A stretch of 64,000 bases of DNA, from positions 186,001 through 250,000 of the forward strand of contig NZ_SMSG01000004.1 in assembly GCF_004382795.1 (NCBI RefSeq), written 5' to 3'. A program made the position numbers and the translations under genes. Below are positions 1 to 64,000 of the stretch, in pieces. A model generated the notes under the pieces. The model was not told the origin of the DNA. It worked only from the letters and a program-made list of their open reading frames with translations, and did no database searches. The stretch comes from Cumulibacter soli. GTDB lineage: Bacteria; Actinomycetota; Actinomycetes; Mycobacteriales; Antricoccaceae. Position 1 is the stretch's first letter. Each line of letters opens with the position of its first letter.

Positions 1-1
1 G

Positions 2-319
2 GTGCAGGCGGCGTTCGAGCAACACGACCGCGACTACTGGCAGCGCTCGCTCTTGGCAGCTGGGATCGTGTTCGAGGTAATCGCCACGCCCGAGGACATT
101 GCCAACGATGAACACGCGCGCGTCAACGGTTTCACCGTGCCATTTCAGGACGCTCCCGACCTTCGCGCGGTGAGCACACCGTTCAGCATGGACCTCGCCG
201 AGAAGGCACCGCTGCGACTACCGCCGAGCGTCGGGGAGCACACAGACGCCGTACTCGCCGAGGCCGGTTACGGTCCGACCGAGATCGCCGCGCTACGCGC
301 TGACGGCGTCATCCCTTAA
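2..319 (+). CDS. CaiB/BaiF family CoA-transferase, C-terminal fragment
   Basis: Only the last 105 or so residues are in the window; the gene begins upstream of base 1, so the first GTG at base 2 need not be the start. The C-terminal tail (PPSVGEHTDAVLAEAGY, then an acidic helix and a terminal DGVIP) is typical of class III (CaiB/BaiF) CoA-transferases, which move CoA between an acyl-CoA and a free carboxylic acid through an aspartyl-anhydride intermediate. The catalytic Asp would lie upstream and cannot be checked. A short hairpin follows the stop codon, and the next gene is convergent. The substrate is unknown. Family assignment is fairly secure from the tail motif alone. Confidence 0.8.
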   Translation: MQAAFEQHDRDYWQRSLLAAGIVFEVIATPEDIANDEHARVNGFTVPFQDAPDLRAVSTPFSMDLAEKAPLRLPPSVGEHTDAVLAEAGYGPTEIAALRADGVIP

Positions 320-322
320 CTT

Positions 323-338
323 TCCTGCAACGGCAGGA
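323..338 (+). terminator. Short hairpin after the CoA-transferase fragment
   Basis: TCCTGC-AACG-GCAGGA is a perfect 6-bp stem with a 4-base loop, four bases after the TAA stop and before the convergent oxidoreductase gene. No T-run follows, so it is only a candidate terminator. The rest of 339-438 shows nothing recognisable. Confidence 0.45.
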
Positions 339-438
339 GCGCTAGGTCTGCCCGCCTTGGGGACACTTAGCCGCTCCGTCTGTGTTCTTGGCGCTCCAGC
401 TGTGCACTAATCGCTCGGGCCCGTCGGCGCGGCCTGGG

Positions 439-3400
439 TCAGTCCGAGCCCTGGCCCTGCGCGACGAGTTCATCGATTCGGCGGGCACGCGGCACGTCCA
501 GCGCCACCTTCGACGCGATACGCCGGATCCGGTCCTGGTATTCCGCGACGTTGCGCAACTTCACTTCCTCGTACCCACGGATCACCTCGGCGCAGCCGAC
601 CAGCTCAACCATGTCGGCGTAATTGCCAGAGTTGATCGCCTCCGCAGCAGCAGTGACCAACTCCCGGCAGTGCGCAACCAACTCGCGTTCGAGGCGGCGT
701 ACGGCGGCGCGGCCGAACGGATCGGCGAACGTACCGCGCAGCGCCTTCGTACCGCGCAACGCGGTGAATGCCGGCTTAAACCACTGCCCCACCTTGATCT
801 TGCGATCCAGACCGAACAGATTCAGCGTCGGCGGCTGCAGATTCCACGACACCTGCGCACCGGTACCGAACGTCGACTCCACCTGCATCCGCGAGGATTC
901 CAGCAGGTGCAGGCGCGCCACCTCGTATTCGTCCTTGTACGCCATCAACCGGTGCGCCTGAGTTGCCACAGCGATTGCGAACGAGCCATCGCCGCCGACC
1001 CGCGCATCCGCACGAGCGGCCTCGGCCACAAGGTCTGCGTAACTGCGGGCGTACTTCACGTTCTGATATCCGATCAGATCCGGAATCCGGATCGAAAGGA
1101 TATCGGCGAGTTCGCCTTCCGCGCCGATTTTTGCTATGAGTTCACGCGAGGTGGCATCCAGCAGGTCCTGCTTGTCTGCGGCAGTCTCGTTGCTGAGGCC
1201 GGCCAACAATTGGGGATCGGCGACCAGCGCACGGCCCCACCGGAACGCCTTCACATTCTGCTCGACGGCGATTCCGTCATTTCGGATCGCCTGCTCGATG
1301 CTGTCGGCCGCCATCGGGATCGCTCCGCGTTGGTAGGCAACCCCCAGCAACAGCGCGTTACCGGCCATGTGATTGCCGAACAGCGCATCGGCGACATGCT
1401 CCACGTCGAGGTAGGCGTTGTGATCGGCGCGAGTGACCGCGTCGATCTGCTCCCGCAGCTCGGACAGTGCCGGATAGGACACCTTCGAGTCAATCGCCAT
1501 ATCTGCCGTCGGTACGGCGCTCGTCGAGGCCACCAGCACGGTGCGGTTCGCGGCCGAGGACACGAGGTTGTCGGGTGCGACCGCCGTCAGCAGGTCGAAT
1601 GCGATGTACAGGTCGGCCGAGCCCGCGTCGATCTTCGACGGCGCCTCGGTGTCCGTGTCGCGCACGTGAATGTGCGACACCACCGGCCCCGCCTTGATCG
1701 TCGAGCCGGTCAGGTCGAGAGCGCGAGCCTGCCGTCCCTCGATCGCCGCCGCAGCCGCGATCACGCGACTCACTGACACCACACCGGTGCCGCCGATGCC
1801 TGCGAGCTGCACGTTGAACTCCGAGCCGCGCACCAACTTCGTCGGTTCACCGACCGTCGGCGGTTCCGGCGCCTGCGCCTTCTGCGGCAACACGGCATCC
1901 GTCACATCCACCGTGACGAACGACGGACAGTTTCCCTTCACACAAGAGAAATCAAGGTTGCAGCTGGACTGGTGAATGGTGTTCTTTCGCCCGAACGGCG
2001 TCTGCGTCGGCTGCACCGACAGGCATTGCGACTGTTCATTGCAATCCCCACAACCCTCACACACGCGCTCGTTGATCAGCACCCGCGTGGTGGGCTTGCT
2101 GCGCTCGGAGCGCCAGCGGCGGCGGCGTTCGGAGGCGCACTCCTGATCGTGGATGAGGACCGTGACTCCGGGATGCTCGCGCAGTTCTTCTTGTACGGCG
2201 ATGATCTCGGCACGATCGTGCACCTTCACACCACGCGGCAGCCGCACGCTCTTGTACCGATCCGGCTCCTCCGTGGTGATCGCGACCTTGGTGACACCCT
2301 CCGCCAACAGTTCGCTGACCAGGTCAGGGACCTTCATGCCACCGGAGATGTCCTGGCCACCGGTCATCCCCACGGTGCCGTTGACGAGCAACTTGTAGGT
2401 GATGTGTACTCCCGCGGACACCGCCTGGCGCACGGCGAGGCTACCGGAGTGGTGGTACGTCCCGTCTCCGAGATTCTGAAACAGGTGCTTATCGGAGACG
2501 AAGGGCTGCATACCGACCCATTGCGCGCCTTCGCCACCCATCTGAGTGTAGCTGCGGATATCGCCGTACTCGTCTCTATCGACCAGCAGCGCCATGATGT
2601 GGCAGCCAATCCCGGCGCCAACCTGCGATCCTTCGGGCGCCTGCAGTGAGGTGTTGTGCGGGCAACCCGAGCAGAAGAATCCTGCGCGCGACGTCGCTAA
2701 TGGCAGGAGTTTGCGTACCGGCTCCGGTCGCGGCTGTTCGGTGGTGGCGACCCCGTGCACGTCACGCAGACGACTACCGACGATCCGAAGGATCATCTCG
2801 GTGCTGAGTTCACCGCCTACCGGCAGGAACTCGGACCCTTCCGGCGTGACGCGGCCAACGAGCACCGGACGATGTGTCGCTGCGTAATAGATGTCCTTGA
2901 GTTGGTTCTCGAGGAACGGCTGCTTCTCCTCGACCACGATGATCTCGTCGAGCCCGTCGGCAAACTCGGTCCATTCCCTGGCACCGAACGGATGCAGCGC
3001 GCGAACCTGCTTGAGCCGGATACCGTGCGTGGTCAGCTTTTCGTCGTCCAGCCCGAGTCGATCGAGCGCCTGACGGAGGTCGTAGTACGTCTTGCCGGGG
3101 GCGATCAGACCGATCCGAGCGCTGCCGGATCCGCTGTGCACCGGGTTGAGTTCGTTCACGCGAACGTACTCTGCGGCCATTGCGAGCCGCCCGAGGTAGA
3201 GATCGCGCTCAGCTTCCAGCATCCCGACGCCGGCCTGGTTGATGCGTATCTTCGGCACGAACGGTGCGCCGTCCAGCTCGATCGACGGGATGATCGGGTT
3301 GACCCGGCCCGGGTCCAAGTCGACGGTGGCAGATCCGTCGGCGACATCGGTCACCAGCTTCATCCCGATCCACAGCGCACTCGCGCGGGACATCGCGTAC

Positions 3401-3963
3401 CCGTGCAGGCCGAGATCGATGACCTCCTGCATGTTCCCCGGGTACAGCACGGGCATCCCCCAGGACGCCATGGTCCGCGACGAATCGGACGGGTACACCG
3501 TCGCGTTCGGCTTCGGATCATCACCGGCCACGACGATGACGCCGCCGGTCGGTGAAGCGCCGCGAATGTTGCCGTGATGCAGGGCATCGCCGGCGCGATC
3601 GACCCCCGGGGCCTTGGCGTACCACAATGCGAATACGCCGTCGACTTCAGCGGAATCGAGCCCGGTGACACTCTGGCTGCCCCAGATGGCGGTCGCGGCC
3701 AATTCCTCGTTGAGCCCGCCGGCGGAGTGGACGCCGTACTCTTTCAGCTCCTCGCGCTGCGCCAGCAGCAGGTCGTGGATGCGCGCGACCGGTGATCCGG
3801 GGTACCCCGAGGCGAATCCGCCGGTGTTACGTCCCGCTCGGCGGTCGGCTTTCGCCTGCTCGACCAGGAGCCGGACGACGGCCTCGGTACCGGTGAGGAT
3901 CTCCTGACGCGGCTTGGTTTCCGGCTCGCTGACCTCAGCGTCGTTCGGGCTGATAACCGACAT
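439..3963 (-). CDS. Single-chain indolepyruvate (2-oxoacid) ferredoxin oxidoreductase
   Basis: About 1174 residues. It should oxidatively decarboxylate aryl or branched 2-oxoacids such as indolepyruvate to acyl-CoA, reducing ferredoxin, in the cytoplasm. The N-terminal third is the IorA-like pyruvate-oxidoreductase domain (GGFASGYPGSPV, GGLNEELAATA). A TPP-binding segment follows (GIGCHIMAL, then GGEGAQWVG). Next comes a cysteine cluster (CEGCGDC...C...C...C...C) suited to a 4Fe-4S centre, then the gamma domain (AGIGGTGVVS). Archaeal enzymes split this into iorA and iorB; the fused form is common in aerobic bacteria. ATG at 3963 is preferred over GTG at 3969 because GGGAG lies 5 bases before it. 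The 170 bases upstream (3964-4140) hold no gene and presumably its promoter. Confidence 0.9.
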   Translation of the reverse strand: MSVISPNDAEVSEPETKPRQEILTGTEAVVRLLVEQAKADRRAGRNTGGFASGYPGSPVARIHDLLLAQREELKEYGVHSAGGLNEELAATAIWGSQSVTGLDSAEVDGVFALWYAKAPGVDRAGDALHHGNIRGASPTGGVIVVAGDDPKPNATVYPSDSSRTMASWGMPVLYPGNMQEVIDLGLHGYAMSRASALWIGMKLVTDVADGSATVDLDPGRVNPIIPSIELDGAPFVPKIRINQAGVGMLEAERDLYLGRLAMAAEYVRVNELNPVHSGSGSARIGLIAPGKTYYDLRQALDRLGLDDEKLTTHGIRLKQVRALHPFGAREWTEFADGLDEIIVVEEKQPFLENQLKDIYYAATHRPVLVGRVTPEGSEFLPVGGELSTEMILRIVGSRLRDVHGVATTEQPRPEPVRKLLPLATSRAGFFCSGCPHNTSLQAPEGSQVGAGIGCHIMALLVDRDEYGDIRSYTQMGGEGAQWVGMQPFVSDKHLFQNLGDGTYHHSGSLAVRQAVSAGVHITYKLLVNGTVGMTGGQDISGGMKVPDLVSELLAEGVTKVAITTEEPDRYKSVRLPRGVKVHDRAEIIAVQEELREHPGVTVLIHDQECASERRRRWRSERSKPTTRVLINERVCEGCGDCNEQSQCLSVQPTQTPFGRKNTIHQSSCNLDFSCVKGNCPSFVTVDVTDAVLPQKAQAPEPPTVGEPTKLVRGSEFNVQLAGIGGTGVVSVSRVIAAAAAIEGRQARALDLTGSTIKAGPVVSHIHVRDTDTEAPSKIDAGSADLYIAFDLLTAVAPDNLVSSAANRTVLVASTSAVPTADMAIDSKVSYPALSELREQIDAVTRADHNAYLDVEHVADALFGNHMAGNALLLGVAYQRGAIPMAADSIEQAIRNDGIAVEQNVKAFRWGRALVADPQLLAGLSNETAADKQDLLDATSRELIAKIGAEGELADILSIRIPDLIGYQNVKYARSYADLVAEAARADARVGGDGSFAIAVATQAHRLMAYKDEYEVARLHLLESSRMQVESTFGTGAQVSWNLQPPTLNLFGLDRKIKVGQWFKPAFTALRGTKALRGTFADPFGRAAVRRLERELVAHCRELVTAAAEAINSGNYADMVELVGCAEVIRGYEEVKLRNVAEYQDRIRRIASKVALDVPRARRIDELVAQGQGSD

Positions 3964-4140
3964 CGTCACTCCCTAGGCACGTGCACCCGCCGAACGGTAT
4001 GCAGCGAACGCGCCCTGGCCGGCGCGCAAAAATGCAGTCTGTCTACCCACATTAGTAAGCGGTAGGGGCACAACGGAACTGTCAGATTCCAGGACTCTGG
4101 AAGCTGAACTCGTGAGATCCACAGGCCCGCGGCCCTCCGG

Positions 4141-5910
4141 CTACACGCTCGGAACGCCGGCGCCCGGTGAACGGTTCGACTGCCACGCATCCCACATCGC
4201 GGCGTACGCCGTCGGTGCTGCGCGCAACTCATCATGGGTGCCCTGTTCGGTGATCGCGCCGTCAGCCATCACCACCACGCGGTCGGCCTCCGCCGCCTGC
4301 GTCAACCGGTGCACGATCACCAACGCGGCACGGCCTTCGATCGCCGCCGCCACCGCGGCATCGAGCGCCGAGGACTGCGCGCTACCAGCCTCGGCGCTCG
4401 GTTCGTCCAAGATGACGAAGGGCGGGTCAGCGAGGACGACCCGAGCGAGCGCCATGAGTTGCGCATCGGCGGCGCTCACCTGGTGCCCCTGGTGTCCGAC
4501 CTGGGTGTCCAGTCCGTCGGGCATCGCGGCCACGAGCCCTCCGGCGCCTACCGACTCGAACGCGGCACGCAACTGCTCGTCGCTGGCTCCTGGGGCGGCG
4601 AGCAGCAGATTCTCGCGCAGCGTGCCGTCGAAGACGTGCACTTCCTGACTGATCATGAACACGTCAGGTTCCATCGCGTGCGAGCCGCTGTCCGGTTCGC
4701 GAAGCCCGGCGAGCAGCGCGCCGACGGTTGATTTGCCGGCGCCCGATGCACCGACGAGCGCGATATGTTCGGCCGGGCCGACACGGATCGAGACATCACG
4801 CAGCACCGGCCGCGCAGGGTCGTAGCCGAAGGACACATTCCACAACCCGGCAACGACGTCGCCTGGCCGACCCGACGACGCGACCTCCCGCTGGCGGTAG
4901 CGCTCTGGAGCATCGTGCTGCCCGGCAGCGAAGTCGATGCCGACGATGCGAGCGAGCGAAGCGGCCGCAGACTGCAGATCGTCGACCACGAACAGCAACT
5001 GGCCGATCGGGTCGTACAACCGCAGGAAAAACAGGACCGCCGTGGTCGCCATTCCGACCGACACTGCCCCGTCGCTGACCAGCCAGTACGCCACGAGCAG
5101 GATCGCGGCAGTGCCGACGAACTCGGCCGTGTTCAGCCGGCCGAAAAACCGGTTCTGCACGATGCGCGCCCGCAGCGACCACACGGCCACTCGCCAGGAT
5201 GCCGCACCGATCTCGCGCTCTTCGCGTGATGACAGGTTGTACGCCCGGACCGTATCGATGCCCTGCATCGCCCGCAGCAACTGGGCGGTCTTCTGCGCAT
5301 TCGCCGCTCGCTCGGCCTGGTAGACCTGTGGCGCGGTACGCAAGTACCAACGCATCGCGAGCACATGCAACGGCACGATTACCAGCATCGCCAGCGCGAA
5401 TCGCCAGTCCAGCAGCGCCATGCCGAAGAATGTCATCAGGATCGTGAACGCTGCACCGCCGACCGCGGGCACCACCCGCGGCGCCACTTCGGCGATCTGT
5501 GCCACGTCGTCGGTCGCGCGACTGACCAGGTCGCCGGCACCCGCCCGCTCGACCGTACTGTGCGGAAGCCGTAGTGCGCGCGACACCATCCGTTCACGTA
5601 GGTCGGCGAGCAGTCGTTCGGTCAGGCGGCTGGCGATGACCAATCCGAGCGCGAGCAGCCCACCTTGTGCGATCGCAGCGGCGCCCATCGCTATCCCGAG
5701 CCATACGACCCGCGACTGACCGTCGGCGTCCACCATCGCGCCCAGCGACGCAGGCATGACCAGTCCCGCGGCGGCCGAACCGATCAGCAACACCGTTGCC
5801 GCGGCCAGCGACCACCACCGTCCGCGCAGCGATCTGGCGATCGCCGCTCGGGTCTGGGCTGCCGTCGCGATGGGCAGCCGCACTTCGGGCGCTTGCTCGG
5901 TCGAACTCAT
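4141..5910 (-). CDS. ABC exporter-fold half-transporter, catalytic Walker motifs intact, signature motif lost
   Basis: About 589 residues: an N-terminal type IV (exporter-fold) membrane domain and a C-terminal ATPase. The ATPase has Walker A GASGAGKST (near residue 390), a Q-loop, Walker B VILDEP with the catalytic Glu, and the H-loop His (VIVHRL). The ABC signature LSGGQ is replaced by VSAADAQ and the D-loop is altered (AEAGS instead of SALD). Its partner is the preceding gene, with which it shares an ATGA stop/start overlap; this fixes the start at ATG 5910 rather than TTG 5922. As the last gene of the iron-regulated siderophore operon, the pair most likely imports or exports a siderophore, like IrtAB or YbtPQ. 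Transport direction cannot be read from sequence. Confidence 0.88.
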   Translation of the reverse strand: MSSTEQAPEVRLPIATAAQTRAAIARSLRGRWWSLAAATVLLIGSAAAGLVMPASLGAMVDADGQSRVVWLGIAMGAAAIAQGGLLALGLVIASRLTERLLADLRERMVSRALRLPHSTVERAGAGDLVSRATDDVAQIAEVAPRVVPAVGGAAFTILMTFFGMALLDWRFALAMLVIVPLHVLAMRWYLRTAPQVYQAERAANAQKTAQLLRAMQGIDTVRAYNLSSREEREIGAASWRVAVWSLRARIVQNRFFGRLNTAEFVGTAAILLVAYWLVSDGAVSVGMATTAVLFFLRLYDPIGQLLFVVDDLQSAAASLARIVGIDFAAGQHDAPERYRQREVASSGRPGDVVAGLWNVSFGYDPARPVLRDVSIRVGPAEHIALVGASGAGKSTVGALLAGLREPDSGSHAMEPDVFMISQEVHVFDGTLRENLLLAAPGASDEQLRAAFESVGAGGLVAAMPDGLDTQVGHQGHQVSAADAQLMALARVVLADPPFVILDEPSAEAGSAQSSALDAAVAAAIEGRAALVIVHRLTQAAEADRVVVMADGAITEQGTHDELRAAPTAYAAMWDAWQSNRSPGAGVPSV

Positions 5911-7562
5911 GCTCGCGGCCAATCGACGATCCGATCGGCGACGGCGCGGAACGCCGGCGAACCGGTGATGACCAGCGTGCTGCGGCCCGCGCGCGCCTCG
6001 CGCAGGTTGGCGGCAATCTGCACCTCGGTGACCGAATCGACCGCCGTCGTGGGCTCGGTGAGCACGAGCACCGGTGGGTCCTGCGCCACTGCTCGTGCCA
6101 GCGCTACGCGCTGACGTTGCCCACCGGAGAGCCGTTCGCCGGCGTGGCCAACCTCGTCGTCGAGGGCATCAGAGTGCAGAATCTCGGCGTAGCCCGAGGC
6201 ACGCAGAGCTGCGCGTCCGGTCTCATCGCGCCGCCGATCCAGCGTCACGTTCTGCAACACGCTCCCGGCGAACAGTTGCGCATCATGCGGCGCGACGAGC
6301 ACATGAGCGCGGTACCCGTCTGGCTCCAGCGCTGCGACGTCCTCGCCGCCATACGTGACACGGCCCCCGCCCTCGCCGCTGGTCACCGCGCGGATCAGTT
6401 CACCCGCGGCGTCCTGATCGGCTCGCACGACAACAAACTCGCCGGGCGACACGCACAGGTCGTCGGCGATCCGCAATTCGGCTGGACGGTCGGTTTTGGC
6501 GATCGCCCGATCTCCGACGTGCCGGGGCTCGTCACGCAGCACCGCCAACACTCGGTCGGCCGAAGCCAGTCCGCGTGACCAGAACGTTCCGAAGTTGGTA
6601 CTCAACGCCTGTAGCGGTCCGATGATGAACTGGGCAAGTCCCGCGACGGTCACGAGTTCGGCGATCGACACCTGCCCGGTCACCATGAGGTAGCCCGCTG
6701 CCGTGCCGATTGCCGCGATGAACAGTCCGGTCAGCAGGTTCACCAGTCCGAGGTAACCGCCGTACACGCTGCGGGCCTGCAGCGTCGCCGACAGTGCGTC
6801 ACGGCTGGCGTTGCGATAACGCAGGTCAGCCTGCTCCTCGCCGCGGATCCCCTTGATGATGCGGTATCCGCTCATCAGGTCGGCCGCTCGACCAGCCGCA
6901 GCCGCGGCCATCTGCTGCTCGGTCGCGCTGCGCCGCCGCAGCGGTTCACCCGCCCGGTCCATCAAGAACAACAGCGCAGGAACGCCGAGCAGTACGCCGA
7001 GCCCGAGCGGCCAGGAGATCGTCAACAAAACGACGGCCGCAAAGACGACGCCCAGTGCCTGACCGAGTGGATATACACCGATCGCCACGACCAGCGAGAG
7101 CCGATCAACATCGGAGCTCGCGATCGACATCGACACTCCGGGGAGCCGCTCGCGATCGGCGCTGCCGCGCGGATCCAATAATCGTTCGGCGACCCGGACG
7201 CGAAGCTGCTGGCGTACGGCGTGCATTCCGATCCAGCCGATACGTGAACCGAACCGCCACGACATAGACAGCATCGCGAAGTCGAGCGCGAGCAACCCCA
7301 GCCACATAAGCAATGTGGAGAAGTCGGGATCGCGGATCGCGTTGTCGATAGCCAGCCCCGCGAGCACCGGAACCAGCGCCTCACCTAACTGATGCAGCAC
7401 CCCCAGCAGCGCGCCGGGGATGACGTACCGTCGTGGCGCCCAAATCGTTGCCCAGCCAAGGCGTCGCGCGGTCGTGTCGTCATCGATCTTCAGGTCAGCG
7501 ATTTTGTACGGCGTCTCAGCCGGCGCAAACCAGGGCAGACCTAGCCGCTCCCGTACTCCCAT
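5907..7562 (-). CDS. ABC exporter-fold half-transporter, degenerate ATPase with intact signature motif
   Basis: 551 residues: a membrane domain (about 40-330) then an ATPase domain. The signature LSGGQRQR (about 479-485) is intact. The Walker A position reads ADQDAAGEL, with no GxxGxGK(S/T). Walker B reads LVLTEP, so the Mg-binding Asp is Thr. The Q-loop Gln is His, and the H-loop His is missing (ITGSPAF). This half should therefore not hydrolyse ATP at its own site, but can complete the site of the downstream partner. It starts one base after the stop of the siderophore ATPase gene, so it belongs to the same operon. Its role is inferred to be siderophore or ferric-siderophore transport, in a heterodimer with the next gene. 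Confidence 0.88.
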   Translation of the reverse strand: MGVRERLGLPWFAPAETPYKIADLKIDDDTTARRLGWATIWAPRRYVIPGALLGVLHQLGEALVPVLAGLAIDNAIRDPDFSTLLMWLGLLALDFAMLSMSWRFGSRIGWIGMHAVRQQLRVRVAERLLDPRGSADRERLPGVSMSIASSDVDRLSLVVAIGVYPLGQALGVVFAAVVLLTISWPLGLGVLLGVPALLFLMDRAGEPLRRRSATEQQMAAAAAGRAADLMSGYRIIKGIRGEEQADLRYRNASRDALSATLQARSVYGGYLGLVNLLTGLFIAAIGTAAGYLMVTGQVSIAELVTVAGLAQFIIGPLQALSTNFGTFWSRGLASADRVLAVLRDEPRHVGDRAIAKTDRPAELRIADDLCVSPGEFVVVRADQDAAGELIRAVTSGEGGGRVTYGGEDVAALEPDGYRAHVLVAPHDAQLFAGSVLQNVTLDRRRDETGRAALRASGYAEILHSDALDDEVGHAGERLSGGQRQRVALARAVAQDPPVLVLTEPTTAVDSVTEVQIAANLREARAGRSTLVITGSPAFRAVADRIVDWPRA

Positions 7563-8471
7563 CTACATGCCAGCCGAGTAACTCAGATCGCGGGTGGCCT
7601 CGTCCGTAGCCGAGGGACGAATCGGCACCACCATCGGAGTTCCGGTCGCGGGATCCGGTACCACGAGCGAGCGTAGACCGAACACTTCGTGCACGAAGTC
7701 GACCGTCACGACGTCCGCCGGCGGGCCGGCAGCGATCACCTGGCCGGCCTTCATCGCGATGATGTGATCGGCGTACCGCGCGGCGTGGTTCAGGTCGTGC
7801 AGTACCGCCACCACCGTGCGACCGGCGCGATGCAGCGCACTGAACAGTTCCAATAGCTCCAGTTGATGCGCGATGTCCAGGAAGGTCGTGGGCTCATCCA
7901 GTAGCAGCAACTCGGTCTGTTGCGCGAGCGCCATGGCAACCCAGACTCGCTGCCGCTGGCCACCGGACAGTTCGTCAACGACCCGCGATGCCAGGTCATT
8001 CACTCCGGTGGCGGTCATCGCCGCGGCCACGGCATCGTCGTCCGCCGGTGACCATTGACGCAGCAACCGCTGATGCGGGTAACGCCCGCGACCAACCAGT
8101 TCAGCGACGCGAATGCCGTCCGGAGCCTGTGAGGTCTGCGGCAACAGGCCGAGCCGTTTCGCCACCTCGCGCGACGGGTACGACGCGATCGCGCGGCCGT
8201 CAAGGAGGACCTCCCCGGCCTTCGGGGTGAGCAGGCGCGCGAGCGCGCGCAGCAGCGTTGACTTTCCGCACGCGTTCGGGCCGACGATCACGGTGAAGGA
8301 GTTCTCCGGGATGTCGATCGATAGATGTTCGCTGATGGTCCGGCCGTCGTAGCCGAGGGTGGCATCAATCGCGCGCAGCGGCATGGACGAGCTCATCGGA
8401 GGCGCATCATTCGGCGCCGCATCACGCCCCGTCATCGGCAGCACGGCACCATCGGTGACCTGCTCGTTCAT
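7563..8471 (-). CDS. Iron-siderophore ABC transporter ATP-binding protein (FecE/FepC type)
   Basis: 302 residues, the ATPase that powers ferric-siderophore uptake through the two permeases encoded upstream. Visible motifs are Walker A GPNACGKST, signature LSGGQRQR, Walker B LLLLDEPTTFLD and the H-loop in LHDLNHAARYAD. The FepC-like features (GLLPQ and the C-terminal VFGLRSLVV region) point to the iron-chelate family. The first 30 residues before MPLRAIDATLGYDG are low-complexity and may not all be translated. The ATG overlaps the stop of the preceding permease by four bases (ATGA), indicating translational coupling. Confidence 0.92.
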   Translation of the reverse strand: MNEQVTDGAVLPMTGRDAAPNDAPPMSSSMPLRAIDATLGYDGRTISEHLSIDIPENSFTVIVGPNACGKSTLLRALARLLTPKAGEVLLDGRAIASYPSREVAKRLGLLPQTSQAPDGIRVAELVGRGRYPHQRLLRQWSPADDDAVAAAMTATGVNDLASRVVDELSGGQRQRVWVAMALAQQTELLLLDEPTTFLDIAHQLELLELFSALHRAGRTVVAVLHDLNHAARYADHIIAMKAGQVIAAGPPADVVTVDFVHEVFGLRSLVVPDPATGTPMVVPIRPSATDEATRDLSYSAGM

Positions 8472-9541
8472 GCTGACCTCCGAGATTCATGGATGAGTAA
8501 CCAGACGAGATACACGCCGCCGATGCCGACGGTGACCAGCCCGACCGGAATGTTGCCGAACAGCTGTGCGGCGACGAAGTCCGAGACGCACAACAGACAC
8601 GCGCCCATCGCCGCGGACGGTACCAGGGCGATGCCCGCAGAGGCCGTCATACGTCGGGCCAACTGCGGTGCTGCCAGCGCGACGAACGCGATGGGACCGG
8701 CGGTCGCGGCGACGACCGCGGTCAGCGCGACAGCCAGCAACACGATCGCGCCACGGGCCTTTTCAACCTTGATCCCGAAAGCACGCGCCGCATCGTCACC
8801 GAGTGCCATCGCGCCGAGCGGTCGTGAGGCCACTATGCACAGCAGCAAAGCCACCGCGATTACCACCAGCGGCGGAGTGACCTCGCTCCAGGTGATCTGA
8901 TCGATCGACCCAGCACCCCAGGCCGCGCCGACCATCGCAAGGTCGAGGTTGGCGACCAGTAACAGGTAGTTGTTGGCCGCGGTCAGCATCGCCGATAGCC
9001 CGATCCCGACGATTATCAGCCGGAAACGGCTAGTGCCGCGGCGGTAAGCGAACAGATAGATCAGCGCGGCGGTGAGAAAGCCACCGATGAGTCCACCTGT
9101 CGAGAGCGTGGTCGCACTGGAGCCGACGAAGATCAGTGCAACCAACGCGCCGGTGTACGAGCCGGCCGATAGTCCGATGACATCGGGTGAGCCGAGCGGA
9201 TTGCGGGTCAGTGACTGAAAGAGCGCCCCCGAAACCCCAAGCGCCGCTCCGAACACCAGCCCGGCGATGGTCCGGGGCAGTCGCCATTCCATCACCACGA
9301 CGTAGCTGAATTGGCTGTTGTCTCCGGCGAGCGCCGAGAGCACTTCGGTCAAGGTGAGCGGATAGTCCCCGATCCGCAAGGCGAGGATGGCGGCGATCAG
9401 CGCCACGATCAGCAGGGCGCCCACCACCACGCCGGTGCGCAGGGTGAACTGCACTCGCACCGCGCCGACACCGAGCCGTACGGCGGGTCGCCCGTCCGGC
9501 ATCCTCGTCGTACGGCGGCGCGGAGCCGTGTCGGTCGTCAT
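8468..9541 (-). CDS. Iron-siderophore ABC transporter permease (FecCD family, second permease)
   Basis: 357 residues, very hydrophobic, with the FecCD/BtuC signature LTRNPLGSPDVIGLSAGSYTGA and about ten predicted membrane segments. It forms the membrane channel for a ferric siderophore together with the neighbouring FecCD protein. It begins with a roughly 40-residue Arg-rich cytoplasmic tail, longer than usual. It overlaps its neighbours by four bases on both sides, so stoichiometric translation is likely. The siderophore itself is not predictable. Confidence 0.92.
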   Translation of the reverse strand: MTTDTAPRRRTTRMPDGRPAVRLGVGAVRVQFTLRTGVVVGALLIVALIAAILALRIGDYPLTLTEVLSALAGDNSQFSYVVVMEWRLPRTIAGLVFGAALGVSGALFQSLTRNPLGSPDVIGLSAGSYTGALVALIFVGSSATTLSTGGLIGGFLTAALIYLFAYRRGTSRFRLIIVGIGLSAMLTAANNYLLLVANLDLAMVGAAWGAGSIDQITWSEVTPPLVVIAVALLLCIVASRPLGAMALGDDAARAFGIKVEKARGAIVLLAVALTAVVAATAGPIAFVALAAPQLARRMTASAGIALVPSAAMGACLLCVSDFVAAQLFGNIPVGLVTVGIGGVYLVWLLIHESRRSA

Positions 9542-10587
9542 GATTCGCTCGCGTTTCGTCGGCGCGCAAGCAGGATCAGTACCGGGGCGCCGACGAATGC
9601 CGTCACGATGCCGACGGGGATCTCACCGAGCGGCAGCACGACTCGACCGACGACGTCCGAGGTCACCATGAGCAGCGGGCCAACGATGAGCGAACCTGCG
9701 AGTACCCACCGCTGATCGGGTCCGGTGATCCACCGTACGACGTGCGGGACCATGAGTCCCACGAACAGGATCGGACCGGCGATTGCGGTGGCTGATCCGG
9801 CCAGCAACGCGACGGCGATGACGACTACCACGCGTGCGCGACCTAGGTTGACGCCTAAGGCGCGCGCGGTGTCCTGGCCGAGCGAGATAGCGTTCAACGG
9901 CCGTACGACGGCTATCGCCAGCAGCAGACCGAGCACGATCAAGGGCAACACCGGGAGTATGTCGTTCACCGAGCGCCCTAGCACCGACCCGGTCAGCCAC
10001 GATCGCATCTGGTCGAACACGCTCGGGTTTTCCAGCATGATGCCCGTCGTAACGCCCATCAGCACTGCGCCGACGGCGACACCGGCCAGGGTGAGCCGCT
10101 CGGCGCCGGACCCTCCCTTGTGCGCGGCCCCGATGGCGTAAACGCCGATGGTGGTCAGCAGCGCACCGCCGATGGCGAACCAGACGATGTCGCCGGGCGC
10201 CGCGATGCCGAACAGCAGTGTGCTGAGCGTGACGAACAGCGCCGCACCGGCGTTTACGCCGAGGATTCCCGGGTCGGCGAGCGGATTGCGCGTCAGCGCT
10301 TGGATGAGCACGCCGGCGACCGCGAGCGCGGCGCCGACGATGATGCTGACGACCGTCCGCGGAAATCGGGATCCCCAGATGTTGACGTTGTCGTCCCGCA
10401 GGCCATGCCCGAACAGGGCGTCGATCACCCGCGGAAACGGGATATCGCTGGAGCCGATCGCGAGGCTCAGCAGGACCGCGATCGCCAGCAGCGCAAGACC
10501 GACGAGCAGTCCGCCGCCCCGCGTCCACACGCTCCGGCCGTCACGACGACGGCCGGAGCGTTCGGTGGCGACCGGCGTACTCGTCAC
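9538..10587 (-). CDS. Iron-siderophore ABC transporter permease (FecCD family, first permease)
   Basis: 349 residues with the FecCD signature (LTRNPLADPGILGVNAGAAL) and about ten membrane segments. It is the partner of the downstream permease in a heterodimeric ferric-siderophore channel. It starts with GTG three bases after the stop of the binding-protein gene and ends in an ATGA overlap with the next permease. The first 20 residues are charged and cytoplasmic. Confidence 0.92.
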   Translation of the reverse strand: MTSTPVATERSGRRRDGRSVWTRGGGLLVGLALLAIAVLLSLAIGSSDIPFPRVIDALFGHGLRDDNVNIWGSRFPRTVVSIIVGAALAVAGVLIQALTRNPLADPGILGVNAGAALFVTLSTLLFGIAAPGDIVWFAIGGALLTTIGVYAIGAAHKGGSGAERLTLAGVAVGAVLMGVTTGIMLENPSVFDQMRSWLTGSVLGRSVNDILPVLPLIVLGLLLAIAVVRPLNAISLGQDTARALGVNLGRARVVVVIAVALLAGSATAIAGPILFVGLMVPHVVRWITGPDQRWVLAGSLIVGPLLMVTSDVVGRVVLPLGEIPVGIVTAFVGAPVLILLARRRNASES

Positions 10588-10590
10588 GCG

Positions 10591-11544
10591 CTACTTGGCC
10601 ATCTTCGGTGCAGCTTCGGTGAGTTGCGGGCCGAGTTCGTCAAAGACGTACTGGACCGTCAGCGGCGAGGCGCTGTTGATTGCGACAGCTAGGGCAAGGT
10701 CGGGGAAGAACAGCGATCCGTACTTCGAGCTGGGCAAATCTGCCAGCCGCGGATCGTCCTTCAGCGGCGTGCAGTCGCTGTAGCAGAAGACCCCGACGAC
10801 GTCGGCGTCCAACTCGGGCAAATTCTCGCGCGAAATCGACGCGCTGGTGTTCATCGTGTTGTCCTGGCCGGTTCCAGGCTCGAGGCCGAGCAGGTCCAGC
10901 AGTGACCCGTTGCCGAAGTACAACTGGTCCTGGTCGTACCGGACCCACTGATAGGTCTTGCCAGCGAGTTCAGGGGCGGCTTCGCTGAGGTCGGCGGCCT
11001 TCGCATCCACGTCGGCGGTGATCTCTTCGGCCTTGTCAGTCGTGCCGGTGCTTTGCGCGACGACATCAAGAACGTGCGTCCAGGAGTCGTTGACGTCCAT
11101 ACCGGTGACGACCGGCGCGACCTCGCTAAGGGCGTCGTACGCAGCCTCATCGTTGATCGAGAACGGCTGAACAATGATCACATCTGGCTTGTAGGAGGCG
11201 ACCTTCTCCCGGTTCACCGAGCCGTCTGCGCCGAGCAGCTCATCGTCGACAATCGACTCGTCGATCACACCGTCCAACCAGGGCGCGTTGTCAAGGTCGA
11301 CCCCGCCGGCCGCTACCGGCTCGACCCCGAGGGCCAGCGCCGTGTCGGTCCAGGCACCGCCGATCACCACGACTCGTTCGGGATCTTCGGGAACGGACAC
11401 GTCTCCGAACTTCGTGGTCACGGTGACGCCCGAGCCGTCATTGGCGCCGTTCGAGCCGCCGTCGTCATCAGACGAACCGCATGCCGACAGCAGCAACGCC
11501 GCCACTCCCGTGATCGCCGCGACGACGCGCGCTGAACCCTTCAT
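10591..11544 (-). CDS. Iron-siderophore ABC transporter substrate-binding lipoprotein
   Basis: About 317 residues. The N-terminus MKGSARVV...LLLSACGSS is a lipoprotein signal peptide with lipobox LSAC, so the mature protein is tethered outside the membrane. The body matches the FepB/FhuD-type periplasmic fold (ERVVVIGGAWTDTALALGVEPVA near the start, and YKPDVIIV). It should capture a ferric siderophore and hand it to the FecCD permeases. ATG at 11544 is chosen over the in-frame GTG at 11559 because GGAGG lies four bases before the ATG and the signal peptide then begins properly with MK. It is the first gene of an iron-regulated operon. Confidence 0.92.
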   Translation of the reverse strand: MKGSARVVAAITGVAALLLSACGSSDDDGGSNGANDGSGVTVTTKFGDVSVPEDPERVVVIGGAWTDTALALGVEPVAAGGVDLDNAPWLDGVIDESIVDDELLGADGSVNREKVASYKPDVIIVQPFSINDEAAYDALSEVAPVVTGMDVNDSWTHVLDVVAQSTGTTDKAEEITADVDAKAADLSEAAPELAGKTYQWVRYDQDQLYFGNGSLLDLLGLEPGTGQDNTMNTSASISRENLPELDADVVGVFCYSDCTPLKDDPRLADLPSSKYGSLFFPDLALAVAINSASPLTVQYVFDELGPQLTEAAPKMAK

Positions 11545-11578
11545 CGGACCTCCACCCACTCAGTTGATCAACCCCATA

Positions 11579-11607
11579 AAGTTAGGGCAGACTAACCTTA
11601 GATGCAA
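11579..11607 (-). promoter_or_regulatory. Promoter of the siderophore operon
   Basis: On the minus strand TTGCAT (-35) is followed by a 17-base spacer and TAACTT (-10, fits TANNNT). This is 34 bases upstream of the ATG of the binding-lipoprotein gene. The iron box lies almost entirely in the spacer, the arrangement expected for repression. Confidence 0.65.
11582..11600. promoter_or_regulatory. IdeR/DtxR-type iron box
   Basis: TTAGGGCAGACTAACCTTA matches the 19-base IdeR/DtxR consensus TTAGGTTAGGCTAACCTAA at 15 positions. It sits between the -35 and -10 of the siderophore operon promoter, so iron-loaded IdeR/DtxR would block transcription. The match is read directly; regulation is inferred from the known family. 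Confidence 0.85.
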
Positions 11608-11615
11608 GTGTGACG

Positions 11616-11629
11616 TCGGATATATCCGA
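11616..11629. promoter_or_regulatory. Perfect 14-base palindrome upstream of the siderophore promoter
   Basis: TCGGATATATCCGA is fully self-complementary and lies about 10 bases upstream of the -35 of the siderophore operon. It may be a binding site for a second regulator. No family is recognised. Confidence 0.3.
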
Positions 11630-11715
11630 TCTCAGGTGGTCAAGCGAACAGGTCACGCCCTCAGAACGGCGCGATCCGGTCGGCGATTCAGACGGTGGCT
11701 ATCCAGACGCTCTGA

Positions 11716-13071
11716 CTATTCAGACGCTCTGGACGCCGCATCCCCTAGCTTGGCCAATAGCAACGCCTCGGCTGTGGCGGCCCGGGCGAAATCGCCCAGG
11801 TGCAGCGACTCATCCACACCGTGCTGACGACTGTCGGGGTCACCGACGGCAGTCACCAACACGACCGCATCCGGAAACACCTCTTGGAAGTCGGCGATCA
11901 TCGGGATTGAGCCGCCGATCCCCATAAAGACCGGTTCCACGCCGTACGCCGATGCCATCGCCTCGGCGGCCAGCTCGCACACCGGACCCTCGAATGGGAC
12001 GACGCCGGGTTGCCCGACCTCGCCGTCGGTGACCCGCACACGAGCACCCCACGGCGCGTGCTGTTCGAGGTGTGCGCGTAACGCGGCCAGCGCCTGATGC
12101 GCATCGTCGCCGGGCGCCACCCGCAACCCGACCTTGGCCCGCGCAACCGGCAGCAGCGCATTTGCGGCGTCGCGCACCGACGGGGCATCGATGCCAAGCA
12201 CGCTCACCGACGGCTTGTTCCACATCCGGTCGAACACGTTTCCGTCGCCGAGTTGCTGCACCCCGTCGAGCAGGCCGGCCTCGGCGCGGATCTGGTCACC
12301 GGCATCCGGGAGGTCGGTCGGCGGCGCCTCGCGCAACCCGGCGATCGCCACGTTCCCAGCGTCGTCGTGCAAGGTCGCTAGCAGTCGACACAGCGCGGTC
12401 ACCGCGTCAGGGACGACGCCACCGAACACGCCGGAATGTAACGCGTGATCGAGGGTGGCAACTTCAACGACACAGTCAGCCATACCACGCAATGTCGTGG
12501 TGAAGGCTGGTCGGCCTACGGCCCAGTTCCCGGAGTCAGCGATGACGTAGACGTCGGCGCGCAACGCGTCGGAGTGTTGCTGCAGGATCGTGCGCAGCGA
12601 TGGCGAGCCGATCTCCTCCTCGCCTTCGATGAACAACGTGACACCGACCGGCGGCTTCCCCTCGAACGCCCGTAAGGCCGCAAGGTGGGCGGCGATCCCG
12701 CCCTTGTCGTCGGCCGCGCCGCGGCCATAGAGTCGTCCGTCGCGTTCGGTCGCTGCGAACGGCGGCGACGTCCACAAAGCTTCGTCACCAGTGGGCTGGA
12801 CGTCGTGGTGCGCATACAGGCACACCGTGGGCGCCCCTTCAGGAGCGGGAAAGTGCCCGATCACAGCCGGCTTGCCGCCCTCGGAGACGATCCGGACGTC
12901 CGGGCAGCCGATCTCGGCCAACAGCGCCACGACCGCATCCGCGGACGCTCGCACCTGGCGATCGTGTGCTGCAGATGCACTGATCGACTCGATCGCCACG
13001 AGCGCCTTCAGATCTTCGATCGTCCGCGGCAGCACCGCAGCGACGGCGTCTTTCAGTTCCGCATCGCTCAT
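11716..13071 (-). CDS. M20 family dipeptidase / metallopeptidase
   Basis: 451 residues. M20 enzymes are cytosolic two-zinc hydrolases of dipeptides or N-acyl amino acids. The metal ligands are visible in order: YAHHDVQP (His), GRGAADDKG (bridging Asp), EGEEEIGS (catalytic Glu and ligand Glu), VIADSG (Asp) and RQHGVDESLH (His). A dimerisation lid (HALHSGVFGG onward) is inserted between the halves, as in dipeptidase PepV and carnosinase relatives. It starts 6 bases after the VOC gene ends, so the two are probably co-transcribed. The natural substrate is not predictable. Confidence 0.9.
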   Translation of the reverse strand: MSDAELKDAVAAVLPRTIEDLKALVAIESISASAAHDRQVRASADAVVALLAEIGCPDVRIVSEGGKPAVIGHFPAPEGAPTVCLYAHHDVQPTGDEALWTSPPFAATERDGRLYGRGAADDKGGIAAHLAALRAFEGKPPVGVTLFIEGEEEIGSPSLRTILQQHSDALRADVYVIADSGNWAVGRPAFTTTLRGMADCVVEVATLDHALHSGVFGGVVPDAVTALCRLLATLHDDAGNVAIAGLREAPPTDLPDAGDQIRAEAGLLDGVQQLGDGNVFDRMWNKPSVSVLGIDAPSVRDAANALLPVARAKVGLRVAPGDDAHQALAALRAHLEQHAPWGARVRVTDGEVGQPGVVPFEGPVCELAAEAMASAYGVEPVFMGIGGSIPMIADFQEVFPDAVVLVTAVGDPDSRQHGVDESLHLGDFARAATAEALLLAKLGDAASRASE

Positions 13072-13077
13072 GCTCGC

Positions 13078-13434
13078 TTAGTCCCTCGGCAGCGGGCTGT
13101 AGAAAACGATGCCGTTCCCTTGGTTGTCGTACACGACCGCGCGGCGCTCGTGCGCGTCGTTGTATGCCTCTTTGATGATCGCGCCGCCGTTCTCAGCTAC
13201 GGCTGCCGCCGCCGCATCGACATCGGCCGTCTTGACGCCGACCGCGATCTTGCCGGGGATGGGATGGTCGACCGGCGTGGCGAGCGCCAGCGAGATGGAC
13301 CCGCCGTCGAGCTGGGCATAATGCGCGCCATCTCGGAACTTCAACTTCATGCCGAGGGTCTCTGTGTAGAACGCGATCGATGCGTCCAGGTCATCGGTGC
13401 TCAGCACGACCTGGCGTACGTCATAGTCACTCAT
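13078..13434 (-). CDS. VOC (glyoxalase/bleomycin-resistance) superfamily protein
   Basis: 118 residues forming two beta-alpha-beta-beta-beta modules (VRQVVLSTDDLDASIAFYTETLGMKLKF, then GVKTADVDAAAAAVAENG...NGIVFYSP). Members include isomerases, dioxygenases and drug-binding proteins. Without a recognisable metal triad I do not name a reaction. ATG at 13434 has AAGGAG six bases upstream. It lies just before the M20 peptidase gene and is probably in its operon. Confidence 0.82.
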   Translation of the reverse strand: MSDYDVRQVVLSTDDLDASIAFYTETLGMKLKFRDGAHYAQLDGGSISLALATPVDHPIPGKIAVGVKTADVDAAAAAVAENGGAIIKEAYNDAHERRAVVYDNQGNGIVFYSPLPRD

Positions 13435-13524
13435 CACATTCTCCTTGGTTCAGCGGTTGTCGGCCTACGTGAACCCTATCGCCGGGCAGCGGCACCGTCG
13501 ACGCGTCGCCACGCACACGTATGC

Positions 13525-14508
13525 CTATGCGGCGCCTGCCGCACGTGGCCGGCGGACGGCGTCCCGGGGTAGCCCGGCAATCACGTCCAGCTCCACCAAC
13601 GGGTCATCGACCAGCGGAATGGGCAGTACGCCGGCGACGCACGTGGCCGGACGCAGGTGCGCGTTCCAGTCACCCACGGACGGATCGAGCGCGAGGGCGA
13701 TCCGTTCTGCTGCAGCGGTACGCAACGCCTTGCGATCGTTCATCGGGCGCACGTGTTTGGGCATGATTCTCGGCAAGATGTCGATCTGCAGCACGAGATC
13801 GCGTTGGCTCACGATCATCCGGATCGACTCCAGCAAGGGCTGATCACCGACGTACGCGCCGGCCGTGGTGATCGCTCCATGACGATCCAGCCAGGTGAAC
13901 GCCACCGGTTGCACCGGCACGTCGGCGTCCACGGCAGCCTGAAACATCGCGGGGAACATCCGGCCGAGACCACGTCCGCAGGTTGTGGTGGCCTCCGGGA
14001 AGGTCGCGACGATGCCGCCGGCTCGAAGCCGGGAAGCCACCAGCCGCTCGGTTCGCGCCACGGCACGAGGATTATGACGGTCGATGAAGATCGTGCCGGC
14101 GGCCCGCGCCACCGCCCCGATGACCGGCCAGTCACCGATTTCTTTCTTGGAGACCATCGTGACCGGCTGCACCCAGGCGTACGCCATCACATCGAGCCAG
14201 GACACATGGTTCGCGACGACTAGGACTGCTTCACCGCCGTCGGCGAAGTCTCGTCGTACGCCGGTGATGCGCACTTGAATCCCTGCTGAATTCAGCAGCT
14301 TGCGGTATACCTCGGCGACGTACGCCGGGGTACGTCCCCGCCGCGTGATGACGTCGGTGGCGCGGCGTAGCGCGATACCGAAGGCCCCGGCGATGGCGAC
14401 CCGAAACAGCGCCAGCAGGCGCATGGCTACTCGCCACCGCGACACCTCGTGACGACACGTCACGCCGCTGCGCGCGCACAGGTGCGGACAGGATTCGAAT
14501 CGCGACAT
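13525..14508 (-). CDS. PlsC-like 1-acyl-glycerol-phosphate / lyso-ornithine-lipid acyltransferase
   Basis: 327 residues, a membrane-associated acyltransferase. The catalytic NHVSWLD (HX4D) and the FPEATTT block (an EGTR-type motif) are clear, near residues 120 and 190. The N-terminus is Cys-rich (CPHLCARSGVTC), a feature I recall from actinobacterial members of this family. The gene starts 9 bases after an OlsB-like N-acyltransferase gene. By analogy with OlsB/OlsA it could add the second fatty acid to lyso-ornithine lipid, but a role in phosphatidic acid synthesis is equally compatible with the sequence. ATG at 14424 is an alternative start. Confidence 0.82.
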   Translation of the reverse strand: MSRFESCPHLCARSGVTCRHEVSRWRVAMRLLALFRVAIAGAFGIALRRATDVITRRGRTPAYVAEVYRKLLNSAGIQVRITGVRRDFADGGEAVLVVANHVSWLDVMAYAWVQPVTMVSKKEIGDWPVIGAVARAAGTIFIDRHNPRAVARTERLVASRLRAGGIVATFPEATTTCGRGLGRMFPAMFQAAVDADVPVQPVAFTWLDRHGAITTAGAYVGDQPLLESIRMIVSQRDLVLQIDILPRIMPKHVRPMNDRKALRTAAAERIALALDPSVGDWNAHLRPATCVAGVLPIPLVDDPLVELDVIAGLPRDAVRRPRAAGAA

Positions 14509-14517
14509 GACCGCGCC

Positions 14518-15276
14518 CTATTCCCCGACGAACCGTTTGGCCACGCGCGGATCTAGCGCATGGGTATCGACAAGAATAAATAGGTCGGCGGTGTTGAACT
14601 CGGGATCGTACGAGGGCTGCCCGAGCACCTTCGCGCCGAGTTTGAGGTAGGCGCGAAGCAGCGGAGGAATGACAGTCTTGCCTTCCTCGGTGTATCGGTC
14701 GTACTCCCAGGGCGTGTGCGGCGTGACGCTCAGTTCGGCCGGACCGCCGTGCTCACTGAGCGCCTTGCGCACGACTCGCGCCGCGTTGTGACGCCCCTCG
14801 TCGAGGTAGATGGAGGCGCAGCCGCCCAGGTAACGGTGTCCCGACGTGATCACATAGCGGGCCAATCCGCTCCATAGTTGGCTGAGCACGGCTCCGTTGC
14901 GATGCTCGGGCGCGACGCAGGAACGACCGACCTCGACGAGGCTGTGCTGCAGCGAGCGCAGGTTGTCCAGATCGAATTCACTCGAGGAGTAAGACCGGCC
15001 CAGCAGTGCCGCCGAGGACGGCGGGAAGATCCGGTAGGTCCCGACGACGTCGCCGTTGCTGTCATCGCGCACCATCAGGTGCTGACAGTAGGCATCCCAT
15101 TCGTCGAGGTCGCGACCGGCTTCGGCGGTGAGTTGTGCGCCCATTTCCTCGGCGAATACGCGGTACCGCAGCCGTAGCGCAAGTTCGGCTTCGGGTCCGG
15201 CCGGGACGATGTGCGAGGAGTAGGAACGGACCGGCGTAGTGGGCGCGGAATGCAGCGCGCCGAGCGTGGTAGCCAT
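14518..15276 (-). CDS. OlsB-like GNAT N-acyltransferase (acyl-ornithine / hemolysin-like family)
   Basis: About 252 residues of the OlsB/hemolysin-like acyltransferase family (LRYRVFAEEMG, VGTYRIFPP, LVEVGRSCVAPEHRNGAVLSQLWSGLARYV, YLGGCASIYLD). OlsB transfers a 3-hydroxyacyl chain from acyl-ACP to the alpha-amine of ornithine, the first step of ornithine-lipid synthesis. The following gene encodes a PlsC-like enzyme, matching an OlsB-OlsA pair. ATG at 15276 is preferred to TTG at 15306, though neither has a strong ribosome-binding site. The amino-acid head group is inferred, not shown. Confidence 0.75.
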   Translation of the reverse strand: MATTLGALHSAPTTPVRSYSSHIVPAGPEAELALRLRYRVFAEEMGAQLTAEAGRDLDEWDAYCQHLMVRDDSNGDVVGTYRIFPPSSAALLGRSYSSSEFDLDNLRSLQHSLVEVGRSCVAPEHRNGAVLSQLWSGLARYVITSGHRYLGGCASIYLDEGRHNAARVVRKALSEHGGPAELSVTPHTPWEYDRYTEEGKTVIPPLLRAYLKLGAKVLGQPSYDPEFNTADLFILVDTHALDPRVAKRFVGE

Positions 15277-15353
15277 GCGATCAGGATGAGCGGTGCGACT
15301 GGCCAAACAACTATCGCCACGGTTACGCGCGCATGACGCTTTGACGAATGGCT

Positions 15354-15370
15354 ATCCAATTAGATTGGAT
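15354..15370. promoter_or_regulatory. Inverted repeat upstream of the OlsB-like gene
   Basis: ATCCAAT-TAG-ATTGGAT is a perfect 7-3-7 inverted repeat in an AT-rich patch about 80 bases before the start codon. Its size and position suit an operator for a dimeric regulator. No regulator gene is adjacent. Confidence 0.45.
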
Positions 15371-15456
15371 TTAATCAATATGCGGTCGGCGCGAGCTGGC
15401 CTGCTCACGCCGAAGCGTCGTAGCCCTCCGGTCGCGAATGAACCAGGCAGCGATGG

Positions 15457-16845
15457 CTAGAAGAGTTTGCCCGGGTTGAGGATCCCCTGCGGATCGAGGG
15501 CGTCCTTGATCTGGCGGTGCACCCGCAACCCCAAATCGCCGATCTCCTTGGCCAGGAACTCCTGTTTGATCGAACCGACGCCGTGCTCACCGGTGACCGT
15601 CCCACCCATCGACAGGCCGAGGTCGAGGATCCGACCGAACGCATCCTTACTGCGTTCATATTCGGCGCCGTCGCCAGGGGTGAAACAGATCGTGGGGTGC
15701 ATATTGCCGTCGCCGGCGTGACCGCAGGTTCCGATGACGGTGTCGGTGTCGATGCCGATTTGTTCGCACCCCGCCAAGAACTCGGCGATGCGCGAGCGCG
15801 GGACGGCGACGTCGTCCACCAGGGAGCCACCCTTGAGCGCCTCGAGTGCCGGCAGTGCCTGTCGGCGGGCGAACAGCAGCATGTCGCCCTCTTCGGCATC
15901 CGTCGTCCGATGCAGTTCAGTAGCACCGGCGGTGCGGCAGCAGTCCTCGATCTGGCTCATTTCACGTTCGGCACGCTCGGCTCCACTGTCACTCTGCGCC
16001 AACAGCAGCGCCTTGGTCGACAGGTCGAGGCCCATGTGGTGCTTCGCCTCGACAGCACGCAACGCGGTCTGGTCCATGATTTCCAGTAGGGACGGCACCA
16101 GCCCGCAGTCGATCATCGACTGGACCGCCGCTCCGGCGGCATGGAGGTCCTCGAAGGACGCAACCAAGGTCGCCGGGGGCTCGGGCAGCGGGCGCAACAT
16201 CAGCGTGGCCTCTGTGATCACCCCGAGCGTGCCCTCGGCACCGACGAACACCCGCGCCAGGTCGTACCCCGCCACACCCTTGACGGTGCGTCGTCCGGTC
16301 CGCAGCACTTCGCCGTCAGCGAGCACGACCTCCAGGCCCATCACGAAATCGGTGGTCACGCCGTACTTGACGCAGCACAGTCCGCCGGCATTCGTCGACA
16401 AGTTGCCGCCGAGGGTGCACCAGTCGTACGAGGACGGGTCCGGCGGGTAGAAGAGCCCGTGGCCGGCGAGTTCCTTGCGGAAGTCGAGATTCACCACGCC
16501 AGGCTGGACGCGTGCGTATCGATCCGAGGTGTTGATCTCCAGGATCTGGTTCATCTTCGCCAGCGACAGCACGATTGAGCCGCGGGTGGCGTTGGAGGAC
16601 CCGGCGAGGCCGCTGCCGGCACCGCGCGGATGCACCGGTACGCCGTACCGCGCGGCAGTCTTCATCACCGTCACAACATCGTCCGTGGTCCGGGCATGAA
16701 CAACGGCCGCTGGCTGTTCGCTCGGCGCGAGCATCGCCATGTCCCGTGAGTACGCGATCGTGATGTCTGGATCGGTGACCAGCACGCCGTCGGGCAACTC
16801 ATTCGCGAGTTCCTTCAGCGCGGTGTCGATATCGGGTTCGGTCAT
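15457..16845 (-). CDS. FAD-linked oxidase, GlcD / D-lactate dehydrogenase type
   Basis: 462 residues, a PCMH/VAO-fold flavoenzyme that oxidises 2-hydroxyacids such as glycolate or D-lactate. The FAD-binding region has PRGAGSGLAGSSN, the Gly-rich LGGNLSTNAGGLCCVKYGVT and the GAEGTLGVITEATL block. The C-terminal substrate domain ends in HAGDGNMHP, TGEHGVG and the LDPQGILNPGKLF tail typical of GlcD. No GlcE or GlcF partner gene is nearby, so a stand-alone D-lactate or D-2-hydroxyglutarate dehydrogenase is possible. It overlaps the preceding small membrane-protein gene by four bases (ATGA). Confidence 0.9.
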   Translation of the reverse strand: MTEPDIDTALKELANELPDGVLVTDPDITIAYSRDMAMLAPSEQPAAVVHARTTDDVVTVMKTAARYGVPVHPRGAGSGLAGSSNATRGSIVLSLAKMNQILEINTSDRYARVQPGVVNLDFRKELAGHGLFYPPDPSSYDWCTLGGNLSTNAGGLCCVKYGVTTDFVMGLEVVLADGEVLRTGRRTVKGVAGYDLARVFVGAEGTLGVITEATLMLRPLPEPPATLVASFEDLHAAGAAVQSMIDCGLVPSLLEIMDQTALRAVEAKHHMGLDLSTKALLLAQSDSGAERAEREMSQIEDCCRTAGATELHRTTDAEEGDMLLFARRQALPALEALKGGSLVDDVAVPRSRIAEFLAGCEQIGIDTDTVIGTCGHAGDGNMHPTICFTPGDGAEYERSKDAFGRILDLGLSMGGTVTGEHGVGSIKQEFLAKEIGDLGLRVHRQIKDALDPQGILNPGKLF

Positions 16846-17099
16846 GAGGCGCAGTTCACCAAGTCATTCTCGGGTATCTCAACCGTTTGGCCGAAGAAGG
16901 TGCATTGGCATTCTTGGGCGCAGTTGGTCAACGAATCACGCTGCCAGTAGATCGCCACGGCCAACCCCAGCACGATCACGACCGTGATCACCTTGCCCAG
17001 GATCTTGCGGATAATCGTCGCCGCCAAGATCGCCAAAAGAATGAGGACGCCGATCACGATGATCGACACCGTCTTCACCGTGTTGATGTCCAGTGTCAT
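16842..17099 (-). CDS. Small two-helix membrane protein, unknown function
   Basis: About 85 residues with two adjacent hydrophobic segments (VSIIVIGVLILLAILAATII and VITVVIVLGLAVAIYW), followed by a short tail with three cysteines (NCAQECQCTF). ATG at 17099 puts the first helix close to the N-terminus; an upstream in-frame start at 17135 lacks support. It is translationally coupled to the GlcD-type oxidase (ATGA), so it may anchor or assist that enzyme at the membrane. That role is inference from coupling only. I do not recognise the family. Confidence 0.7.
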   Translation of the reverse strand: MTLDINTVKTVSIIVIGVLILLAILAATIIRKILGKVITVVIVLGLAVAIYWQRDSLTNCAQECQCTFFGQTVEIPENDLVNCAS

Positions 17100-17162
17100 G
17101 GGCCAACGATAGGTCACGCGATCCGCGGCGGCCAACGGGCCGGGGCGGTCAGCACCCGCGCA

Positions 17163-17933
17163 CTAGGCGCTGGTAGGCGGTTGAGTCGGCGGGAACTGCT
17201 GGGGCTGAGCGGGTTGAACCTGCGGGTTCTCGGTCGGCTGCACGGCAGGCGGCACGTAGCCATTCGCGATCTGCTGCGGCTCGGATCCGGACTGCCCCGG
17301 CGCCGGCTGACGGTAAATGTCTCGGCTGGAGGGCCCCGATCCGGTGAGCGAGGAGAAGTCGGCGCGAACCGCATCACGAGCGCCGACCTCATCGAGCTCG
17401 AAGTACTGCTCCTTACCGAACCCGAACATGTTCGCGATGATCATCGACGGAAACGACTCGACGCGCGTGTTCAAGGCCCGCACATTGCCGTTGTAGAACC
17501 GGCGTCCGGCGGCGATGCGGTCCTCGGTGTCGGTCATTTCCCGCTGCAATTGCAGGAAGTTCTGATCCGACTTCAGCGTCGGGTAGTTCTCGGCGACGGC
17601 GAACAGATTGCCCAGCGTGCCGGAGAGGTTCTTCTCGGCGTTGGCCTGGACCTCGCGGGTCGCTCCGGGAGCGTTGCGCGCAGCGATCGCGTCGCTACGC
17701 GCCTGTACGACCGAGTCGAACACCTGGCGTTCGTGCGATGCGAACGCCTTCACGGTCTCGATCAGGTTCGGGATCAGGTCGTAACGACGTTTCAGTTCGA
17801 CGTCGATCTGGCGCCAAGACTCGGCGACCAGATTGCGCTGCGAAACAAACCTGTTGTACATGGCGACCACCGACACACCGGCGATGACCAGCAGCGCGAT
17901 GACGATGATCAGGATGACGACACCAGTGCTCAC
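17163..17933 (-). CDS. LemA family membrane protein
   Basis: About 256 residues: one N-terminal membrane helix (VVILIIVIALLVIAGVSVV), then the helical LemA domain (YNRFVSQRNLVAESWRQIDVELKRRYDLIPNLIETVKAF, YPTLKSDQNFLQLQREM, RRFYNGNVRALNTRVESFPSMIIANMFGF) and a Pro/Gln-rich tail. LemA proteins sit in the membrane with the helical bundle outside; their function is not established. GTG at 17933 is chosen because GAGGAGG lies about eight bases upstream and the helix then begins at once. Confidence 0.92.
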   Translation of the reverse strand: MSTGVVILIIVIALLVIAGVSVVAMYNRFVSQRNLVAESWRQIDVELKRRYDLIPNLIETVKAFASHERQVFDSVVQARSDAIAARNAPGATREVQANAEKNLSGTLGNLFAVAENYPTLKSDQNFLQLQREMTDTEDRIAAGRRFYNGNVRALNTRVESFPSMIIANMFGFGKEQYFELDEVGARDAVRADFSSLTGSGPSSRDIYRQPAPGQSGSEPQQIANGYVPPAVQPTENPQVQPAQPQQFPPTQPPTSA

Positions 17934-18011
17934 GTCGAGTCCTCCTCGGACAGTTCGATTGCTGCCCACGGTAGTGGACGTCGGGCACTGGTGCCGCGCA
18001 AGACGTGTGCC

Positions 18012-18545
18012 TCAGACGTCAAGGTCGGCGATGGTAAAGGCAGAAACCAGCGGGATACCGGCTTCTTCGATCGCTGGCTTCGCGCCGCGCTCGACGATCA
18101 ACGCGACCCCTACGACTTCAGCGCCGGCCGCGCGAAGCGCGTCCACGGCCTGCAACACCGAGCCGCCGGTGGTGGAGGTGTCATCGACGGCCAGCACGCG
18201 CTTACCCTCGACCCCCGGACCCTCAACCTGGCGCTGCATCCCGTGCTTTTTCTGCTCCTTGCGCACTACACACGCATCCAGCGCGCGGCCTTGCGCGGCG
18301 GCGGCGTGCAGCATCGCGGTCGCGACCGGGTCCGCGCCGAGGGTCAGCCCGCCGACGACGTCGTACTCGATGTCCTTGGTGGCCTCCAGCATGACCTTCC
18401 CGACCAGCGGTGCCGCCTCGTGATGCAGCGTGACGCGTCGCAGATCGACGTACCAGTCGGCTTGTTTTCCGCTGGAGAGGGTGACCTTGCCGTGGACGAC
18501 GGCGATCTCGTTGATCAGCTCTAGCAAGCGCGCGCGATCGCTCAT
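18012..18545 (-). CDS. pyrE: Orotate phosphoribosyltransferase
   Basis: 177 residues. It converts orotate and PRPP to orotidine 5'-monophosphate in pyrimidine synthesis. The PRPP-binding loop RVLAVDDTSTTGGS (about 115-128) is canonical, the catalytic loop region (VVRKEQKKHGMQRQVEG) is present, and the size suits the actinobacterial form. It is part of a same-strand run with lemA and the fasciclin gene. No other pyr genes and no attenuator are visible. Confidence 0.93.
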   Translation of the reverse strand: MSDRARLLELINEIAVVHGKVTLSSGKQADWYVDLRRVTLHHEAAPLVGKVMLEATKDIEYDVVGGLTLGADPVATAMLHAAAAQGRALDACVVRKEQKKHGMQRQVEGPGVEGKRVLAVDDTSTTGGSVLQAVDALRAAGAEVVGVALIVERGAKPAIEEAGIPLVSAFTIADLDV

Positions 18546-18604
18546 CGGTGAACTCCCAAGTGTGGTGTGGTGCGAGATTCGTGCGCTCCCAAACTACCGT
18601 CTGC

Positions 18605-19216
18605 TCAGTTGGGCGGGAGCAGGAGCGTGTCGGTGAGGTAGATCAGTCCGCCGTCGAATGGGATCGCCGAGCACAGCACCTTCGCGGAGCCGTTGAGCAT
18701 GATGCCGTTGCCACTTGCAGCGGCAGTCAGCACCACGTCGGGAGCGCGAAAGGTTGGCAGCTCAGCACCGGCCAATTCTTCTGGCGCGACTTCGGTGGGC
18801 ACCAGCGCGTACTGCACGGCGTGAATCCGGCGGTCCGGATCCTCAAGGTCCTCAACGCTCGATTCATCTAACTTTGTCCACGCGGAATCAACCGGCACGA
18901 AAGCGGTAACCCCATCGAGCATCCCGTACTTACCGGCGGCCGACTCGTCCTCGGCGAGATACGTAGCGAACGTTTGCGTCGACGGGATCGCGTGCAGCGC
19001 TTCGATGAGATCCATCTCGCTGAACGGCGCGATATCACCCACCGCTTCGCACCCCGGACCGGATGGCGGCGGCAACGTCGGCTGGGCAGAACTCGATGAC
19101 ACGCCCGCGCTCGAGTCCGGCGTCTCCTCCTCGGGCGAAGACCCACCGCATCCGGTCAGCGTCACAACGACGGCGAGTACGCCGCCGGTCAACGATCGGC
19201 GTACGGCTCGGCTCAC
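18605..19216 (-). CDS. Fasciclin (FAS1) domain lipoprotein
   Basis: 203 residues. The N-terminus (SLTGGVLAVVVTLTGCGGSS) is a lipoprotein signal with lipobox LTGC. A Ser/Pro-rich linker is followed by one FAS1 domain (LIEALHAIPSTQTFATYLAEDE, GVTAFVPVDSAWTKL, a YALVP segment, and ILLNGS-like IMLNGSAKVLCSAIPFDGGLIYLTDTLLLPP), as in the mycobacterial MPT70/MPT83 family. It is an exported, surface-tethered adhesion-type protein with no known enzymatic role. GTG start with AGGGAG upstream. Confidence 0.85.
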   Translation of the reverse strand: MSRAVRRSLTGGVLAVVVTLTGCGGSSPEEETPDSSAGVSSSSAQPTLPPPSGPGCEAVGDIAPFSEMDLIEALHAIPSTQTFATYLAEDESAAGKYGMLDGVTAFVPVDSAWTKLDESSVEDLEDPDRRIHAVQYALVPTEVAPEELAGAELPTFRAPDVVLTAAASGNGIMLNGSAKVLCSAIPFDGGLIYLTDTLLLPPN

Positions 19217-19282
19217 GGCTGCTCCCTAGGTCTCGGTGCCCGTCCACGATAAGGCACCGCGAACCACCAAGACCTGAGCGAC

Positions 19283-19960
19283 TCAGCCGACGACGTACCG
19301 CGGCAACTGTTCGATAATCGAGTCGAGGTACTGGATCTCGGCATCGACGCGACTCAGGTCGAGTTTCCCGCTGCCAGCCAGCGCGATGTACGGCCCGTTG
19401 ATGGTGAATCCCGGCGCATCCGCGCTCAACATCCACTGCATCATTCGAGGGTGCAGGACGTCGTACGCGAAGCGTCGTTCACCGGCCACCCGATACTTCT
19501 GGTTGAAGTCATCTGACTCGAGTTCGATGTCCTTCATTCCCATGCGGCGCGCGAGCCGACCGAACATCCCCTCTTGGCGCAACTCTAAGCGCGGGAAGCT
19601 CTTCGGCAACCCGATCAGCGTCTTATGCATGACGTGGGTCTGCGATTCTTTACCCGACCCGGTCGTCCACTGATGTTCGTAGATCGTGATCGGACGGCCG
19701 CGATGGGCGCCGGTCATCACGTGTTTGATTTTGTGCGAGCGACCCTCGCCGTACGGGCGGCCGGTGTCGACGCGGGCCCAGCGGTTGTCGCGCGCGGTAT
19801 AGGTAAGCGACCGCGCGGCGGCAAACGCATGGATCCGCTTCTTGCGTTGATGCTCGATCCAGAATCCGGCCGCGGCCGCGACAATCATCAAGCCGATGAT
19901 GAGGATCGCCATTGGACCCTGATTCTTTTCCGCTGCGGCAAGAACGGTATGAGCGTCCAT
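19283..19960 (-). CDS. Membrane-anchored protein of unknown function
   Basis: 225 residues with one N-terminal membrane helix (MAILIIGLMIVAAAAGFWI) followed by a basic stretch and a soluble cytoplasmic domain. Visible features are a TYEHQW-like segment (ITIYEHQWTTGSG) and an ELESDDFNQKYRV patch that resembles the DUF3137-type domain, though I do not assign it firmly. The C-terminus PGFTINGPYIAL...LDSIIEQLPRYVVG is well ordered. AAGGAG lies six bases before the ATG. No partner or pathway is suggested by the neighbours. Confidence 0.75.
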   Translation of the reverse strand: MDAHTVLAAAEKNQGPMAILIIGLMIVAAAAGFWIEHQRKKRIHAFAAARSLTYTARDNRWARVDTGRPYGEGRSHKIKHVMTGAHRGRPITIYEHQWTTGSGKESQTHVMHKTLIGLPKSFPRLELRQEGMFGRLARRMGMKDIELESDDFNQKYRVAGERRFAYDVLHPRMMQWMLSADAPGFTINGPYIALAGSGKLDLSRVDAEIQYLDSIIEQLPRYVVG

Positions 19961-20042
19961 GCAACTCCTTCGTCGCTCGTCGTCAGATCGGCACTGCGCA
20001 TTAGGTGCGCCGTAGCGTGACCCGGTTCCACCGCAACATGCT

Positions 20043-20076
20043 CGAGGGGCCCACCGCGTTAGCGGCGAGCCCCTCG
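20043..20076. terminator. Nested hairpin downstream of the NlpC/P60 gene
   Basis: CGAGGGGC pairs with GCCCCTCG (8 bp), enclosing a second stem CCGC-GTTA-GCGG. It lies 22 bases past the stop of the NlpC/P60 gene on the minus strand. No T-run; a likely terminator in this GC-rich setting. Confidence 0.6.
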
Positions 20077-20097
20077 GCGACTATGGGTGCGACGCGT

Positions 20098-21171
20098 CTA
20101 GACCAAGCGGGTCGCGGATGTGAAGCTCATGTACTCCATCGGCATGGTGGTGACCGTCTGGCCCGGCTGCGGGGCATGCACGACGGTGCCGTTGCCGATG
20201 TAGATCGCCACGTGACCCGGTGCGAACACGAGGTCTCCGGGCTGCAGCGCGCTCAACGAAACTGAGGTGCCGTGACCGGCCTGCGCCTCGGACTGGTGCG
20301 GCAGGCTGATACCGATCTGGGCGTACGCCGCCAGCGTCAGCCCGGAGCAGTCGTATCCGTTGGGGCCAGCGCCGCCCCAGACGTACGGCTTGCCCTGCTG
20401 AGACAGCGCCCAGTTCACGACGGTCGCGGCCGAGCCACTCGCCTGCGACGACTGCTTGACCTCAGTCTGAGCCTGCTCGGTGGCTTCTTCGTTCTTCTGC
20501 TGAGCGGCCTGCGGATCCGCCGCAGCCTGCTGCGCGGCTTCGGTGTCGCCACCCTGCGCAGCCTCGAGCGCGGCGCGCTCCTGCTCGCTCAAATCAGCAA
20601 GCTGAGCCTCGAGTTCCGGAAGTTCGGCCTCGAGGTACTCCTTCTTCTCGGAGATGGTGTCCATCGCCTCGGCCGCGGCAGCCTTAGCCGCGTCGGCGGC
20701 TTCCTTGGCCTGCACGTCCGCGGACTTGGCCGCATCCAGCGCCTGCAACTTCTCGTCATGGAACGAGTCGATCTGCGACTTGACGTTCGCTTTGTCGATG
20801 AAGTCGGACGGCGATTCGCCGGCGAGCAACATGATGCTGGTCGGGGTAGCGCCCGACATGAACTGGTCCGCACCGAGATCGGCAACGACCTGCTGGGCGG
20901 AGGCGAGGTCGGACTGCGCCGCCTCCAGAACCTTCGCGGCCTTCTTCTGCGCGGCTTCCTGCTTCTCGTACTCGAGTTTGGCGCCGAGGTACTCCTCGTT
21001 CACCGCAGCAAGCTCAGCCTGCTTCTCGGAGATTTCCTCCTGAACGCTGGCCTTGTCTTCCTTGATCGCGTCGGCGTCCGGTTCTGCGAAGGACGGACCG
21101 GCGAGGCCCACGAGCATGACGAGTGCGGTCGCCGCGGAGGCAGCGAACAGGTGCTTCTTCGAGGCAGCCAT
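20098..21171 (-). CDS. Secreted NlpC/P60 peptidoglycan endopeptidase (RipA/Rpf-type hydrolase)
   Basis: 357 residues. A Sec signal peptide (about 1-29, ending GPSFA-EPD) is followed by two long coiled-coil stretches rich in Ala, Glu and Lys (about 33-110 and 140-240), then a C-terminal NlpC/P60 (C40) domain. The catalytic Cys is in YDCSGLTLAAY and the His in PGHVAIYIGNG. Such proteins cut peptide stems in peptidoglycan during division or growth, and the coiled coil usually restrains activity or recruits FtsEX-like partners. The nearest purine-rich sequence (GAGGAG) is about 14 bases from the ATG, unusually far. Expression is probably set by the c-di-AMP riboswitch in the leader. Confidence 0.92.
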   Translation of the reverse strand: MAASKKHLFAASAATALVMLVGLAGPSFAEPDADAIKEDKASVQEEISEKQAELAAVNEEYLGAKLEYEKQEAAQKKAAKVLEAAQSDLASAQQVVADLGADQFMSGATPTSIMLLAGESPSDFIDKANVKSQIDSFHDEKLQALDAAKSADVQAKEAADAAKAAAAEAMDTISEKKEYLEAELPELEAQLADLSEQERAALEAAQGGDTEAAQQAAADPQAAQQKNEEATEQAQTEVKQSSQASGSAATVVNWALSQQGKPYVWGGAGPNGYDCSGLTLAAYAQIGISLPHQSEAQAGHGTSVSLSALQPGDLVFAPGHVAIYIGNGTVVHAPQPGQTVTTMPMEYMSFTSATRLV

Positions 21172-21189
21172 ATGGTTGGCGGCACTCCT

Positions 21190-21351
21190 CTTCCATCTCG
21201 ACCGCCTACCGAGTTAGCTGACGGATTCGGGCTTGGAAGGTTGCCCTACGACTGGTAGCAACACCAGCCGATTCACCCCATGTGGGAGACCACTGTGGTT
21301 CCCCGGCACTTCGGTCCCATCGCTGGTTCCGATGTTTCGGCGGTGCCTCAC
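21190..21351 (-). ncRNA. c-di-AMP riboswitch (ydaO/yuaA type)
   Basis: On the minus strand the leader of the NlpC/P60 gene carries the conserved blocks of the ydaO class in order: GTGCCGGGGAACC (21298-21310), GGGGTGAATC (21270-21279), TAGGGCAACC (about 21239-21248), and CCGAATCCGTCAGCTAACTC then GGTAGGCGG (21202-21230). A 5' GGCAC (about 21345) can pair with GTGCC, and CTTCCA with TGGAAG at the 3' end. This class senses c-di-AMP and is known upstream of cell-wall hydrolase genes in actinobacteria, normally lowering expression when the ligand is bound. Ends are approximate. Confidence 0.93.
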
Positions 21352-21394
21352 GCGTCGCTCCGGGTTCGGACGACTTCATCGTGAGACCGGTGCA

Positions 21395-21423
21395 ACGTTA
21401 CATTCGTAACCAGTTCGTGACAA
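21395..21423 (-). promoter_or_regulatory. Promoter of the riboswitch-NlpC/P60 transcript
   Basis: On the minus strand TTGTCA, a 17-base spacer and TAACGT (TANNNT) form a good housekeeping-type promoter. The start would be near 21387, giving a leader of about 215 bases that contains the whole riboswitch. Bases 21424-21524 hold nothing else recognisable. Confidence 0.6.
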
Positions 21424-21524
21424 TGATATCTGGGCGTTCTGTGGACTATTTTTCAGCGAATAGGTCACATCTGCCACGGCATCGAGCAACGGTCGGAGTT
21501 TCGCAACACGAGACTCCATCCATT

Positions 21525-22298
21525 TCAGGCTCGAGTCGTTACCTTTCCGGCGCTGGCCAGGATGCGGCGCAGCAATGGTCGCGGGGTGATTCGCGCGAGC
21601 GTCATCGCCACCTTGTAACGCGCGGTCGGCACGCTTCGTGTTCGGCCACGACGCAGGTCCTGCAATGACTCGGTCACCACTTGCTCGGGAGTCAGCCACG
21701 CCCACGACGGAATCCACGAGGTGTCCATCCCTAGCCGCGGATGGAACGCCGTCCGCACGTAGCCGGGAAACACACACAGCACACGCAGCGGCGTGCCGTG
21801 CACAGCCACGGCCAGCGATTCGGTAAACGTCGCGACGTACGCCTTGCTGGCCGCGTATCCGGGACCGGTATCGCTCGGGGTGTACGCCGCCACCGACGAC
21901 ACGTTGATGATGCTGCCGCGGTTGCGCTGCAACATGCCCGGCAATGCCGCATGGCACAGCCGCATCAGCGCCGACACGTTCAGGTCGAGCATGTCCTGCT
22001 CGACCTGAGGCGCCGAGCGCACGAACCGGCCGGGGGTACCGGAACCGGCGTTGTTCACCAGCAGAGAGACGTCGCGGCCACGAACCCGATCGGTGACGAA
22101 TTCCAGGTCGTCGCCGTCGGTCAGGTCGGCAACCATCACTTCGGCCCGACGGCCGAAGGCGCGCACCTCGTCGGCGACCGACTCCAAGGCCGACTCGTGC
22201 CGACCCACCAGCGCGATGTCATAGCCGATCGACGCGAGTTGACGCGCGTACTCGGCGCCTATCCCGCTCGATGCACCGGTGACTACCGCCGTAGGCAA
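21525..22298 (-). CDS. Short-chain dehydrogenase/reductase (SDR)
   Basis: About 257 residues, classical SDR fold. TGASSGIG binds the NAD(P) cofactor, NNAG follows, and the catalytic Ser-Tyr-Lys is seen as INVSSVAAY, then YAASK. The Arg after the first strand (LVGRHE) favours NADP(H). The downstream segment (LRVLCVFPGYVRTAF) is typical of lipid- or ketoacyl-acting members, but the substrate is unknown. An upstream ATG at 22421 would add 41 low-complexity residues from a GC-rich repeat region; TTG at 22298, with a long G-run ribosome-binding site eight bases before it, starts right at the Rossmann strand and is preferred. Confidence 0.87.
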   Translation of the reverse strand: MPTAVVTGASSGIGAEYARQLASIGYDIALVGRHESALESVADEVRAFGRRAEVMVADLTDGDDLEFVTDRVRGRDVSLLVNNAGSGTPGRFVRSAPQVEQDMLDLNVSALMRLCHAALPGMLQRNRGSIINVSSVAAYTPSDTGPGYAASKAYVATFTESLAVAVHGTPLRVLCVFPGYVRTAFHPRLGMDTSWIPSWAWLTPEQVVTESLQDLRRGRTRSVPTARYKVAMTLARITPRPLLRRILASAGKVTTRA

Positions 22299-22388
22299 GT
22301 CGCGTTCCCCCCCCTGGTCCAATTGCTGCGGACCCAGTCCACTTGTTTCGCCCGAACCCACTGCATTGGGTCCGGTCTTTACTGCTCT

Positions 22389-22419
22389 GGGCGCGGTCCG
22401 ATCGGTTCGGACCGCGCCC
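22389..22419. terminator. Strong 13-bp hairpin with flanking imperfect repeats
   Basis: GGGCGCGGTCCGA-TCGGT-TCGGACCGCGCCC is a perfect 13-bp stem with a 5-base loop, 55 bases past the stop of the membrane-protein gene on the minus strand. It probably ends that transcript. The surrounding 22330-22490 is made of short imperfect copies of a CTACTGCTTCGGGCGCGG-like unit. Confidence 0.6.
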
Positions 22420-22473
22420 ACTACTTCGGCCCGCGCCTACTGCTTCTGATGCGGCTACTGCTGCGGGCCGCGT

Positions 22474-23358
22474 CTACTGCTTCGGGCGCGGCGCGAACAG
22501 TCCCCCGCCTCGGGGACGTCGTCCTGGCATCGGCGGCAGCTCCACCAGTCGGCCCTTCATGAATGCCCAGAAGGTCGCGATTCCCACCACAGTGAGCACG
22601 AGCGTGATGACGTTCATGCCACCCTGCATCACCTGCATGAGGTACATGACGGAGATGAAGCCGGACCCGAACATGCCGATGTAGCGCGCCCACGACTTCG
22701 CCCGCTGGTAGAAGAACGTGCCCAGCAGCATGACCACGCCAACGCCACCGAAAATGAACGCCTGGTAGCGGAACTGACTCTCCATCGACTCAAGGGTCGA
22801 GTACTCGATGTCGTTTTCCGAAAGCATGTCGTCGATCTGCTCAGCCGTCACCGAGTCAGGCTTGGCCACGTTCAGCGCATCCGCGACATTCCCGCTGTTG
22901 ATATCGCGCGATTCGCCGGCGGTGGTGAAAGCGTCCTTGGCCACGTCGATCTCGTCGTCGGTGAATTCGGCGATGTCCTGGTCTTCCAGGAGTCTGGCGG
23001 TGCCCTCCACCTGCGCGCGGTTCGAGTCCGGCACGAGCGCGCTCACGTCCTGCGAGAACGTGAAAATCATCAGCCCGAGCATGATCGCTGCCAGGATCGA
23101 GCCGGAGATGACGGCAAATCGCGACGGCGGGAAAGTCTTGCGGCCCGCCGGCTGCGCCTGTTCATCGATCGCCGGAGCGGCGGGGAACTCGTCCCGCGTG
23201 TCGGTATCGCTGTCGTCGGTCGACTCCGACCGGTCGGCGCCCGCCGCCTCGGCGTCGGTTCGTGCGCGGATCGCGTCGTCGATCTCGGCCTTCGACGGCT
23301 CCCGGGGGACGTCGTCCGGTTCGGGGCTATTCGCTCCGGGGGTGTCGCGATCGGTCAC
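22474..23358 (-). CDS. Membrane protein with acidic N-terminal tail, unknown function
   Basis: About 294 residues. The first 80 are acidic and disordered (Asp/Glu/Pro/Ala-rich). One membrane helix follows (FAVISGSILAAIMLGLMIFTF), then an extracytoplasmic helical segment of about 100 residues, then three more helices (FIFGGVGVVMLLGTFFY, IGMFGSGFISVMYLMQVM, NVITLVLTVVGIATFWAFM) and a Pro/Arg-rich tail. GTG at 23358 is chosen: AAGGAGA is five bases upstream. The next gene upstream encodes a protein of the same general plan, so the two may be distant paralogues acting together. I do not recognise the family. Confidence 0.72.
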   Translation of the reverse strand: MTDRDTPGANSPEPDDVPREPSKAEIDDAIRARTDAEAAGADRSESTDDSDTDTRDEFPAAPAIDEQAQPAGRKTFPPSRFAVISGSILAAIMLGLMIFTFSQDVSALVPDSNRAQVEGTARLLEDQDIAEFTDDEIDVAKDAFTTAGESRDINSGNVADALNVAKPDSVTAEQIDDMLSENDIEYSTLESMESQFRYQAFIFGGVGVVMLLGTFFYQRAKSWARYIGMFGSGFISVMYLMQVMQGGMNVITLVLTVVGIATFWAFMKGRLVELPPMPGRRPRGGGLFAPRPKQ

Positions 23359-23404
23359 GGATTCTCCTTGTGATGTTCTCCGGCGTACGCCGGTGCGCAC
23401 TTAC

Positions 23405-24091
23405 TTAGTTGTCGCGGGTCTGCTGGTTCTCGGGGCGGGGCTGCTCGGGCGCCGGTTGATTTCCGTACGCACCGTCTGGATAACCAGGTCCACCGCTGCC
23501 CGGGTTGTGCGGCCCGCCGGGGCCACCAGGACCGCTCGGCGGGTATCGCGGCGGCGACGGCCGTAGGTACTCGCGCACGGTCGGCCGGTTGATCAGCGAA
23601 ATCCCGAGCAAGCCAGAGACGGCGAAGAAAAAGGTCGGCAGCATCTGGGCGCCGGAAAAGAGATTGAGCGCGGCGAGGCCGAGCAGGATGCCGCTGAATG
23701 TGAGGCCCACCGGCCGCGCCCACGAACGACGGTCACTGATCGCGTGCGAGGTGAGCCCGTGGCCGATAGCGACGATCAGCGTCGCGATCCCGGACAGGAT
23801 CAGCAGTGCTTGGATCATGCCGTCGCCGACCTGCGCCGCGACGTCCGCGTCGGCTTCGATCAACGCCTTGCGAAACTCGACAACCGCCTCGGAGACACCC
23901 ATCAGGCTGGTGACGCCGATGAATACCAGAAATGCCGCGACGACGGTGTACAGGTTGCGGGTTCGTCGCACGTCGATGGGCAGATCGCCATCGGGCGCGG
24001 GCTTACGTCCGCCCTGCGTGCGGTCGACCTCATGCGGTGGCGGCGGTGGCGCGCTCGGCGGAGCGGGGCTCGGCGGCGTCGGCTCGCTCAC
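23405..24091 (-). CDS. Four-helix membrane protein with proline-rich ends, unknown function
   Basis: About 228 residues: a Pro-rich N-terminus (PTPPSPAPPSAPPPPP), about four membrane helices (YTVVAAFLVFIGVTSLMGV, IQALLILSGIATLIVAIGHGL, VGLTFSGILLGLAALNLFSGA, FFFAVSGLLGISL) and a Pro/Gly-rich C-terminus (YPPSGPGGPGGPHNPGSGGP). Low-complexity tails flanking a small helical core are common in actinobacterial envelope proteins. GTG at 24091 has AAAGGA four bases upstream; the longer in-frame extension to 24265 has no such support. It precedes the related membrane-protein gene by 46 bases. Confidence 0.72.
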   Translation of the reverse strand: MSEPTPPSPAPPSAPPPPPHEVDRTQGGRKPAPDGDLPIDVRRTRNLYTVVAAFLVFIGVTSLMGVSEAVVEFRKALIEADADVAAQVGDGMIQALLILSGIATLIVAIGHGLTSHAISDRRSWARPVGLTFSGILLGLAALNLFSGAQMLPTFFFAVSGLLGISLINRPTVREYLRPSPPRYPPSGPGGPGGPHNPGSGGPGYPDGAYGNQPAPEQPRPENQQTRDN

Positions 24092-24226
24092 AGTGTCCTT
24101 TCGCGACGCGGATGTATCAGTGTTTCTGCGCCCCAGGGTACGTGACGCCTGAATTGATGACAGGGGCAACGAAGTATCAACGACGTACGCCCTAGGTAAG
24201 TTCCGGCGAGCACCGCGGATGTGGTC

Positions 24227-24270
24227 GGGCTGTGCCTCGCTAGTCGTCGCCCGATAGCGAGGCACAGCCC
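24227..24270. terminator. 15-bp hairpin terminator downstream of clpB
   Basis: GGGCTGTGCCTCGCT pairs perfectly with AGCGAGGCACAGCCC around a 14-base loop, 13 bases past the clpB stop on the minus strand. No T-run follows, as is usual for this group. Confidence 0.8.
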
Positions 24271-24283
24271 ACTGCGTCCGGCT

Positions 24284-26878
24284 TTAGGCCGCGGACACCA
24301 CTGCCTTCTTACTGACCACGAGTCCGTCGGCACCGGCGTCGACCAGTACCGTGTCGCCGTCGACGACACCGCCGGCCAGTAGCAACTTCGCCAACTGGTC
24401 GCCGATCGCCGACTGGATCAACCGGCGTAGCGGCCGGGCGCCGTACAACGGGTCGAACCCGTCCAACGCCAGCCATTCGCGGGCCGCGTCGGTGACCTCC
24501 AACGTGAGGCGCCGGTCTTGCAGGCGGTGAGCCAGCGTTTGCAGCTGAATGTCGACGATCCGGGTCAACTCGCCACTACCCAGGCTGTCGAAGACGACCA
24601 CCTCGTCGAGACGGTTCAGGAACTCAGGCTTGAAGTGCCCGCGAACCACTGCCATCACCGCATCCTTCTTCGCGGCGTCGTCCAGCTCCACGTTCATGAT
24701 CGCCTGCGACCCGAGGTTGCTGGTCAGGATCAGGATCGTGTTGCGGAAGTCGACGGTGCGTCCTTGGCTGTCGGTGAGCCGGCCATCGTCGAGCACCTGC
24801 AGTAGTACGTCGAACACGTCCGGGTGCGCCTTCTCCACCTCGTCCAGCAGGACGACGGTGTACGGGCGACGCCGTACCGCCTCGGTCAGCTGCCCGCCCT
24901 CGTCGTACCCGACGTAACCGGGCGGGGCGCCGACAAGTCGCGCGACGCTGTGCTTTTCGGAGTACTCCGACATATCGATACGGGTCATCGCCCGCTCGTC
25001 GTCGAAGAGGAACTCCGCGAGCGCTTTCGCCAGCTCGGTCTTACCGACGCCGGTCGGTCCGAGGAACAGGAAGCTGCCGGTCGGGCGGTCCGGATCGGCG
25101 ATACCGGCTCGGGCCCGGCGGACTGCGTCCGCGACGGCCTGCACCGCGGCTCGCTGACCAATCACACGATGGCCGAGTTCGTCCTCCATGCGCAACAACT
25201 TCGCCGTCTCGCCCTCGAGCAGTCGACCCGCCGGGATGCCGGTCCACGAGCCAACCACCTCGGCAATGTCGTCGGCCGACACCTCCTCCTTGAGCATCAG
25301 GTCGCGACCCTGCTGAACGTCGGCGGCCTCCTCGATCTGCTTCTGCAGCGCGGGGATACGGCCGTACCGTAACTCGGCGGCCTTAGCCAGATCGCCGTCG
25401 CGTTCGGCGCGCTCCTCTTCACCGCGCAGCGCATCAAGCTGCTCGGTCAGCCCGCGGGTCGCTTCGATGGCGCCCTTCTCCTGCTGCCAGCGAGCGGTCA
25501 GCTCGTTGAGCTGCTCCTGCTTGTCCGCGAGGTCCTTGCGCAGCGCCTCCAGGCGGGTCTTTGATGCGGCGTCGTCCTCCTTGGACAGCGCCATCTCCTC
25601 GATTTCCAGGCGTCGTACGACGCGTTCGATCTCGTCGATCTCCACCGGTCGGGAGTCGATCTCCATCCGCAGGCGCGAAGCAGCCTCGTCAACGAGGTCG
25701 ATCGCCTTGTCCGGCAGGAACCTGCTGGTGATGTAACGATCAGACAGCGCCGCTGCGGCGACCAAGGCCTGGTCCAGGATCCGTACGCCGTGATGCACTT
25801 CGTACCGATCCTTGAGCCCACGCAGGATGCCGATCGTGTCCTCAACCGATGGTTCGCCGACCAGGACCTGCTGGAAACGGCGCTCCAGGGCCGGATCCTT
25901 CTCGATCCGCTCCCGGTACTCATCGAGGGTCGTGGCACCCACCATCCGCAACTCGCCGCGCGCGAGCATCGGCTTGATCATGTTGCCGGCGTCCATCGCA
26001 CCTTCACCGCTCGCGCCGGCACCCACAATGGTGTGCAGTTCGTCGATGAACGTGATGATCTCGCCCTCGGACTCGGTGATGTCCTGCAGTACGGCCTTGA
26101 GGCGCTCTTCGAACTCACCGCGGTACTTCGCACCGGCGACCATCGAGGCCAGATCCAGACTCATCAACCGCTTGCCCTTGAGGGATTCGGGGACGTCACC
26201 GGCCACGATCCGCTGGGCCAGGCCTTCGACGATCGCGGTCTTACCGACGCCGGGCTCGCCGATCAGCACCGGGTTGTTCTTGGTCCGGCGCGACAACACC
26301 TGCACGACGCGACGAATTTCCGCATCACGGCCGATCACCGGGTCGAGCTTGCCGGAGCGGGCGCGTTCGGTCAGGTCAACGGCGTACTTCTGCAGCGCCT
26401 GGTACGAGGATTCCGGATCAGCGCTGGTCACCCGCCTATTGCCGCGGACCGTCTTGAACGCATTGATCAACGCGTCCGGCGTTGCGCCGTTATCGGTCAA
26501 TGAGCCCCGCGCGTCGCCGCCGTGCTGAGCGATCGCTGCCAGCAGGTGCTCGGTCGAGACGTACTCGTCATTCAGGCTGCCGGCGAGTTTCGTCGCGGCG
26601 TTCAGCACGTCGAGCAGGCCCCGGCTAGCGGCAGGCGCCGCGGTCGTCGATCCGGTCGCACTGGGTAGCCGGCCGATCTTCAGCTGGGCATCGGTCAGTA
26701 CTGCCTGGGCATCAGCACCGACCGCCTCAAGCAGCGGTCGGGCAATCGCGTCGGACGGCTCGATCAACGCGACCAGCAAGTGCAACGGCTCGAGTTGGGG
26801 ATTACCGTTCTCGGCCGCCATCCGCTGGGCAGCGGCGAGCGCTTCCGACGACTTGGTGGTGAGTTTCTGCTGGTCCAC
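24284..26878 (-). CDS. clpB: ATP-dependent disaggregase ClpB
   Basis: 864 residues, full length. A hexameric AAA+ chaperone that pulls polypeptides out of aggregates, working with DnaK/DnaJ/GrpE. In order: the Clp N-domain repeats (1-150), first AAA+ domain with [15 protein letters not shown] (Walker A) and [10 protein letters not shown], the long coiled-coil middle domain (about 410-525), and the second AAA+ domain with [16 protein letters not shown] and [17 protein letters not shown] start with GAGGAG seven bases upstream. The perfect HAIR element 80 bases upstream places it under the heat-shock repressor HspR, although dnaK and hspR are not in the window. Confidence 0.97.
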
Positions 26879-26955
26879 GTAGGTCTCCTCGAAAGTCGCG
26901 GTTGGCTAAAGGCGTGGCCGCGGGTTACACGGCGACACCTATGCAACGCTTTACA

Positions 26956-26980
26956 AAGTTGAGCCTATTCCGCTCAACTT
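26956..26980. promoter_or_regulatory. HAIR element (HspR operator) upstream of clpB
   Basis: AAGTTGAGC and GCTCAACTT form a perfect 9-bp inverted repeat separated by 7 bases. The TTGAG-N9-CTCAA core has exactly the spacing of the HspR-binding HAIR consensus (CTTGAGT-N7-ACTCAAG). It is centred about 90 bases before the clpB start codon. HspR with DnaK would repress here until heat stress. Confidence 0.88.
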
Positions 26981-27048
26981 GAAATTGGCGACTTCTCGTC
27001 TTCAAGCAACCCTTTCGCGATCGCGGGCGCGTTCGAATGCGCTGACGT

Positions 27049-27128
27049 GTGCCGCCAAAAACGCAGAGAAATCGGTAGGGCATCGCTCTCTGCACGATGC
27101 GCCACCGATTTTGCTGCGTGTTTTGCGG
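27049..27128. repeat. 80-base hairpin-forming repeat, copy A
   Basis: First of two 80-base copies in the clpB upstream region, identical at 78 positions to copy B. Each copy folds on itself: outer arms CCGCCAAAAACGCAG / CTGCGTGTTTTGCGG pair imperfectly, then AAATCGGT / ACCGATTT and GCATCG / CGATGC close around a CTCTCTGCA loop. The family is unknown. Confidence 0.8.
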
Positions 27129-27241
27129 ACTGTGCGCTGTCGAGTGCCCCCATGCGGCGTGTCGTTCAGGGCCAAGGATTCCTGCACTACGGCGATCGCG
27201 TCGACCTGCCGGACAGGCGCGCCGCCCGAGTGCGCCGTCGA

Positions 27242-27321
27242 GTGCCGCCAAAAACGCAGAGAAATCGGTAGGGCATCGCTCTCTGCACGATGCCCCACCG
27301 ATTTTGCTGCGCGTTTTGCGG
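27242..27321. repeat. 80-base hairpin-forming repeat, copy B
   Basis: Second copy, 193 bases after copy A. It differs only at the third base after CGATGC (C for G) and in the right outer arm (GCGCG for GCGTG), which slightly improves the pairing. The flanks also share a GTGCGC-GTCGAGTGCC-like sequence, suggesting the duplicated unit was larger. Confidence 0.8.
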
Positions 27322-27357
27322 CGTGCGCGCTTTCGAGCGCAGTGCCCATTACTTCCG

Positions 27358-27433
27358 GGACTTCGGTCTCCGGCGCGGGCTTCGGTCCGCAGCGCGGACT
27401 TCGGTCTCCGGCGGGGACTTCAGTCTGCAGCGC
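27358..27433. repeat. 19-base tandem repeat, four copies
   Basis: Four head-to-tail 19-base units (27358, 27377, 27396 and 27415), consensus GGRCTTCGGTCTSCRGCGC, with the start of a fifth at 27434. Units 1 and 3, and 2 and 4, are the most alike, so a 38-base dimer probably duplicated. No coding role is apparent. Confidence 0.7.
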
Positions 27434-27443
27434 GGGCTTCGCC

Positions 27444-27475
27444 ATCCGGAGTGGTGAGAGTTCCCCACTCCGGAT
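27444..27475. terminator. 11-bp hairpin downstream of the repeat-bearing membrane-protein gene
   Basis: ATCCGGAGTGG and CCACTCCGGAT pair perfectly across a 10-base loop, about 65 bases past the stop of the minus-strand gene ending at 27542. It is a likely terminator for the merR operon. Confidence 0.6.
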
Positions 27476-27541
27476 CGCCAGGTCCGCTTTCGCCGACGAT
27501 GCCCGCACCTCACGCCAATTAGCCCCAGGTCGCGGCTGCGA

Positions 27542-29038
27542 TCAACTCGGCTGACCGGCGCGCCGGCGGACCTCTTGCAGAAAGGCCTTCGGATCATCGG
27601 CGTACAGCGCGATTGCGTCGACCACCACCGGTCCCCTCGGTACGTCGATGCGCGTCGGTCGTTCGAGTTCGATCAACAGGTTTGTCGCGTCGTTCATCCG
27701 CAGGTAGTACGTCGCCGCGCCGTCCGCGAGCACCAACGGCGGCGCCTTATCGATCCTCGTGGTCGTAGCCCGCTCCACCGAGGTGATCTGCTCCCAGCTG
27801 AGGTCCAGGTCGATCGCGGCGCCGCTACGGACCCGAATCCCAAAGTCCCCAACGGCGTGCGGCCTGTTCAGCAAGCCGGCGACCATCGCGAGTTGCAGGA
27901 CGATGCCGCCGATACCGAGCACGAGCAGCGGGATCCGCACGGCTGTCCATTGGTGTACGGCGACGTCGACCACCACTGTCTCGATCACCGAAACGATCGT
28001 GATGACTATGAAGACCGGCAGGAGTTGTTGGTGATATCCGAATCCGGAGGCTCCACGCGGTATGCGCGGGCGGCGCGCTAGCCATCGCCAGAGATTCACC
28101 ATCCCGGTAATCGTGAGGATCCACGACACATGGACCCATCCGCGGCGCGACAGGTCGTCGCGGGGTGTGGCGACCCCACCCGACTCCAATACCCCGCCGC
28201 GCGGCTCCGAACGCCCGCCGGCGGCGCGAGTCGCCTCGCCCATGCCTACGGCAGAGGACGCACCAAGGGCATCAGCAGCGCGAGTCGCGACGCGCTCGTC
28301 GAGCAAATTCGATCTCCCGTCAGCGGCGTGAGTCATCGCGCCTATGTCGACGGCCGAGGCCGCATCAAGGGTGTTAGCCGAGCGAGTCGCGCCGCTCCTG
28401 TCGACCGACCTCGATCTCCCGTCAGCGACATGAGTCGCCTCGCCCGCATCAACGGCCGAGGCCACATCACCTCCGTCAGCGACTTGAGTCGCGCCGCTCC
28501 CATCGAACGACCTCGATCTCCCGTCAGCGACATGGGTGCACTCGCCCGCATCAACGGCCGGGGCCGCATCACCTCCGTCAGCGACTTGAGTTGCGTCGCT
28601 TCCATCGAGGTCGGACGCGGGGATTGAAGGTCCACGGGCTGCGCTTACCGGTGTCACGGTCTCCGGCGAGGCGTTGCCGACCGATGCGTGAGCTGCGGTC
28701 ACGTTTAACCGAGTGAGGTCTTGCAGCGTCGCATCTGTCGCGATTCGGGGTTCCAAGGTCGCGCTTAGGTCTTGCAGCGTCGCATCTCTCGCGATTCGGG
28801 GTTCCAAGGTCGCGCTTAGGTCTTGCAGTGTCGCGCCTGTCGCGATTCGGGGTTCCAAGGTCGCGCTTAGGTCTTGCAGTGTCGCGTCTGTCGCGATTCG
28901 GGGTTCCAAGGTCGCGCTTAGGTCTTGCAGTGTCGCGTCTTCCCCGCTTCGGGGTTCGAGGGTCACGTTTCCTGCAGTGCTGGTTTCTACGATCGGGCCA
29001 GGGTCAGCGAGCGGGCCGCGCGTCGCGAATGAGCGCAT
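27542..29038 (-). CDS. Membrane protein with two tandem-repeat families in its N-terminal half
   Basis: 498 residues. Residues 26-110 are five 17-residue repeats (consensus TLEPRIATDATLQDLSA); residues 145-280 are four 34-residue repeats (D-S-ATQVADGGDAASAVDAGEATHVADGRSRS type). Then come about three membrane helices (about 302-325, 338-362, 368-390) and a C-terminal soluble domain of about 95 residues with a WEQITSVER...LADGAATYYLRM pattern reminiscent of bacterial PH-like domains. The ATG overlaps the stop of the MerR gene by one base (TGATG), which argues that the repeat-bearing start is real. The alternative is that translation begins near residue 300 and the repeats are dispensable. Family and function unknown. 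Confidence 0.68.
   Translation of the reverse strand: MRSFATRGPLADPGPIVETSTAGNVTLEPRSGEDATLQDLSATLEPRIATDATLQDLSATLEPRIATGATLQDLSATLEPRIARDATLQDLSATLEPRIATDATLQDLTRLNVTAAHASVGNASPETVTPVSAARGPSIPASDLDGSDATQVADGGDAAPAVDAGECTHVADGRSRSFDGSGATQVADGGDVASAVDAGEATHVADGRSRSVDRSGATRSANTLDAASAVDIGAMTHAADGRSNLLDERVATRAADALGASSAVGMGEATRAAGGRSEPRGGVLESGGVATPRDDLSRRGWVHVSWILTITGMVNLWRWLARRPRIPRGASGFGYHQQLLPVFIVITIVSVIETVVVDVAVHQWTAVRIPLLVLGIGGIVLQLAMVAGLLNRPHAVGDFGIRVRSGAAIDLDLSWEQITSVERATTTRIDKAPPLVLADGAATYYLRMNDATNLLIELERPTRIDVPRGPVVVDAIALYADDPKAFLQEVRRRAGQPS
28199..28606 (-). repeat. Four 102-base in-frame repeats
   Basis: Encodes residues 145-280 of the membrane protein as four 34-residue units. The two proximal units are nearly identical and the two distal ones diverged, indicating stepwise expansion. 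Reading frame is kept throughout. Confidence 0.8.
28717..28971 (-). repeat. Five 51-base in-frame repeats
   Basis: Units begin at 28717, 28768, 28819, 28870 and 28921. The first four differ by only a few bases; the last (protein N-terminal) unit is diverged. They encode 17-residue repeats. The near-identity at DNA level, including third codon positions, points to recent duplication and possible copy-number variation. Confidence 0.88.
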
Positions 29039-29883
29039 CAGGACATCCGCCGCAACAGGCGCAGTGCCACCTCGCGCTGGGCCGGATCCGGCACGAAGAA
29101 CACCATGTCCTCAGCCGAGGGCAACTCCGGGATCTCCAGGCCACCCATGCCATCCGCGCCATCCAGACCGTCGGAACCACCCATCGCGTCCACACTCACG
29201 AACATCGCTCGAACGGCGGGAGCGGCAAACATCGCATCGACGAGAGCCGCTATCTCCGGCTCGACATCGCCAACCCGCTTCCCTTCGATAGCGGCGAAGT
29301 CAGCGCCGATGCGCAAGGCCTCCGCGAGTTGGACGGGATCCTCGGCGAGCGCGGCGTACGCCCGCACCATCTCCTCGCGCAACTCTCCCGATAACGCGAG
29401 GACCTCCAGCATCTCCCGATCGCGTTCAATCACCGCGCGCTGCGGCCCCTCAGCCGCGTCGGCAACATGGTCGAGGGCAGCGGACAGCGTCGTCGGCAAC
29501 GCCGACAGTGCCCGCCGCTCATCGACCGCATCGCGAATCTGCGCCAGCGCGGCTAACTGACGATTCAACCGGTCACGTTCGGCTTCAATCGTCATCGCGA
29601 CCAAGGTCAAGTCACGCGATAGCGCAACTGTCGATTCTGCGTCGGGACCATCGGCATCCCGGTCGTCGGCGTCCGACTCGCGCAGGATGTCGGCGACCTT
29701 GCCCAGCGGTACGCCGGCACGGGTCAACCAGGTAATCCGCAGTAGCCGCACCAGGTCCGTGAACTGGTACTCGCGGTAGCCGTTGGATCTACGTTCGGGC
29801 TCTGGCAGCACCCCGAGTTGGTGGTAATGGCGTATGGCGCGAGCCGTCGTACGACCCGCCTGGGCGAACGCTCCGATCTTCAT
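29038..29883 (-). CDS. MerR family transcriptional regulator
   Basis: 281 residues. The N-terminal MerR winged helix-turn-helix is clear (KIGAFAQAGRTTARAIRHYHQLGVLPEPERRSNGYREY, then VRLLRITWLTRAGVPLGKVADIL), followed by the dimerisation coiled coil and a roughly 180-residue effector domain with no cysteine cluster, so metal sensing of the CueR type is unlikely. MerR proteins twist promoters with overlong spacers to activate them. Its own promoter carries a matching palindrome, so it probably autoregulates. It is coupled by TGATG to the repeat-bearing membrane protein, its likely functional partner. Confidence 0.9.
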   Translation of the reverse strand: MKIGAFAQAGRTTARAIRHYHQLGVLPEPERRSNGYREYQFTDLVRLLRITWLTRAGVPLGKVADILRESDADDRDADGPDAESTVALSRDLTLVAMTIEAERDRLNRQLAALAQIRDAVDERRALSALPTTLSAALDHVADAAEGPQRAVIERDREMLEVLALSGELREEMVRAYAALAEDPVQLAEALRIGADFAAIEGKRVGDVEPEIAALVDAMFAAPAVRAMFVSVDAMGGSDGLDGADGMGGLEIPELPSAEDMVFFVPDPAQREVALRLLRRMS

Positions 29884-29896
29884 GCTTCCATGATCA

Positions 29897-29917
29897 ACCT
29901 TGACGCTACGTCAAGGT
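29897..29917 (-). promoter_or_regulatory. MerR-type operator and promoter
   Basis: ACCTTGACG-CTA-CGTCAAGGT is a perfect 9-3-9 inverted repeat, 14 bases before the merR start codon. On the minus strand it overlaps TTGACC (29915-29920) as -35, followed after 18-19 bases by a TGATCA/GATCAT-like -10 (about 29890-29896). The long spacer is typical of MerR promoters. The predicted start coincides with, or lies just before, the ATG, suggesting a leaderless mRNA. Confidence 0.72.
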
Positions 29918-29944
29918 CAATAGCGGAATCGACCTCTCGCGAGC

Positions 29945-31486
29945 CTATTCTGCCGAGGCTTGCCGCAGCAAAAAGCGCTGAACCTTGCCGCTAGGAGTCT
30001 TGGGCAACTCCGTCACAAAGTTCACCTTGCGCGGGTACGCATGCTTCGAATACTGATCGCGCACCAGTCTCTGCAGTTCTTCGGCGAGCTCCGGCCCCGG
30101 CTCAGACCCGGGCATGAGCACGACAAAGGCCTCCACCATCTCGCCGCGTACGCCGTCCGGATCAGGACGCCCCACGACCGCAACCTCGGCGACCGCCGGA
30201 TGCGTGACGAGGACACTTTCCACATCGAACGGCCCGATCCGGTAACCGGCCGCGAGGATCACGTCATCATCGCGCGCGTTGAAGAAGAAGTAACCATCGT
30301 CATCGACCCGGCCGGTGTCGGCGGTCAAGTACCAGGCGCCATCCGCACTGAAGCGTTCAGCGGACTTCGCCGGATCGTCGACATATCCGGAGAACCACAG
30401 TGCGGGGCTGGCCGCGACGTCGATCGCGATCTGCCCGTCGACGATATCGGCGGAGATTCCCGGCAGCGGGATCCCCATCGAACCTTCCTTGAGCGGACGC
30501 GCCACGGCCGGGTGCCACAGGTTGCAAATCACCATGCCAAGTTCCGTCTGGCCGTAGTGATCGCGCACCTCAATACCGAAGTTGGCCTTCGCCCACGACA
30601 CGACATCCGGAGTCAGCGGTTCACCGGCAGAGGAGGCACGGCGCAGCGGGTACGCCGCATCGGCGGAGGAGGCTCGGATCGCGCGGTACATCGTTGGAGC
30701 GCCGCAGAAGTTCGTGACACCGAACTCGCGCATGATCTGCATCGTCTGCACCGGTTCGAAGCCGCCGGTGAACATCAAGCTGGTGCGCTTGGTCAGCATC
30801 GGGCCGATGAGCGAATAGAACAGCCCGTATGCCCAACCCGGATCGGCCGCGTTCCAGAAGACGTCATCCTCGGCAACATCAAGCGCGTAGTGCAGATATG
30901 AGTGAAAAGTAGCCAACGCGCGGGTAGGGATCGGCACGCCCTTGGGCTTGCCGGTCGTTCCGCTGGTGTAGAGCTGCAGGAAAATCCCGTCGCCGCCAAT
31001 AGCGACACCCTTCGCGATCGGCTCAGCGTCCTTCGCCGACACAACGAGTTCATCGACGTCCAGGACCTCGACGTCCAGCGGATCGACTTTCTCGCGCTGC
31101 GTGGCATCGGTAATCAACTGCCGCGCGCCGGAACCCTCAACGCGCATGGCGATCGCGCCGGTCGCGAAGGCAGTGAACAGCGGGACGTGCACCGCCCCGA
31201 GTCGCCACAGCGCCAGCAGCGCGACGACGAGTTCCGGGCGCTTACCGAGCAGAACCGGCACGCGGCTGCCTTCGGTGACGCCGCGCCGCGCGAGCACCGT
31301 CGCCAGACGCCGTGATGCATCAGCCAGTTCTCCGTAGGTGACGCCGTACGACGACAGATCCTCATCGACAACGGTGAAGGCGCGGTCCGCGGCGGGATGC
31401 CGATCACACAAGAGGTGCGCGATATCGGCGTCGGGCGCGCCGTACGTCGCCATCCACTCCTGCAACTGCTGATCTGTTCCGGTCAT
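29945..31486 (-). CDS. AMP-forming acyl-CoA synthetase (acetate/short-chain type)
   Basis: About 513 residues. It activates a carboxylic acid to acyl-CoA through an acyl-AMP. Motifs: P-loop YTSGTTGKPKGVP, DHYGQTELG (A5), the WYLTADTGRVDDDGYFFFNARDDDVI hinge and the C-terminal catalytic Lys in KTPSGKVQRF. Segments such as WNAADPGWAYGLFYSLIGPML and FCGAPTMYRAIR resemble acetyl- and medium-chain acyl-CoA synthetases. ATG at 31486 has AAAGGGGTGG upstream; the longer frame to 31570 is not supported. It is a single gene between merR and the M13 peptidase; its substrate is not predictable. Confidence 0.88.
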   Translation of the reverse strand: MTGTDQQLQEWMATYGAPDADIAHLLCDRHPAADRAFTVVDEDLSSYGVTYGELADASRRLATVLARRGVTEGSRVPVLLGKRPELVVALLALWRLGAVHVPLFTAFATGAIAMRVEGSGARQLITDATQREKVDPLDVEVLDVDELVVSAKDAEPIAKGVAIGGDGIFLQLYTSGTTGKPKGVPIPTRALATFHSYLHYALDVAEDDVFWNAADPGWAYGLFYSLIGPMLTKRTSLMFTGGFEPVQTMQIMREFGVTNFCGAPTMYRAIRASSADAAYPLRRASSAGEPLTPDVVSWAKANFGIEVRDHYGQTELGMVICNLWHPAVARPLKEGSMGIPLPGISADIVDGQIAIDVAASPALWFSGYVDDPAKSAERFSADGAWYLTADTGRVDDDGYFFFNARDDDVILAAGYRIGPFDVESVLVTHPAVAEVAVVGRPDPDGVRGEMVEAFVVLMPGSEPGPELAEELQRLVRDQYSKHAYPRKVNFVTELPKTPSGKVQRFLLRQASAE

Positions 31487-31594
31487 AGCCACCCCTTTGT
31501 CCCGCTGAACTCGGCCAATTCTCCCCCATCCAAGCGCCGCTCGTCGAGCGGCGTTCGCCCTCTGGACCATGCCGGCGCCGAGGGCAACGAGCGG

Positions 31595-33523
31595 CTACCA
31601 GATGCGGACGCGATCGGAGGGGTCGAGCCAGAGTCCGTCGCCGGCACGCGTGCCGAATGCTGTGTGGAACTCGTCGAGATTCCGCACGATGTTGGCGCGG
31701 AACTCCGGCGGACTGTGCGGATCGATCGTCAAGAACTGAAGTTCCTGCTCAGTACGCCGTTTCGTGCGCCACACGTACGCCCAGTTGGTGAAGAGTCGCT
31801 TCGACCCCTCGATATCAGCGAGATCACCATCGTGCGGTGCGCCCAACGAAATCTGGTAGGCCTTGTGACCGATCGTGAGCCCACCCAGGTCGCCAATGTT
31901 CTCGCCTACGGTCAGAGCTCCGTTGACTTTTTCATCGGGCAGGTTGCGCGGCGAGAAACCGTCGTACTGCGCGATAAGTGCCTTCGACTTCACCTCGAAT
32001 GCGGCCTTGTCGTCGGGGGTCCACCAGTCGTTGAGGTTCCCGGCGCCGTCGTACTGCGCACCTTGGTCGTCGAAGCCGTGCCCGACCTCGTGGCCAATCA
32101 CCGCGCCGATACCACCGTAATTCTCGGCGGGATCGGCGTCCGGTGCGAAGAACGGCTTCTGCAGGATGCCCGCCGGGAAGCAGATCTCATTGGTGCCTGG
32201 GTTGTAGTACGCGTTTACGGTCTGCGGCAGCATGAACCATTCGTCGCGATCAACCGGCGAGCCGATCTTCGCTAATTGCCGGTCGGTCTCGAAGGCTTCT
32301 GCCGCGGCGACATTGCCCATCAGATCGTCCGCGCGGACCTGCAGTGCCGAGTAATCGCGGAACTTTTCGGGGTAGCCGATCTTCGGCCGGAACGTCTCGA
32401 GCTTCTCGAACGCGCGCTGCTTGGTCTGCTCGGTCATCCAGTCGAGGGCCTCGATCGACACCCGGTAGGCCGTCAGCAGGTTGGCGACGAGTTCGTCCAT
32501 CAGCTCCTTCGAGCGGGGCGGGAAGTGTCGGGCCACGTATTGCTCGCCGACGGCCTCGCCGATGGATCCCTCGACGAAAGAGACCGCGCGCTTCCAGCGA
32601 GCGCGCAACTCAGGCGTGCCCGACAGGGTACGGCCATAGAAGTCGAAGTTCGCTTCGACGAACTCGTCGGTGAGATACGGCGCCGCGGAGCGCAATACCC
32701 TGCTGAGCAGGAATGCTCGCGTCTGTTCAATCGGGGTCTGCGCCAGCACCGCCGAGAGGTGCTCCACGTAGGACGGCTGGCGGACGCAGACCTCGGCAAG
32801 CGTTTGCTCGTCACCACCGAGCGCTGTGATGTAGCCGTGCCAGTCAAAGTTCGGCCCGAGAGCGGTGAGTTCGTCGTACGACTTCAGGTTGTACGTCTTC
32901 TGCACATCGCGGGTGTCCGCGCGCTCCCAGTGACCTGCCGCGAGTTTGGTCTCCAACTCGAGCACCAACGCGGCGGTACCGGCAGCATCGTCGATACCGC
33001 CGAGCGTGAACATCACCTGCAGGTACTCGGCGTACTTCGCACGGATCTCGGCGAACTTGTCCTCGCGATAGTAAGACTCGTCCGGTAGCCCGAGCCCGCC
33101 CTGCGTCACGTGCACGAGGTAGCGGTCCGAGTTTCGGTCGTCGGTGTCAATGTAGGAGCCGAACAGGCCCGATCCACCCACGCGCTCCAGTTCACCAAGG
33201 AACCGCGCCACACCCTGGACGTCCTCGATCTCGCCCACAGCCGCAATCGCCGGGGCGATCGGCTCAATCCCGCGCTTGTTCACCTGTTCGGTGTCCATGA
33301 ACGACGCGTACAGCGCGGCGATCTTCGCGCCGTTCTCGCTCAAAGTTCCCGGGTCGGCGTCCGCCAGATCCTGGATGATTTCGCGCACCTGCTGTTCCGC
33401 GGTGTCAGCAAGTTGCACGAACGGACCCCAACTGGAGCGGTCACTCGGGATCTCGACAGTATCGAGCCACTGACCGTTGACGTGACCGAACAAGTCGTCC
33501 TGGGGTCGAATATCGGTGTTCAT
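31595..33523 (-). CDS. M13 family (neprilysin/PepO-type) zinc metallopeptidase
   Basis: About 642 residues, full length for the family. The zinc site is IGHEVGHGFDDQGAQYD (HExxH with the catalytic Glu) and GENIGDLGGL (third ligand Glu and the stabilising Asp). The substrate-binding NAYYNPGTNEI and the C-terminal tail ending RVRIW are typical. No signal peptide is seen, so like several actinobacterial members it may be cytoplasmic or exported without one. It should cleave short peptides. ATG at 33523 has GAGGG upstream; other starts exist up to 33583. Confidence 0.92.
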   Translation of the reverse strand: MNTDIRPQDDLFGHVNGQWLDTVEIPSDRSSWGPFVQLADTAEQQVREIIQDLADADPGTLSENGAKIAALYASFMDTEQVNKRGIEPIAPAIAAVGEIEDVQGVARFLGELERVGGSGLFGSYIDTDDRNSDRYLVHVTQGGLGLPDESYYREDKFAEIRAKYAEYLQVMFTLGGIDDAAGTAALVLELETKLAAGHWERADTRDVQKTYNLKSYDELTALGPNFDWHGYITALGGDEQTLAEVCVRQPSYVEHLSAVLAQTPIEQTRAFLLSRVLRSAAPYLTDEFVEANFDFYGRTLSGTPELRARWKRAVSFVEGSIGEAVGEQYVARHFPPRSKELMDELVANLLTAYRVSIEALDWMTEQTKQRAFEKLETFRPKIGYPEKFRDYSALQVRADDLMGNVAAAEAFETDRQLAKIGSPVDRDEWFMLPQTVNAYYNPGTNEICFPAGILQKPFFAPDADPAENYGGIGAVIGHEVGHGFDDQGAQYDGAGNLNDWWTPDDKAAFEVKSKALIAQYDGFSPRNLPDEKVNGALTVGENIGDLGGLTIGHKAYQISLGAPHDGDLADIEGSKRLFTNWAYVWRTKRRTEQELQFLTIDPHSPPEFRANIVRNLDEFHTAFGTRAGDGLWLDPSDRVRIW

Positions 33524-33727
33524 GCCCTCGCGGGCGTCATCAAGAATGCTCACCCCGATGACACTAGTTCGATCCGGCGACACACGCTGGCGTCCTCGCT
33601 GCCGATCCGGTTCGAAACGAGCTCCCAGCGCCGTGACGAGTGGATTATCCCGATGCCTCGTCCCTCAAAGCCTGTTTTGAACCGCAGGTCAGCCGATCTG
33701 GTCGCGACGCGGGCATAGCATCGCGAT

Positions 33728-34159
33728 ATGACTTCCGCTGAGTTCGATCCTGCAGACCTCCTCGCAGCCAGCCGCATCGGCGTACTCGCCACCATCAAGG
33801 TAAACGGCATGCCGCAACTGTCGCCCGTCACCCCGTACTTCGACAGGGACGCTGGGGTGATCCTCATTTCGGTGACCGAGGGCCGCGCCAAGACCGCCAA
33901 TCTGCGCCGGGACCCGCGTGCAGCACTAGAAGTGACCAGCAAGGATGGCTGGGCGTGGGCTACTGCGGAAGGACCGGTGACACTCACGGGACCGGGCTTG
34001 TCGCCCGACTCTGCCGAGGTCGAAGCTCTGGTCGATTACTACCGACGCGCTGCCGGTGAACATCCCGATTGGGACGAGTATCGCCGCGTGATGGTCGCTG
34101 ATCGGCGCGTGCTGCTGACGTTGCAGGTCACCCGGACGTACGGCGACAAGATTCGCTGA
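33728..34159 (+). CDS. PPOX-fold flavin/F420-dependent oxidoreductase
   Basis: 143 residues of the pyridoxamine-phosphate-oxidase-like split-barrel fold (LLAASRIGVLATIKVNGMPQLSPVTPYFD, ISVTEGRAKTANLRRDPRAALEVT, VARRVLL-type ending with LLTLQVTRTYG). In actinobacteria, proteins with this pattern are usually F420-dependent, though FMN-dependent ones look similar. The reaction is unknown. It reads divergently from the M13 peptidase and convergently with the quinone oxidoreductase. No strong ribosome-binding site precedes the ATG, so the mRNA may be leaderless or weakly translated. Confidence 0.82.
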   Translation: MTSAEFDPADLLAASRIGVLATIKVNGMPQLSPVTPYFDRDAGVILISVTEGRAKTANLRRDPRAALEVTSKDGWAWATAEGPVTLTGPGLSPDSAEVEALVDYYRRAAGEHPDWDEYRRVMVADRRVLLTLQVTRTYGDKIR

Positions 34160-34170
34160 CCCGACCCCCG

Positions 34171-34204
34171 TCAGCCACGCCCGGCTCGGCCGGCGCGTGG
34201 TTGA
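34171..34204. terminator. Hairpin after the PPOX gene
   Basis: TCAGCCACGC pairs with GCGTGGTTGA (one G-T mismatch) around a GC-rich loop, 11 bases after the stop. It lies between convergent genes. Confidence 0.55.
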
Positions 34205-34214
34205 CGAACGGGTG

Positions 34215-34240
34215 GCGGCACCGCTCAGGTTCGGTGCCGC
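34215..34240. terminator. Hairpin after the quinone oxidoreductase gene
   Basis: GCGGCACCG-CTCAGGTT-CGGTGCCGC is a perfect 9-bp stem, four bases past the stop of the minus-strand gene. It could serve both convergent genes. Confidence 0.62.
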
Positions 34241-34243
34241 GAG

Positions 34244-35212
34244 TTAGTCCTTGATTCGGACGACGGACTTGCCGAGAGTCTTGCGGTTATCCATGTCGAT
34301 CAGGGCCTGACCGAACTCCTCCATCGCGTAGACCTTGCCGATCGGTGGCTTGATCTTGCCACTCGCCATATGCGGCATCAGGTCTTCCCACTGCTGACGT
34401 TGGAAGCCGGGCGTGATCGCTGCGAACGCCCCCCAGCCGACACCGCGAACGTCGATGTTGTTCAGCAGGAGGCGGTTCACCTTGACCTCGGGGATGCCCT
34501 GGCCACCGGCGAAACCGACCACCATCAACCGTCCCTGCGGCGCGAGCGAGCGCAGCATGTCGGTGAAGATATCGCCGCCGACCACGTCGATGATCATGTC
34601 GACGCCACGGCCGTCGGTCAGACGCTTGGCCTCATCCTTGAAGCCGTCCAGCAGGATCGCCTCATCTGCGCCGGCGTCGCGGGCTACCTGCGCCTTCTCC
34701 TCATTGGAGACAAGCGCGATCACGCGGGCGCCGTATACCTTGGCGACCTGGATCGAGGCGGTGCCGACGCCCCCCGCGGCACCGTTGACCATCACGGTCT
34801 CGCCTTCTTTGAGCTCACCGCGCTCGACGAGGGCGAACTGGGCCGTGAGGTAGTTCATTGGCAGCGCGGTCGCCTCCTCGAAGGAGATCGCATCCGGCAG
34901 CGGGAACACCGAGGAGGCCTTAATCGCAACGCGTTCTTGCGCACCACCGTGCGAACTGGCGCCGACGACTCGCTGGCCTGCCTTGAAGCCGTTGCCGTCC
35001 GCAACGACGTACCCGGCGTAGTCCGCACTCAGGGTGAACGGAGGCTCCGGCTTGACCTGGTACATGTTTCGGCTCAGGAGCAGGTCCGGGAATGCGACAC
35101 CTGCACGGTGGACGTCGATCAAGACTTCGTCCGGGCCGGCCGTCGGCTCGGGGATGTCGTTGATGACCAGGGCTTCGGGACCGTCATAGTTGACTACTTG
35201 AACAGCACGCAT
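34244..35212 (-). CDS. NADPH:quinone oxidoreductase (medium-chain, zinc-free)
   Basis: 322 residues. The N-terminal GroES-like domain (DEVLIDVHRAGVAFPDLLLSRNMYQV) lacks the catalytic-zinc Cys, and the nucleotide-binding motif NGAAGGVGTASIQVAKVYGARVIALV is followed by DAGADEAI. This is the QOR (zeta-crystallin) branch, which reduces quinones or enoyl compounds with NADPH. A TetR-type palindrome lies just before its start, so regulation by a TetR repressor encoded elsewhere is likely. Confidence 0.9.
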   Translation of the reverse strand: MRAVQVVNYDGPEALVINDIPEPTAGPDEVLIDVHRAGVAFPDLLLSRNMYQVKPEPPFTLSADYAGYVVADGNGFKAGQRVVGASSHGGAQERVAIKASSVFPLPDAISFEEATALPMNYLTAQFALVERGELKEGETVMVNGAAGGVGTASIQVAKVYGARVIALVSNEEKAQVARDAGADEAILLDGFKDEAKRLTDGRGVDMIIDVVGGDIFTDMLRSLAPQGRLMVVGFAGGQGIPEVKVNRLLLNNIDVRGVGWGAFAAITPGFQRQQWEDLMPHMASGKIKPPIGKVYAMEEFGQALIDMDNRKTLGKSVVRIKD

Positions 35213-35224
35213 GACCCGAGGTTA

Positions 35225-35240
35225 CTGACCGCTCGTTCAG
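35225..35240. promoter_or_regulatory. TetR-type operator candidate
   Basis: CTGACCGCTCGTTCAG is an imperfect 16-base palindrome (six of eight pairs) resembling the common TGACCG-N2-CGGTCA class of TetR sites. It lies 12 bases upstream of the quinone oxidoreductase start, in the divergent promoter region it shares with the DUF1801 gene. Confidence 0.4.
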
Positions 35241-35335
35241 CTGGCGATTCGGGCCCACGATCTGGCACTCCACACCCGCGAGTTACGGCTCGCGCTGTGG
35301 CCGGTAGCGGGCATGCGCTCCCCTACACTGAGCTG

Positions 35336-35989
35336 ATGGCTGACGTGCCCTTTCCCCGAACTAGTGCCCCCGCGAGCCGCGCGCTCGCGTCCGCGGGTTA
35401 CACCCATCTCGGGGAATTGGCCGGCGTGCCGATGCGCGATGTTCTCGCGCTGCACGGTATGGGTCCGAAAGCGATCGGGCTCCTGCGTCGCGCGATGACT
35501 GAACATGGTTGGGAGTTCGCCGACGACGATGCGAGTGTGGGCGCGAGGGCCGGCGGGCTGGTGGCGATCGAAGATGGACGTAAGCCCGAACGTAACGCAA
35601 ACGCGACCGAGCCGACCGGCATCGAACCCGCCGCCTGGATCTCAGCGCTGCCCAAGAAGCGTCAACGCGAGGACGGTGCGGCGCTGTTGACGTTGTTCGC
35701 CGACGTCACCGGCGAGGACCCCGTGATGTGGGGACCGTCAATCGTCGGGTACGGCGCGGTGCACTACACCTATGAGTCAGGCCGCGAAGGCGATATGCCG
35801 CGCGTCGGTTTCAGCCCTCGATCAGCCTCCAACTCGCTGTACGGGCTCAGTGGTCACGACGACGTATTGGCACGCCTGGGTAAATACCGCGCGGGCGCCG
35901 GCTGCCTCTACATCAACAAGCTCGCGGACGTCGAGCAGGACGTGCTGCGCGAGCTCATCGCGCTCGGCTGGCGATCCAACGCACCGTGA
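35336..35989 (+). CDS. DUF1801-domain protein with N-terminal helix-hairpin-helix
   Basis: About 217 residues. The first 65 form a helix-hairpin-helix-like module (AGYTHLGELAGVPMRDVLALHGMGPKAIGLLRRAM), followed by a linker and a DUF1801 domain (QREDGAALLTLFADVTGEDPVMWGPSIVGYGAVHYTYESGREGDMPRVGFSPR...SLYGLSG...YRAGAGCLYINKLADVEQDVLRELI). Neither part has a proven biochemical role. ATG at 35336 begins exactly at the module; the open frame extends upstream over the opposite-strand gene but that part is not real. The stop lies about 30 bases before the helicase gene, so the two may be co-transcribed. Confidence 0.82.
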   Translation: MADVPFPRTSAPASRALASAGYTHLGELAGVPMRDVLALHGMGPKAIGLLRRAMTEHGWEFADDDASVGARAGGLVAIEDGRKPERNANATEPTGIEPAAWISALPKKRQREDGAALLTLFADVTGEDPVMWGPSIVGYGAVHYTYESGREGDMPRVGFSPRSASNSLYGLSGHDDVLARLGKYRAGAGCLYINKLADVEQDVLRELIALGWRSNAP

Positions 35990-36020
35990 AGCCTCGGCGT
36001 CGCCGTGATTGGATTGCAGC

Positions 36021-38609
36021 ATGAGACGGCTGGACGAGCGGCTTGGATCGGCCACCGGTCCAGACGATATCTACGACATCTTCACCGGCTGGGCAACCGA
36101 CGCCGAGATCGAGTTGTACCCGCACCAAGACGAGGCGATTCTTGAACTACTCGGTGGCGCACATGTTGTGCTCGCTACGCCGACTGGCTCTGGGAAGTCG
36201 CTGGTCGCCTCGGCCGCGATCCTGAACACGCTTGCCAATGATGGGGTCAGTTTCTACACGGCGCCGATCAAGGCGCTGGTCAACGAGAAGTTCTTCGACC
36301 TGTGTCGGCTGTTCGGACCACAGAATGTCGGCTTGCTGACCGGCGACTCGTCGGTGAACGCGGACGCGCCGATCATCTGCTGCACCGCCGAAGTGTTGGC
36401 GAACCTGGTACTTCGCGAGGGCGCCCAGGCTGACGTCGCGATGGTCGTGATGGACGAGTTCCACTATTACGGCGAGTTCGATCGCGGGTGGGCATGGCAG
36501 GTGCCGCTACTGGAACTTCCGAAGGCACAGTTTCTACTGATGTCTGCAACGTTGGGCGACGTCACTGATATTCGAAAGGATCTGACTCGCCGTACCGGCC
36601 GCGAAACTGCGCTCGTGGCCGATGCGCCACGTCCAGTACCGCTGACATTTCGCTGGGCGATGACGCCCGTTGGCGAGACCCTGCAGGAACTACTCGAGGG
36701 TGGCGACGCCCCGGTGTACGTCGTGCATTCCACGCAGCAAGCGGCGATCGAACACGCGAAATCTCTGCTGAACACCAAGGTAACCACCCGCGATCAGCAG
36801 GACGCGATCGCCGATAAGATAGGCGATTTCCGGTTCGGAGCCGGGTTTGGAAAGACGCTGTCGCGGTTGCTGCGCTCAGGGACCGGCGTCCATCACGCGG
36901 GAATGCTGCCTAAGTACCGGCGTCTGGTGGAGCAGCTCGCGCAGGCCGGGTTGCTGCGCATCGTCTGCGGCACCGACACGCTCGGTGTCGGTATCAACGT
37001 GCCGATCCGCACAGTGCTGTTCACCGGACTGGCCAAGTTCGACGGCAGCCGTGATCGAGTCCTCAAGGCGCGCGAGTTCCAACAAATTGCTGGGCGCGCC
37101 GGCCGCGCCGGATACGACACGGCCGGGTACGTGGTTGTCCAGGCGCCCGAGCATGTGATTGAGAACGAGCGCGCGAAAGCCAAATCGGACGCCAAGAACG
37201 CCGCCAATCCCAAGAAGAAAAGCAAACCGCAGTTGCGTAAGCCTCCTCCCGGAACGGTGGTGTGGAGCGAGCAGACCTTCGACAAACTCGTGAATGGCAG
37301 TCCTGAGGCGCTACGTTCGCGGATGAAAGTCGACAACTCGATGCTGATCAACGTGATCTCCCGCGAGGAGGACCCGTTCGTCGTGCTGCGTCGATTACTC
37401 ACTGACAATCATGAACCCCGCTCGAGCCAGCTAAAGCTGGTGCGGCGCGCGCTGAGGTTGACGCGCAGCCTGGTGCGCAGCGGCGTGGTGCAACGACTCG
37501 ACAGCGTCGACGAGTTTGGGCGGAGGTACGTACTCCCGCCGGACCTGCCTGCAGATTTCGCCTTGAATCAACCGCTGTCTCACTTCGCCCTCGCCGCGTT
37601 AGACCTCTTGGACGCTGAAGATCCCGGATATGCCTTGGATGCGGTCTCCGTGATTGAGTCAGTTCTCGAGGCACCACGCGTCATCCTGTTCGCACAACAA
37701 CGAGCCGCACGCGGAGAGGCGATCGGCGAGTTGAAGGCGGACGGCGTCGACTACGACGAGCGAATGCGTCTGGTCGAGGACATCACGTGGCCGCAGCCGT
37801 TAGCTGAACTCCTGGGCGCTGCTTTTGAAACATATCGCCAAGGTCACCCCTGGGTACCGGAGGATGCGCTTGGCCCCAAGTCGATCGTGCGGGAAATGTA
37901 CGAGCAGGCGATGGGGTTCAACGACTTCATCAGCCGCTATCAGATCGCGCGATCAGAGGGTCTGTTGCTGAGGTACCTCACCGACGCCTACCGAACGCTA
38001 CGACAGACACTGCCGGACGACGCTTGGACCGAAGAGCTCACCGATCTGGAGTATTGGCTTGGCGAGGTGATCCGACAGGTCGACTCCAGCTTGCTGGATG
38101 AGTGGACAGCGCTGAGCAACCCGGACGCTGTCATCGTCGAGCGCGAGGAGCCCGTGAACAAGCCGATCCCACTGTCGCGCCAGGATCGTGCGCTGCGCGT
38201 GATGGTGCGCACAGCGATGTTCCTGCGGGTGCAGCACGTCGCTTTCGATCGTGTGGATGCGCTGGTAGCGCTGGAGACTGGAGCGGCCGCGAAATGCTCA
38301 CCAGAGCGCAGCGCCGTCATGGATCGGGCCGCCTGGGATGCCGCGCTCGATGCCTACTTCAGCGAACATGACGATGTGCTGACCGATGGTAATGCTCGCG
38401 GACCGGCGCATCTAACTATCGAGCCAATCGAGGGGCCGCCGCCGGGTGGGGACGACGACGCGATCGCGCGGCTATGGTCGGTGCGGCAGACGCTGGCGGA
38501 TCCAGAAGAGCACCATGATTGGGTAATCGATGCTGTCGTGGATCTCGACGCCACCGACGAGGCTGGCGAGTTGGTCATGCTCACCACCGCGATGCACCGA
38601 CTCGGCTAG
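36021..38609 (+). CDS. DEAD/DEAH-box RNA helicase with DUF3516-type C-terminus
   Basis: About 862 residues, an SF2 helicase of the Ski2-like branch. Motif I is ATPTGSGKSL, Ia TAPIKALVNEKF, II VMDEFHYYG (DEFH), III LMSATLGD, and V/VI appear as VGINVPIRTVLFTGL and QQIAGRAGRAGYD. The 400-residue C-terminal region has a Lys/Pro-rich linker then a long helical domain. Such proteins are taken to remodel structured RNA; the natural target is unknown. ATG at 36021 is preferred over TTG at 36009. Ends 77 bases before the convergent carboxylase gene. Confidence 0.88.
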   Translation: MRRLDERLGSATGPDDIYDIFTGWATDAEIELYPHQDEAILELLGGAHVVLATPTGSGKSLVASAAILNTLANDGVSFYTAPIKALVNEKFFDLCRLFGPQNVGLLTGDSSVNADAPIICCTAEVLANLVLREGAQADVAMVVMDEFHYYGEFDRGWAWQVPLLELPKAQFLLMSATLGDVTDIRKDLTRRTGRETALVADAPRPVPLTFRWAMTPVGETLQELLEGGDAPVYVVHSTQQAAIEHAKSLLNTKVTTRDQQDAIADKIGDFRFGAGFGKTLSRLLRSGTGVHHAGMLPKYRRLVEQLAQAGLLRIVCGTDTLGVGINVPIRTVLFTGLAKFDGSRDRVLKAREFQQIAGRAGRAGYDTAGYVVVQAPEHVIENERAKAKSDAKNAANPKKKSKPQLRKPPPGTVVWSEQTFDKLVNGSPEALRSRMKVDNSMLINVISREEDPFVVLRRLLTDNHEPRSSQLKLVRRALRLTRSLVRSGVVQRLDSVDEFGRRYVLPPDLPADFALNQPLSHFALAALDLLDAEDPGYALDAVSVIESVLEAPRVILFAQQRAARGEAIGELKADGVDYDERMRLVEDITWPQPLAELLGAAFETYRQGHPWVPEDALGPKSIVREMYEQAMGFNDFISRYQIARSEGLLLRYLTDAYRTLRQTLPDDAWTEELTDLEYWLGEVIRQVDSSLLDEWTALSNPDAVIVEREEPVNKPIPLSRQDRALRVMVRTAMFLRVQHVAFDRVDALVALETGAAAKCSPERSAVMDRAAWDAALDAYFSEHDDVLTDGNARGPAHLTIEPIEGPPPGGDDDAIARLWSVRQTLADPEEHHDWVIDAVVDLDATDEAGELVMLTTAMHRLG

Positions 38610-38686
38610 CCAACCAGCGCTCCCGATCCACTAGACGTCCGCCACCGGCCGCCCCACCTCCCGGGCGCGACCGCGCCTATCCACAC

Positions 38687-41600
38687 TCACCAGGTGTCGA
38701 CGAACGGATACTTCTTCTCGGTGCGCGGAGCGGTCGGCGGCAGCCGGCGCATACTGTCGGCCAACCATTCTCGGGTCTCGGCGGGGTCGATCACGTCGTC
38801 AATTCCGCCGCCAACGGCCACGTTCACCGCCCGCGCGGCCTCGTACGCGGCGTCCACCTGTTTTTGGAACTGTTCGCGCCGCTCGTCCGGGTCCTCGATG
38901 GCCTGTAGTTCCTTGCGATACCCCAACTTCACCATGCCCTCGATGTTCATCCCGGCAAACTCTGCGGAAGGCCACGCCACCGAGAAGAAGCCGACCAGGG
39001 TGCTGGCCCCGAACATCGCCTGCCCGCCAAGCCCGTAGGCCTTCCTGATGGCCACCGCGAACAGCGGCGTGGTCATATTCGCGCCGACGTTGAACAACCT
39101 GGCACAGTGCCGCACGAGGGCCTTGGATTCTGCCTCCGGACCAACCATCATTCCGGGGCAGTCGATCAGGCTTAGCACCGGAATGTCGAATGCGTCGCAC
39201 AGTTGCATGAACCGTGCGGCCTTATCGGCGCCGTCCGAGTCAATGGCGCCCGCCAGGTGATGCGGGTTGTTCGCAATAACTGCCATCGGGCGACCCTCGA
39301 CACGGATGAACGAGGTGATGATGCCGATCCCGAAGTCACGCCGGATTTCCAAGACCGAGTCGACGTCGGCGATGAGCTCGATGATCTCGCGCATCTCGTA
39401 TAGGCGCTTCCCGCCCTCGGGTACGACGTGACGCAGCAGTCGTTGGTCGTGCGCCTCCCACTCGTCGACTGGCCCCTGGAAGTAGGAGAGGTACTTCTTT
39501 GCGACGTCGACCGCTTCCTCCTCATCCTTGACCAGGATATCGATGACCCCGTTCGGTGACTGCATCGACGGCGGTCCGAGTTCCTCCGGTGTGTACATAC
39601 CGAGCCCACCGCCCTCGATCATCGCCGGGCCGCCCATCGCCGTCGTCGAGGACTCGGTGGCGATGATGACGTCGGCGCAGGCCAAGAGCGCAGTGTTTCC
39701 GGCGAAGCAACGTCCGTTAGTGATGCCGATTACCGGAACCAGCCCGCTGAGTTTCGAGAACGTCACGAAGGTATAGACGTCCAAGGCCGGACCGGGACCC
39801 AACTTGTCGTCCCCGGGCCGCCCGCCGCCGCCCTCGGCGAATAGGACCAGCGGGATTCGGAAACGATGACAAAGTTCGTAAAGCCGATCCTGCTTGTAAT
39901 GGTTCATTCCGCCCTGAGTACCCGCCAGGACCGTGTAGTCGTACGAGACGACCATCGCCCGTGAACGCTCGTCATCGAACAGGTCACCATTGATCGAACC
40001 GGTACCGCCAACCAGCCCGTCGGCGGGCGAGATCTTCTTCAACGTCTCTTCGTCATCCCGAGAACGCCGTCGGGCGACGACCAACGGCCAGTACTCCTTG
40101 AAAGAGCCTTCGTCGAGCAGGTGCGCGATGTTCTCCCGCGGGGTGCGGTACCCGAAAGAGTGCCGCTTGTCGACCGCCGCCGTGCGGTTCTCGTCGAGGA
40201 CGAGCGCCCTGCGATCGAAGAGTTCCTGCAGATCGTCACGGATATGGTCCGGATCAACCTGGGCACCAGCGTTATCGACAGCCTCGGCATCGTTGTCGAT
40301 CTGATCGAGCCGTACGACCGCTTCGCCTTCGTACACGATGTTGCCGACGTCGGTCGGTATCTCGTATACCCGCCCGGTGGTGCCGGCACGGAGCACATGC
40401 TCCATCTTCATCGCCTCGATCACGGCGACCTGTTGGCCCTTTCGTACGACGTCCGAGACGTTGACGTCAATCGAAATGATCGTGCCTTGCATCGGGGCCG
40501 GCACCTCTGCGACCTCGCCGTCGCCAATCGCCGACGAAGGCGCCCGCACCGACGTTTGAGCGACCGGCTCCGGGGGCTGGGACGTGCCAGTGAAGTCGAA
40601 GAGCGCCAACGGGTCGGCACTGACCGCCTGTGCGCTGCGGCCGTCCGCCCGTTGTGGGGCGGTCACCGTTGTCACCGCCGACTCGACCATCGACAGCGGC
40701 GGGTTGGCCTCAGTCCACGCTTCTGCCGCCCGGACCAGTTCGGCCACATGATCGTCCACAAACCGCGTATAGAACCGGTCGGCCAGGACATCCGGGTGGG
40801 CGAGGATTGCCTGCAGGAAGGGGATGTTGGACGTGATGCCGTCCATTCTGAAGTCCCGCAGCGCTCTGCGCAGTCGCTTGATTGCGTCCCCGACGTTTCG
40901 TGAGCCCGAGTGGACGACCACCTTGGCCAGCAGCGAGTCGAATGCCGGATTCGTTCGGTACCCCGCGTATCCGAAACCGTCCACACGCACACCGGGACCG
41001 CCGGGCGGCTCGTAGGTCTGAAGCAGTCCTCCGCCTGGTCTGATCGCCCCGTCCTCGGCGAGTACCTCCAAGTTCACCCGCGCCTGGATCGCATAGCCCC
41101 GGGGCTCGAGCGGCGTACCGCCCAGGCCGATCTCGTCGATCGTCGCGCCCTGTGCAAGCTGGATCTGGGCCGCGACGATGTCGACGCCGGTGACTTCCTC
41201 AGTCACCGTGTGCTCGACCTGAAGCCGCGCGTTGGCTTCGATGAAGACGAATTGAGTTCCGTCGCTCTCCGGCCCGACATCCAGCAGAAACTCGAAAGTG
41301 CCCGCGTTGGCGTATGCCGTGTGGCGCGCGAGCGCCAGCGCGGCGTCGATGATTTGATCGCGGACAGCGTCCCCGATCCCGGGTGCGGGCGCCATTTCGA
41401 GCACCTTCTGGTGCCGCCGCTGCAGGCTGCACTCTCGCTCCCCGAGTGACGCCACCGCGCCGTACATGTCGCCCAGGACCTGGACCTCAATATGCCGGGC
41501 GCGAGCGACGAATTCCTCCACATAGACCTCATCCGACCCGAATGACATCGCCGCTTCGGACCGGCACCGCGCGTACAGGTCCTCAAGTTCAGCCGCATCG

Positions 41601-42118
41601 CTCACGACTCGTGACCCGCGACCTCCGCCTCCCGCGATCGCCTTGATCATCATCGCGCGCCCAGCTGGAAGACCGGCGAAGAACTCGGCCGCCTCATCGA
41701 GCGACACCGCCCGGTCGATCCCGCGCATTACCGGTACGCCTGCCTCGAGTGCGGCTGCCCGAGCCCGGCCCTTATGACCGAACAACTCCAGGTGTTCGGT
41801 TTTCGGGCCGATAAAGGCGATTCCGGCATCGGCGCACCGTCGAGCGAACTCTGCGCTTTCAGCCAGGAAGCCGTACCCCGGATGGATCGCCTCAGCACCT
41901 GCAGAAGTAGCCGCTTCCAGCACCGCGTCGATATCGAGGTACGAACGTGGTCCCTTGCCCGGCAGGGCCACGGCCTCATCGACCCGCTGAACATGCAGGC
42001 TGTCCGCGTCGTCGACGGAATACACGCCTATAGTTCGGATCCCAAGTTCGGATGCCGCCCTGCTGACACGAAGCGCGATTTCCCCTCGATTGGCTATCAA
42101 GATTGACCTAAACGTCAT
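38687..42118 (-). CDS. Single-chain biotin-dependent acyl-CoA carboxylase (second paralogue)
   Basis: About 1143 residues carrying all activities. Residues 1-445 are biotin carboxylase (ANRGEIALRV, ATP-grasp loop KAIAGGGGRGSR, and VEHTVTEEVTG). A biotinyl domain has VIEAMKMEH with the biotin Lys near 571. The last 500 residues are a crotonase-fold carboxyltransferase (GGGGRPGDD, NGRCFAGN, DCPGMMVGPEAE, VAWPSAEFAGMN). The layout matches the single-chain long-chain acyl-CoA carboxylase type known from mycobacteria. It should biotin-carboxylate an acyl-CoA, forming a dicarboxylyl-CoA. ATG at 42118 has GAGGAGA upstream. It closes the cluster. Confidence 0.93.
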   Translation of the reverse strand: MTFRSILIANRGEIALRVSRAASELGIRTIGVYSVDDADSLHVQRVDEAVALPGKGPRSYLDIDAVLEAATSAGAEAIHPGYGFLAESAEFARRCADAGIAFIGPKTEHLELFGHKGRARAAALEAGVPVMRGIDRAVSLDEAAEFFAGLPAGRAMMIKAIAGGGGRGSRVVSDAAELEDLYARCRSEAAMSFGSDEVYVEEFVARARHIEVQVLGDMYGAVASLGERECSLQRRHQKVLEMAPAPGIGDAVRDQIIDAALALARHTAYANAGTFEFLLDVGPESDGTQFVFIEANARLQVEHTVTEEVTGVDIVAAQIQLAQGATIDEIGLGGTPLEPRGYAIQARVNLEVLAEDGAIRPGGGLLQTYEPPGGPGVRVDGFGYAGYRTNPAFDSLLAKVVVHSGSRNVGDAIKRLRRALRDFRMDGITSNIPFLQAILAHPDVLADRFYTRFVDDHVAELVRAAEAWTEANPPLSMVESAVTTVTAPQRADGRSAQAVSADPLALFDFTGTSQPPEPVAQTSVRAPSSAIGDGEVAEVPAPMQGTIISIDVNVSDVVRKGQQVAVIEAMKMEHVLRAGTTGRVYEIPTDVGNIVYEGEAVVRLDQIDNDAEAVDNAGAQVDPDHIRDDLQELFDRRALVLDENRTAAVDKRHSFGYRTPRENIAHLLDEGSFKEYWPLVVARRRSRDDEETLKKISPADGLVGGTGSINGDLFDDERSRAMVVSYDYTVLAGTQGGMNHYKQDRLYELCHRFRIPLVLFAEGGGGRPGDDKLGPGPALDVYTFVTFSKLSGLVPVIGITNGRCFAGNTALLACADVIIATESSTTAMGGPAMIEGGGLGMYTPEELGPPSMQSPNGVIDILVKDEEEAVDVAKKYLSYFQGPVDEWEAHDQRLLRHVVPEGGKRLYEMREIIELIADVDSVLEIRRDFGIGIITSFIRVEGRPMAVIANNPHHLAGAIDSDGADKAARFMQLCDAFDIPVLSLIDCPGMMVGPEAESKALVRHCARLFNVGANMTTPLFAVAIRKAYGLGGQAMFGASTLVGFFSVAWPSAEFAGMNIEGMVKLGYRKELQAIEDPDERREQFQKQVDAAYEAARAVNVAVGGGIDDVIDPAETREWLADSMRRLPPTAPRTEKKYPFVDTW

Positions 42119-42217
42119 TGATCTCTCCTCTACCGAAACGGCGTTTCGTGACGTAGCGAGTCCATTGGAGTTGCCGCATCGCGGCGGCACATTGCATTGC
42201 CCTTCCTGCGGCACGAC

Positions 42218-44620
42218 TCACTTCAGAATCCCGCGGGAAAACAGATCGTTCACGGCATCCTCGGAGAATCCCAGCTCTCCAAGGACCTCGGCCGTGTGTT
42301 CACCCAGGTTCGGATATCGCCGACTCGGAACGACCGACCCACCCGGGCGAATGAACTGGTTCTGAGACATGAGTGGGTATCCGAACGGGTGGGTGTGTTC
42401 CGTCCACCTCCGATGCATGCCGGCATCGTGATAAAGATGATCGGCAACATTCTCCAGTGGCACCGCGGGCACCCCCGCGGCCTGCAATTGTTCGGACAGT
42501 TCCCACCTGACGCACTTCTTAGTAGCGTCCTCAACAACACGCTCTACCTCGTCTTGATGAGCCAGGCGGGTACTAGCGAGAGCGAACCGCTCGGCACACT
42601 CGAGGGGAATCGAGAGCACTCGACACAGATCCCGCCACTCGCCATCGGAGCGGATCGACAACGCGAGCCATTCGTCGTCCCCCTGGCATCGAAAGATGCC
42701 GTGCGGCGCCATCGACAGGTCGCGATTTCCACGACGCTTCGGATCCTGGCCCTCGAACTGAGCATCAGCAAGCGTCGTACCAGTCATCCACAGCGTGGAT
42801 TCCAGCATGGCGGCGTCAATGTGTTGGCCCCGACCACTGCGCTGGCGCTCGTAGAGCGCCGCGAGGACGCCCTGTACTGCGAACAGCGGGGTGAAGAAGT
42901 CGGCGATCATCACCCCCACGCCTCTCGGCGGGTTCTCTGGGAAGCCGGTCAGCATGTTAATGCCGCCGTACGCCGCGACACCGGATCCAATCGCGCCGAA
43001 GCCGCTGCGCGGACCATCGGAACCGACCGCGGGGATGCTGAGAACAATTAACTCGGGACGATCGGCCAGCAGCGACTCTGGGTCAAGACCCCATTTCGCC
43101 ATCGCCCCGCCCCGGAAGTTTTCGATCACTACATCGGCCCAACCGATGGCCTTTCGCGCGATCTCGACGCCTTCTGCCTCACGCATGTTCACGGCCAGGC
43201 TTCGTTTGTTGCCGCCAGCCAAGTTCTGGTGCGAGTTGGTATCGATTGTCTGCAGCCCGGGTGGGTGATTACCGATCTCACGTGCGAGGTCCTGGCGCGT
43301 GCTGGACTCCAGACGTACGACATCGGCCCCCATGTCCGCCAGGAACCTAGCCGCGATCGGACCAGCCAGCATCCAAGTAAAGTCCGCGACCCGTAGGCCT
43401 TCGAGCGGGAGCCTGCCGGTCTGCGATACCGCGCTGCGGCCGCCCTGTCGACGAGCACTCTCCTGCAGCCACTCGGCCAGCATCGCCGGATCATGCGCTC
43501 CGGGTCGCGGCGGCGCCGTCGGCCGCGGCAACGTCGCATGACTGAAGACCAACGGCGCGCGCGGGACGACGACCGGTGACGGGCTATCCGGCACGGCACT
43601 GAACATGTTCCGTGCGAGGAGTTGGGGGTCGGACAGCAGATCGGTAGCACCCAACACCGGGGTGACCATGATCAGACGTGACTGACCCGATTGAACGACC
43701 TCGTCGGCGGTGTACCTCGTGCATAGCTCCGCCATCGTCTCGGCCAATTGCTGGATGCGTTCGAAGTAGTACTCGTAATCGAGCCATGCCGGATCGTGAT
43801 AGGTCTCCCCCAGACGCTCCTGTTGAAACCAGGCGATCACCTGCTTGTATCGCGCCCCGAAGAAGACCACGCTCACCCACCGGCCATCGGCGCACTGGAA
43901 GACGCCTCCGCGAGGGTTTTCAGCCCAGGAGGGCCGCGATGGAATGCGGTCGTGCCAGGTGAGATGGTTGACATCGCCAGTCTGGGCCGAGGCAAAGGCC
44001 ACCGCTTCCTGGGCGGTGACCTCGAACCACCCCGCGCGGCCCTGCAACGCGCGCGCGTTGACGCCGAGCAACCCCGCCAGCGACGCGGAGATCGCCGCAT
44101 ACGATTGAGAGAGCAACTCCTTCGGCTGCTCCGGTCGACCTTCGGCGCCGCCACATAACCAAGCCAACCCACCGGCGGCACTCAGCAACAGATCCGTCGC
44201 GGTCTCCCCGTTGAAGGGCGAGTCCGGCGGGAACGGGTCGAGCAAGACCAGAGCGACGTCAGGATGCTCCTCGGCGAACGCCTCGATCGAGATACCTAGT
44301 TGATCCATGATCGGGCGCCCCGGCGAGCAGATCACCAGGTCACTGCCGGTGATGAGCGCAGTCAACTCACGCCGACCGTCGGCACTGCTCGTGTCAATCT
44401 CGACGCTTTGCTTACCTACGTGGAGCGTGAGATCTCGCGCCTCTCGACAAGTGCCCGGCTCGGCACCGCGGTCGCTGTTAGGCCGGTCCACGCGCAACAC
44501 CGTCGCGCCGAGTGCTGCCAGGAACCTGCCGCCCAATGCGCCAGCCGAATCAGATAACTCGAGTACCCGCAATCCCGCCAACGGCGCACCGTTGGCATCC
44601 ACGTCGGAAGTTTCGCTCAT
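42218..44620 (-). CDS. Double-domain class III (CaiB/BaiF) CoA-transferase
   Basis: 800 residues, twice the usual length, made of two CaiB-type domains (about 1-395 and 400-800). Each starts with a CaiB-type N-terminus (LAGLRVLELSD; LEGLRVADFTW). The C-terminal copy keeps the catalytic Asp (GVMIADFFTPLFA) and the GRGQHIDAAM stretch. At the same place the N-terminal copy reads LLSQSYAAISA, with Gln for Asp, so only one half is likely catalytic. It would transfer CoA to the pathway acid. The gene overlaps the upstream carboxylase gene by four bases (ATGA), a tight functional link. Confidence 0.9.
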   Translation of the reverse strand: MSETSDVDANGAPLAGLRVLELSDSAGALGGRFLAALGATVLRVDRPNSDRGAEPGTCREARDLTLHVGKQSVEIDTSSADGRRELTALITGSDLVICSPGRPIMDQLGISIEAFAEEHPDVALVLLDPFPPDSPFNGETATDLLLSAAGGLAWLCGGAEGRPEQPKELLSQSYAAISASLAGLLGVNARALQGRAGWFEVTAQEAVAFASAQTGDVNHLTWHDRIPSRPSWAENPRGGVFQCADGRWVSVVFFGARYKQVIAWFQQERLGETYHDPAWLDYEYYFERIQQLAETMAELCTRYTADEVVQSGQSRLIMVTPVLGATDLLSDPQLLARNMFSAVPDSPSPVVVPRAPLVFSHATLPRPTAPPRPGAHDPAMLAEWLQESARRQGGRSAVSQTGRLPLEGLRVADFTWMLAGPIAARFLADMGADVVRLESSTRQDLAREIGNHPPGLQTIDTNSHQNLAGGNKRSLAVNMREAEGVEIARKAIGWADVVIENFRGGAMAKWGLDPESLLADRPELIVLSIPAVGSDGPRSGFGAIGSGVAAYGGINMLTGFPENPPRGVGVMIADFFTPLFAVQGVLAALYERQRSGRGQHIDAAMLESTLWMTGTTLADAQFEGQDPKRRGNRDLSMAPHGIFRCQGDDEWLALSIRSDGEWRDLCRVLSIPLECAERFALASTRLAHQDEVERVVEDATKKCVRWELSEQLQAAGVPAVPLENVADHLYHDAGMHRRWTEHTHPFGYPLMSQNQFIRPGGSVVPSRRYPNLGEHTAEVLGELGFSEDAVNDLFSRGILK

Positions 44621-47600
44621 CGATGCCCCTCTGCATTACGCCGGCCACGTGCTCCAACCGAACGTAATACATCGGCGAGGATCCGTCGGGTATCGCTGGG
44701 ATCTATGACGTCATCGACGTGGAACGACGCAGCCTGTCGAACCGCTTTGCTTCGTTCATACGCTTCGTCGACGAGTTGCCGGTATCGCTCCATTCGCTGG
44801 TTCGTATCCTCGATGGCCTCAAGTTCCTTGCGATATCCGAGTTTTACCTGGCCCTCAATACCCATCCCGGCGAATTCACCGGTCGGCCACGCCACGGCCA
44901 TCGCCGGCTCGGTGATGCTGCCGCCCGCCATCGCGATAGCGCCCAGACCGACCGCTTTTCGCAGTATCACCATGAACAGCGGGATAGTCAGTTGTGCGCC
45001 TACCGTGAACAGCGTGTTGCAATGCCGCACGGCGCCAGTCTTTTCAGATTCAGGGCCGACCATGATTCCCGGCGTATCACAAAGCACCACCAGCGGGATC
45101 CCAAACGATTCCAGCTGCTGCATAAAGCGCGCGGCCTTCAGCGCCCCTTCGCTATCGATGGCGCCAGCCATGTGCTCGGGGTTGTTCGCCAAGATCCCGA
45201 CCGGTTTGCCCTCTATGCGCGCCAGCGAGGTGACCATTCCGCGCCCGTAGTCGCGCCTAAGCTCGAGCACCGATCCGTCGTCCGCGATTCCGGTGATCAC
45301 GTCCCGGACGCTGTAGGTGCGAAGTCTGTTCTCAGGTATGACATGCCGAAGCACTTGCTGGTCCGATCCGACCCAATCGTCGACCGGTCCTTGGAAGTAC
45401 GAGAGATACTGCTTCGCCGTCCGCACGGCCTCGGCTTCGTCCCGTACGACAATGTCGACAACCCCATTAGTCGACTGGACCTCGATCGGCCCAATCTCTT
45501 CCGGCGCAAATACGCCGAGGCCACCTCCTTCGATCAGCGCCGGGCCGCCCATTCCGATATTGGAGTCCTCGGTAGCGATCACCACATCGCACATGCCAAG
45601 CAGCGCGGCGTTGCCTGCGAAGCAGTAGCCGTTCGTGATGCCTATGGTCGGCACACGGCCGCTCAGTCGGCCCATTGCTGCGAAACTCTGCACGGCGAGC
45701 GAGCGAGGATTCGCATTGTTCGACGGAGCGGCCTCGCCACCTCCCGCTCGGCGGCCTCCTGTACCGGCTCGTCCGCCCCCGCCCTCGGCGAAGAAAACTA
45801 CTGGGAGTTCCCAATCCGCCGCCAGTTGCAGTATCCGATCCGTCTTCAGGTGATTGAGTTGGCTTTGGGTGCCGGCCAGCACCATGTAGTCGTAAGACAA
45901 GACGGCAGTACGTGATCCGCCCGGACCAAAGTCCGCCCCATTCACATCACCGATGCCGCAGACCATTGAATCGCCTGAGAAGTCGCGAACAACCTCCTCT
46001 TCCGGCAGTCCGGTTCCGGACGTGAGAACGAGCGACCCGTGCTCGACGAACGTTCCCGTATCGCACAAGTCATCGATATTTTCACGGGCGGTGCGATAGC
46101 CTTTTCGGTGCCGCTTCGCCACAGCGGCAGGACGCGATTCATCGCGACCGGCGGCATGATAGTCAAGCAACTCCTGCAGATCTGGCCTCACGTGATCCGG
46201 GTCCAGCTCAGCATCACTTACGTCGACGGATTCGTCCACATCTTGAGGCTCGATGGTTACCAGCGTGTGTCCCTCGAGCACCGCGTCCCCCGGCACCGCA
46301 ACAACGTCATGAATCATCCCACCGACCGTCGCGTTGATCGGATGTTCCATTTTCATGGCCTCCATCACCGCGACCGGTCGACCAGCAGCAACGAGATCGC
46401 CTGCCTGCACGGCAACCTCAACGATGGTCCCCTGCATCGGAGACACCACACGTGTCAGCGATTCGTCGTACGCGGCCTCCCTAGTCTGCCGCCGTTCAGG
46501 ACCGCGATCGCGTGCGTTGAGGACCGACAGCGGATCATTCGTATCGACACGGGAGCCCGCTAACCCCGATTCGACACCGTCAGGCCCGGGAGTCTCTACA
46601 TCAGGACGCGGCATCCGCGACAAGATCTCATCGGCGTTGTCGTCGACGAACCTCGTTGACGGCGTCCCCTTCGCCACCGTCGGATGACGCAACACCGCGG
46701 CCAGGAAGTTGACGTTTGTCGCCACGCCACGGATACGCGCTTCATCCAGCGACCGAGCTGCCTTCGCGTACGCATCCTCGATTCGATCCGTCCGGCTGTG
46801 CACGATCACCTTCGCCAGAAGCGGATCGTAGCGATGCGATGTGCGGTACCCGGTATAACCAAAGGAATCCGTGCGCACCCCCGATCCCGCCGGTAGGTCG
46901 AACGCTTGAATCACACCCGAGGTAGGGATCGGACTGCCATCGGGTGCAATTCTTTCGGTGTTGATTCGTGCTTGCACCGCGAAGCCCCGAGGCGAAGGGA
47001 TGTCACGTTGCCCAAGCCCAAGGGAGGCTAGCGACGAGCCGCTTGCCACTTCGATTTGTGCACGCACCAGGTCCACCCCGAGCACTTCCTCGGTCACGGT
47101 GTGTTCTACCTGCAGACGAGGGTTCGCCTCCATGAAGTAGAAGCCCTCATCCGATACGAGGAATTCGAAGGTTCCGAGGCCCTCATACGACGCACACGAC
47201 GCCATTCGTACTGCCGCATCCGCGATGGCTGACCGCACTTCGCCGGCAAGCCTCGGAGCAGGAGCCACTTCGATGATCTTCTGGAATCGACGCTGGATGC
47301 TGCAGTCACGGTCGTAGAAGTACGACACGTTTCCCGCACTGTCACCCAGCACCTGGACTTCGATATGTCGCGCCCCGGTCAAGTACTGCTCAGCGAAAAG
47401 TCGCCCATCCCCGAAGAAGGCAAGCGCCTCCGACTCGCACCTCGCAAATGCTTCGTCAACGTCTTCGGCGATCCGGACAATCCGTTGACCACGGCCACCA
47501 CCGCCCGAGGACGCCTTCAATATCATCGCGCTGTCTTCAGGTAGGGACGACAGGAACTCGGACGCCTGCTTGCTCGTGATGCCGCTTTCGGTACCCGACA

Positions 47601-47991
47601 ACACCGGCACCGACTGCGCTACGGCCAGTTCCCGCGAAGCCGCCTTATCGCCAAATAAAGTCAACGCGTCTGGGCGCGGCCCGATAAACCTGACGCCCCG
47701 GTCCTGGCATGCGCGCGCAAACGAGGCCCGCTCACTCAGGAATCCGTACCCCGGATGCACTGCGTCACAGCGCATGTCGACGGCTGCCGCGATGACCGCG
47801 TCGATGTCGAGGTAAGCCGCTGGTCCGGTCCCAGGCAGTTCGTACGACTCGTCCGCGTACGAGGCGTGCAGCGATTCGCGGTCATCCTGCGAATGGATCC
47901 CTACCGATCGGATTCCAAGCTCCGCTACTGATCGCGCGATGCGGATCGCGATCTCGCCTCTGTTGGCAATCATTATGCGTTCAAACTTCAC
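44617..47991 (-). CDS. Single-chain biotin-dependent acyl-CoA carboxylase (first paralogue)
   Basis: 1124 residues, same layout as the carboxylase ending the cluster: biotin carboxylase (ANRGEIAIRIARS, KASSGGGGRGQR), biotinyl domain with MEAMKMEH (Lys near 547), and a crotonase-fold carboxyltransferase (NGYCFAGNAAL, CDTPGIMVGPESEK, VAWPTGEFAGMG). The central Gly-rich loop is longer than in the paralogue (GGGGRAGTGGRRAGGG). The acyl-pocket region differs (GGSITEPAM against GASTLVGFF), so the two probably take different acyl-CoAs. Starts with GTG after TGAGG. Overlaps the CoA-transferase gene by four bases. Confidence 0.93.
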   Translation of the reverse strand: MKFERIMIANRGEIAIRIARSVAELGIRSVGIHSQDDRESLHASYADESYELPGTGPAAYLDIDAVIAAAVDMRCDAVHPGYGFLSERASFARACQDRGVRFIGPRPDALTLFGDKAASRELAVAQSVPVLSGTESGITSKQASEFLSSLPEDSAMILKASSGGGGRGQRIVRIAEDVDEAFARCESEALAFFGDGRLFAEQYLTGARHIEVQVLGDSAGNVSYFYDRDCSIQRRFQKIIEVAPAPRLAGEVRSAIADAAVRMASCASYEGLGTFEFLVSDEGFYFMEANPRLQVEHTVTEEVLGVDLVRAQIEVASGSSLASLGLGQRDIPSPRGFAVQARINTERIAPDGSPIPTSGVIQAFDLPAGSGVRTDSFGYTGYRTSHRYDPLLAKVIVHSRTDRIEDAYAKAARSLDEARIRGVATNVNFLAAVLRHPTVAKGTPSTRFVDDNADEILSRMPRPDVETPGPDGVESGLAGSRVDTNDPLSVLNARDRGPERRQTREAAYDESLTRVVSPMQGTIVEVAVQAGDLVAAGRPVAVMEAMKMEHPINATVGGMIHDVVAVPGDAVLEGHTLVTIEPQDVDESVDVSDAELDPDHVRPDLQELLDYHAAGRDESRPAAVAKRHRKGYRTARENIDDLCDTGTFVEHGSLVLTSGTGLPEEEVVRDFSGDSMVCGIGDVNGADFGPGGSRTAVLSYDYMVLAGTQSQLNHLKTDRILQLAADWELPVVFFAEGGGGRAGTGGRRAGGGEAAPSNNANPRSLAVQSFAAMGRLSGRVPTIGITNGYCFAGNAALLGMCDVVIATEDSNIGMGGPALIEGGGLGVFAPEEIGPIEVQSTNGVVDIVVRDEAEAVRTAKQYLSYFQGPVDDWVGSDQQVLRHVIPENRLRTYSVRDVITGIADDGSVLELRRDYGRGMVTSLARIEGKPVGILANNPEHMAGAIDSEGALKAARFMQQLESFGIPLVVLCDTPGIMVGPESEKTGAVRHCNTLFTVGAQLTIPLFMVILRKAVGLGAIAMAGGSITEPAMAVAWPTGEFAGMGIEGQVKLGYRKELEAIEDTNQRMERYRQLVDEAYERSKAVRQAASFHVDDVIDPSDTRRILADVLRSVGARGRRNAEGHR

Positions 47992-48052
47992 CGAACCTCA
48001 TCTCTACGACGGTTGCTATCGGCAGGACAAACTTTGTTGGCATCATGGTGAC

Positions 48053-49663
48053 CTAGCTAGCCGGCTTCGCGTTCCCAACGCGGGTCGCGGCGATCCCCTT
48101 GTACGGCGTCCAATCGACACCGTCGACCATCCCGAATGCGCCGTACGTCGCAAATAGCGGAATCACGTAGGCAATCTCGTCCATGTACTTGGCCGCAGCA
48201 ATGTAGTTCGAATCGGTCTCCTCTTCCCCGATACTTCCGGAGGCCGTAATCAGCAGTTTGTCCAGTTGGTCGTCCTCGACCATGGTGTAGGTCCCACCCG
48301 ACTGAAACATTCCGGTGAACCGTTGGCTTGGCCCGTCGAGCGAATCACCGAACAGCTGGTACATGACTCCGAAATCGCTTCCGGGCTTGAGCGAGCTAAT
48401 CCAGGTCGAATAATCTAGAACCTTCAGATCAACATCGATCCCGATGTCATTCCAATACCCCGCAATCGCTTGCGCAACATCCGCCGAGTTCGATTGCCGC
48501 CCGTTAGCTAGCCCTGCGAATGGTATCGTGAATCCGTCTGCGTAGCCCGCTTCCTTAAGGAGCGCCTTTGCCTTGTCAGGGTCGTAGTCACGAGGCTTAA
48601 GCCCGGCCGCCTTCGCTGGTTCGAAAGTCGCGTTGAACGGCTGGAAGAAGGATATCTTCTCACCCAGACCGAGCATAACTTTATCCAGAATCGTATCGCG
48701 GTCGATGGCGAAGTCCATCGCCTGACGCACACGTTGATCCATCCATGGCTTACCCTCTTGGTCGGCCAGCAGGTTGAACTTAAGATCCATATTGTCGCCA
48801 TCAAGATCGGTAATGATCGTCAATCCCGATTCAGCCTCGAGTGACTCCAACTGCTGGGAGGGAATCGCAGATATGAGATCGGCCTGCCCGCTCTTCAGCG
48901 TCGTCGAGCGCGCCGTGCTGTCCGGGATGTAGTTAAAGGTGTACTTCTTGAAGCCTGCGGGAGTACCCCAATAGTCATCGAAACGTTCGAGCGTGAATCC
49001 CTTATTCACTTCCAGGGACACGTACTTCAGTGGCCCGGTACCTACCGGATTCGTCGCGAACTCGTCGTCGCCCACTTTCTCGATGTAGGCCTTAGGGATG
49101 ATCGGCGCGACCGCACACAGCGGCATGAACGCCACATCGGGCTTCTTCAGATGAACCTCGATGGTTGCCTGGTCTACAATTGCCACCTTGTCCAACTGCC
49201 CGAGGTTGTAGGCGAATATGTTGCCGATTTTCGGGTCGACAAACCGTTCGAAACTAAACTTCACATCTTCGGCCGTCACGTCCGAGCCGTCATGGAACTT
49301 GACACCACTGCGGAGCTTGAATGTGTACACCCGGCCGTCGCTGCTTACCTCGGGAAGTTCAGCCGCGATCGCGGCCACTTGTTTACCGTCCGGATCGTAA
49401 TCGAGGAGCTTTTCGTACACATTAAGATGAAAGTAATTGTCAGCGCCCACAGTCAACTTATCGGCATCCAGATTGTTAGGCTGGGCGCCAATAGAGAGGC
49501 GTAATTCATCACTGGAGACCTCGCTTCCCGAGGATCCGGAGCCGCAAGCCGACAAAAGCGGCGTTAAGCCGGCAGTCAGACCTAATATGCCAAACCCTTG
49601 CAGGACGCCTCTTCGCGAAACTCGGTAGTCGGCCAGCGCGCGCAGATCATGTTCGAACGTCAT
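48053..49663 (-). CDS. Family 5 extracellular solute-binding lipoprotein (Dpp/Opp type)
   Basis: 536 residues. The N-terminus has a twin-arginine motif (SRRGVLQGFG) and a lipobox (LLSACGSG), so it is a Tat-exported lipoprotein. The body is an SBP_bac_5 domain (DNYFHLNVYEKLLDYDPDG, VYTFKLRSGVKFHDGSDVTAEDVKFSFERF). These bind peptides, nickel chelates or other charged organic molecules and pass them to a Dpp/Opp permease. It lies inside the cluster, separated from its permease genes by the regulator and ligase genes. Its ligand is unknown; the surrounding enzymes suggest an acid or its conjugate. Confidence 0.9.
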   Translation of the reverse strand: MTFEHDLRALADYRVSRRGVLQGFGILGLTAGLTPLLSACGSGSSGSEVSSDELRLSIGAQPNNLDADKLTVGADNYFHLNVYEKLLDYDPDGKQVAAIAAELPEVSSDGRVYTFKLRSGVKFHDGSDVTAEDVKFSFERFVDPKIGNIFAYNLGQLDKVAIVDQATIEVHLKKPDVAFMPLCAVAPIIPKAYIEKVGDDEFATNPVGTGPLKYVSLEVNKGFTLERFDDYWGTPAGFKKYTFNYIPDSTARSTTLKSGQADLISAIPSQQLESLEAESGLTIITDLDGDNMDLKFNLLADQEGKPWMDQRVRQAMDFAIDRDTILDKVMLGLGEKISFFQPFNATFEPAKAAGLKPRDYDPDKAKALLKEAGYADGFTIPFAGLANGRQSNSADVAQAIAGYWNDIGIDVDLKVLDYSTWISSLKPGSDFGVMYQLFGDSLDGPSQRFTGMFQSGGTYTMVEDDQLDKLLITASGSIGEEETDSNYIAAAKYMDEIAYVIPLFATYGAFGMVDGVDWTPYKGIAATRVGNAKPAS

Positions 49664-49809
49664 TCGAAACCACCTTCTCTGATCGTTTATTGCTGCCTCC
49701 GCCCGCTCGGGGTTCGCGCGGACGTCAGGCGAGAGATTTACCCAAACTCGAATACGGCAGTCGGCATCACCATCCGTCGAATGAGAAGCAGCCAGGATCG
49801 ATGCTTTGT

Positions 49810-51417
49810 TTACGATCCGATGTCGTCACGTTTGACCACTACGCCGGCTGCCTCGCGGTCCCAGGCGTCGGTAGCGCCAATCTTTCGCAGTTCAGCCTTC
49901 TGAACCTTCTGGGTCGGCGTCCGCGGCAGTTGATCGACTTTGCGGATATACCGGGGAATCATGAAGTGCGCCATCCTGGGACGGAGGAACTCGATCAGCT
50001 CCACTGGGTCCAGTTCCGCACCATCGTGCAGGACGACGAAAACGAGCACCTCGTCCTCGCCAAACTCGCTCGGCGCAGCTACCGCGGCAGCCTCAAGAAT
50101 GGCTGGGTGCGCCTGGACCTCCACCTCGATCTCGTACGACGACATGTTCTCTCCACGGCGTCGAATCGAGTCCTTCACGCGGTCGATGTAGAAGTAGTTT
50201 CCGGCCGCGTCACACTTGACCGCATCGCCGGTGTGAAACCACCCATTGCGGAGACTCGACGCAGTCGCTTCGGCGTTGCGGTAGTACCCCGACGACATCT
50301 CCCAAGGTTCGTCAGTACGCACGAGCAGTTCGCCCACCTGCCCGACGGGTACTTCGATGTCGTTCTCGTCGACTATGCGCACCGATACGCCCGGACGCAG
50401 GCGCCCACAGGAATACAGTTCCTTCGCGTTCAAGTCAGTACGAAGCGGAACCGATACCTCCGTCATATTAAAGACGGTGTAGAAGTCGATCCCAACACGT
50501 TCCGCGAAGGCGACCGCGTCAGAGTTGAAGGGAGTAATGAGCGCGAGACGCAGCGTCGTCCGTCGCTCATCCTCCGTCACGGGCTCATTCAGTAGAAAAC
50601 GCGCGACCGACCCCATCAACACCATGAATGTCGCGCGAAGACCACGCACCTCTCGCCAGAACGTCGAGGTGCGGAACCGCGTCGACACTGCGATCGAGCC
50701 GCCCGTGCCAAGCGCCCACAAAACCCCTGAGATGCCGGTTACGTGATAGAGCGGCGTGTACACCAACGCGCGATCTTCAGGTGCGCTCGTGGGGTTGCCT
50801 TCGAGCGCCATCGTCCCGATGTGCCGGTATGACGCCAGTACCGCTTTCGACGGTCCCGTCGTCCCAGACGTGTACAGCACCATCTGTGTGTCCCACGGCC
50901 GAACGTTTTCGGCGCTCGGGTCAACCGACCGAGGCTGACACAACTCCCCGCTATCACGCAGCGAGACTCGCTCGGGCGAACGCTCGAGGGCGCCAAGGGT
51001 GTAGACGAGTTCGAGCCCGCCGGCATCCACGGAATCCAACCGCCCGACCAAATCCGCGTGAGTCACCATGATCTTTGCCTCGGCGAGGCTGAGTGCGTGC
51101 TCGAGCAGCGCGCCACGGTAGGCGGTGTTCATCGGCACATGCACGCCGCCTAAATAGTTCACGGCCAGCCACGTGCGGATCATGAGCGGTCCGTTTTCCA
51201 ACCACGTCACGACCATGTCGCCCGGTCTTACCCCGGCGTCTTGTAGCACACGCGCGGTATCCAGTACCAGCTCGCGTAGCTCCGTGTAGTTCCACTCTTC
51301 GCCGGAATCAAAGACGGCGAAGGTGTCCTCCGGTCGGCGCGAGGCCCAGTGATCAAGCACGGCCGCGATCCCGTGCTCAAGTATTCCGGCTCGGCCCGCC
51401 TTCACTTCATCAGGCAT
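49810..51417 (-). CDS. AMP-forming CoA ligase (CaiC-like)
   Basis: 535 residues. P-loop YTSGTTGPSKAV, the A5 motif reduced to FNMTEVSVP, the WFHTGDAVKCDAAGNYFYIDRVKDSIRRRGENMSSYEIE hinge, and C-terminal LPRTPTQKVQKAEL carrying the catalytic Lys. Overall closest to crotonobetaine/carnitine-CoA ligases and long-chain acyl-CoA ligases. It would activate the imported acid before carboxylation. AAGGAG lies eight bases before the ATG. It follows the regulator by 40 bases, and the transporter-regulator-ligase-carboxylase gene order suggests one pathway. Confidence 0.9.
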   Translation of the reverse strand: MPDEVKAGRAGILEHGIAAVLDHWASRRPEDTFAVFDSGEEWNYTELRELVLDTARVLQDAGVRPGDMVVTWLENGPLMIRTWLAVNYLGGVHVPMNTAYRGALLEHALSLAEAKIMVTHADLVGRLDSVDAGGLELVYTLGALERSPERVSLRDSGELCQPRSVDPSAENVRPWDTQMVLYTSGTTGPSKAVLASYRHIGTMALEGNPTSAPEDRALVYTPLYHVTGISGVLWALGTGGSIAVSTRFRTSTFWREVRGLRATFMVLMGSVARFLLNEPVTEDERRTTLRLALITPFNSDAVAFAERVGIDFYTVFNMTEVSVPLRTDLNAKELYSCGRLRPGVSVRIVDENDIEVPVGQVGELLVRTDEPWEMSSGYYRNAEATASSLRNGWFHTGDAVKCDAAGNYFYIDRVKDSIRRRGENMSSYEIEVEVQAHPAILEAAAVAAPSEFGEDEVLVFVVLHDGAELDPVELIEFLRPRMAHFMIPRYIRKVDQLPRTPTQKVQKAELRKIGATDAWDREAAGVVVKRDDIGS

Positions 51418-51457
51418 TCGAGACGCTCCTTCCTGACAGCGACACGAGTGGTCGTTA

Positions 51458-54340
51458 CTAATTGCGGACTAGTCGGCTTTGCACGTCGCCACGTTCCAAA
51501 GCAAGTGACAGCTCGACACGGGATCTCAGACCCGTTTTCCGATATAGGCGCGTCAAGTAGGTCTCGACGGTCTTTCGGCTGTAGTGCAGAGCGGCAGCGA
51601 TCTCCTGATTCGTTAAGCCGTGGCGCACCAGATCCGCTAAACGCATCTCAGATTCGGTAAGGCAGATCGCGCGTGCACCCGCTGCGCGGCCGTCCCTCTC
51701 CAGCCCGACTGCAGCACCGAGTTTCTCTGCGCGATCGAGCCACGGTTTGGCTCCCAGATTTTCGAAGATCCCCAGCGAACGTTCCAAATTTCGGCGTGTA
51801 GCGACGCCCGCTGATGCCAGCGCGTATCGGGCCTGACCGACCAAGACCAGATCGCCTTGCGCTTCCCCATACGTCAATGTGCGCTGCGCGGCGGATACGT
51901 TCTGGTTCAAGAGTGCTTCGTGCAGATTCAGGACGGCTTTGAAGCGCGGGAACCCCGTTCGCTGCGCCAAGGAACGCAGGTCCCGCAGGGGCCTGGCAGC
52001 CGATTGAGGATCACCAGCATCGAATAGCCCGTCGAGGCACAGATCCAGCGCACCATATTCGACCTGATTCCAACCAGCGTCCCGAGCTCGCTGTGCGATT
52101 TCCAGCAGGCGGTCAGCGCCGTCCGTTACTTGTTGATCGATCACCTGCGCGCGGGTTCTTAACGCGTCGGCGTACTCCACGACGGATGACCATTCTGCGT
52201 TGTGTAGTACATCTCCGATGGTTTGCCGAGCCGCCGCGACGCGACCCACCCCTAGAAAAATGCGAGACTCGAGCAATTTCAGCAGGGTGGCATTGACCTT
52301 GAATCCCGAGAGTTCGACATCGACCAATCGCGACCGGATCAGTCGCAGAGCCTCGTACCACGATCCCGTACGGTAGGACAGCAAGGCCTGCGCGTAGGAC
52401 ATCTGAGCGCCCAAATTACGCGATTCTCTCCCGTCCAACAGGTCGTCGATCTGATCTCTGAATATCCGCGCTTGTCTGAGGTTCCCGGCGGCTACGTTGA
52501 TGTACAGCCCCGCCTCGAGAGCAGTCGCTTTGTGATTGGTGTGGTACTGGCCGCGCGAGTCCCCTGCTATATCTGCGATCCGGTTCGTCACGGACGCGAC
52601 CTTTCGGTACGTTCCGATCCCGTTCTCAAGTTGGCCTAAATACGTCAGAGCCAGTACTTCATTGGTCGGCGCGCTGTACGAAACCTTCTCCAACAGCCCC
52701 TCGACCGACGCCCGCGCATCCTGGACACGTCCCAAATGCGATGCGGCGAGAGATTTCAAGGCGTGCATCGGCACCGCATCTGAACTCACTGGCGCGTATT
52801 CGTCGACCAGGTCGCACGTGATTTCGAACTTGCCCATCGCATACATCGCGTTGAGCACCGCGTACCTGGTCCGTTCGGCAAGATAGCCAGGCTTCAGCGT
52901 TGAGATTGCGTCCAGGCCCACGTCGATCGCGCGCTCGGGAAGCGATCCTCGCCAAAATGCGGCGGCCTGCCAAGCGAGCAGTTTTGCCCTCATGTCGCTT
53001 TCGTCAGGCAGCAGGTCAATGGCGCGTTGGTACCACTGGGCCGCAATACGGGGCGACGAGAATCGAACCGCTGATGCGGCACGACACGCTGCGCGGATCG
53101 CTACCTGATCGCCACGCTGAGCAGATTCCACCGTGTGCCAGGCTCGCAAAGAAATCTCAGATGCGCTTAGCTCCTCCACCGAAGAACTCGATTCCAATTG
53201 CACCAGAATGGCGTTGTGCACGCGCTGCCGAAAATTGTCGTCAAGGCTTTGATAAACCGCTTCGCCGATCAGCGGATGAGAAAACTCGAAACCGTCGTTC
53301 GCCGTTCGGACCAATATCGCGTCAGCAACCAACTTCTCGAGAGTTACGCTCATCTGATCCGCATCGAGACCCGACAGCATCTTTACGAGTTCAATTTGAG
53401 TACCGACTACGCGCTGAAATACCGAAATGATCTCTGCTACCTCGCGCGCATACGGCGGTTGCTGCGCGACACGTTCCAGTACGACCATCGTTGGGTTGCT
53501 CGCCACACTCGGCGAACCGTCGGCGTAACTGGCCAGCCGGGCTCGACCGCCTATAACGCACAACACCCCGCGCTGTCGCAGCGCGAGGATATGCTCTTGC
53601 GCAAAGAACGGGACGCCGCGAGAGTGCTGGAATACGGTGTCGCTCAGTTCCTCATCTGGGTGTGCACCGACCATCTCCGTAATCAGTGCCATGATGTCGG
53701 CGCGGTCCAGAGGCTCGAGATTGACGCTATGGCCACCGATGGCCTCGATGAAGTGCCTGATCCCTCGGCGCGTTCGAACAGACTCGTGGCCGTCACCGCG
53801 TGCAGCCATTACGAAGAAGATCCGGCGATCCTCCAATCGGCCCGCAAGTCGCACTAGCACCTTGATGCTTTCCTCGTCGGCGAGATGCGCGTCGTCAAGC
53901 GCGACCACGGTTGGAGCGTCACTCGTCAGTCTTTCCAGATAGGTGACGAGCTCGCGAGACGGCGGTCGAAAGTAGCTCATACCGCCGGCCTGTGGGCTAC
54001 CCATGGCCTCGTCGATTTGCTCCAGCAACTCCTGCCCGAGCTTGTCCACATCCGGCTCGTAGTTGTCCTTTGCGCTCTCAAGAATCGCTCGCAGGCTTGC
54101 ATACGCGATTCCAGCATCGACGCTCATCGCCCGCCCGACGAGAACATTCATGCCAAAGCGGCGCGCCATGGCCAGAAACTCCTCAATCAGGCGGCTTTTG
54201 CCGATCCCCGCGGCCCCGGTGATGAGACAGGTTTGGCGCTCGGAGCGCATTGCAGATTTGGCCATCGCAACGAGCTCGCTCACTTGGCGCTCGCGACCAA
54301 TTAGCGGTAGTGCTGTTGGCCCTAATCCCACGGTCGTCAC
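51458..54340 (-). CDS. Large LuxR-type (LAL) ATP-binding transcriptional regulator
   Basis: About 960 residues. An N-terminal AAA/NTPase domain has PLIGRERQVSEL, Walker A TGAAGIGKSRL (about 41-51) and a VALDDAHLADEESI Walker B. The middle is a long helical TPR-like region. The last 60 residues are a LuxR HTH (LTESEMRLADLVRHGLTNQEIAAALHYSRKTVETYLTRLYRKTGLRSRVEL). LAL (MalT-like) regulators bind an inducer and ATP, oligomerise and activate promoters. Its place in the middle of the cluster makes it the obvious controller. GTG at 54340 is preferred because AAGGAGG lies about 10 bases upstream. Confidence 0.92.
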   Translation of the reverse strand: MTTVGLGPTALPLIGRERQVSELVAMAKSAMRSERQTCLITGAAGIGKSRLIEEFLAMARRFGMNVLVGRAMSVDAGIAYASLRAILESAKDNYEPDVDKLGQELLEQIDEAMGSPQAGGMSYFRPPSRELVTYLERLTSDAPTVVALDDAHLADEESIKVLVRLAGRLEDRRIFFVMAARGDGHESVRTRRGIRHFIEAIGGHSVNLEPLDRADIMALITEMVGAHPDEELSDTVFQHSRGVPFFAQEHILALRQRGVLCVIGGRARLASYADGSPSVASNPTMVVLERVAQQPPYAREVAEIISVFQRVVGTQIELVKMLSGLDADQMSVTLEKLVADAILVRTANDGFEFSHPLIGEAVYQSLDDNFRQRVHNAILVQLESSSSVEELSASEISLRAWHTVESAQRGDQVAIRAACRAASAVRFSSPRIAAQWYQRAIDLLPDESDMRAKLLAWQAAAFWRGSLPERAIDVGLDAISTLKPGYLAERTRYAVLNAMYAMGKFEITCDLVDEYAPVSSDAVPMHALKSLAASHLGRVQDARASVEGLLEKVSYSAPTNEVLALTYLGQLENGIGTYRKVASVTNRIADIAGDSRGQYHTNHKATALEAGLYINVAAGNLRQARIFRDQIDDLLDGRESRNLGAQMSYAQALLSYRTGSWYEALRLIRSRLVDVELSGFKVNATLLKLLESRIFLGVGRVAAARQTIGDVLHNAEWSSVVEYADALRTRAQVIDQQVTDGADRLLEIAQRARDAGWNQVEYGALDLCLDGLFDAGDPQSAARPLRDLRSLAQRTGFPRFKAVLNLHEALLNQNVSAAQRTLTYGEAQGDLVLVGQARYALASAGVATRRNLERSLGIFENLGAKPWLDRAEKLGAAVGLERDGRAAGARAICLTESEMRLADLVRHGLTNQEIAAALHYSRKTVETYLTRLYRKTGLRSRVELSLALERGDVQSRLVRN

Positions 54341-54362
54341 GATGACCTCACCTCCTTCGCGC

Positions 54363-55346
54363 TTATGCCCTCGGGTCAATTAGTCGGTATAACGCGTCGA
54401 CGACCAGCAGAATAACCACGAAGGCCGACGCGTATATCAACGTTAATAGTTGAATAATAGGGAAGTCGTAGTTACTCATCGACGTCACCAACAATTGACC
54501 CAATCCGGGCCACGCAAACACCATTTCCACGACAATATTTGAGGCAATTAGATTAGCGAGTATCAAGCCCATGACAGTCAGAATCTCGAGACTTCCGTTA
54601 GGCATGACATGCCGCAGGAGTATTCGACGTTCGGACGCACCCTTTGCCCGTGCTGTATATACGTATGACTCGTTACGTTGCTTCACGAGCGCGGCGCGTG
54701 CGAGGACAAAAAGAATTGATATCTGTGTGGTCGATTGTGTTATTACCGGAAGTATGAAGCTCGATGGACCGGTCATCTGTGTTCCGTCGACCCACCTGAG
54801 CGTCCCCGCGAAAAGGAGTATGAGCAGTGGACCAAGCCAAAAATCCGGTACGGAGATCCCGACGCTGGCGGAGGAGGTAAGCAACTTATCGGTTCGCTTG
54901 CCTGCCTTGCGCGTCGCCAGCATCGCCGCCGGGATCGCGACGGCCAGCGTGACGAGGAAAGAGATACCTGCGAGCATGAGCGTCGGGCCGACTGCGTTCG
55001 CTACGACAGCCCCCGCCGGCTGCCGCTGGTAGTACGACTCGCCGAAACTGAACGTGGCCAGATCTTTCAAGTAATCGAAGTACTGGATAATCAAAGGGCG
55101 ATCAAGGCCGAAGAACTTGGCTGTCGCGTCGAGTTGCGCCGGATCGGCTCCCGGCGGCGACATCAACGAGACCGGGTCACCGGTCAGTCGAGTCAAGAAA
55201 AAGACAATCGTGGCCGCTCCCCAGATGCTCACCATCGCCGCAACCAGGCGAACCCCGATGAACTTCGTACGACGCCACTTCGGCTGTATCGCCAGGTCCA
55301 ATTCGACTAGTGAAGTTGGATCGGCCTTCACCGCGCTCCTGGTCAT
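54363..55346 (-). CDS. Dpp/Opp-type ABC transporter permease (DppB family)
   Basis: About 327 residues with about six membrane helices and the BPD_transp_1 EAA-type loop (ARAKGASERRILLRHVMPN). It is the first permease of the transporter and partners with the permease half of the fusion protein. The ATG forms an ATGA overlap with the ATPase gene stop, which fixes the start at 55346 rather than the open frame at 55469. Its stop is 22 bases before the regulator start. Confidence 0.92.
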   Translation of the reverse strand: MTRSAVKADPTSLVELDLAIQPKWRRTKFIGVRLVAAMVSIWGAATIVFFLTRLTGDPVSLMSPPGADPAQLDATAKFFGLDRPLIIQYFDYLKDLATFSFGESYYQRQPAGAVVANAVGPTLMLAGISFLVTLAVAIPAAMLATRKAGKRTDKLLTSSASVGISVPDFWLGPLLILLFAGTLRWVDGTQMTGPSSFILPVITQSTTQISILFVLARAALVKQRNESYVYTARAKGASERRILLRHVMPNGSLEILTVMGLILANLIASNIVVEMVFAWPGLGQLLVTSMSNYDFPIIQLLTLIYASAFVVILLVVDALYRLIDPRA

Positions 55347-56338
55347 GCCCGTCCCCCTACGATCGCGGGCGATTCGCCATATACATGACATCTCACCTTC
55401 TGGGTGCCGCTGGGAGTTCGCGTCAGCGCAGGCGCCATCTCCCTGCACGGATCGATGACATCGGGGCACCGCGCCACAAACGGACAGCCGCTTGAGACCC
55501 GGGCGCTGGGATCCTCATCGCCACTGTCTTGAAGGGGGTGATGCACGGCCGCTATGAGTTGCTTCGTATACGGATGTGCGGGGCTGCTGACGATGTCTTG
55601 CGTCGCCCCCTCCTCGACCACGCGACCTTGGTAGAGGACGTACAGGTAGGTCGTGAGGAAATAGATCGGGGTCACGTCGTGGGACACCACAATGAAGTTC
55701 GCATCGTGCTCGCGCGCTGTGTCCCGTAGCAGGTTCAGCACGAGCCCACGCAGTGATGCATCAAGCGACGTCACGGGCTCATCCAGAACAATCACCTCCG
55801 GCTCGGAGGACATGGCGCGCGCTATGCACACCCGTTGGCACTCGCCACCACTCATACCTCCTGGGCGCCGAGCAAGGTATGCCTCCGGCAGGTCTACCGA
55901 TCTGATCAATCTGCGCGCGAGTTCCATTTGTTGCGTTCGATTCAGCCCGTTCGTGACCGTCGCCGGCTCGGTTATCGACTTCCAAATCGGCATGCGCGGG
56001 TTCAACGAACTGCGTGGATCCTGGAAGACAGCCTGTACCCGCCGATGGAACTCCCGACGGTCGGCAGCTGGCGCGTTGCCCAATGCAGAACCATGAAAAA
56101 GAACCCGTCCCCGCGTCGGCTCCTCCAGGTGCAGAAGCTGCCGTAGCAGCGTTGTCTTACCTGACCCAGATTCGCCGACAATTCCTACGGACTGTCCAGC
56201 GGTCAGGCGGAAGTCGATCTGGTCGAGCGCGATGACAGGCGGGTTTCCCCGGCCCCCGAGGTAGTGTCGTCCGACGTTCTCGGCTTCGAGAATGGGCACA
56301 GTTGTGCCACGATCATTGTCGTTGCGAATCTCAGACAC
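55343..56338 (-). CDS. Dpp/Opp-type ABC transporter ATP-binding protein (DppF/OppF type)
   Basis: About 331 residues. Walker A GESGSGKTTLLRQL, signature MSGGECQRVCIARAM, Walker B EVIVLDEPVTSLDAS and the H-loop in VVSHDVTPIYFL. The C-terminal Cys motif GCPFVARCPDVIDPC is diagnostic of oligopeptide-type transporters and often holds an iron-sulfur cluster in relatives. GTG at 56338 has GGGAGG five bases upstream and overlaps the fused gene by eight bases. It pairs with the ATPase domain of the fusion. Confidence 0.92.
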   Translation of the reverse strand: MSEIRNDNDRGTTVPILEAENVGRHYLGGRGNPPVIALDQIDFRLTAGQSVGIVGESGSGKTTLLRQLLHLEEPTRGRVLFHGSALGNAPAADRREFHRRVQAVFQDPRSSLNPRMPIWKSITEPATVTNGLNRTQQMELARRLIRSVDLPEAYLARRPGGMSGGECQRVCIARAMSSEPEVIVLDEPVTSLDASLRGLVLNLLRDTAREHDANFIVVSHDVTPIYFLTTYLYVLYQGRVVEEGATQDIVSSPAHPYTKQLIAAVHHPLQDSGDEDPSARVSSGCPFVARCPDVIDPCREMAPALTRTPSGTQKVRCHVYGESPAIVGGRA

Positions 56339-58334
56339 GATGTCCTCCCTCAACCCCGTCAGCTACTGGGTTGTGGCACCACACCACATGGTTTTCGGTG
56401 ACGGTCGAGGCCGGCGGGAACGCCGAGTGGCACGCATCGACAGCGTTGGCGCACCTGCCGACGAACGGGCAGCCGGCAGTCGTGTCGGTGCCTTCGGGGG
56501 CCGGCGGTATGAACGACATCCGACGATCGATGAGGGCCGGAGTCAACTCGGGAACGCTATCGAGTAGCGCGCGCGTATAAGGGCTTCGAGGCGCCTCGAG
56601 GATCTGCTTGGCCGACCCCTGCTCCAGCACTCGGCCGCCATACATGACCGTCAAGTCGTCGGCGGTATCCCGGATCACTCGGACGTCGTGACTGATCAGA
56701 ACCAGGCTCGCTTCAGACTGTCGGCAATCGTCCAGCAGTAAACGAAGCACACGTCCTTGGAGTGATACATCAAGGGCGGTGGTGGGTTCGTCGGCCAACA
56801 CGACCTTCGGCTCGCCAGCAAAGGCGATGCCGACGCAGACTCGCTGACGCATTCCCCCGCTGAGTTGATGCGGGTAGGCGTTAGCGACGGCTTGACTGTC
56901 CTGGAAACCGAGGTCGTCCAAAGTCTCGTGGACCCACTCCCCTACTTGGCTCGGGGAACCTATGTCGTGGATTTGCCTGGTCTCGCCGAGCTGCCACCCG
57001 ATCTTGCGAAGCGGGTTCAATGATGACAACGGATCCTGAAAGACCATGCCGACGTGACGGCCACGCAATGCCGCTGCTTCATCCACGCCGATCACAGCAT
57101 CGCCGTACCGAAGACGCCCTTCAGACGCGGTCAGGCCCGGCGATAACAGCGCCGTGATTGCTTTACACAGGGTGGACTTTCCGCTGCCGGACTCGCCGAT
57201 AATTCCCATGACGCGGCCCGGGCGCAGCACGAGTGAGGCATTTTTGACGACGTACTTACCGGCATCGTCATGGACGCTGAGGTTGTCGACGTGCAAGACC
57301 GTGTCATTGCCGATCGCGCCATCGTCTAACTCGGCAGCATCCGTGTCGCCGTGATTACTCTCTGACGTCGCTACCTCAGTCGACGGCGCGATAGCCGGTG
57401 CTCCAATGACGTTTCCGGTGTCAGCTGACAACTTGAAGCGGGTCCAGTTGCCGAAGGCGTTGAGCGCCATCACGAAAGAACAGAACGCCACGCCAGGAAT
57501 GACCACCATCCACCACGACTCAAGATGGTCCTTGCCGAGGCCGATCATGCTTCCCCAGTCCGGTTGCGGCGGCTGCACCCCGACCCCGAGAAATGAAAGC
57601 GACGCTCCGATCAATACGCAGACGCCGAGATTCAGAACGCAAAGCGCGAGGAACGAGTTCAGGGCATTCGGCACCACATGCCGGAACACAAGTCCTGGAC
57701 CTCTCCGACCAGCGACCCGCGCGAGTTGTACGAATGCCGACGAACGCACGGTAATGACATCGGCGCGGACAAGACGCGCGTAGTAGGGCCACGTCGCGAC
57801 CGATATCGCAAGGATCGAACTCTTAACGCCGGGCGTGAAGGTGAACGCCATCAACATGGCCAGAACGAATGTCGGGATCGAAAGCTGGATGTCGCTAAGC
57901 CGCATCAGCAGGAACTCGAGCCATCGCGCACCGTTCGAGGCAGCCAGACCGACGATCAAGCCGATCGTGCCAGCAATCAGGACGCTGAGGCCGGCGACGA
58001 TCAGCATCGGCCGGATGCCCCAGATCAACCTCGAGAGCATGTCGCGGCCGAGGTTGTCGGTACCTAAGAGGTACATCCCGAACTCGTCCGATGAAAAACC
58101 GGGGCCCTCGCTCACAACCGAAAGTTGCTGTTCGATGGGGTCGTGGGGAGCTAGAAGCGGAGCGAACACGCCCGTCAGAACGATTATCGCGAGCCACGTG
58201 ATCGCTACCCACGGTGTTCTGAATTCCCTGCGGCGCCGCCCCTTCGCGGCATGTGTTGTGCGGCGTGAGTCCTTCCTGTTGGGAGAAAAACCGGTAGCCG
58301 CAGACGGCTTGGTGTGCTCGTCAACTAACGCCAT
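56331..58334 (-). CDS. Fused Dpp/Opp-type permease (DppC) and ATP-binding protein (DppD)
   Basis: About 667 residues. Residues 1-310 are a DppC-like permease (about six helices, ARVAGRRGPGLVFRHVVPNALNSF loop); about 350-667 are a DppD-like ATPase (GIIGESGSGKSTLCK, VFQDPLSSLNP, LSGGMRQRVCVGIAFAGEPKVVLADEPTTALD) with its own GCPFVGRCANAVDAC C-terminal motif. Separate genes in E. coli; permease-ATPase fusions are known in actinobacteria. It forms one half of the transporter. ATG at 58334 has GGGGAG six bases upstream; the frame open to 58373 is not needed. About 210 bases lie between it and the ligase stop, with only a CCCCCTAAG patch of note. Confidence 0.9.
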   Translation of the reverse strand: MALVDEHTKPSAATGFSPNRKDSRRTTHAAKGRRRREFRTPWVAITWLAIIVLTGVFAPLLAPHDPIEQQLSVVSEGPGFSSDEFGMYLLGTDNLGRDMLSRLIWGIRPMLIVAGLSVLIAGTIGLIVGLAASNGARWLEFLLMRLSDIQLSIPTFVLAMLMAFTFTPGVKSSILAISVATWPYYARLVRADVITVRSSAFVQLARVAGRRGPGLVFRHVVPNALNSFLALCVLNLGVCVLIGASLSFLGVGVQPPQPDWGSMIGLGKDHLESWWMVVIPGVAFCSFVMALNAFGNWTRFKLSADTGNVIGAPAIAPSTEVATSESNHGDTDAAELDDGAIGNDTVLHVDNLSVHDDAGKYVVKNASLVLRPGRVMGIIGESGSGKSTLCKAITALLSPGLTASEGRLRYGDAVIGVDEAAALRGRHVGMVFQDPLSSLNPLRKIGWQLGETRQIHDIGSPSQVGEWVHETLDDLGFQDSQAVANAYPHQLSGGMRQRVCVGIAFAGEPKVVLADEPTTALDVSLQGRVLRLLLDDCRQSEASLVLISHDVRVIRDTADDLTVMYGGRVLEQGSAKQILEAPRSPYTRALLDSVPELTPALIDRRMSFIPPAPEGTDTTAGCPFVGRCANAVDACHSAFPPASTVTENHVVWCHNPVADGVEGGHRV

Positions 58335-58543
58335 AAGTGCTCCCCTCGATAATCTCGTCGACCACAGCGACACTGACCGAATGTGCGGCGACGCGAGATT
58401 GGTCGCACATACTGCGGCTCAGACTTCAAGCGGCCAAGTCGATTAATGCGGTTCTGGCAACTTTCCGATTCTGTCGGCGCGCGGAAACAAGTTACGATGC
58501 GCGAATTACGACTACTCCCCCTAAGTTTCCTCAATCCGGCAAG

Positions 58544-60295
58544 CTACTCATCTGAGTGACTAGTCAATTCGACTAGGCGCTCCCGTAGGACATGCTTTTT
58601 AATCTTTCCGGTCGCCGTCAAAGGCATCTCGCTAACGATTTCGATGCCCGGGACTTTGTACTTCGCCATATTCTCGCGACACCACGCCTCTATTGATCGC
58701 TCATCGACATCCGCCCCAGCGGCTTCATCGATCAGCACGAACGCGAGTGGGCTTTCGCCCCGTTTAACGTCCGGGATTCCGATTACGGCCGCTGATTCGA
58801 TCGCGGGATGCTTCGACAGCAGCACCTCGATCTCGGACGGAAAGACGCTCATACCGTTCACTTTGAGCATCTCCTTGCTTCGCCCAAGGAACCTCAAGCA
58901 GCCGTCTTCGCCGATCTGACCGATGTCTCCCGTGTGCAGCCACCCATCCTTGAGCGCTGCACGTGTCGCATCGGGCTTATTCCAGTAACCGGTAAGCAGT
59001 GATGGGCTCTTCACGCATATTTCGCCCTCAAGACCTACCGGCAGAGTTTTCCCGGTGCCGAAATCGCATATTTTGAAAACCGTCCCTGGCATCGGCAGAC
59101 CGCAGAAGACCGGCCGCGAATTGAGGTCATAATCGTCCTCTTGAAATCCTCTGATGAAGGAGTCACTGGTATGCGTTTCGGTCATGCCATACGAACCCTC
59201 GCGCAGAACGCTGTCAACGTGCACCGCATTTCGCCACCGGGCTCGCACATCGGAATTGAGTCGCGTCACAAACGACATAGCGGCCGGAGCCGTGAGCGAA
59301 GAGAGATCGAATTCATCGAATCGATCATGCTCGAGAATTTCGATATAGTTATCGACAGTCCCGGTGACTGCAGTCGCTTTGTAGCGGTGTACGGCCGTCA
59401 TTACAGCGACCGGATCCCAGCGCGTCAGTAAGACACATGGCCGACCGGTATACACGGGGTATATGACGCAACTATTTTCGCCGGCAATCCAGAACACAGG
59501 CAGGAAGCTGACCATGACTGGCTGCTCGTGTTGCCCGCCGGTGAACCGCGAGTTTTGCGTTGCGGCGGCTGTGTACAGCATGTGTCGCTGTGTGTGTTCG
59601 CATCCCTTCGGCAGGCCCGTCGTTCCGCCGGTGTAGTTCAGCGCAGCTAAATCGTCCAGGTGCGTCTGAGGCCACTCCTCAGGCAACGCAGCGCGCATTA
59701 CATCCCGCCATCGTGCCGCGTGGCTTGTGGCGGGATGGTGATTCGCCATTCCTGAAGGCGTCGGAATCGAAGGTTTCGCCGGTAGATACTCCGTCAAGGA
59801 GGTCGTGACCATCGCGCGCAGCGCCGTACGGTCCAGTACTCGGCTCACTAGCGGCGCTAGATCGTCGAGCACGAAGATCAGTTCGGCGCCACAGTCCTCT
59901 AGCTCGTACACCAACTCTGACTCTTGGAACATTGGATTGACGGGTACGTGCACCGCGCCGATTTTGAGGATTCCGTAGAACGCGGCAATGAACTGCGGAC
60001 AGTTCTGCATCATCACCGCTACCCGATCGCCCCGACGTATTCCTTGCTGCAGGAGATAAGCCCCGACTCGATCGCTGATTTCGTCGAGCTCGCCGAAGGT
60101 CATCTCGTACCCGTAAAAGACCAAGACCGGGTCGTTGGGCGATATCCGCGCACGCTCTCGCAGGTACTCCGTTAAAGGCCGCTCACCCAGCTCGTAACCG
60201 AATTCCTGGGGCACTTCTGTCGGCCACACATCGCGCTGCCGCCGACGGATGTCCTCCGCAATTTGCTCTTCGGTGAGACTGCGTTCAGCCGGCAT
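58544..60295 (-). CDS. AMP-forming acyl-CoA synthetase (long/medium-chain type)
   Basis: About 583 residues. P-loop NYTGGTTGLPKGCEHT, A5 region YGMTETHTSDSF, hinge GWLHTGDIGQIGEDGCLRFLGRSKEMLKVNGMSVFPSEIEV, and the C-terminal catalytic Lys in TATGKIKKHVLRE. It is the most upstream gene of the cluster. Presumably it activates a second acid, or an alternative one, for the pathway. ATG at 60295 begins a sensible N-terminus (MPAERSLTEEQI); the frame open to 60478 is rejected. A GTAGGG/CCCTAC inverted repeat lies about 110 bases upstream. Confidence 0.9.
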   Translation of the reverse strand: MPAERSLTEEQIAEDIRRRQRDVWPTEVPQEFGYELGERPLTEYLRERARISPNDPVLVFYGYEMTFGELDEISDRVGAYLLQQGIRRGDRVAVMMQNCPQFIAAFYGILKIGAVHVPVNPMFQESELVYELEDCGAELIFVLDDLAPLVSRVLDRTALRAMVTTSLTEYLPAKPSIPTPSGMANHHPATSHAARWRDVMRAALPEEWPQTHLDDLAALNYTGGTTGLPKGCEHTQRHMLYTAAATQNSRFTGGQHEQPVMVSFLPVFWIAGENSCVIYPVYTGRPCVLLTRWDPVAVMTAVHRYKATAVTGTVDNYIEILEHDRFDEFDLSSLTAPAAMSFVTRLNSDVRARWRNAVHVDSVLREGSYGMTETHTSDSFIRGFQEDDYDLNSRPVFCGLPMPGTVFKICDFGTGKTLPVGLEGEICVKSPSLLTGYWNKPDATRAALKDGWLHTGDIGQIGEDGCLRFLGRSKEMLKVNGMSVFPSEIEVLLSKHPAIESAAVIGIPDVKRGESPLAFVLIDEAAGADVDERSIEAWCRENMAKYKVPGIEIVSEMPLTATGKIKKHVLRERLVELTSHSDE

Positions 60296-60658
60296 GTGCA
60301 GCGTGCCTTCTTTCTCCGGTCCGATTCGACCGTTCAAGGGGCGCTGGCATCTCGAGCGGTCTTTGGTGAGTGAGATCACGCTACGACCGGGATTTACGGG
60401 TCGGCTAGTAGGGCATCCCCTACACCTTGATCGCGAGGAAGGCGCGGCGCGACAAGGATTTCGCGAGCCGGAACGCATGATGGGCGCAGTTCACTATGTG
60501 GGATCGGACTTACGTGTGCGACCTCAGACGAGGCGGGAATTCTCTGGCTTCATCGGAAAGTGCCGTTGGCAGAGGGTACCCACGCAGCGCTACGCCACCC
60601 AGCGCAGACCGATGACTTTAGGCCTCGGTCATCCTCGGCGCCTGACCTGCGAACGCAC
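60296..60658. other. Long intergenic region upstream of the catabolic cluster
   Basis: About 360 bases without a gene between the cluster and the convergent-side hydrolase terminator. Apart from the inverted repeat at 60408-60423 and a small stem near 60384-60405, nothing stands out. It should contain the cluster promoter. Confidence 0.7.
60408..60423. promoter_or_regulatory. Inverted repeat, candidate LuxR-type operator
   Basis: GTAGGG-CATC-CCCTAC is a perfect 6-4-6 inverted repeat about 113 bases before the first gene of the cluster. It resembles the GGG-N4-CCC core sites of LuxR-HTH regulators (for example the PimM class). Whether the cluster LAL regulator binds it is inference. Confidence 0.45.
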
Positions 60659-60696
60659 GACGCCCGTGTCGGCGAGAAATCACCGACACGGGCGTC
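60659..60696. terminator. 14-bp hairpin terminator after the hydrolase gene
   Basis: GACGCCCGTGTCGG pairs perfectly with CCGACACGGGCGTC around a 10-base loop, 13 bases past the stop of the minus-strand hydrolase gene. Confidence 0.82.
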
Positions 60697-60709
60697 AGAT
60701 AGCCACGAA

Positions 60710-61639
60710 TTACTTCGTGACCCCGTGTACGAAATCGACCACATCGTCCATGAGAACCTTCGCGCTCGGGACAGCACCCTGCAGCCAGAACACGCCGTGG
60801 ACCATGCCGTCGTACCGCTTGGCGGTGACCTCAACTCCAGCATCACGCAGCGCCCCCGCATACGCCTCGCCTTCATCGCGCAGCGGATCAAACTCGCACG
60901 TTCCGACGTACGCCGGAGGCAGGTCAGCGAAGCTTTCCGCACGCGCCGGAACCACGTAGGGGTTGTTGGTCGGATCGGCCGCACCGAGGTAGTGCGCCCA
61001 GAACCACTGCATCGACGAACGCGTCAACAGGTAACCGTCGCCGTTCTCCTCCAACGACGGACTGCTCCAGTCATAGTTGGTGACGGGGTAGATCAGCGCC
61101 TGTCCGGCGATCTGCGGACCCTTGCGATCCCGCGCGGCCAAGGACACCGCGGCTGCGAGGTTGCCGCCGGCGCTGTCGCCTGACACGACAATCTTCGCCG
61201 GGTCAATGCCCAGATCCGCAGCGTTATCGGCAACCCACACAGTCGCGGCATAACAGTCATCGAACGCTGCCGGTGCGGCATGCTCGGGCGCGAGCCGGTA
61301 ATCAACGGATATGACAACGGAACCGGTGCGGTTCGCCAGCGTCCGGCATGGCTTGTCGACGGTCTCCAGATCACCGATCACCCAGCCGCCGCCGTGGTAA
61401 TAGATGATCGCCGACCTCGGGCCATCGGTCGCCGGCGTGTAGATCCGCACAGGAATCGCGCCGTCGGGACCTGGCACGGTGCGGTTCTCGACGTTGGCGA
61501 CCTCCTCTGCCTCACCTTGCATCTCGCCAAACGCCTCGGTAGCGGCGCGCGCCAACGGCACCGGCGATTCAGCGGTGGGCGGTGCACCTGCCTCGGCCAT
61601 AGCAGCAAGCAAGCCTTCAACTTCCGGGTTCAACGGCAT
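60710..61639 (-). CDS. Alpha/beta hydrolase of the hormone-sensitive-lipase family
   Basis: 309 residues. The oxyanion-hole motif YYHGGGW (about 76-82) and nucleophile GDSAGGN (about 150) define the HSL/type IV esterase family; the catalytic Asp is in CEFDPLRDEG and the His in GMVHGVFW. It should hydrolyse short acyl esters. It faces away from the DGPF/sigma pair and is separated from the catabolic cluster by a terminator and a long gap, so it is probably an independent unit. Confidence 0.9.
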   Translation of the reverse strand: MPLNPEVEGLLAAMAEAGAPPTAESPVPLARAATEAFGEMQGEAEEVANVENRTVPGPDGAIPVRIYTPATDGPRSAIIYYHGGGWVIGDLETVDKPCRTLANRTGSVVISVDYRLAPEHAAPAAFDDCYAATVWVADNAADLGIDPAKIVVSGDSAGGNLAAAVSLAARDRKGPQIAGQALIYPVTNYDWSSPSLEENGDGYLLTRSSMQWFWAHYLGAADPTNNPYVVPARAESFADLPPAYVGTCEFDPLRDEGEAYAGALRDAGVEVTAKRYDGMVHGVFWLQGAVPSAKVLMDDVVDFVHGVTK

Positions 61640-61764
61640 AAAATTGTCTCCCTCAGATGGTGCCCAGTGATCGTGCAGGCAGTCTCCACTGCACTATGGC
61701 ACACCTCACACGCGCATCACAGTCGAGCCCAAAATGCGGTGAGCCGAAAGATTTTTGGCGGAGA

Positions 61765-61791
61765 TGTCGATATCGGTAGATCCGTTCCGTC
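61765..61791 (+). promoter_or_regulatory. ECF42-type promoter upstream of the DGPF gene
   Basis: TGTCGA (61765-61770) and CGTC (61788-61791) are 17 bases apart. They match the -35 TGTCGA and -10 CG(A/T)C reported for ECF42-group sigma factors, as I recall it. The start would be near 61798, about 44 bases before the ATG. The adjacent sigma gene is of this group, so autoregulation is likely. Confidence 0.7.
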
Positions 61792-61841
61792 CCAGGTGCG
61801 AATACGGTCAAGAGGGCCGCATCGAATCGGAGGAGATCGTC

Positions 61842-62246
61842 ATGGCCAAGTACCTCATGCTCAAGCATTACCGCGGCGCACCGGCATCGGTGAACGACGT
61901 ACCCATGGACCAGTGGAAGCCCGAAGAAGTAACCGCACACATCCAGTACATGAACGACTTCGCGGCGCGCCTGCGTGAGTCCGGCGAGTACGTCGATAGC
62001 CAGGCATTAGCGTTCGACGGGATGTGGGTGCAGTTCGGCGGCGAAGGTCGCCCGCCCGTCACCGACGGCCCCTTCGCCGAAACCAAGGACCTGATCGCTG
62101 GCTGGATGCTGATCGACGTCGACAGTCAGGAACGCGCAATCGAACTGGCCGGCGAGCTATCCGCGGCGCCAGGAGCCGGCGGGGACCCGTTGCACGAATG
62201 GCTGGAAGTCCGCCCGCTGCTGAGCGGTGCGCCGAACGGCGAGTAG
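61842..62246 (+). CDS. DGPF-motif YCII-like protein
   Basis: About 134 residues with the YCII-related fold and the signature VTDGPFAETKDLIAGW (DGPF motif) seen in partners of ECF42 sigma factors. Biochemical function is not established; such proteins are small cytoplasmic alpha/beta proteins. ATG at 61842 has GGAGGAG seven bases upstream; the longer open frame from 61755 has no such support. It is three bases from the sigma factor start, so they are co-translated. Confidence 0.9.
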   Translation: MAKYLMLKHYRGAPASVNDVPMDQWKPEEVTAHIQYMNDFAARLRESGEYVDSQALAFDGMWVQFGGEGRPPVTDGPFAETKDLIAGWMLIDVDSQERAIELAGELSAAPGAGGDPLHEWLEVRPLLSGAPNGE

Positions 62247-62249
62247 CGG

Positions 62250-63401
62250 ATGGACCAGGATGAGTTACGCGCGCTGGTCCCACGTGTGATCGCGATCCTT
62301 TGCCGCCGCGGAGCCGACTTCGCGGCGGCAGAGGACGCTGTTCAGGAGGCACTCCTTGAGGCTGTCCGCACCTGGACGTCGCAGGAGCCGGAGGACCGCA
62401 AGGGCTGGCTCATCACAGTCGCGTGGCGGAAGTTTCTTGATGCCGCGCGATCGGATGCTGCTCGGCACCGCCGCGAGGAGCAGGTCGACACCGATCATCA
62501 GGTCGACGCCGAGGCGCCGGTCGTGCCGGACGTCGATGACACCCTGCACCTTTACTTCCTGTGCGCTCACCCGCGACTGAGCGCCGCCTCGGCCGCAGCG
62601 CTGACGCTACGTGCCGTGGGTGGCCTCACGACTCGGCAAATCGCCGAGGCCTACCTGGTGCCCGAATCGACGATGGCACAACGGATTACCCGCGCGAAAC
62701 GCACTATTGCCGACGTACGACTCGACGCCCCGGGCGACGTGGCGACGGCGCTTCGCGTGCTCTACCTGGTGTTCAATGCGGGATATAGCGGCGAAGTAGA
62801 CCTCGCCACTGAAGCTATTCGCCTGACGCGTCAGTTGTACGTCGCGATCGACCATCCCGAGGTGGCCGGCCTGCTAGCGCTGATGCTGCTGCACGAGGCT
62901 CGTCGCTCCACAAGATTCCGAAGCGATGGGTCTCTCGTGCTGCTGGCCGATCAGGACCGATCGCGCTGGGACACCGCGTTGATCACCGAAGGAATCGACA
63001 AGCTGCAGCGGGCGCTTGCGCGTGATGAGCTCGGCGAGTTTCAAACACAGGCAGCGATCGCTGCGTTACATGCGGATGCTCGCCGCGTCGAGGAAACCGA
63101 CTGGGTCCAAATCCGGGAGTGGTACGACGAACTCATCGCGCTCACCGACAGCCCAGTCGCGCGGCTGAACCGCGTCGTCGCGACAGCGGAGGCCGATGGT
63201 GGGCACGTTGCGCTCGCGGAGCTTGCCAACCTCGAACCGACCCTTCCCCGATACAAGGCGGTGTCTGCGTACCTACAGGAGAAAGTCGGTGATCTGGAAA
63301 CTGCCGCGGCGCTCTACGCCGACGCCGCGCGCGACGCGACGAGTACCGCCGAACGCGATCAGCTCGTCATTCGTGCCGCTGCGCTGCGGCATCCGCACTG
63401 A
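62250..63401 (+). CDS. ECF sigma factor, ECF42 group, with C-terminal TPR-like domain
   Basis: 383 residues. Sigma region 2 (AAEDAVQEALLEAVRTW) and region 4 (GLTTRQIAEAYLVPESTMAQRITRAKRTI) are followed by a C-terminal extension of about 200 residues with TPR-like helices (DLATEAIRLTRQLY...LALMLLHEARR, AAIAALHADARRVEETDW). No anti-sigma gene is present; the C-terminal domain is thought to control ECF42 members instead. Directly downstream of the DGPF gene and of a matching promoter. Its last 35 bases overlap the convergent kinase-like gene. Confidence 0.93.
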   Translation: MDQDELRALVPRVIAILCRRGADFAAAEDAVQEALLEAVRTWTSQEPEDRKGWLITVAWRKFLDAARSDAARHRREEQVDTDHQVDAEAPVVPDVDDTLHLYFLCAHPRLSAASAAALTLRAVGGLTTRQIAEAYLVPESTMAQRITRAKRTIADVRLDAPGDVATALRVLYLVFNAGYSGEVDLATEAIRLTRQLYVAIDHPEVAGLLALMLLHEARRSTRFRSDGSLVLLADQDRSRWDTALITEGIDKLQRALARDELGEFQTQAAIAALHADARRVEETDWVQIREWYDELIALTDSPVARLNRVVATAEADGGHVALAELANLEPTLPRYKAVSAYLQEKVGDLETAAALYADAARDATSTAERDQLVIRAAALRHPH

Positions 63402-63915
63402 ACTCAGCCAACCAGTCGCGCACCGCGCGGCGGCTGCGTAAGCGCACGACGTCCAGATGCTCAACGTCCAGGTTCTGATGCATATCCCGGTACTTCCCGC
63501 GCGTACGCCATGCCCATCTGATGATGTGCTCAGGGTCCCGGAAGATCGTGTGCAGCGGAGGTTCGACGTTGTTGTTCCACAGCACCGTTCGATTTAGGCG
63601 GCGCGAGAGCGTACGGCGGATCACCCGAAACATCACCATGTGTGTCGGCAGGTCCAGCCAGATCAGCAATTCGGCCCGCGACAGTAATAACGGGCGTACG
63701 TCGCGGTACTGCCATTCGGTGACCCAGGCCTCGGCTGCGACTAGCTCGCGAACGTCATCGACGAATTCCGCGCGCGGCGTCCAGTTCGGACCGTGATAGA
63801 GCCCATCAATCTCAGTGTGCGTGATGCCTGATATATCAGCGATTTGACGAGCCAAGGTCGTCTTCCCTGACCCCGATACGCCGGCGACTAAAATTCGCTG
63901 CGGTCTCTCTGGCAT
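63367..63915 (-). CDS. P-loop kinase-like protein (adenylate-kinase/topology-modulation family)
   Basis: About 182 residues. Walker A GVSGSGKTTLARQIA near the N-terminus and a YRDVRPLLLSRAELLIWLDLP Walker B-like strand, followed by the Arg-rich lid (RRTLSRRLNRTVLWNN) typical of FlaR/adenylate-kinase-like P-loop proteins. The phosphate acceptor is unknown. ATG at 63915 has AAAGGTGA six bases upstream, better than GTG at 63924. It overlaps the 3' end of the convergent sigma gene by 35 bases. Bases 63916-64000 show nothing else. Confidence 0.82.
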   Translation of the reverse strand: MPERPQRILVAGVSGSGKTTLARQIADISGITHTEIDGLYHGPNWTPRAEFVDDVRELVAAEAWVTEWQYRDVRPLLLSRAELLIWLDLPTHMVMFRVIRRTLSRRLNRTVLWNNNVEPPLHTIFRDPEHIIRWAWRTRGKYRDMHQNLDVEHLDVVRLRSRRAVRDWLAEFSADAAAQRHE

Positions 63916-64000
63916 CGCCGTCACCTTTAGACTCTATCCCGCTACGCAGACCGCATTCACGCTGCGCCAAGCGCCTAGCGTGGGTCACGGCCGAGATCGG

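Follow-up and report, generated by a model that had tools for sequence, protein, structure and literature searches.

A conserved pair of actinobacterial ABC half-transporters with one complete and one dismantled ATP site, most likely a siderophore exporter

The field of ABC transporters has yet to settle what the degenerate ATP site is for, and the abstract of one review speaks of its unclear functional advantages (PMC7756269). Two neighbouring genes of Cumulibacter soli, lying in a stretch of 64,000 nucleotides analysed here (the window), raise this question anew: what is left of the second site in this pair, is its state a local accident, and what might such a pump do? The genes encode an upstream half-transporter, A, and a downstream one, B, each with ABC_membrane followed by ABC_tran in a Pfam search. 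The original prediction described an exact reciprocal loss of ATPase motifs between them, and its coordinates, strands and ATGA overlap were found correct on re-reading the sequence (Table 1). Its account of B, with Walker A, Walker B, Q-loop and H-loop kept, the signature replaced and the D-loop broken, was also confirmed, but the upstream half does not keep only its signature, as had been claimed: A, which has lost the A-loop tyrosine as well, also retains its D-loop and the Glu of Walker B. The live site comprises the A-loop, Walker A, Q-loop, Walker B and H-loop of B together with the LSGGQ and D-loop of A. Kept and lost motifs of the window pair partition almost perfectly by composite site, the Walker B Glu of A being the sole exception, and the D-loop kept in A makes the partition cleaner than had been described, since this motif lies on the signature's side of a site.

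Table 1. Half-transporter pair, its ATPase motifs and the adjoining genes (positions in the window)
Feature	Position	Strand	Content or basis
Half-transporter A (551 aa)	5907..7562	-	ABC_membrane + ABC_tran; own ATP-binding motifs dismantled
Half-transporter B (589 aa, counted from ATG)	4141..5910	-	ABC_membrane + ABC_tran; ruined signature and D-loop
ATGA, overlap of A stop and B start	5907..5910	-	sequence
A: Walker A place, VRADQDAAGEL, without P-loop and Lys	6396..6428	-	sequence/motif alignment
A: Q-loop APHDA, Gln to His	6279..6293	-	sequence/motif alignment
A: signature LSGGQRQ, intact (live site)	6111..6131	-	sequence/motif alignment
A: Walker B VLVLTEP, Asp to Thr, Glu kept	6051..6071	-	sequence/motif alignment
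A: D-loop TTAVDS, intact (live site)	6033..6050	-	sequence/motif alignment
A: H-loop VITGSP, His lost	5955..5972	-	sequence/motif alignment
B: A-loop SFGYDP, intact	4816..4833	-	sequence/motif alignment
B: Walker A GASGAGKST, intact	4726..4752	-	sequence/motif alignment
B: Q-loop ISQE, intact	4642..4653	-	sequence/motif alignment
B: signature VSAADAQ, ruined (dead site)	4459..4479	-	sequence/motif alignment
B: Walker B FVILDE, intact	4402..4419	-	sequence/motif alignment
B: D-loop SAEAGS, Asp to Gly (dead site)	4381..4398	-	sequence/motif alignment
B: H-loop IVHRL, intact	4303..4317	-	sequence/motif alignment
FepC-type importer ATPase	7563..8471	-	domain search + gene neighbourhood
FecCD-type importer permease	8468..9541	-	domain search + gene neighbourhood
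FecCD-type importer permease	9538..10587	-	domain search + gene neighbourhood
Siderophore-type substrate-binding protein (Peripla_BP_2), first gene of presumed operon	10591..11559	-	domain search + gene neighbourhood
Iron-box-like site, 3 mismatches in 19	11582..11600	.	sequence match to DtxR/IdeR/DmdR1 consensus

Across a large actinobacterial pump family the one-site design is a fixed trait, and the site loss in the window pair is not local decay. By motif alignment the live site is complete in all 117 pairs examined, which bears out the predicted contrast between a complete site and a dismantled one, and all 121 A halves retain both the signature and the D-loop Asp. None of these A halves has a canonical Walker A, its Lys or the H-loop His (0/121 each), and the column of the A-loop Tyr is a gap in 120 of them. 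A canonical signature is likewise found in none of the 117 B halves, and the D-loop Asp is gone in 105. Walker A, Q-loop, Walker B and H-loop of A together with the signature of B are all non-canonical in 114 of the 117 pairs, the exceptions being L094, L116 and L130, while the Walker B Glu of A is kept in 27/121 (the A of the window among them) and its position is acidic in 118/121. An alignment-free scan for the pattern GxxxxGK[ST] finds it in the last 260 residues of every B half (117/117) and in the last 230 residues of no A half (0/121). The original prediction had named relatives whose two halves both have intact motifs as a sign of error or pseudogenisation; a search for them in sets of 121, 32 and 29 A halves of the family found a Walker A in none. 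Variability is raised at the place of the lost Walker A, with a mean entropy of 2.10 against 1.77 for the NBD on average (65 rows), and the dN/dS of the A NBD ranges from 0.08 to 0.43 across 15 close pairs; the A/B family is under purifying selection.

The pairing of the two halves, which had been taken as obligate, also held: an A partner is present at each of the best 150 B places, to which this B-side control was confined (E up to 3e-203), adjacent in 145 (gap <0.7 kb) and about 10.9 kb away in 5, where a single NRPS ORF separates the two genes. At the cut-offs used, the B profile has a match in 223 of 397 genomes and the A profile in 186. Three A genes that appeared to be orphans (L095, L101 and L104) have their B about 10.9 kb off, in the same direction and behind one NRPS ORF, a layout repeated in two further genomes. 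Candidates for natural A-B fusions, that is, single ORFs matching both profiles, turned out to be classical heterodimers with Walker A intact in both parts. At L126, an apparent A-only locus, the region stops at the contig end. A and B presumably form a heterodimer.

Single-chain AlphaFold2 models (pLDDT 92.9 for A and 92.3 for B) match TmrAB, TM287/288 and MsbA over nearly their full length, with TmrAB chain B and TM287/288 chain A as the best Foldseek rows for A, and TmrAB chain A and MsbA for B; IrtAB and YbtPQ are also among the structural matches. IrtAB lies outside the best 60 PDB rows by sequence profile, which is no argument against kinship. By their Pfam domains and these matches both halves are exporter-fold (type IV) ABC half-transporters. 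The A-loop strands are long in the model of B (354-364 and 367-377) and short in that of A (only 363-365 and 369-371). As for descent, all classical pairs examined show the same polarity as A/B, the first half having weak catalytic motifs and a good signature and the second half the reverse. In trees that were both made by quick methods and carry long-branch warnings, family A groups with the weakened first halves of classical heterodimers (SH-aLRT 86) and family B with their second halves (SH-aLRT 96), and on the TMD-only tree (165 pairs) the loss of Walker A in A and that of the signature in B each amount to one change. The A/B family accordingly appears in these trees as a descendant of classical heterodimers with one weakened site, and the dismantled site as an old state whose nearest kin already had a weakened one, so that the idea of reciprocal decay as a local event has to be given up. 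At L164 and L234-L237 a classical pair adjoins an A/B pair, and an origin by tandem duplication was considered and rejected: the A/B pairs of L164, L235 and L236, the three present in the tree, nest inside a basal clade of 22 pairs, apart from the neighbouring classical pairs. The family displays the decay stepwise, from classical heterodimers to the basal clade, where the D-loop of B is still present, and to a mostly siderophore-linked clade without it.

The surroundings of the genes point to iron. Next to the pair lie the genes of a complete FecBCD-type importer, binding protein included, and 22 bases ahead of the first listed operon start codon lies an iron-box-like site, the only match in the window (0.01 expected), scored with a DtxR/IdeR/DmdR1 consensus. 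A, B and the importer genes may form one transcript under iron control. Siderophore genes were found near 76 of 152 family loci as compared to 0 of 48 control ABC-exporter loci (0/34 among controls with GC >0.62), the other 76 family loci lacking any such gene to a distance of about 6 kb. An iron box occurs in 54/76 family loci with siderophore genes, in 14/76 without them and in 0/48 controls. The basal clade has neither siderophore genes (0/22 pairs) nor iron box (0/22), so siderophore export cannot serve the whole family.

The closest parallel in context is CchGI (SCO0491, SCO0493) of Streptomyces coelicolor, given in the available part of its source, where its ATP-site motifs go unmentioned, as the presumed coelichelin exporter, in a siderophore cluster under an iron regulator and with a complete importer, CchCDEF, beside the two ABC half-transporter genes (PMC12161575). 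Compared by layout only, the window is similar in having two half-transporters beside a FecBCD-type importer, and differs in that no NRPS separates its halves, whose genes share an ATGA overlap. The order cchG-cchH-cchI, which we take to be B - NRPS - A, has its counterpart, again by layout only, in five relatives (L215-L219) with the order B - NRPS - A, NRPS domains being detected in three of them. With TM287/288, TmrAB, BmrCD and MsRv1273c/72c the pair shares the fold and the two unlike halves, and like degenerate heterodimers it has one full site and a weakened second one (A H-loop His 0/121, canonical B signature 0/117). However, the available texts describe a nucleotide held in the weak site of those among these pumps that they cover, whereas a Walker A P-loop kept in the weak site is found in 0/121 A halves, the A-loop tyrosine is missing and the D-loop Asp of B is mostly gone. 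Among known pumps, Pdr5 comes closest to the dead-site state of A/B: in the parts of its sources at hand, all dead-site regions bar the D-loop are changed (Cys replaces the Walker A Lys, Asn the Walker B Glu and Tyr the H-loop His, and the signature reads LNVEQ), yet ATP is still seen there (PMC7756269, PMC8421411). Pdr5 is moreover a eukaryotic full-length ABCG type with NBD-TMD order, unlike the TMD-NBD halves of A/B on two chains. The original view that the decay is more extreme than in known pumps is thus tempered by Pdr5 as regards the number of regions changed, but stands as regards what the A/B family has lost beyond it, namely the P-loop, the A-loop Tyr and, in 105/117 B halves, the D-loop Asp. 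A literature search covering titles and abstract openings, with most subscription papers beyond its reach, yielded no description of an exporter half that lacks Walker A.

The account that we consider probable is that A and B are obligate partners in a heterodimeric ABC transporter of exporter fold, which most likely exports siderophores and uses ATP at a single composite site. ATP would be bound and hydrolysed only between the Walker A side of B and the LSGGQ and D-loop of A, one ATP per cycle would drive NBD closure, and the other interface (Walker A, Q-loop, Walker B and H-loop of A with the signature and D-loop of B) would be a permanent, probably nucleotide-free NBD contact. The motif losses and the single-chain models suggest a dead site free of ATP, and the gene neighbourhoods make siderophore transport, with export as its direction, the most likely function.

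Three other readings have to be weighed against this exporter. The losses could be due to pseudogenisation or sequencing error in this genome, and the occurrence of the family is indeed patchy, three of the four other genomes of the family-level group, two of them of the same genus, having no match at E 1e-30. Even so, that reading is refuted by the recurrence of this motif state in 121 A and 117 B halves and by a dN/dS well below 1 in the 15 close pairs, and we give it practically no credence. More serious, though still unlikely, is the idea that the dismantled site continues to hold ATP as a static glue through unusual contacts, as in Pdr5 or TmrAB, the pair being an ordinary degenerate-site exporter with extra drift. 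The available texts report nucleotide kept in the weak site of Pdr5 (PMC8421411), MsRv1273c/72c (PMC12038006) and TM287/288 (PMC7756269) and two ATP occluded by TmrAB (PMC7205462), and the mostly acidic position of the Walker B Glu in A fits the same idea; against it speak the missing Walker A Lys and A-loop Tyr of the A halves, the absence of GxxxxGK[ST] from all 121 A NBDs, the shortened A-loop strands in the model of A and the raised variability at the place of the lost Walker A.

It is also doubtful that A/B is an exporter-fold importer of a ferric siderophore, like IrtAB or YbtPQ, which are exporter-fold ABC heterodimers of siderophore systems with a similar fold. Both the siderophore context and the presence of these two among the structural matches would suit an importer, but a complete FecBCD-type importer with binding protein already adjoins the pair, the best Foldseek rows are those of TmrAB, TM287/288 and MsbA, and the coelichelin relative is a presumed exporter. 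Besides, IrtAB, according to the part of its source at hand, functions as an importer with two bound ATP and carries a siderophore-interacting domain on IrtA (PMC10246721), whereas A/B has only one complete set of ATP motifs, and a Pfam search for a SIP or FAD_binding_9 domain gave none in A or B.

A family with one site stripped of its ATP-holding parts offers a natural experiment on whether one ATP suffices for NBD closure and export. With moderate confidence we lean towards the view that this actinobacterial exporter family has abolished its second nucleotide site, P-loop, A-loop and mostly D-loop included, and would keep a single ATP in the NBD dimer, the other interface being a permanent protein-protein contact. 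If this is true, the two-ATP power stroke would not be essential, and export in the A/B family could dispense with it.

Two exporter-type half-transporters, A (upstream gene) and B (downstream gene), each combining an ABC_membrane with an ABC_tran domain, are encoded by genes that overlap through a shared ATGA (see table). In A, the sequence RADQDAAGEL stands in place of the Walker A motif, the Q-loop carries His instead of Gln, the Asp of the Walker B is replaced by Thr with retention of the Glu, and the His of the H-loop is lost; the LSGGQRQ signature and the D-loop TTAVDS are unaltered. B keeps its A-loop, Walker A, Q-loop, Walker B and H-loop unaltered, with VSAADAQ as signature and SAEAGS as D-loop. 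Each site of an ABC dimer draws on both nucleotide-binding domains (NBDs): the Walker A, the Walker B and the three loops A, Q and H belong to one NBD and the signature to its partner (PMC7756269), with the D-loop placed on the signature's side (PMC12038006). The intact motifs thus compose one site (the live site) and the lost motifs the other (the dead site), with the exception of the Glu retained by A. The original prediction of such a split between the two sites is real and conserved; the live site is complete in 117 of 117 pairs.

Features of the window discussed in the text
Feature	Position	Strand	Description
A	5907-7562	minus	551 aa; ABC_membrane + ABC_tran
B	4141-5910 (from its ATG)	minus	589 aa; ABC_membrane + ABC_tran
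Iron-box match	11582-11600		DtxR family
Biotin-dependent carboxylase	38687-42214	same as next carboxylase	single chain; one gene before the next carboxylase, same strand
Biotin-dependent carboxylase	44617-47991	same as previous carboxylase	single chain
Low-GC3 block	44617-60478		predicted genes
Dipeptide-type ABC importer protein	56331-58373		single-chain fusion of the permease (BPD_transp_1) with the ATPase (ABC_tran, oligo_HPY)

These numbers come from searches with the A protein, which matched 2 of 5 family-level genomes at E 1e-30 (the window's own included), 140 of 397 genomes of the order at E 1e-50 and 111 of 394 of the class; 120 fetched loci plus the window provided 121 A halves and 117 paired B halves, the NBD being read separately for the B rows of L027, L076 and L123. 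Among the A halves, a canonical Walker A, its Lys and the H-loop His occur in 0/121, the Q-loop Gln in 1/121, the Walker B Asp in 3/121 and the Walker B Glu in 27/121, and the column of the A-loop Tyr is a gap in 120/121; the signature and the D-loop Asp are retained in all 121. A canonical signature is found in 0/117 B halves, and the D-loop Asp in 12/117. Leaving the D-loop aside, no dead-site motif is canonical in 114/117 pairs (103/117 with the D-loop included), and an alignment-free count of the pattern GxxxxGK[ST] in the NBD end gives 0/121 for A versus 117/117 for B. The suspicion that the motif loss could be a local event does not hold, the same state being present throughout the 121 A and 117 B halves. 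Members of the family extend past the class, as 27 of 396 genomes match at E 1e-115 in a phylum-level scan, 12 of them outside the class. In two loci (L027 and L123), a frame change splits B in the linker joining its transmembrane domain to the NBD, with nearly the same position in both genomes.

Because the A halves had been found by their likeness to A, a separate search with a B profile was run over those 397 order-level genomes, with three candidates scored per genome; 223 genomes match at E 1e-130, a cut-off that also lets in second halves of classical heterodimers (kin with one weakened site), versus 186/397 for the A profile at E 1e-100. The partner check covers the best 150 B places (E up to 3e-203). 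An A place lies within 600 bases upstream of B in 139 of them, six more adjoin A (G298, with a gap of 674 bases; G341, G325:C4, G342 and G235, seen by reading the DNA; G396, from the order-level A search), and the last five have A on the same strand, 10.8 to 10.9 kb off, with a single ORF of 3609 to 3649 codons in between, so that all of these best 150 have an A partner. With family A taken as a profile score over 430 (next lower score, 368), 32 of 80 named loci hold it, and the Walker A is absent in 32/32; the same absence is seen in 29/29 family A units of L211-L240, where L220 gave no A unit.

Single chains predicted by AlphaFold2 are confident (pLDDT 92.9 for A and 92.3 for B), and two long strands flank the A-loop in B, with only three-residue stubs in A. 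The top Foldseek matches of A are TmrAB chain B, TM287/288 chain A and MsbA; those of B are TmrAB chain A, MsbA, MsRv1273c/72c and TM288. CydDC tops the VIA list for A, and IrtAB and YbtPQ are among the structural matches. Export and import are not distinguishable by the fold.

The nearest non-family relatives among the examined loci are classical heterodimers, and outgroup pairs keep the Walker A in the first half, with a second half of LSAGQ-type signature. In a tree of 68 halves, family A joins the classical first halves (SH-aLRT 86) and family B the second halves (SH-aLRT 96). A second tree, built from the transmembrane parts alone, with 143 pairs of the family and 22 of the outgroup, gives one change each for the loss of the A Walker A and of the B signature, five for the A Walker B Asp, and four for the B D-loop, interpreted as a single loss and three regains, its Asp being kept by a basal clade of 22. 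Both trees come from quick methods and carry long-branch warnings. The decay is thus old, stepwise and fixed. Across 15 closely related pairs, some with members in common, the dN/dS of the A NBD ranges from 0.08 to 0.43; it exceeds that of the A transmembrane part in 12/15, yet stays well under 1. The live-site motifs of A are nearly invariant and its former Walker A stretch varies above the NBD average; new residues are conserved in some dead-site columns (A Q-loop His, 106/121; A Walker B His, 89/121; B D-loop Gly, 105/117). In L022, L023, L069 and L110, the B D-loop Gly has apparently reverted to Asp inside the clade that lost it. In L164 and L234-L237, a classical pair directly adjoins a one-site pair in the same direction.

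Upstream of A and B, in the same direction, lie the genes of one FepC-type and two FecCD-type importer components and of a siderophore-type binding protein, and just before the first gene stands the only iron-box match of the 64 kb (up to 3 mismatches; expected, 0.01), scanned with the DtxR-family consensus. Siderophore genes (FecCD, binding protein, NRPS, ornithine monooxygenase, SIP and dihydroxybenzoate enzymes, with representatives of these gene types identified) lie within ~6 kb in 63/120 and 13/32 family loci, versus 0/48 control ABC-exporter loci taken from the same scan (0/34 for controls with GC >0.62). An iron box occurs in 54/76 family loci with siderophore genes, 14/76 without them and 0/48 controls, and in Markov-shuffled copies of 0/152 family and 1/48 control loci. 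The basal clade (22 one-site pairs, e.g. L107-L109, L128-L130 and L149-L155) has 0/22 for both siderophore genes and iron box nearby; a siderophore gene or an iron box is present in 81 of the remaining 120 pairs. Of the five loci where an ORF separates B from A, three were scanned (L215, L216 and L219), and in each this ORF encodes an NRPS with three adenylation domains. The NRPS gene cchH likewise sits between the two half-transporter genes of the cch cluster. In that cluster of Streptomyces coelicolor, CchGI is the presumed coelichelin exporter (PMC12161575; see also PMC3765725). Elsewhere in the window, each of the two carboxylases is a single protein made up of biotin carboxylase, biotin carrier and carboxyltransferase, and GC3 falls to 0.65-0.74 in the block listed in the table, versus 0.72-0.84 for the majority of genes in the first 34 kb, a pattern that a foreign block might show.

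Beside the observed single motif set, gene pairing and conservation, we infer a mechanism in which ATP would close the NBD dimer at the site between the B Walker A and the A LSGGQ, the other interface would be a contact without nucleotide, and hydrolysis at the single site would reset the pump; in the siderophore clade, the cargo would be a siderophore moved outward. TmrAB is described as occluding two ATP and hydrolysing one (PMC7205462), and Pdr5 as retaining ATP in its dead site and losing activity when all four dead-site motifs are reverted to consensus (PMC7756269, PMC8421411). The one-site family would be the case without the second ATP.
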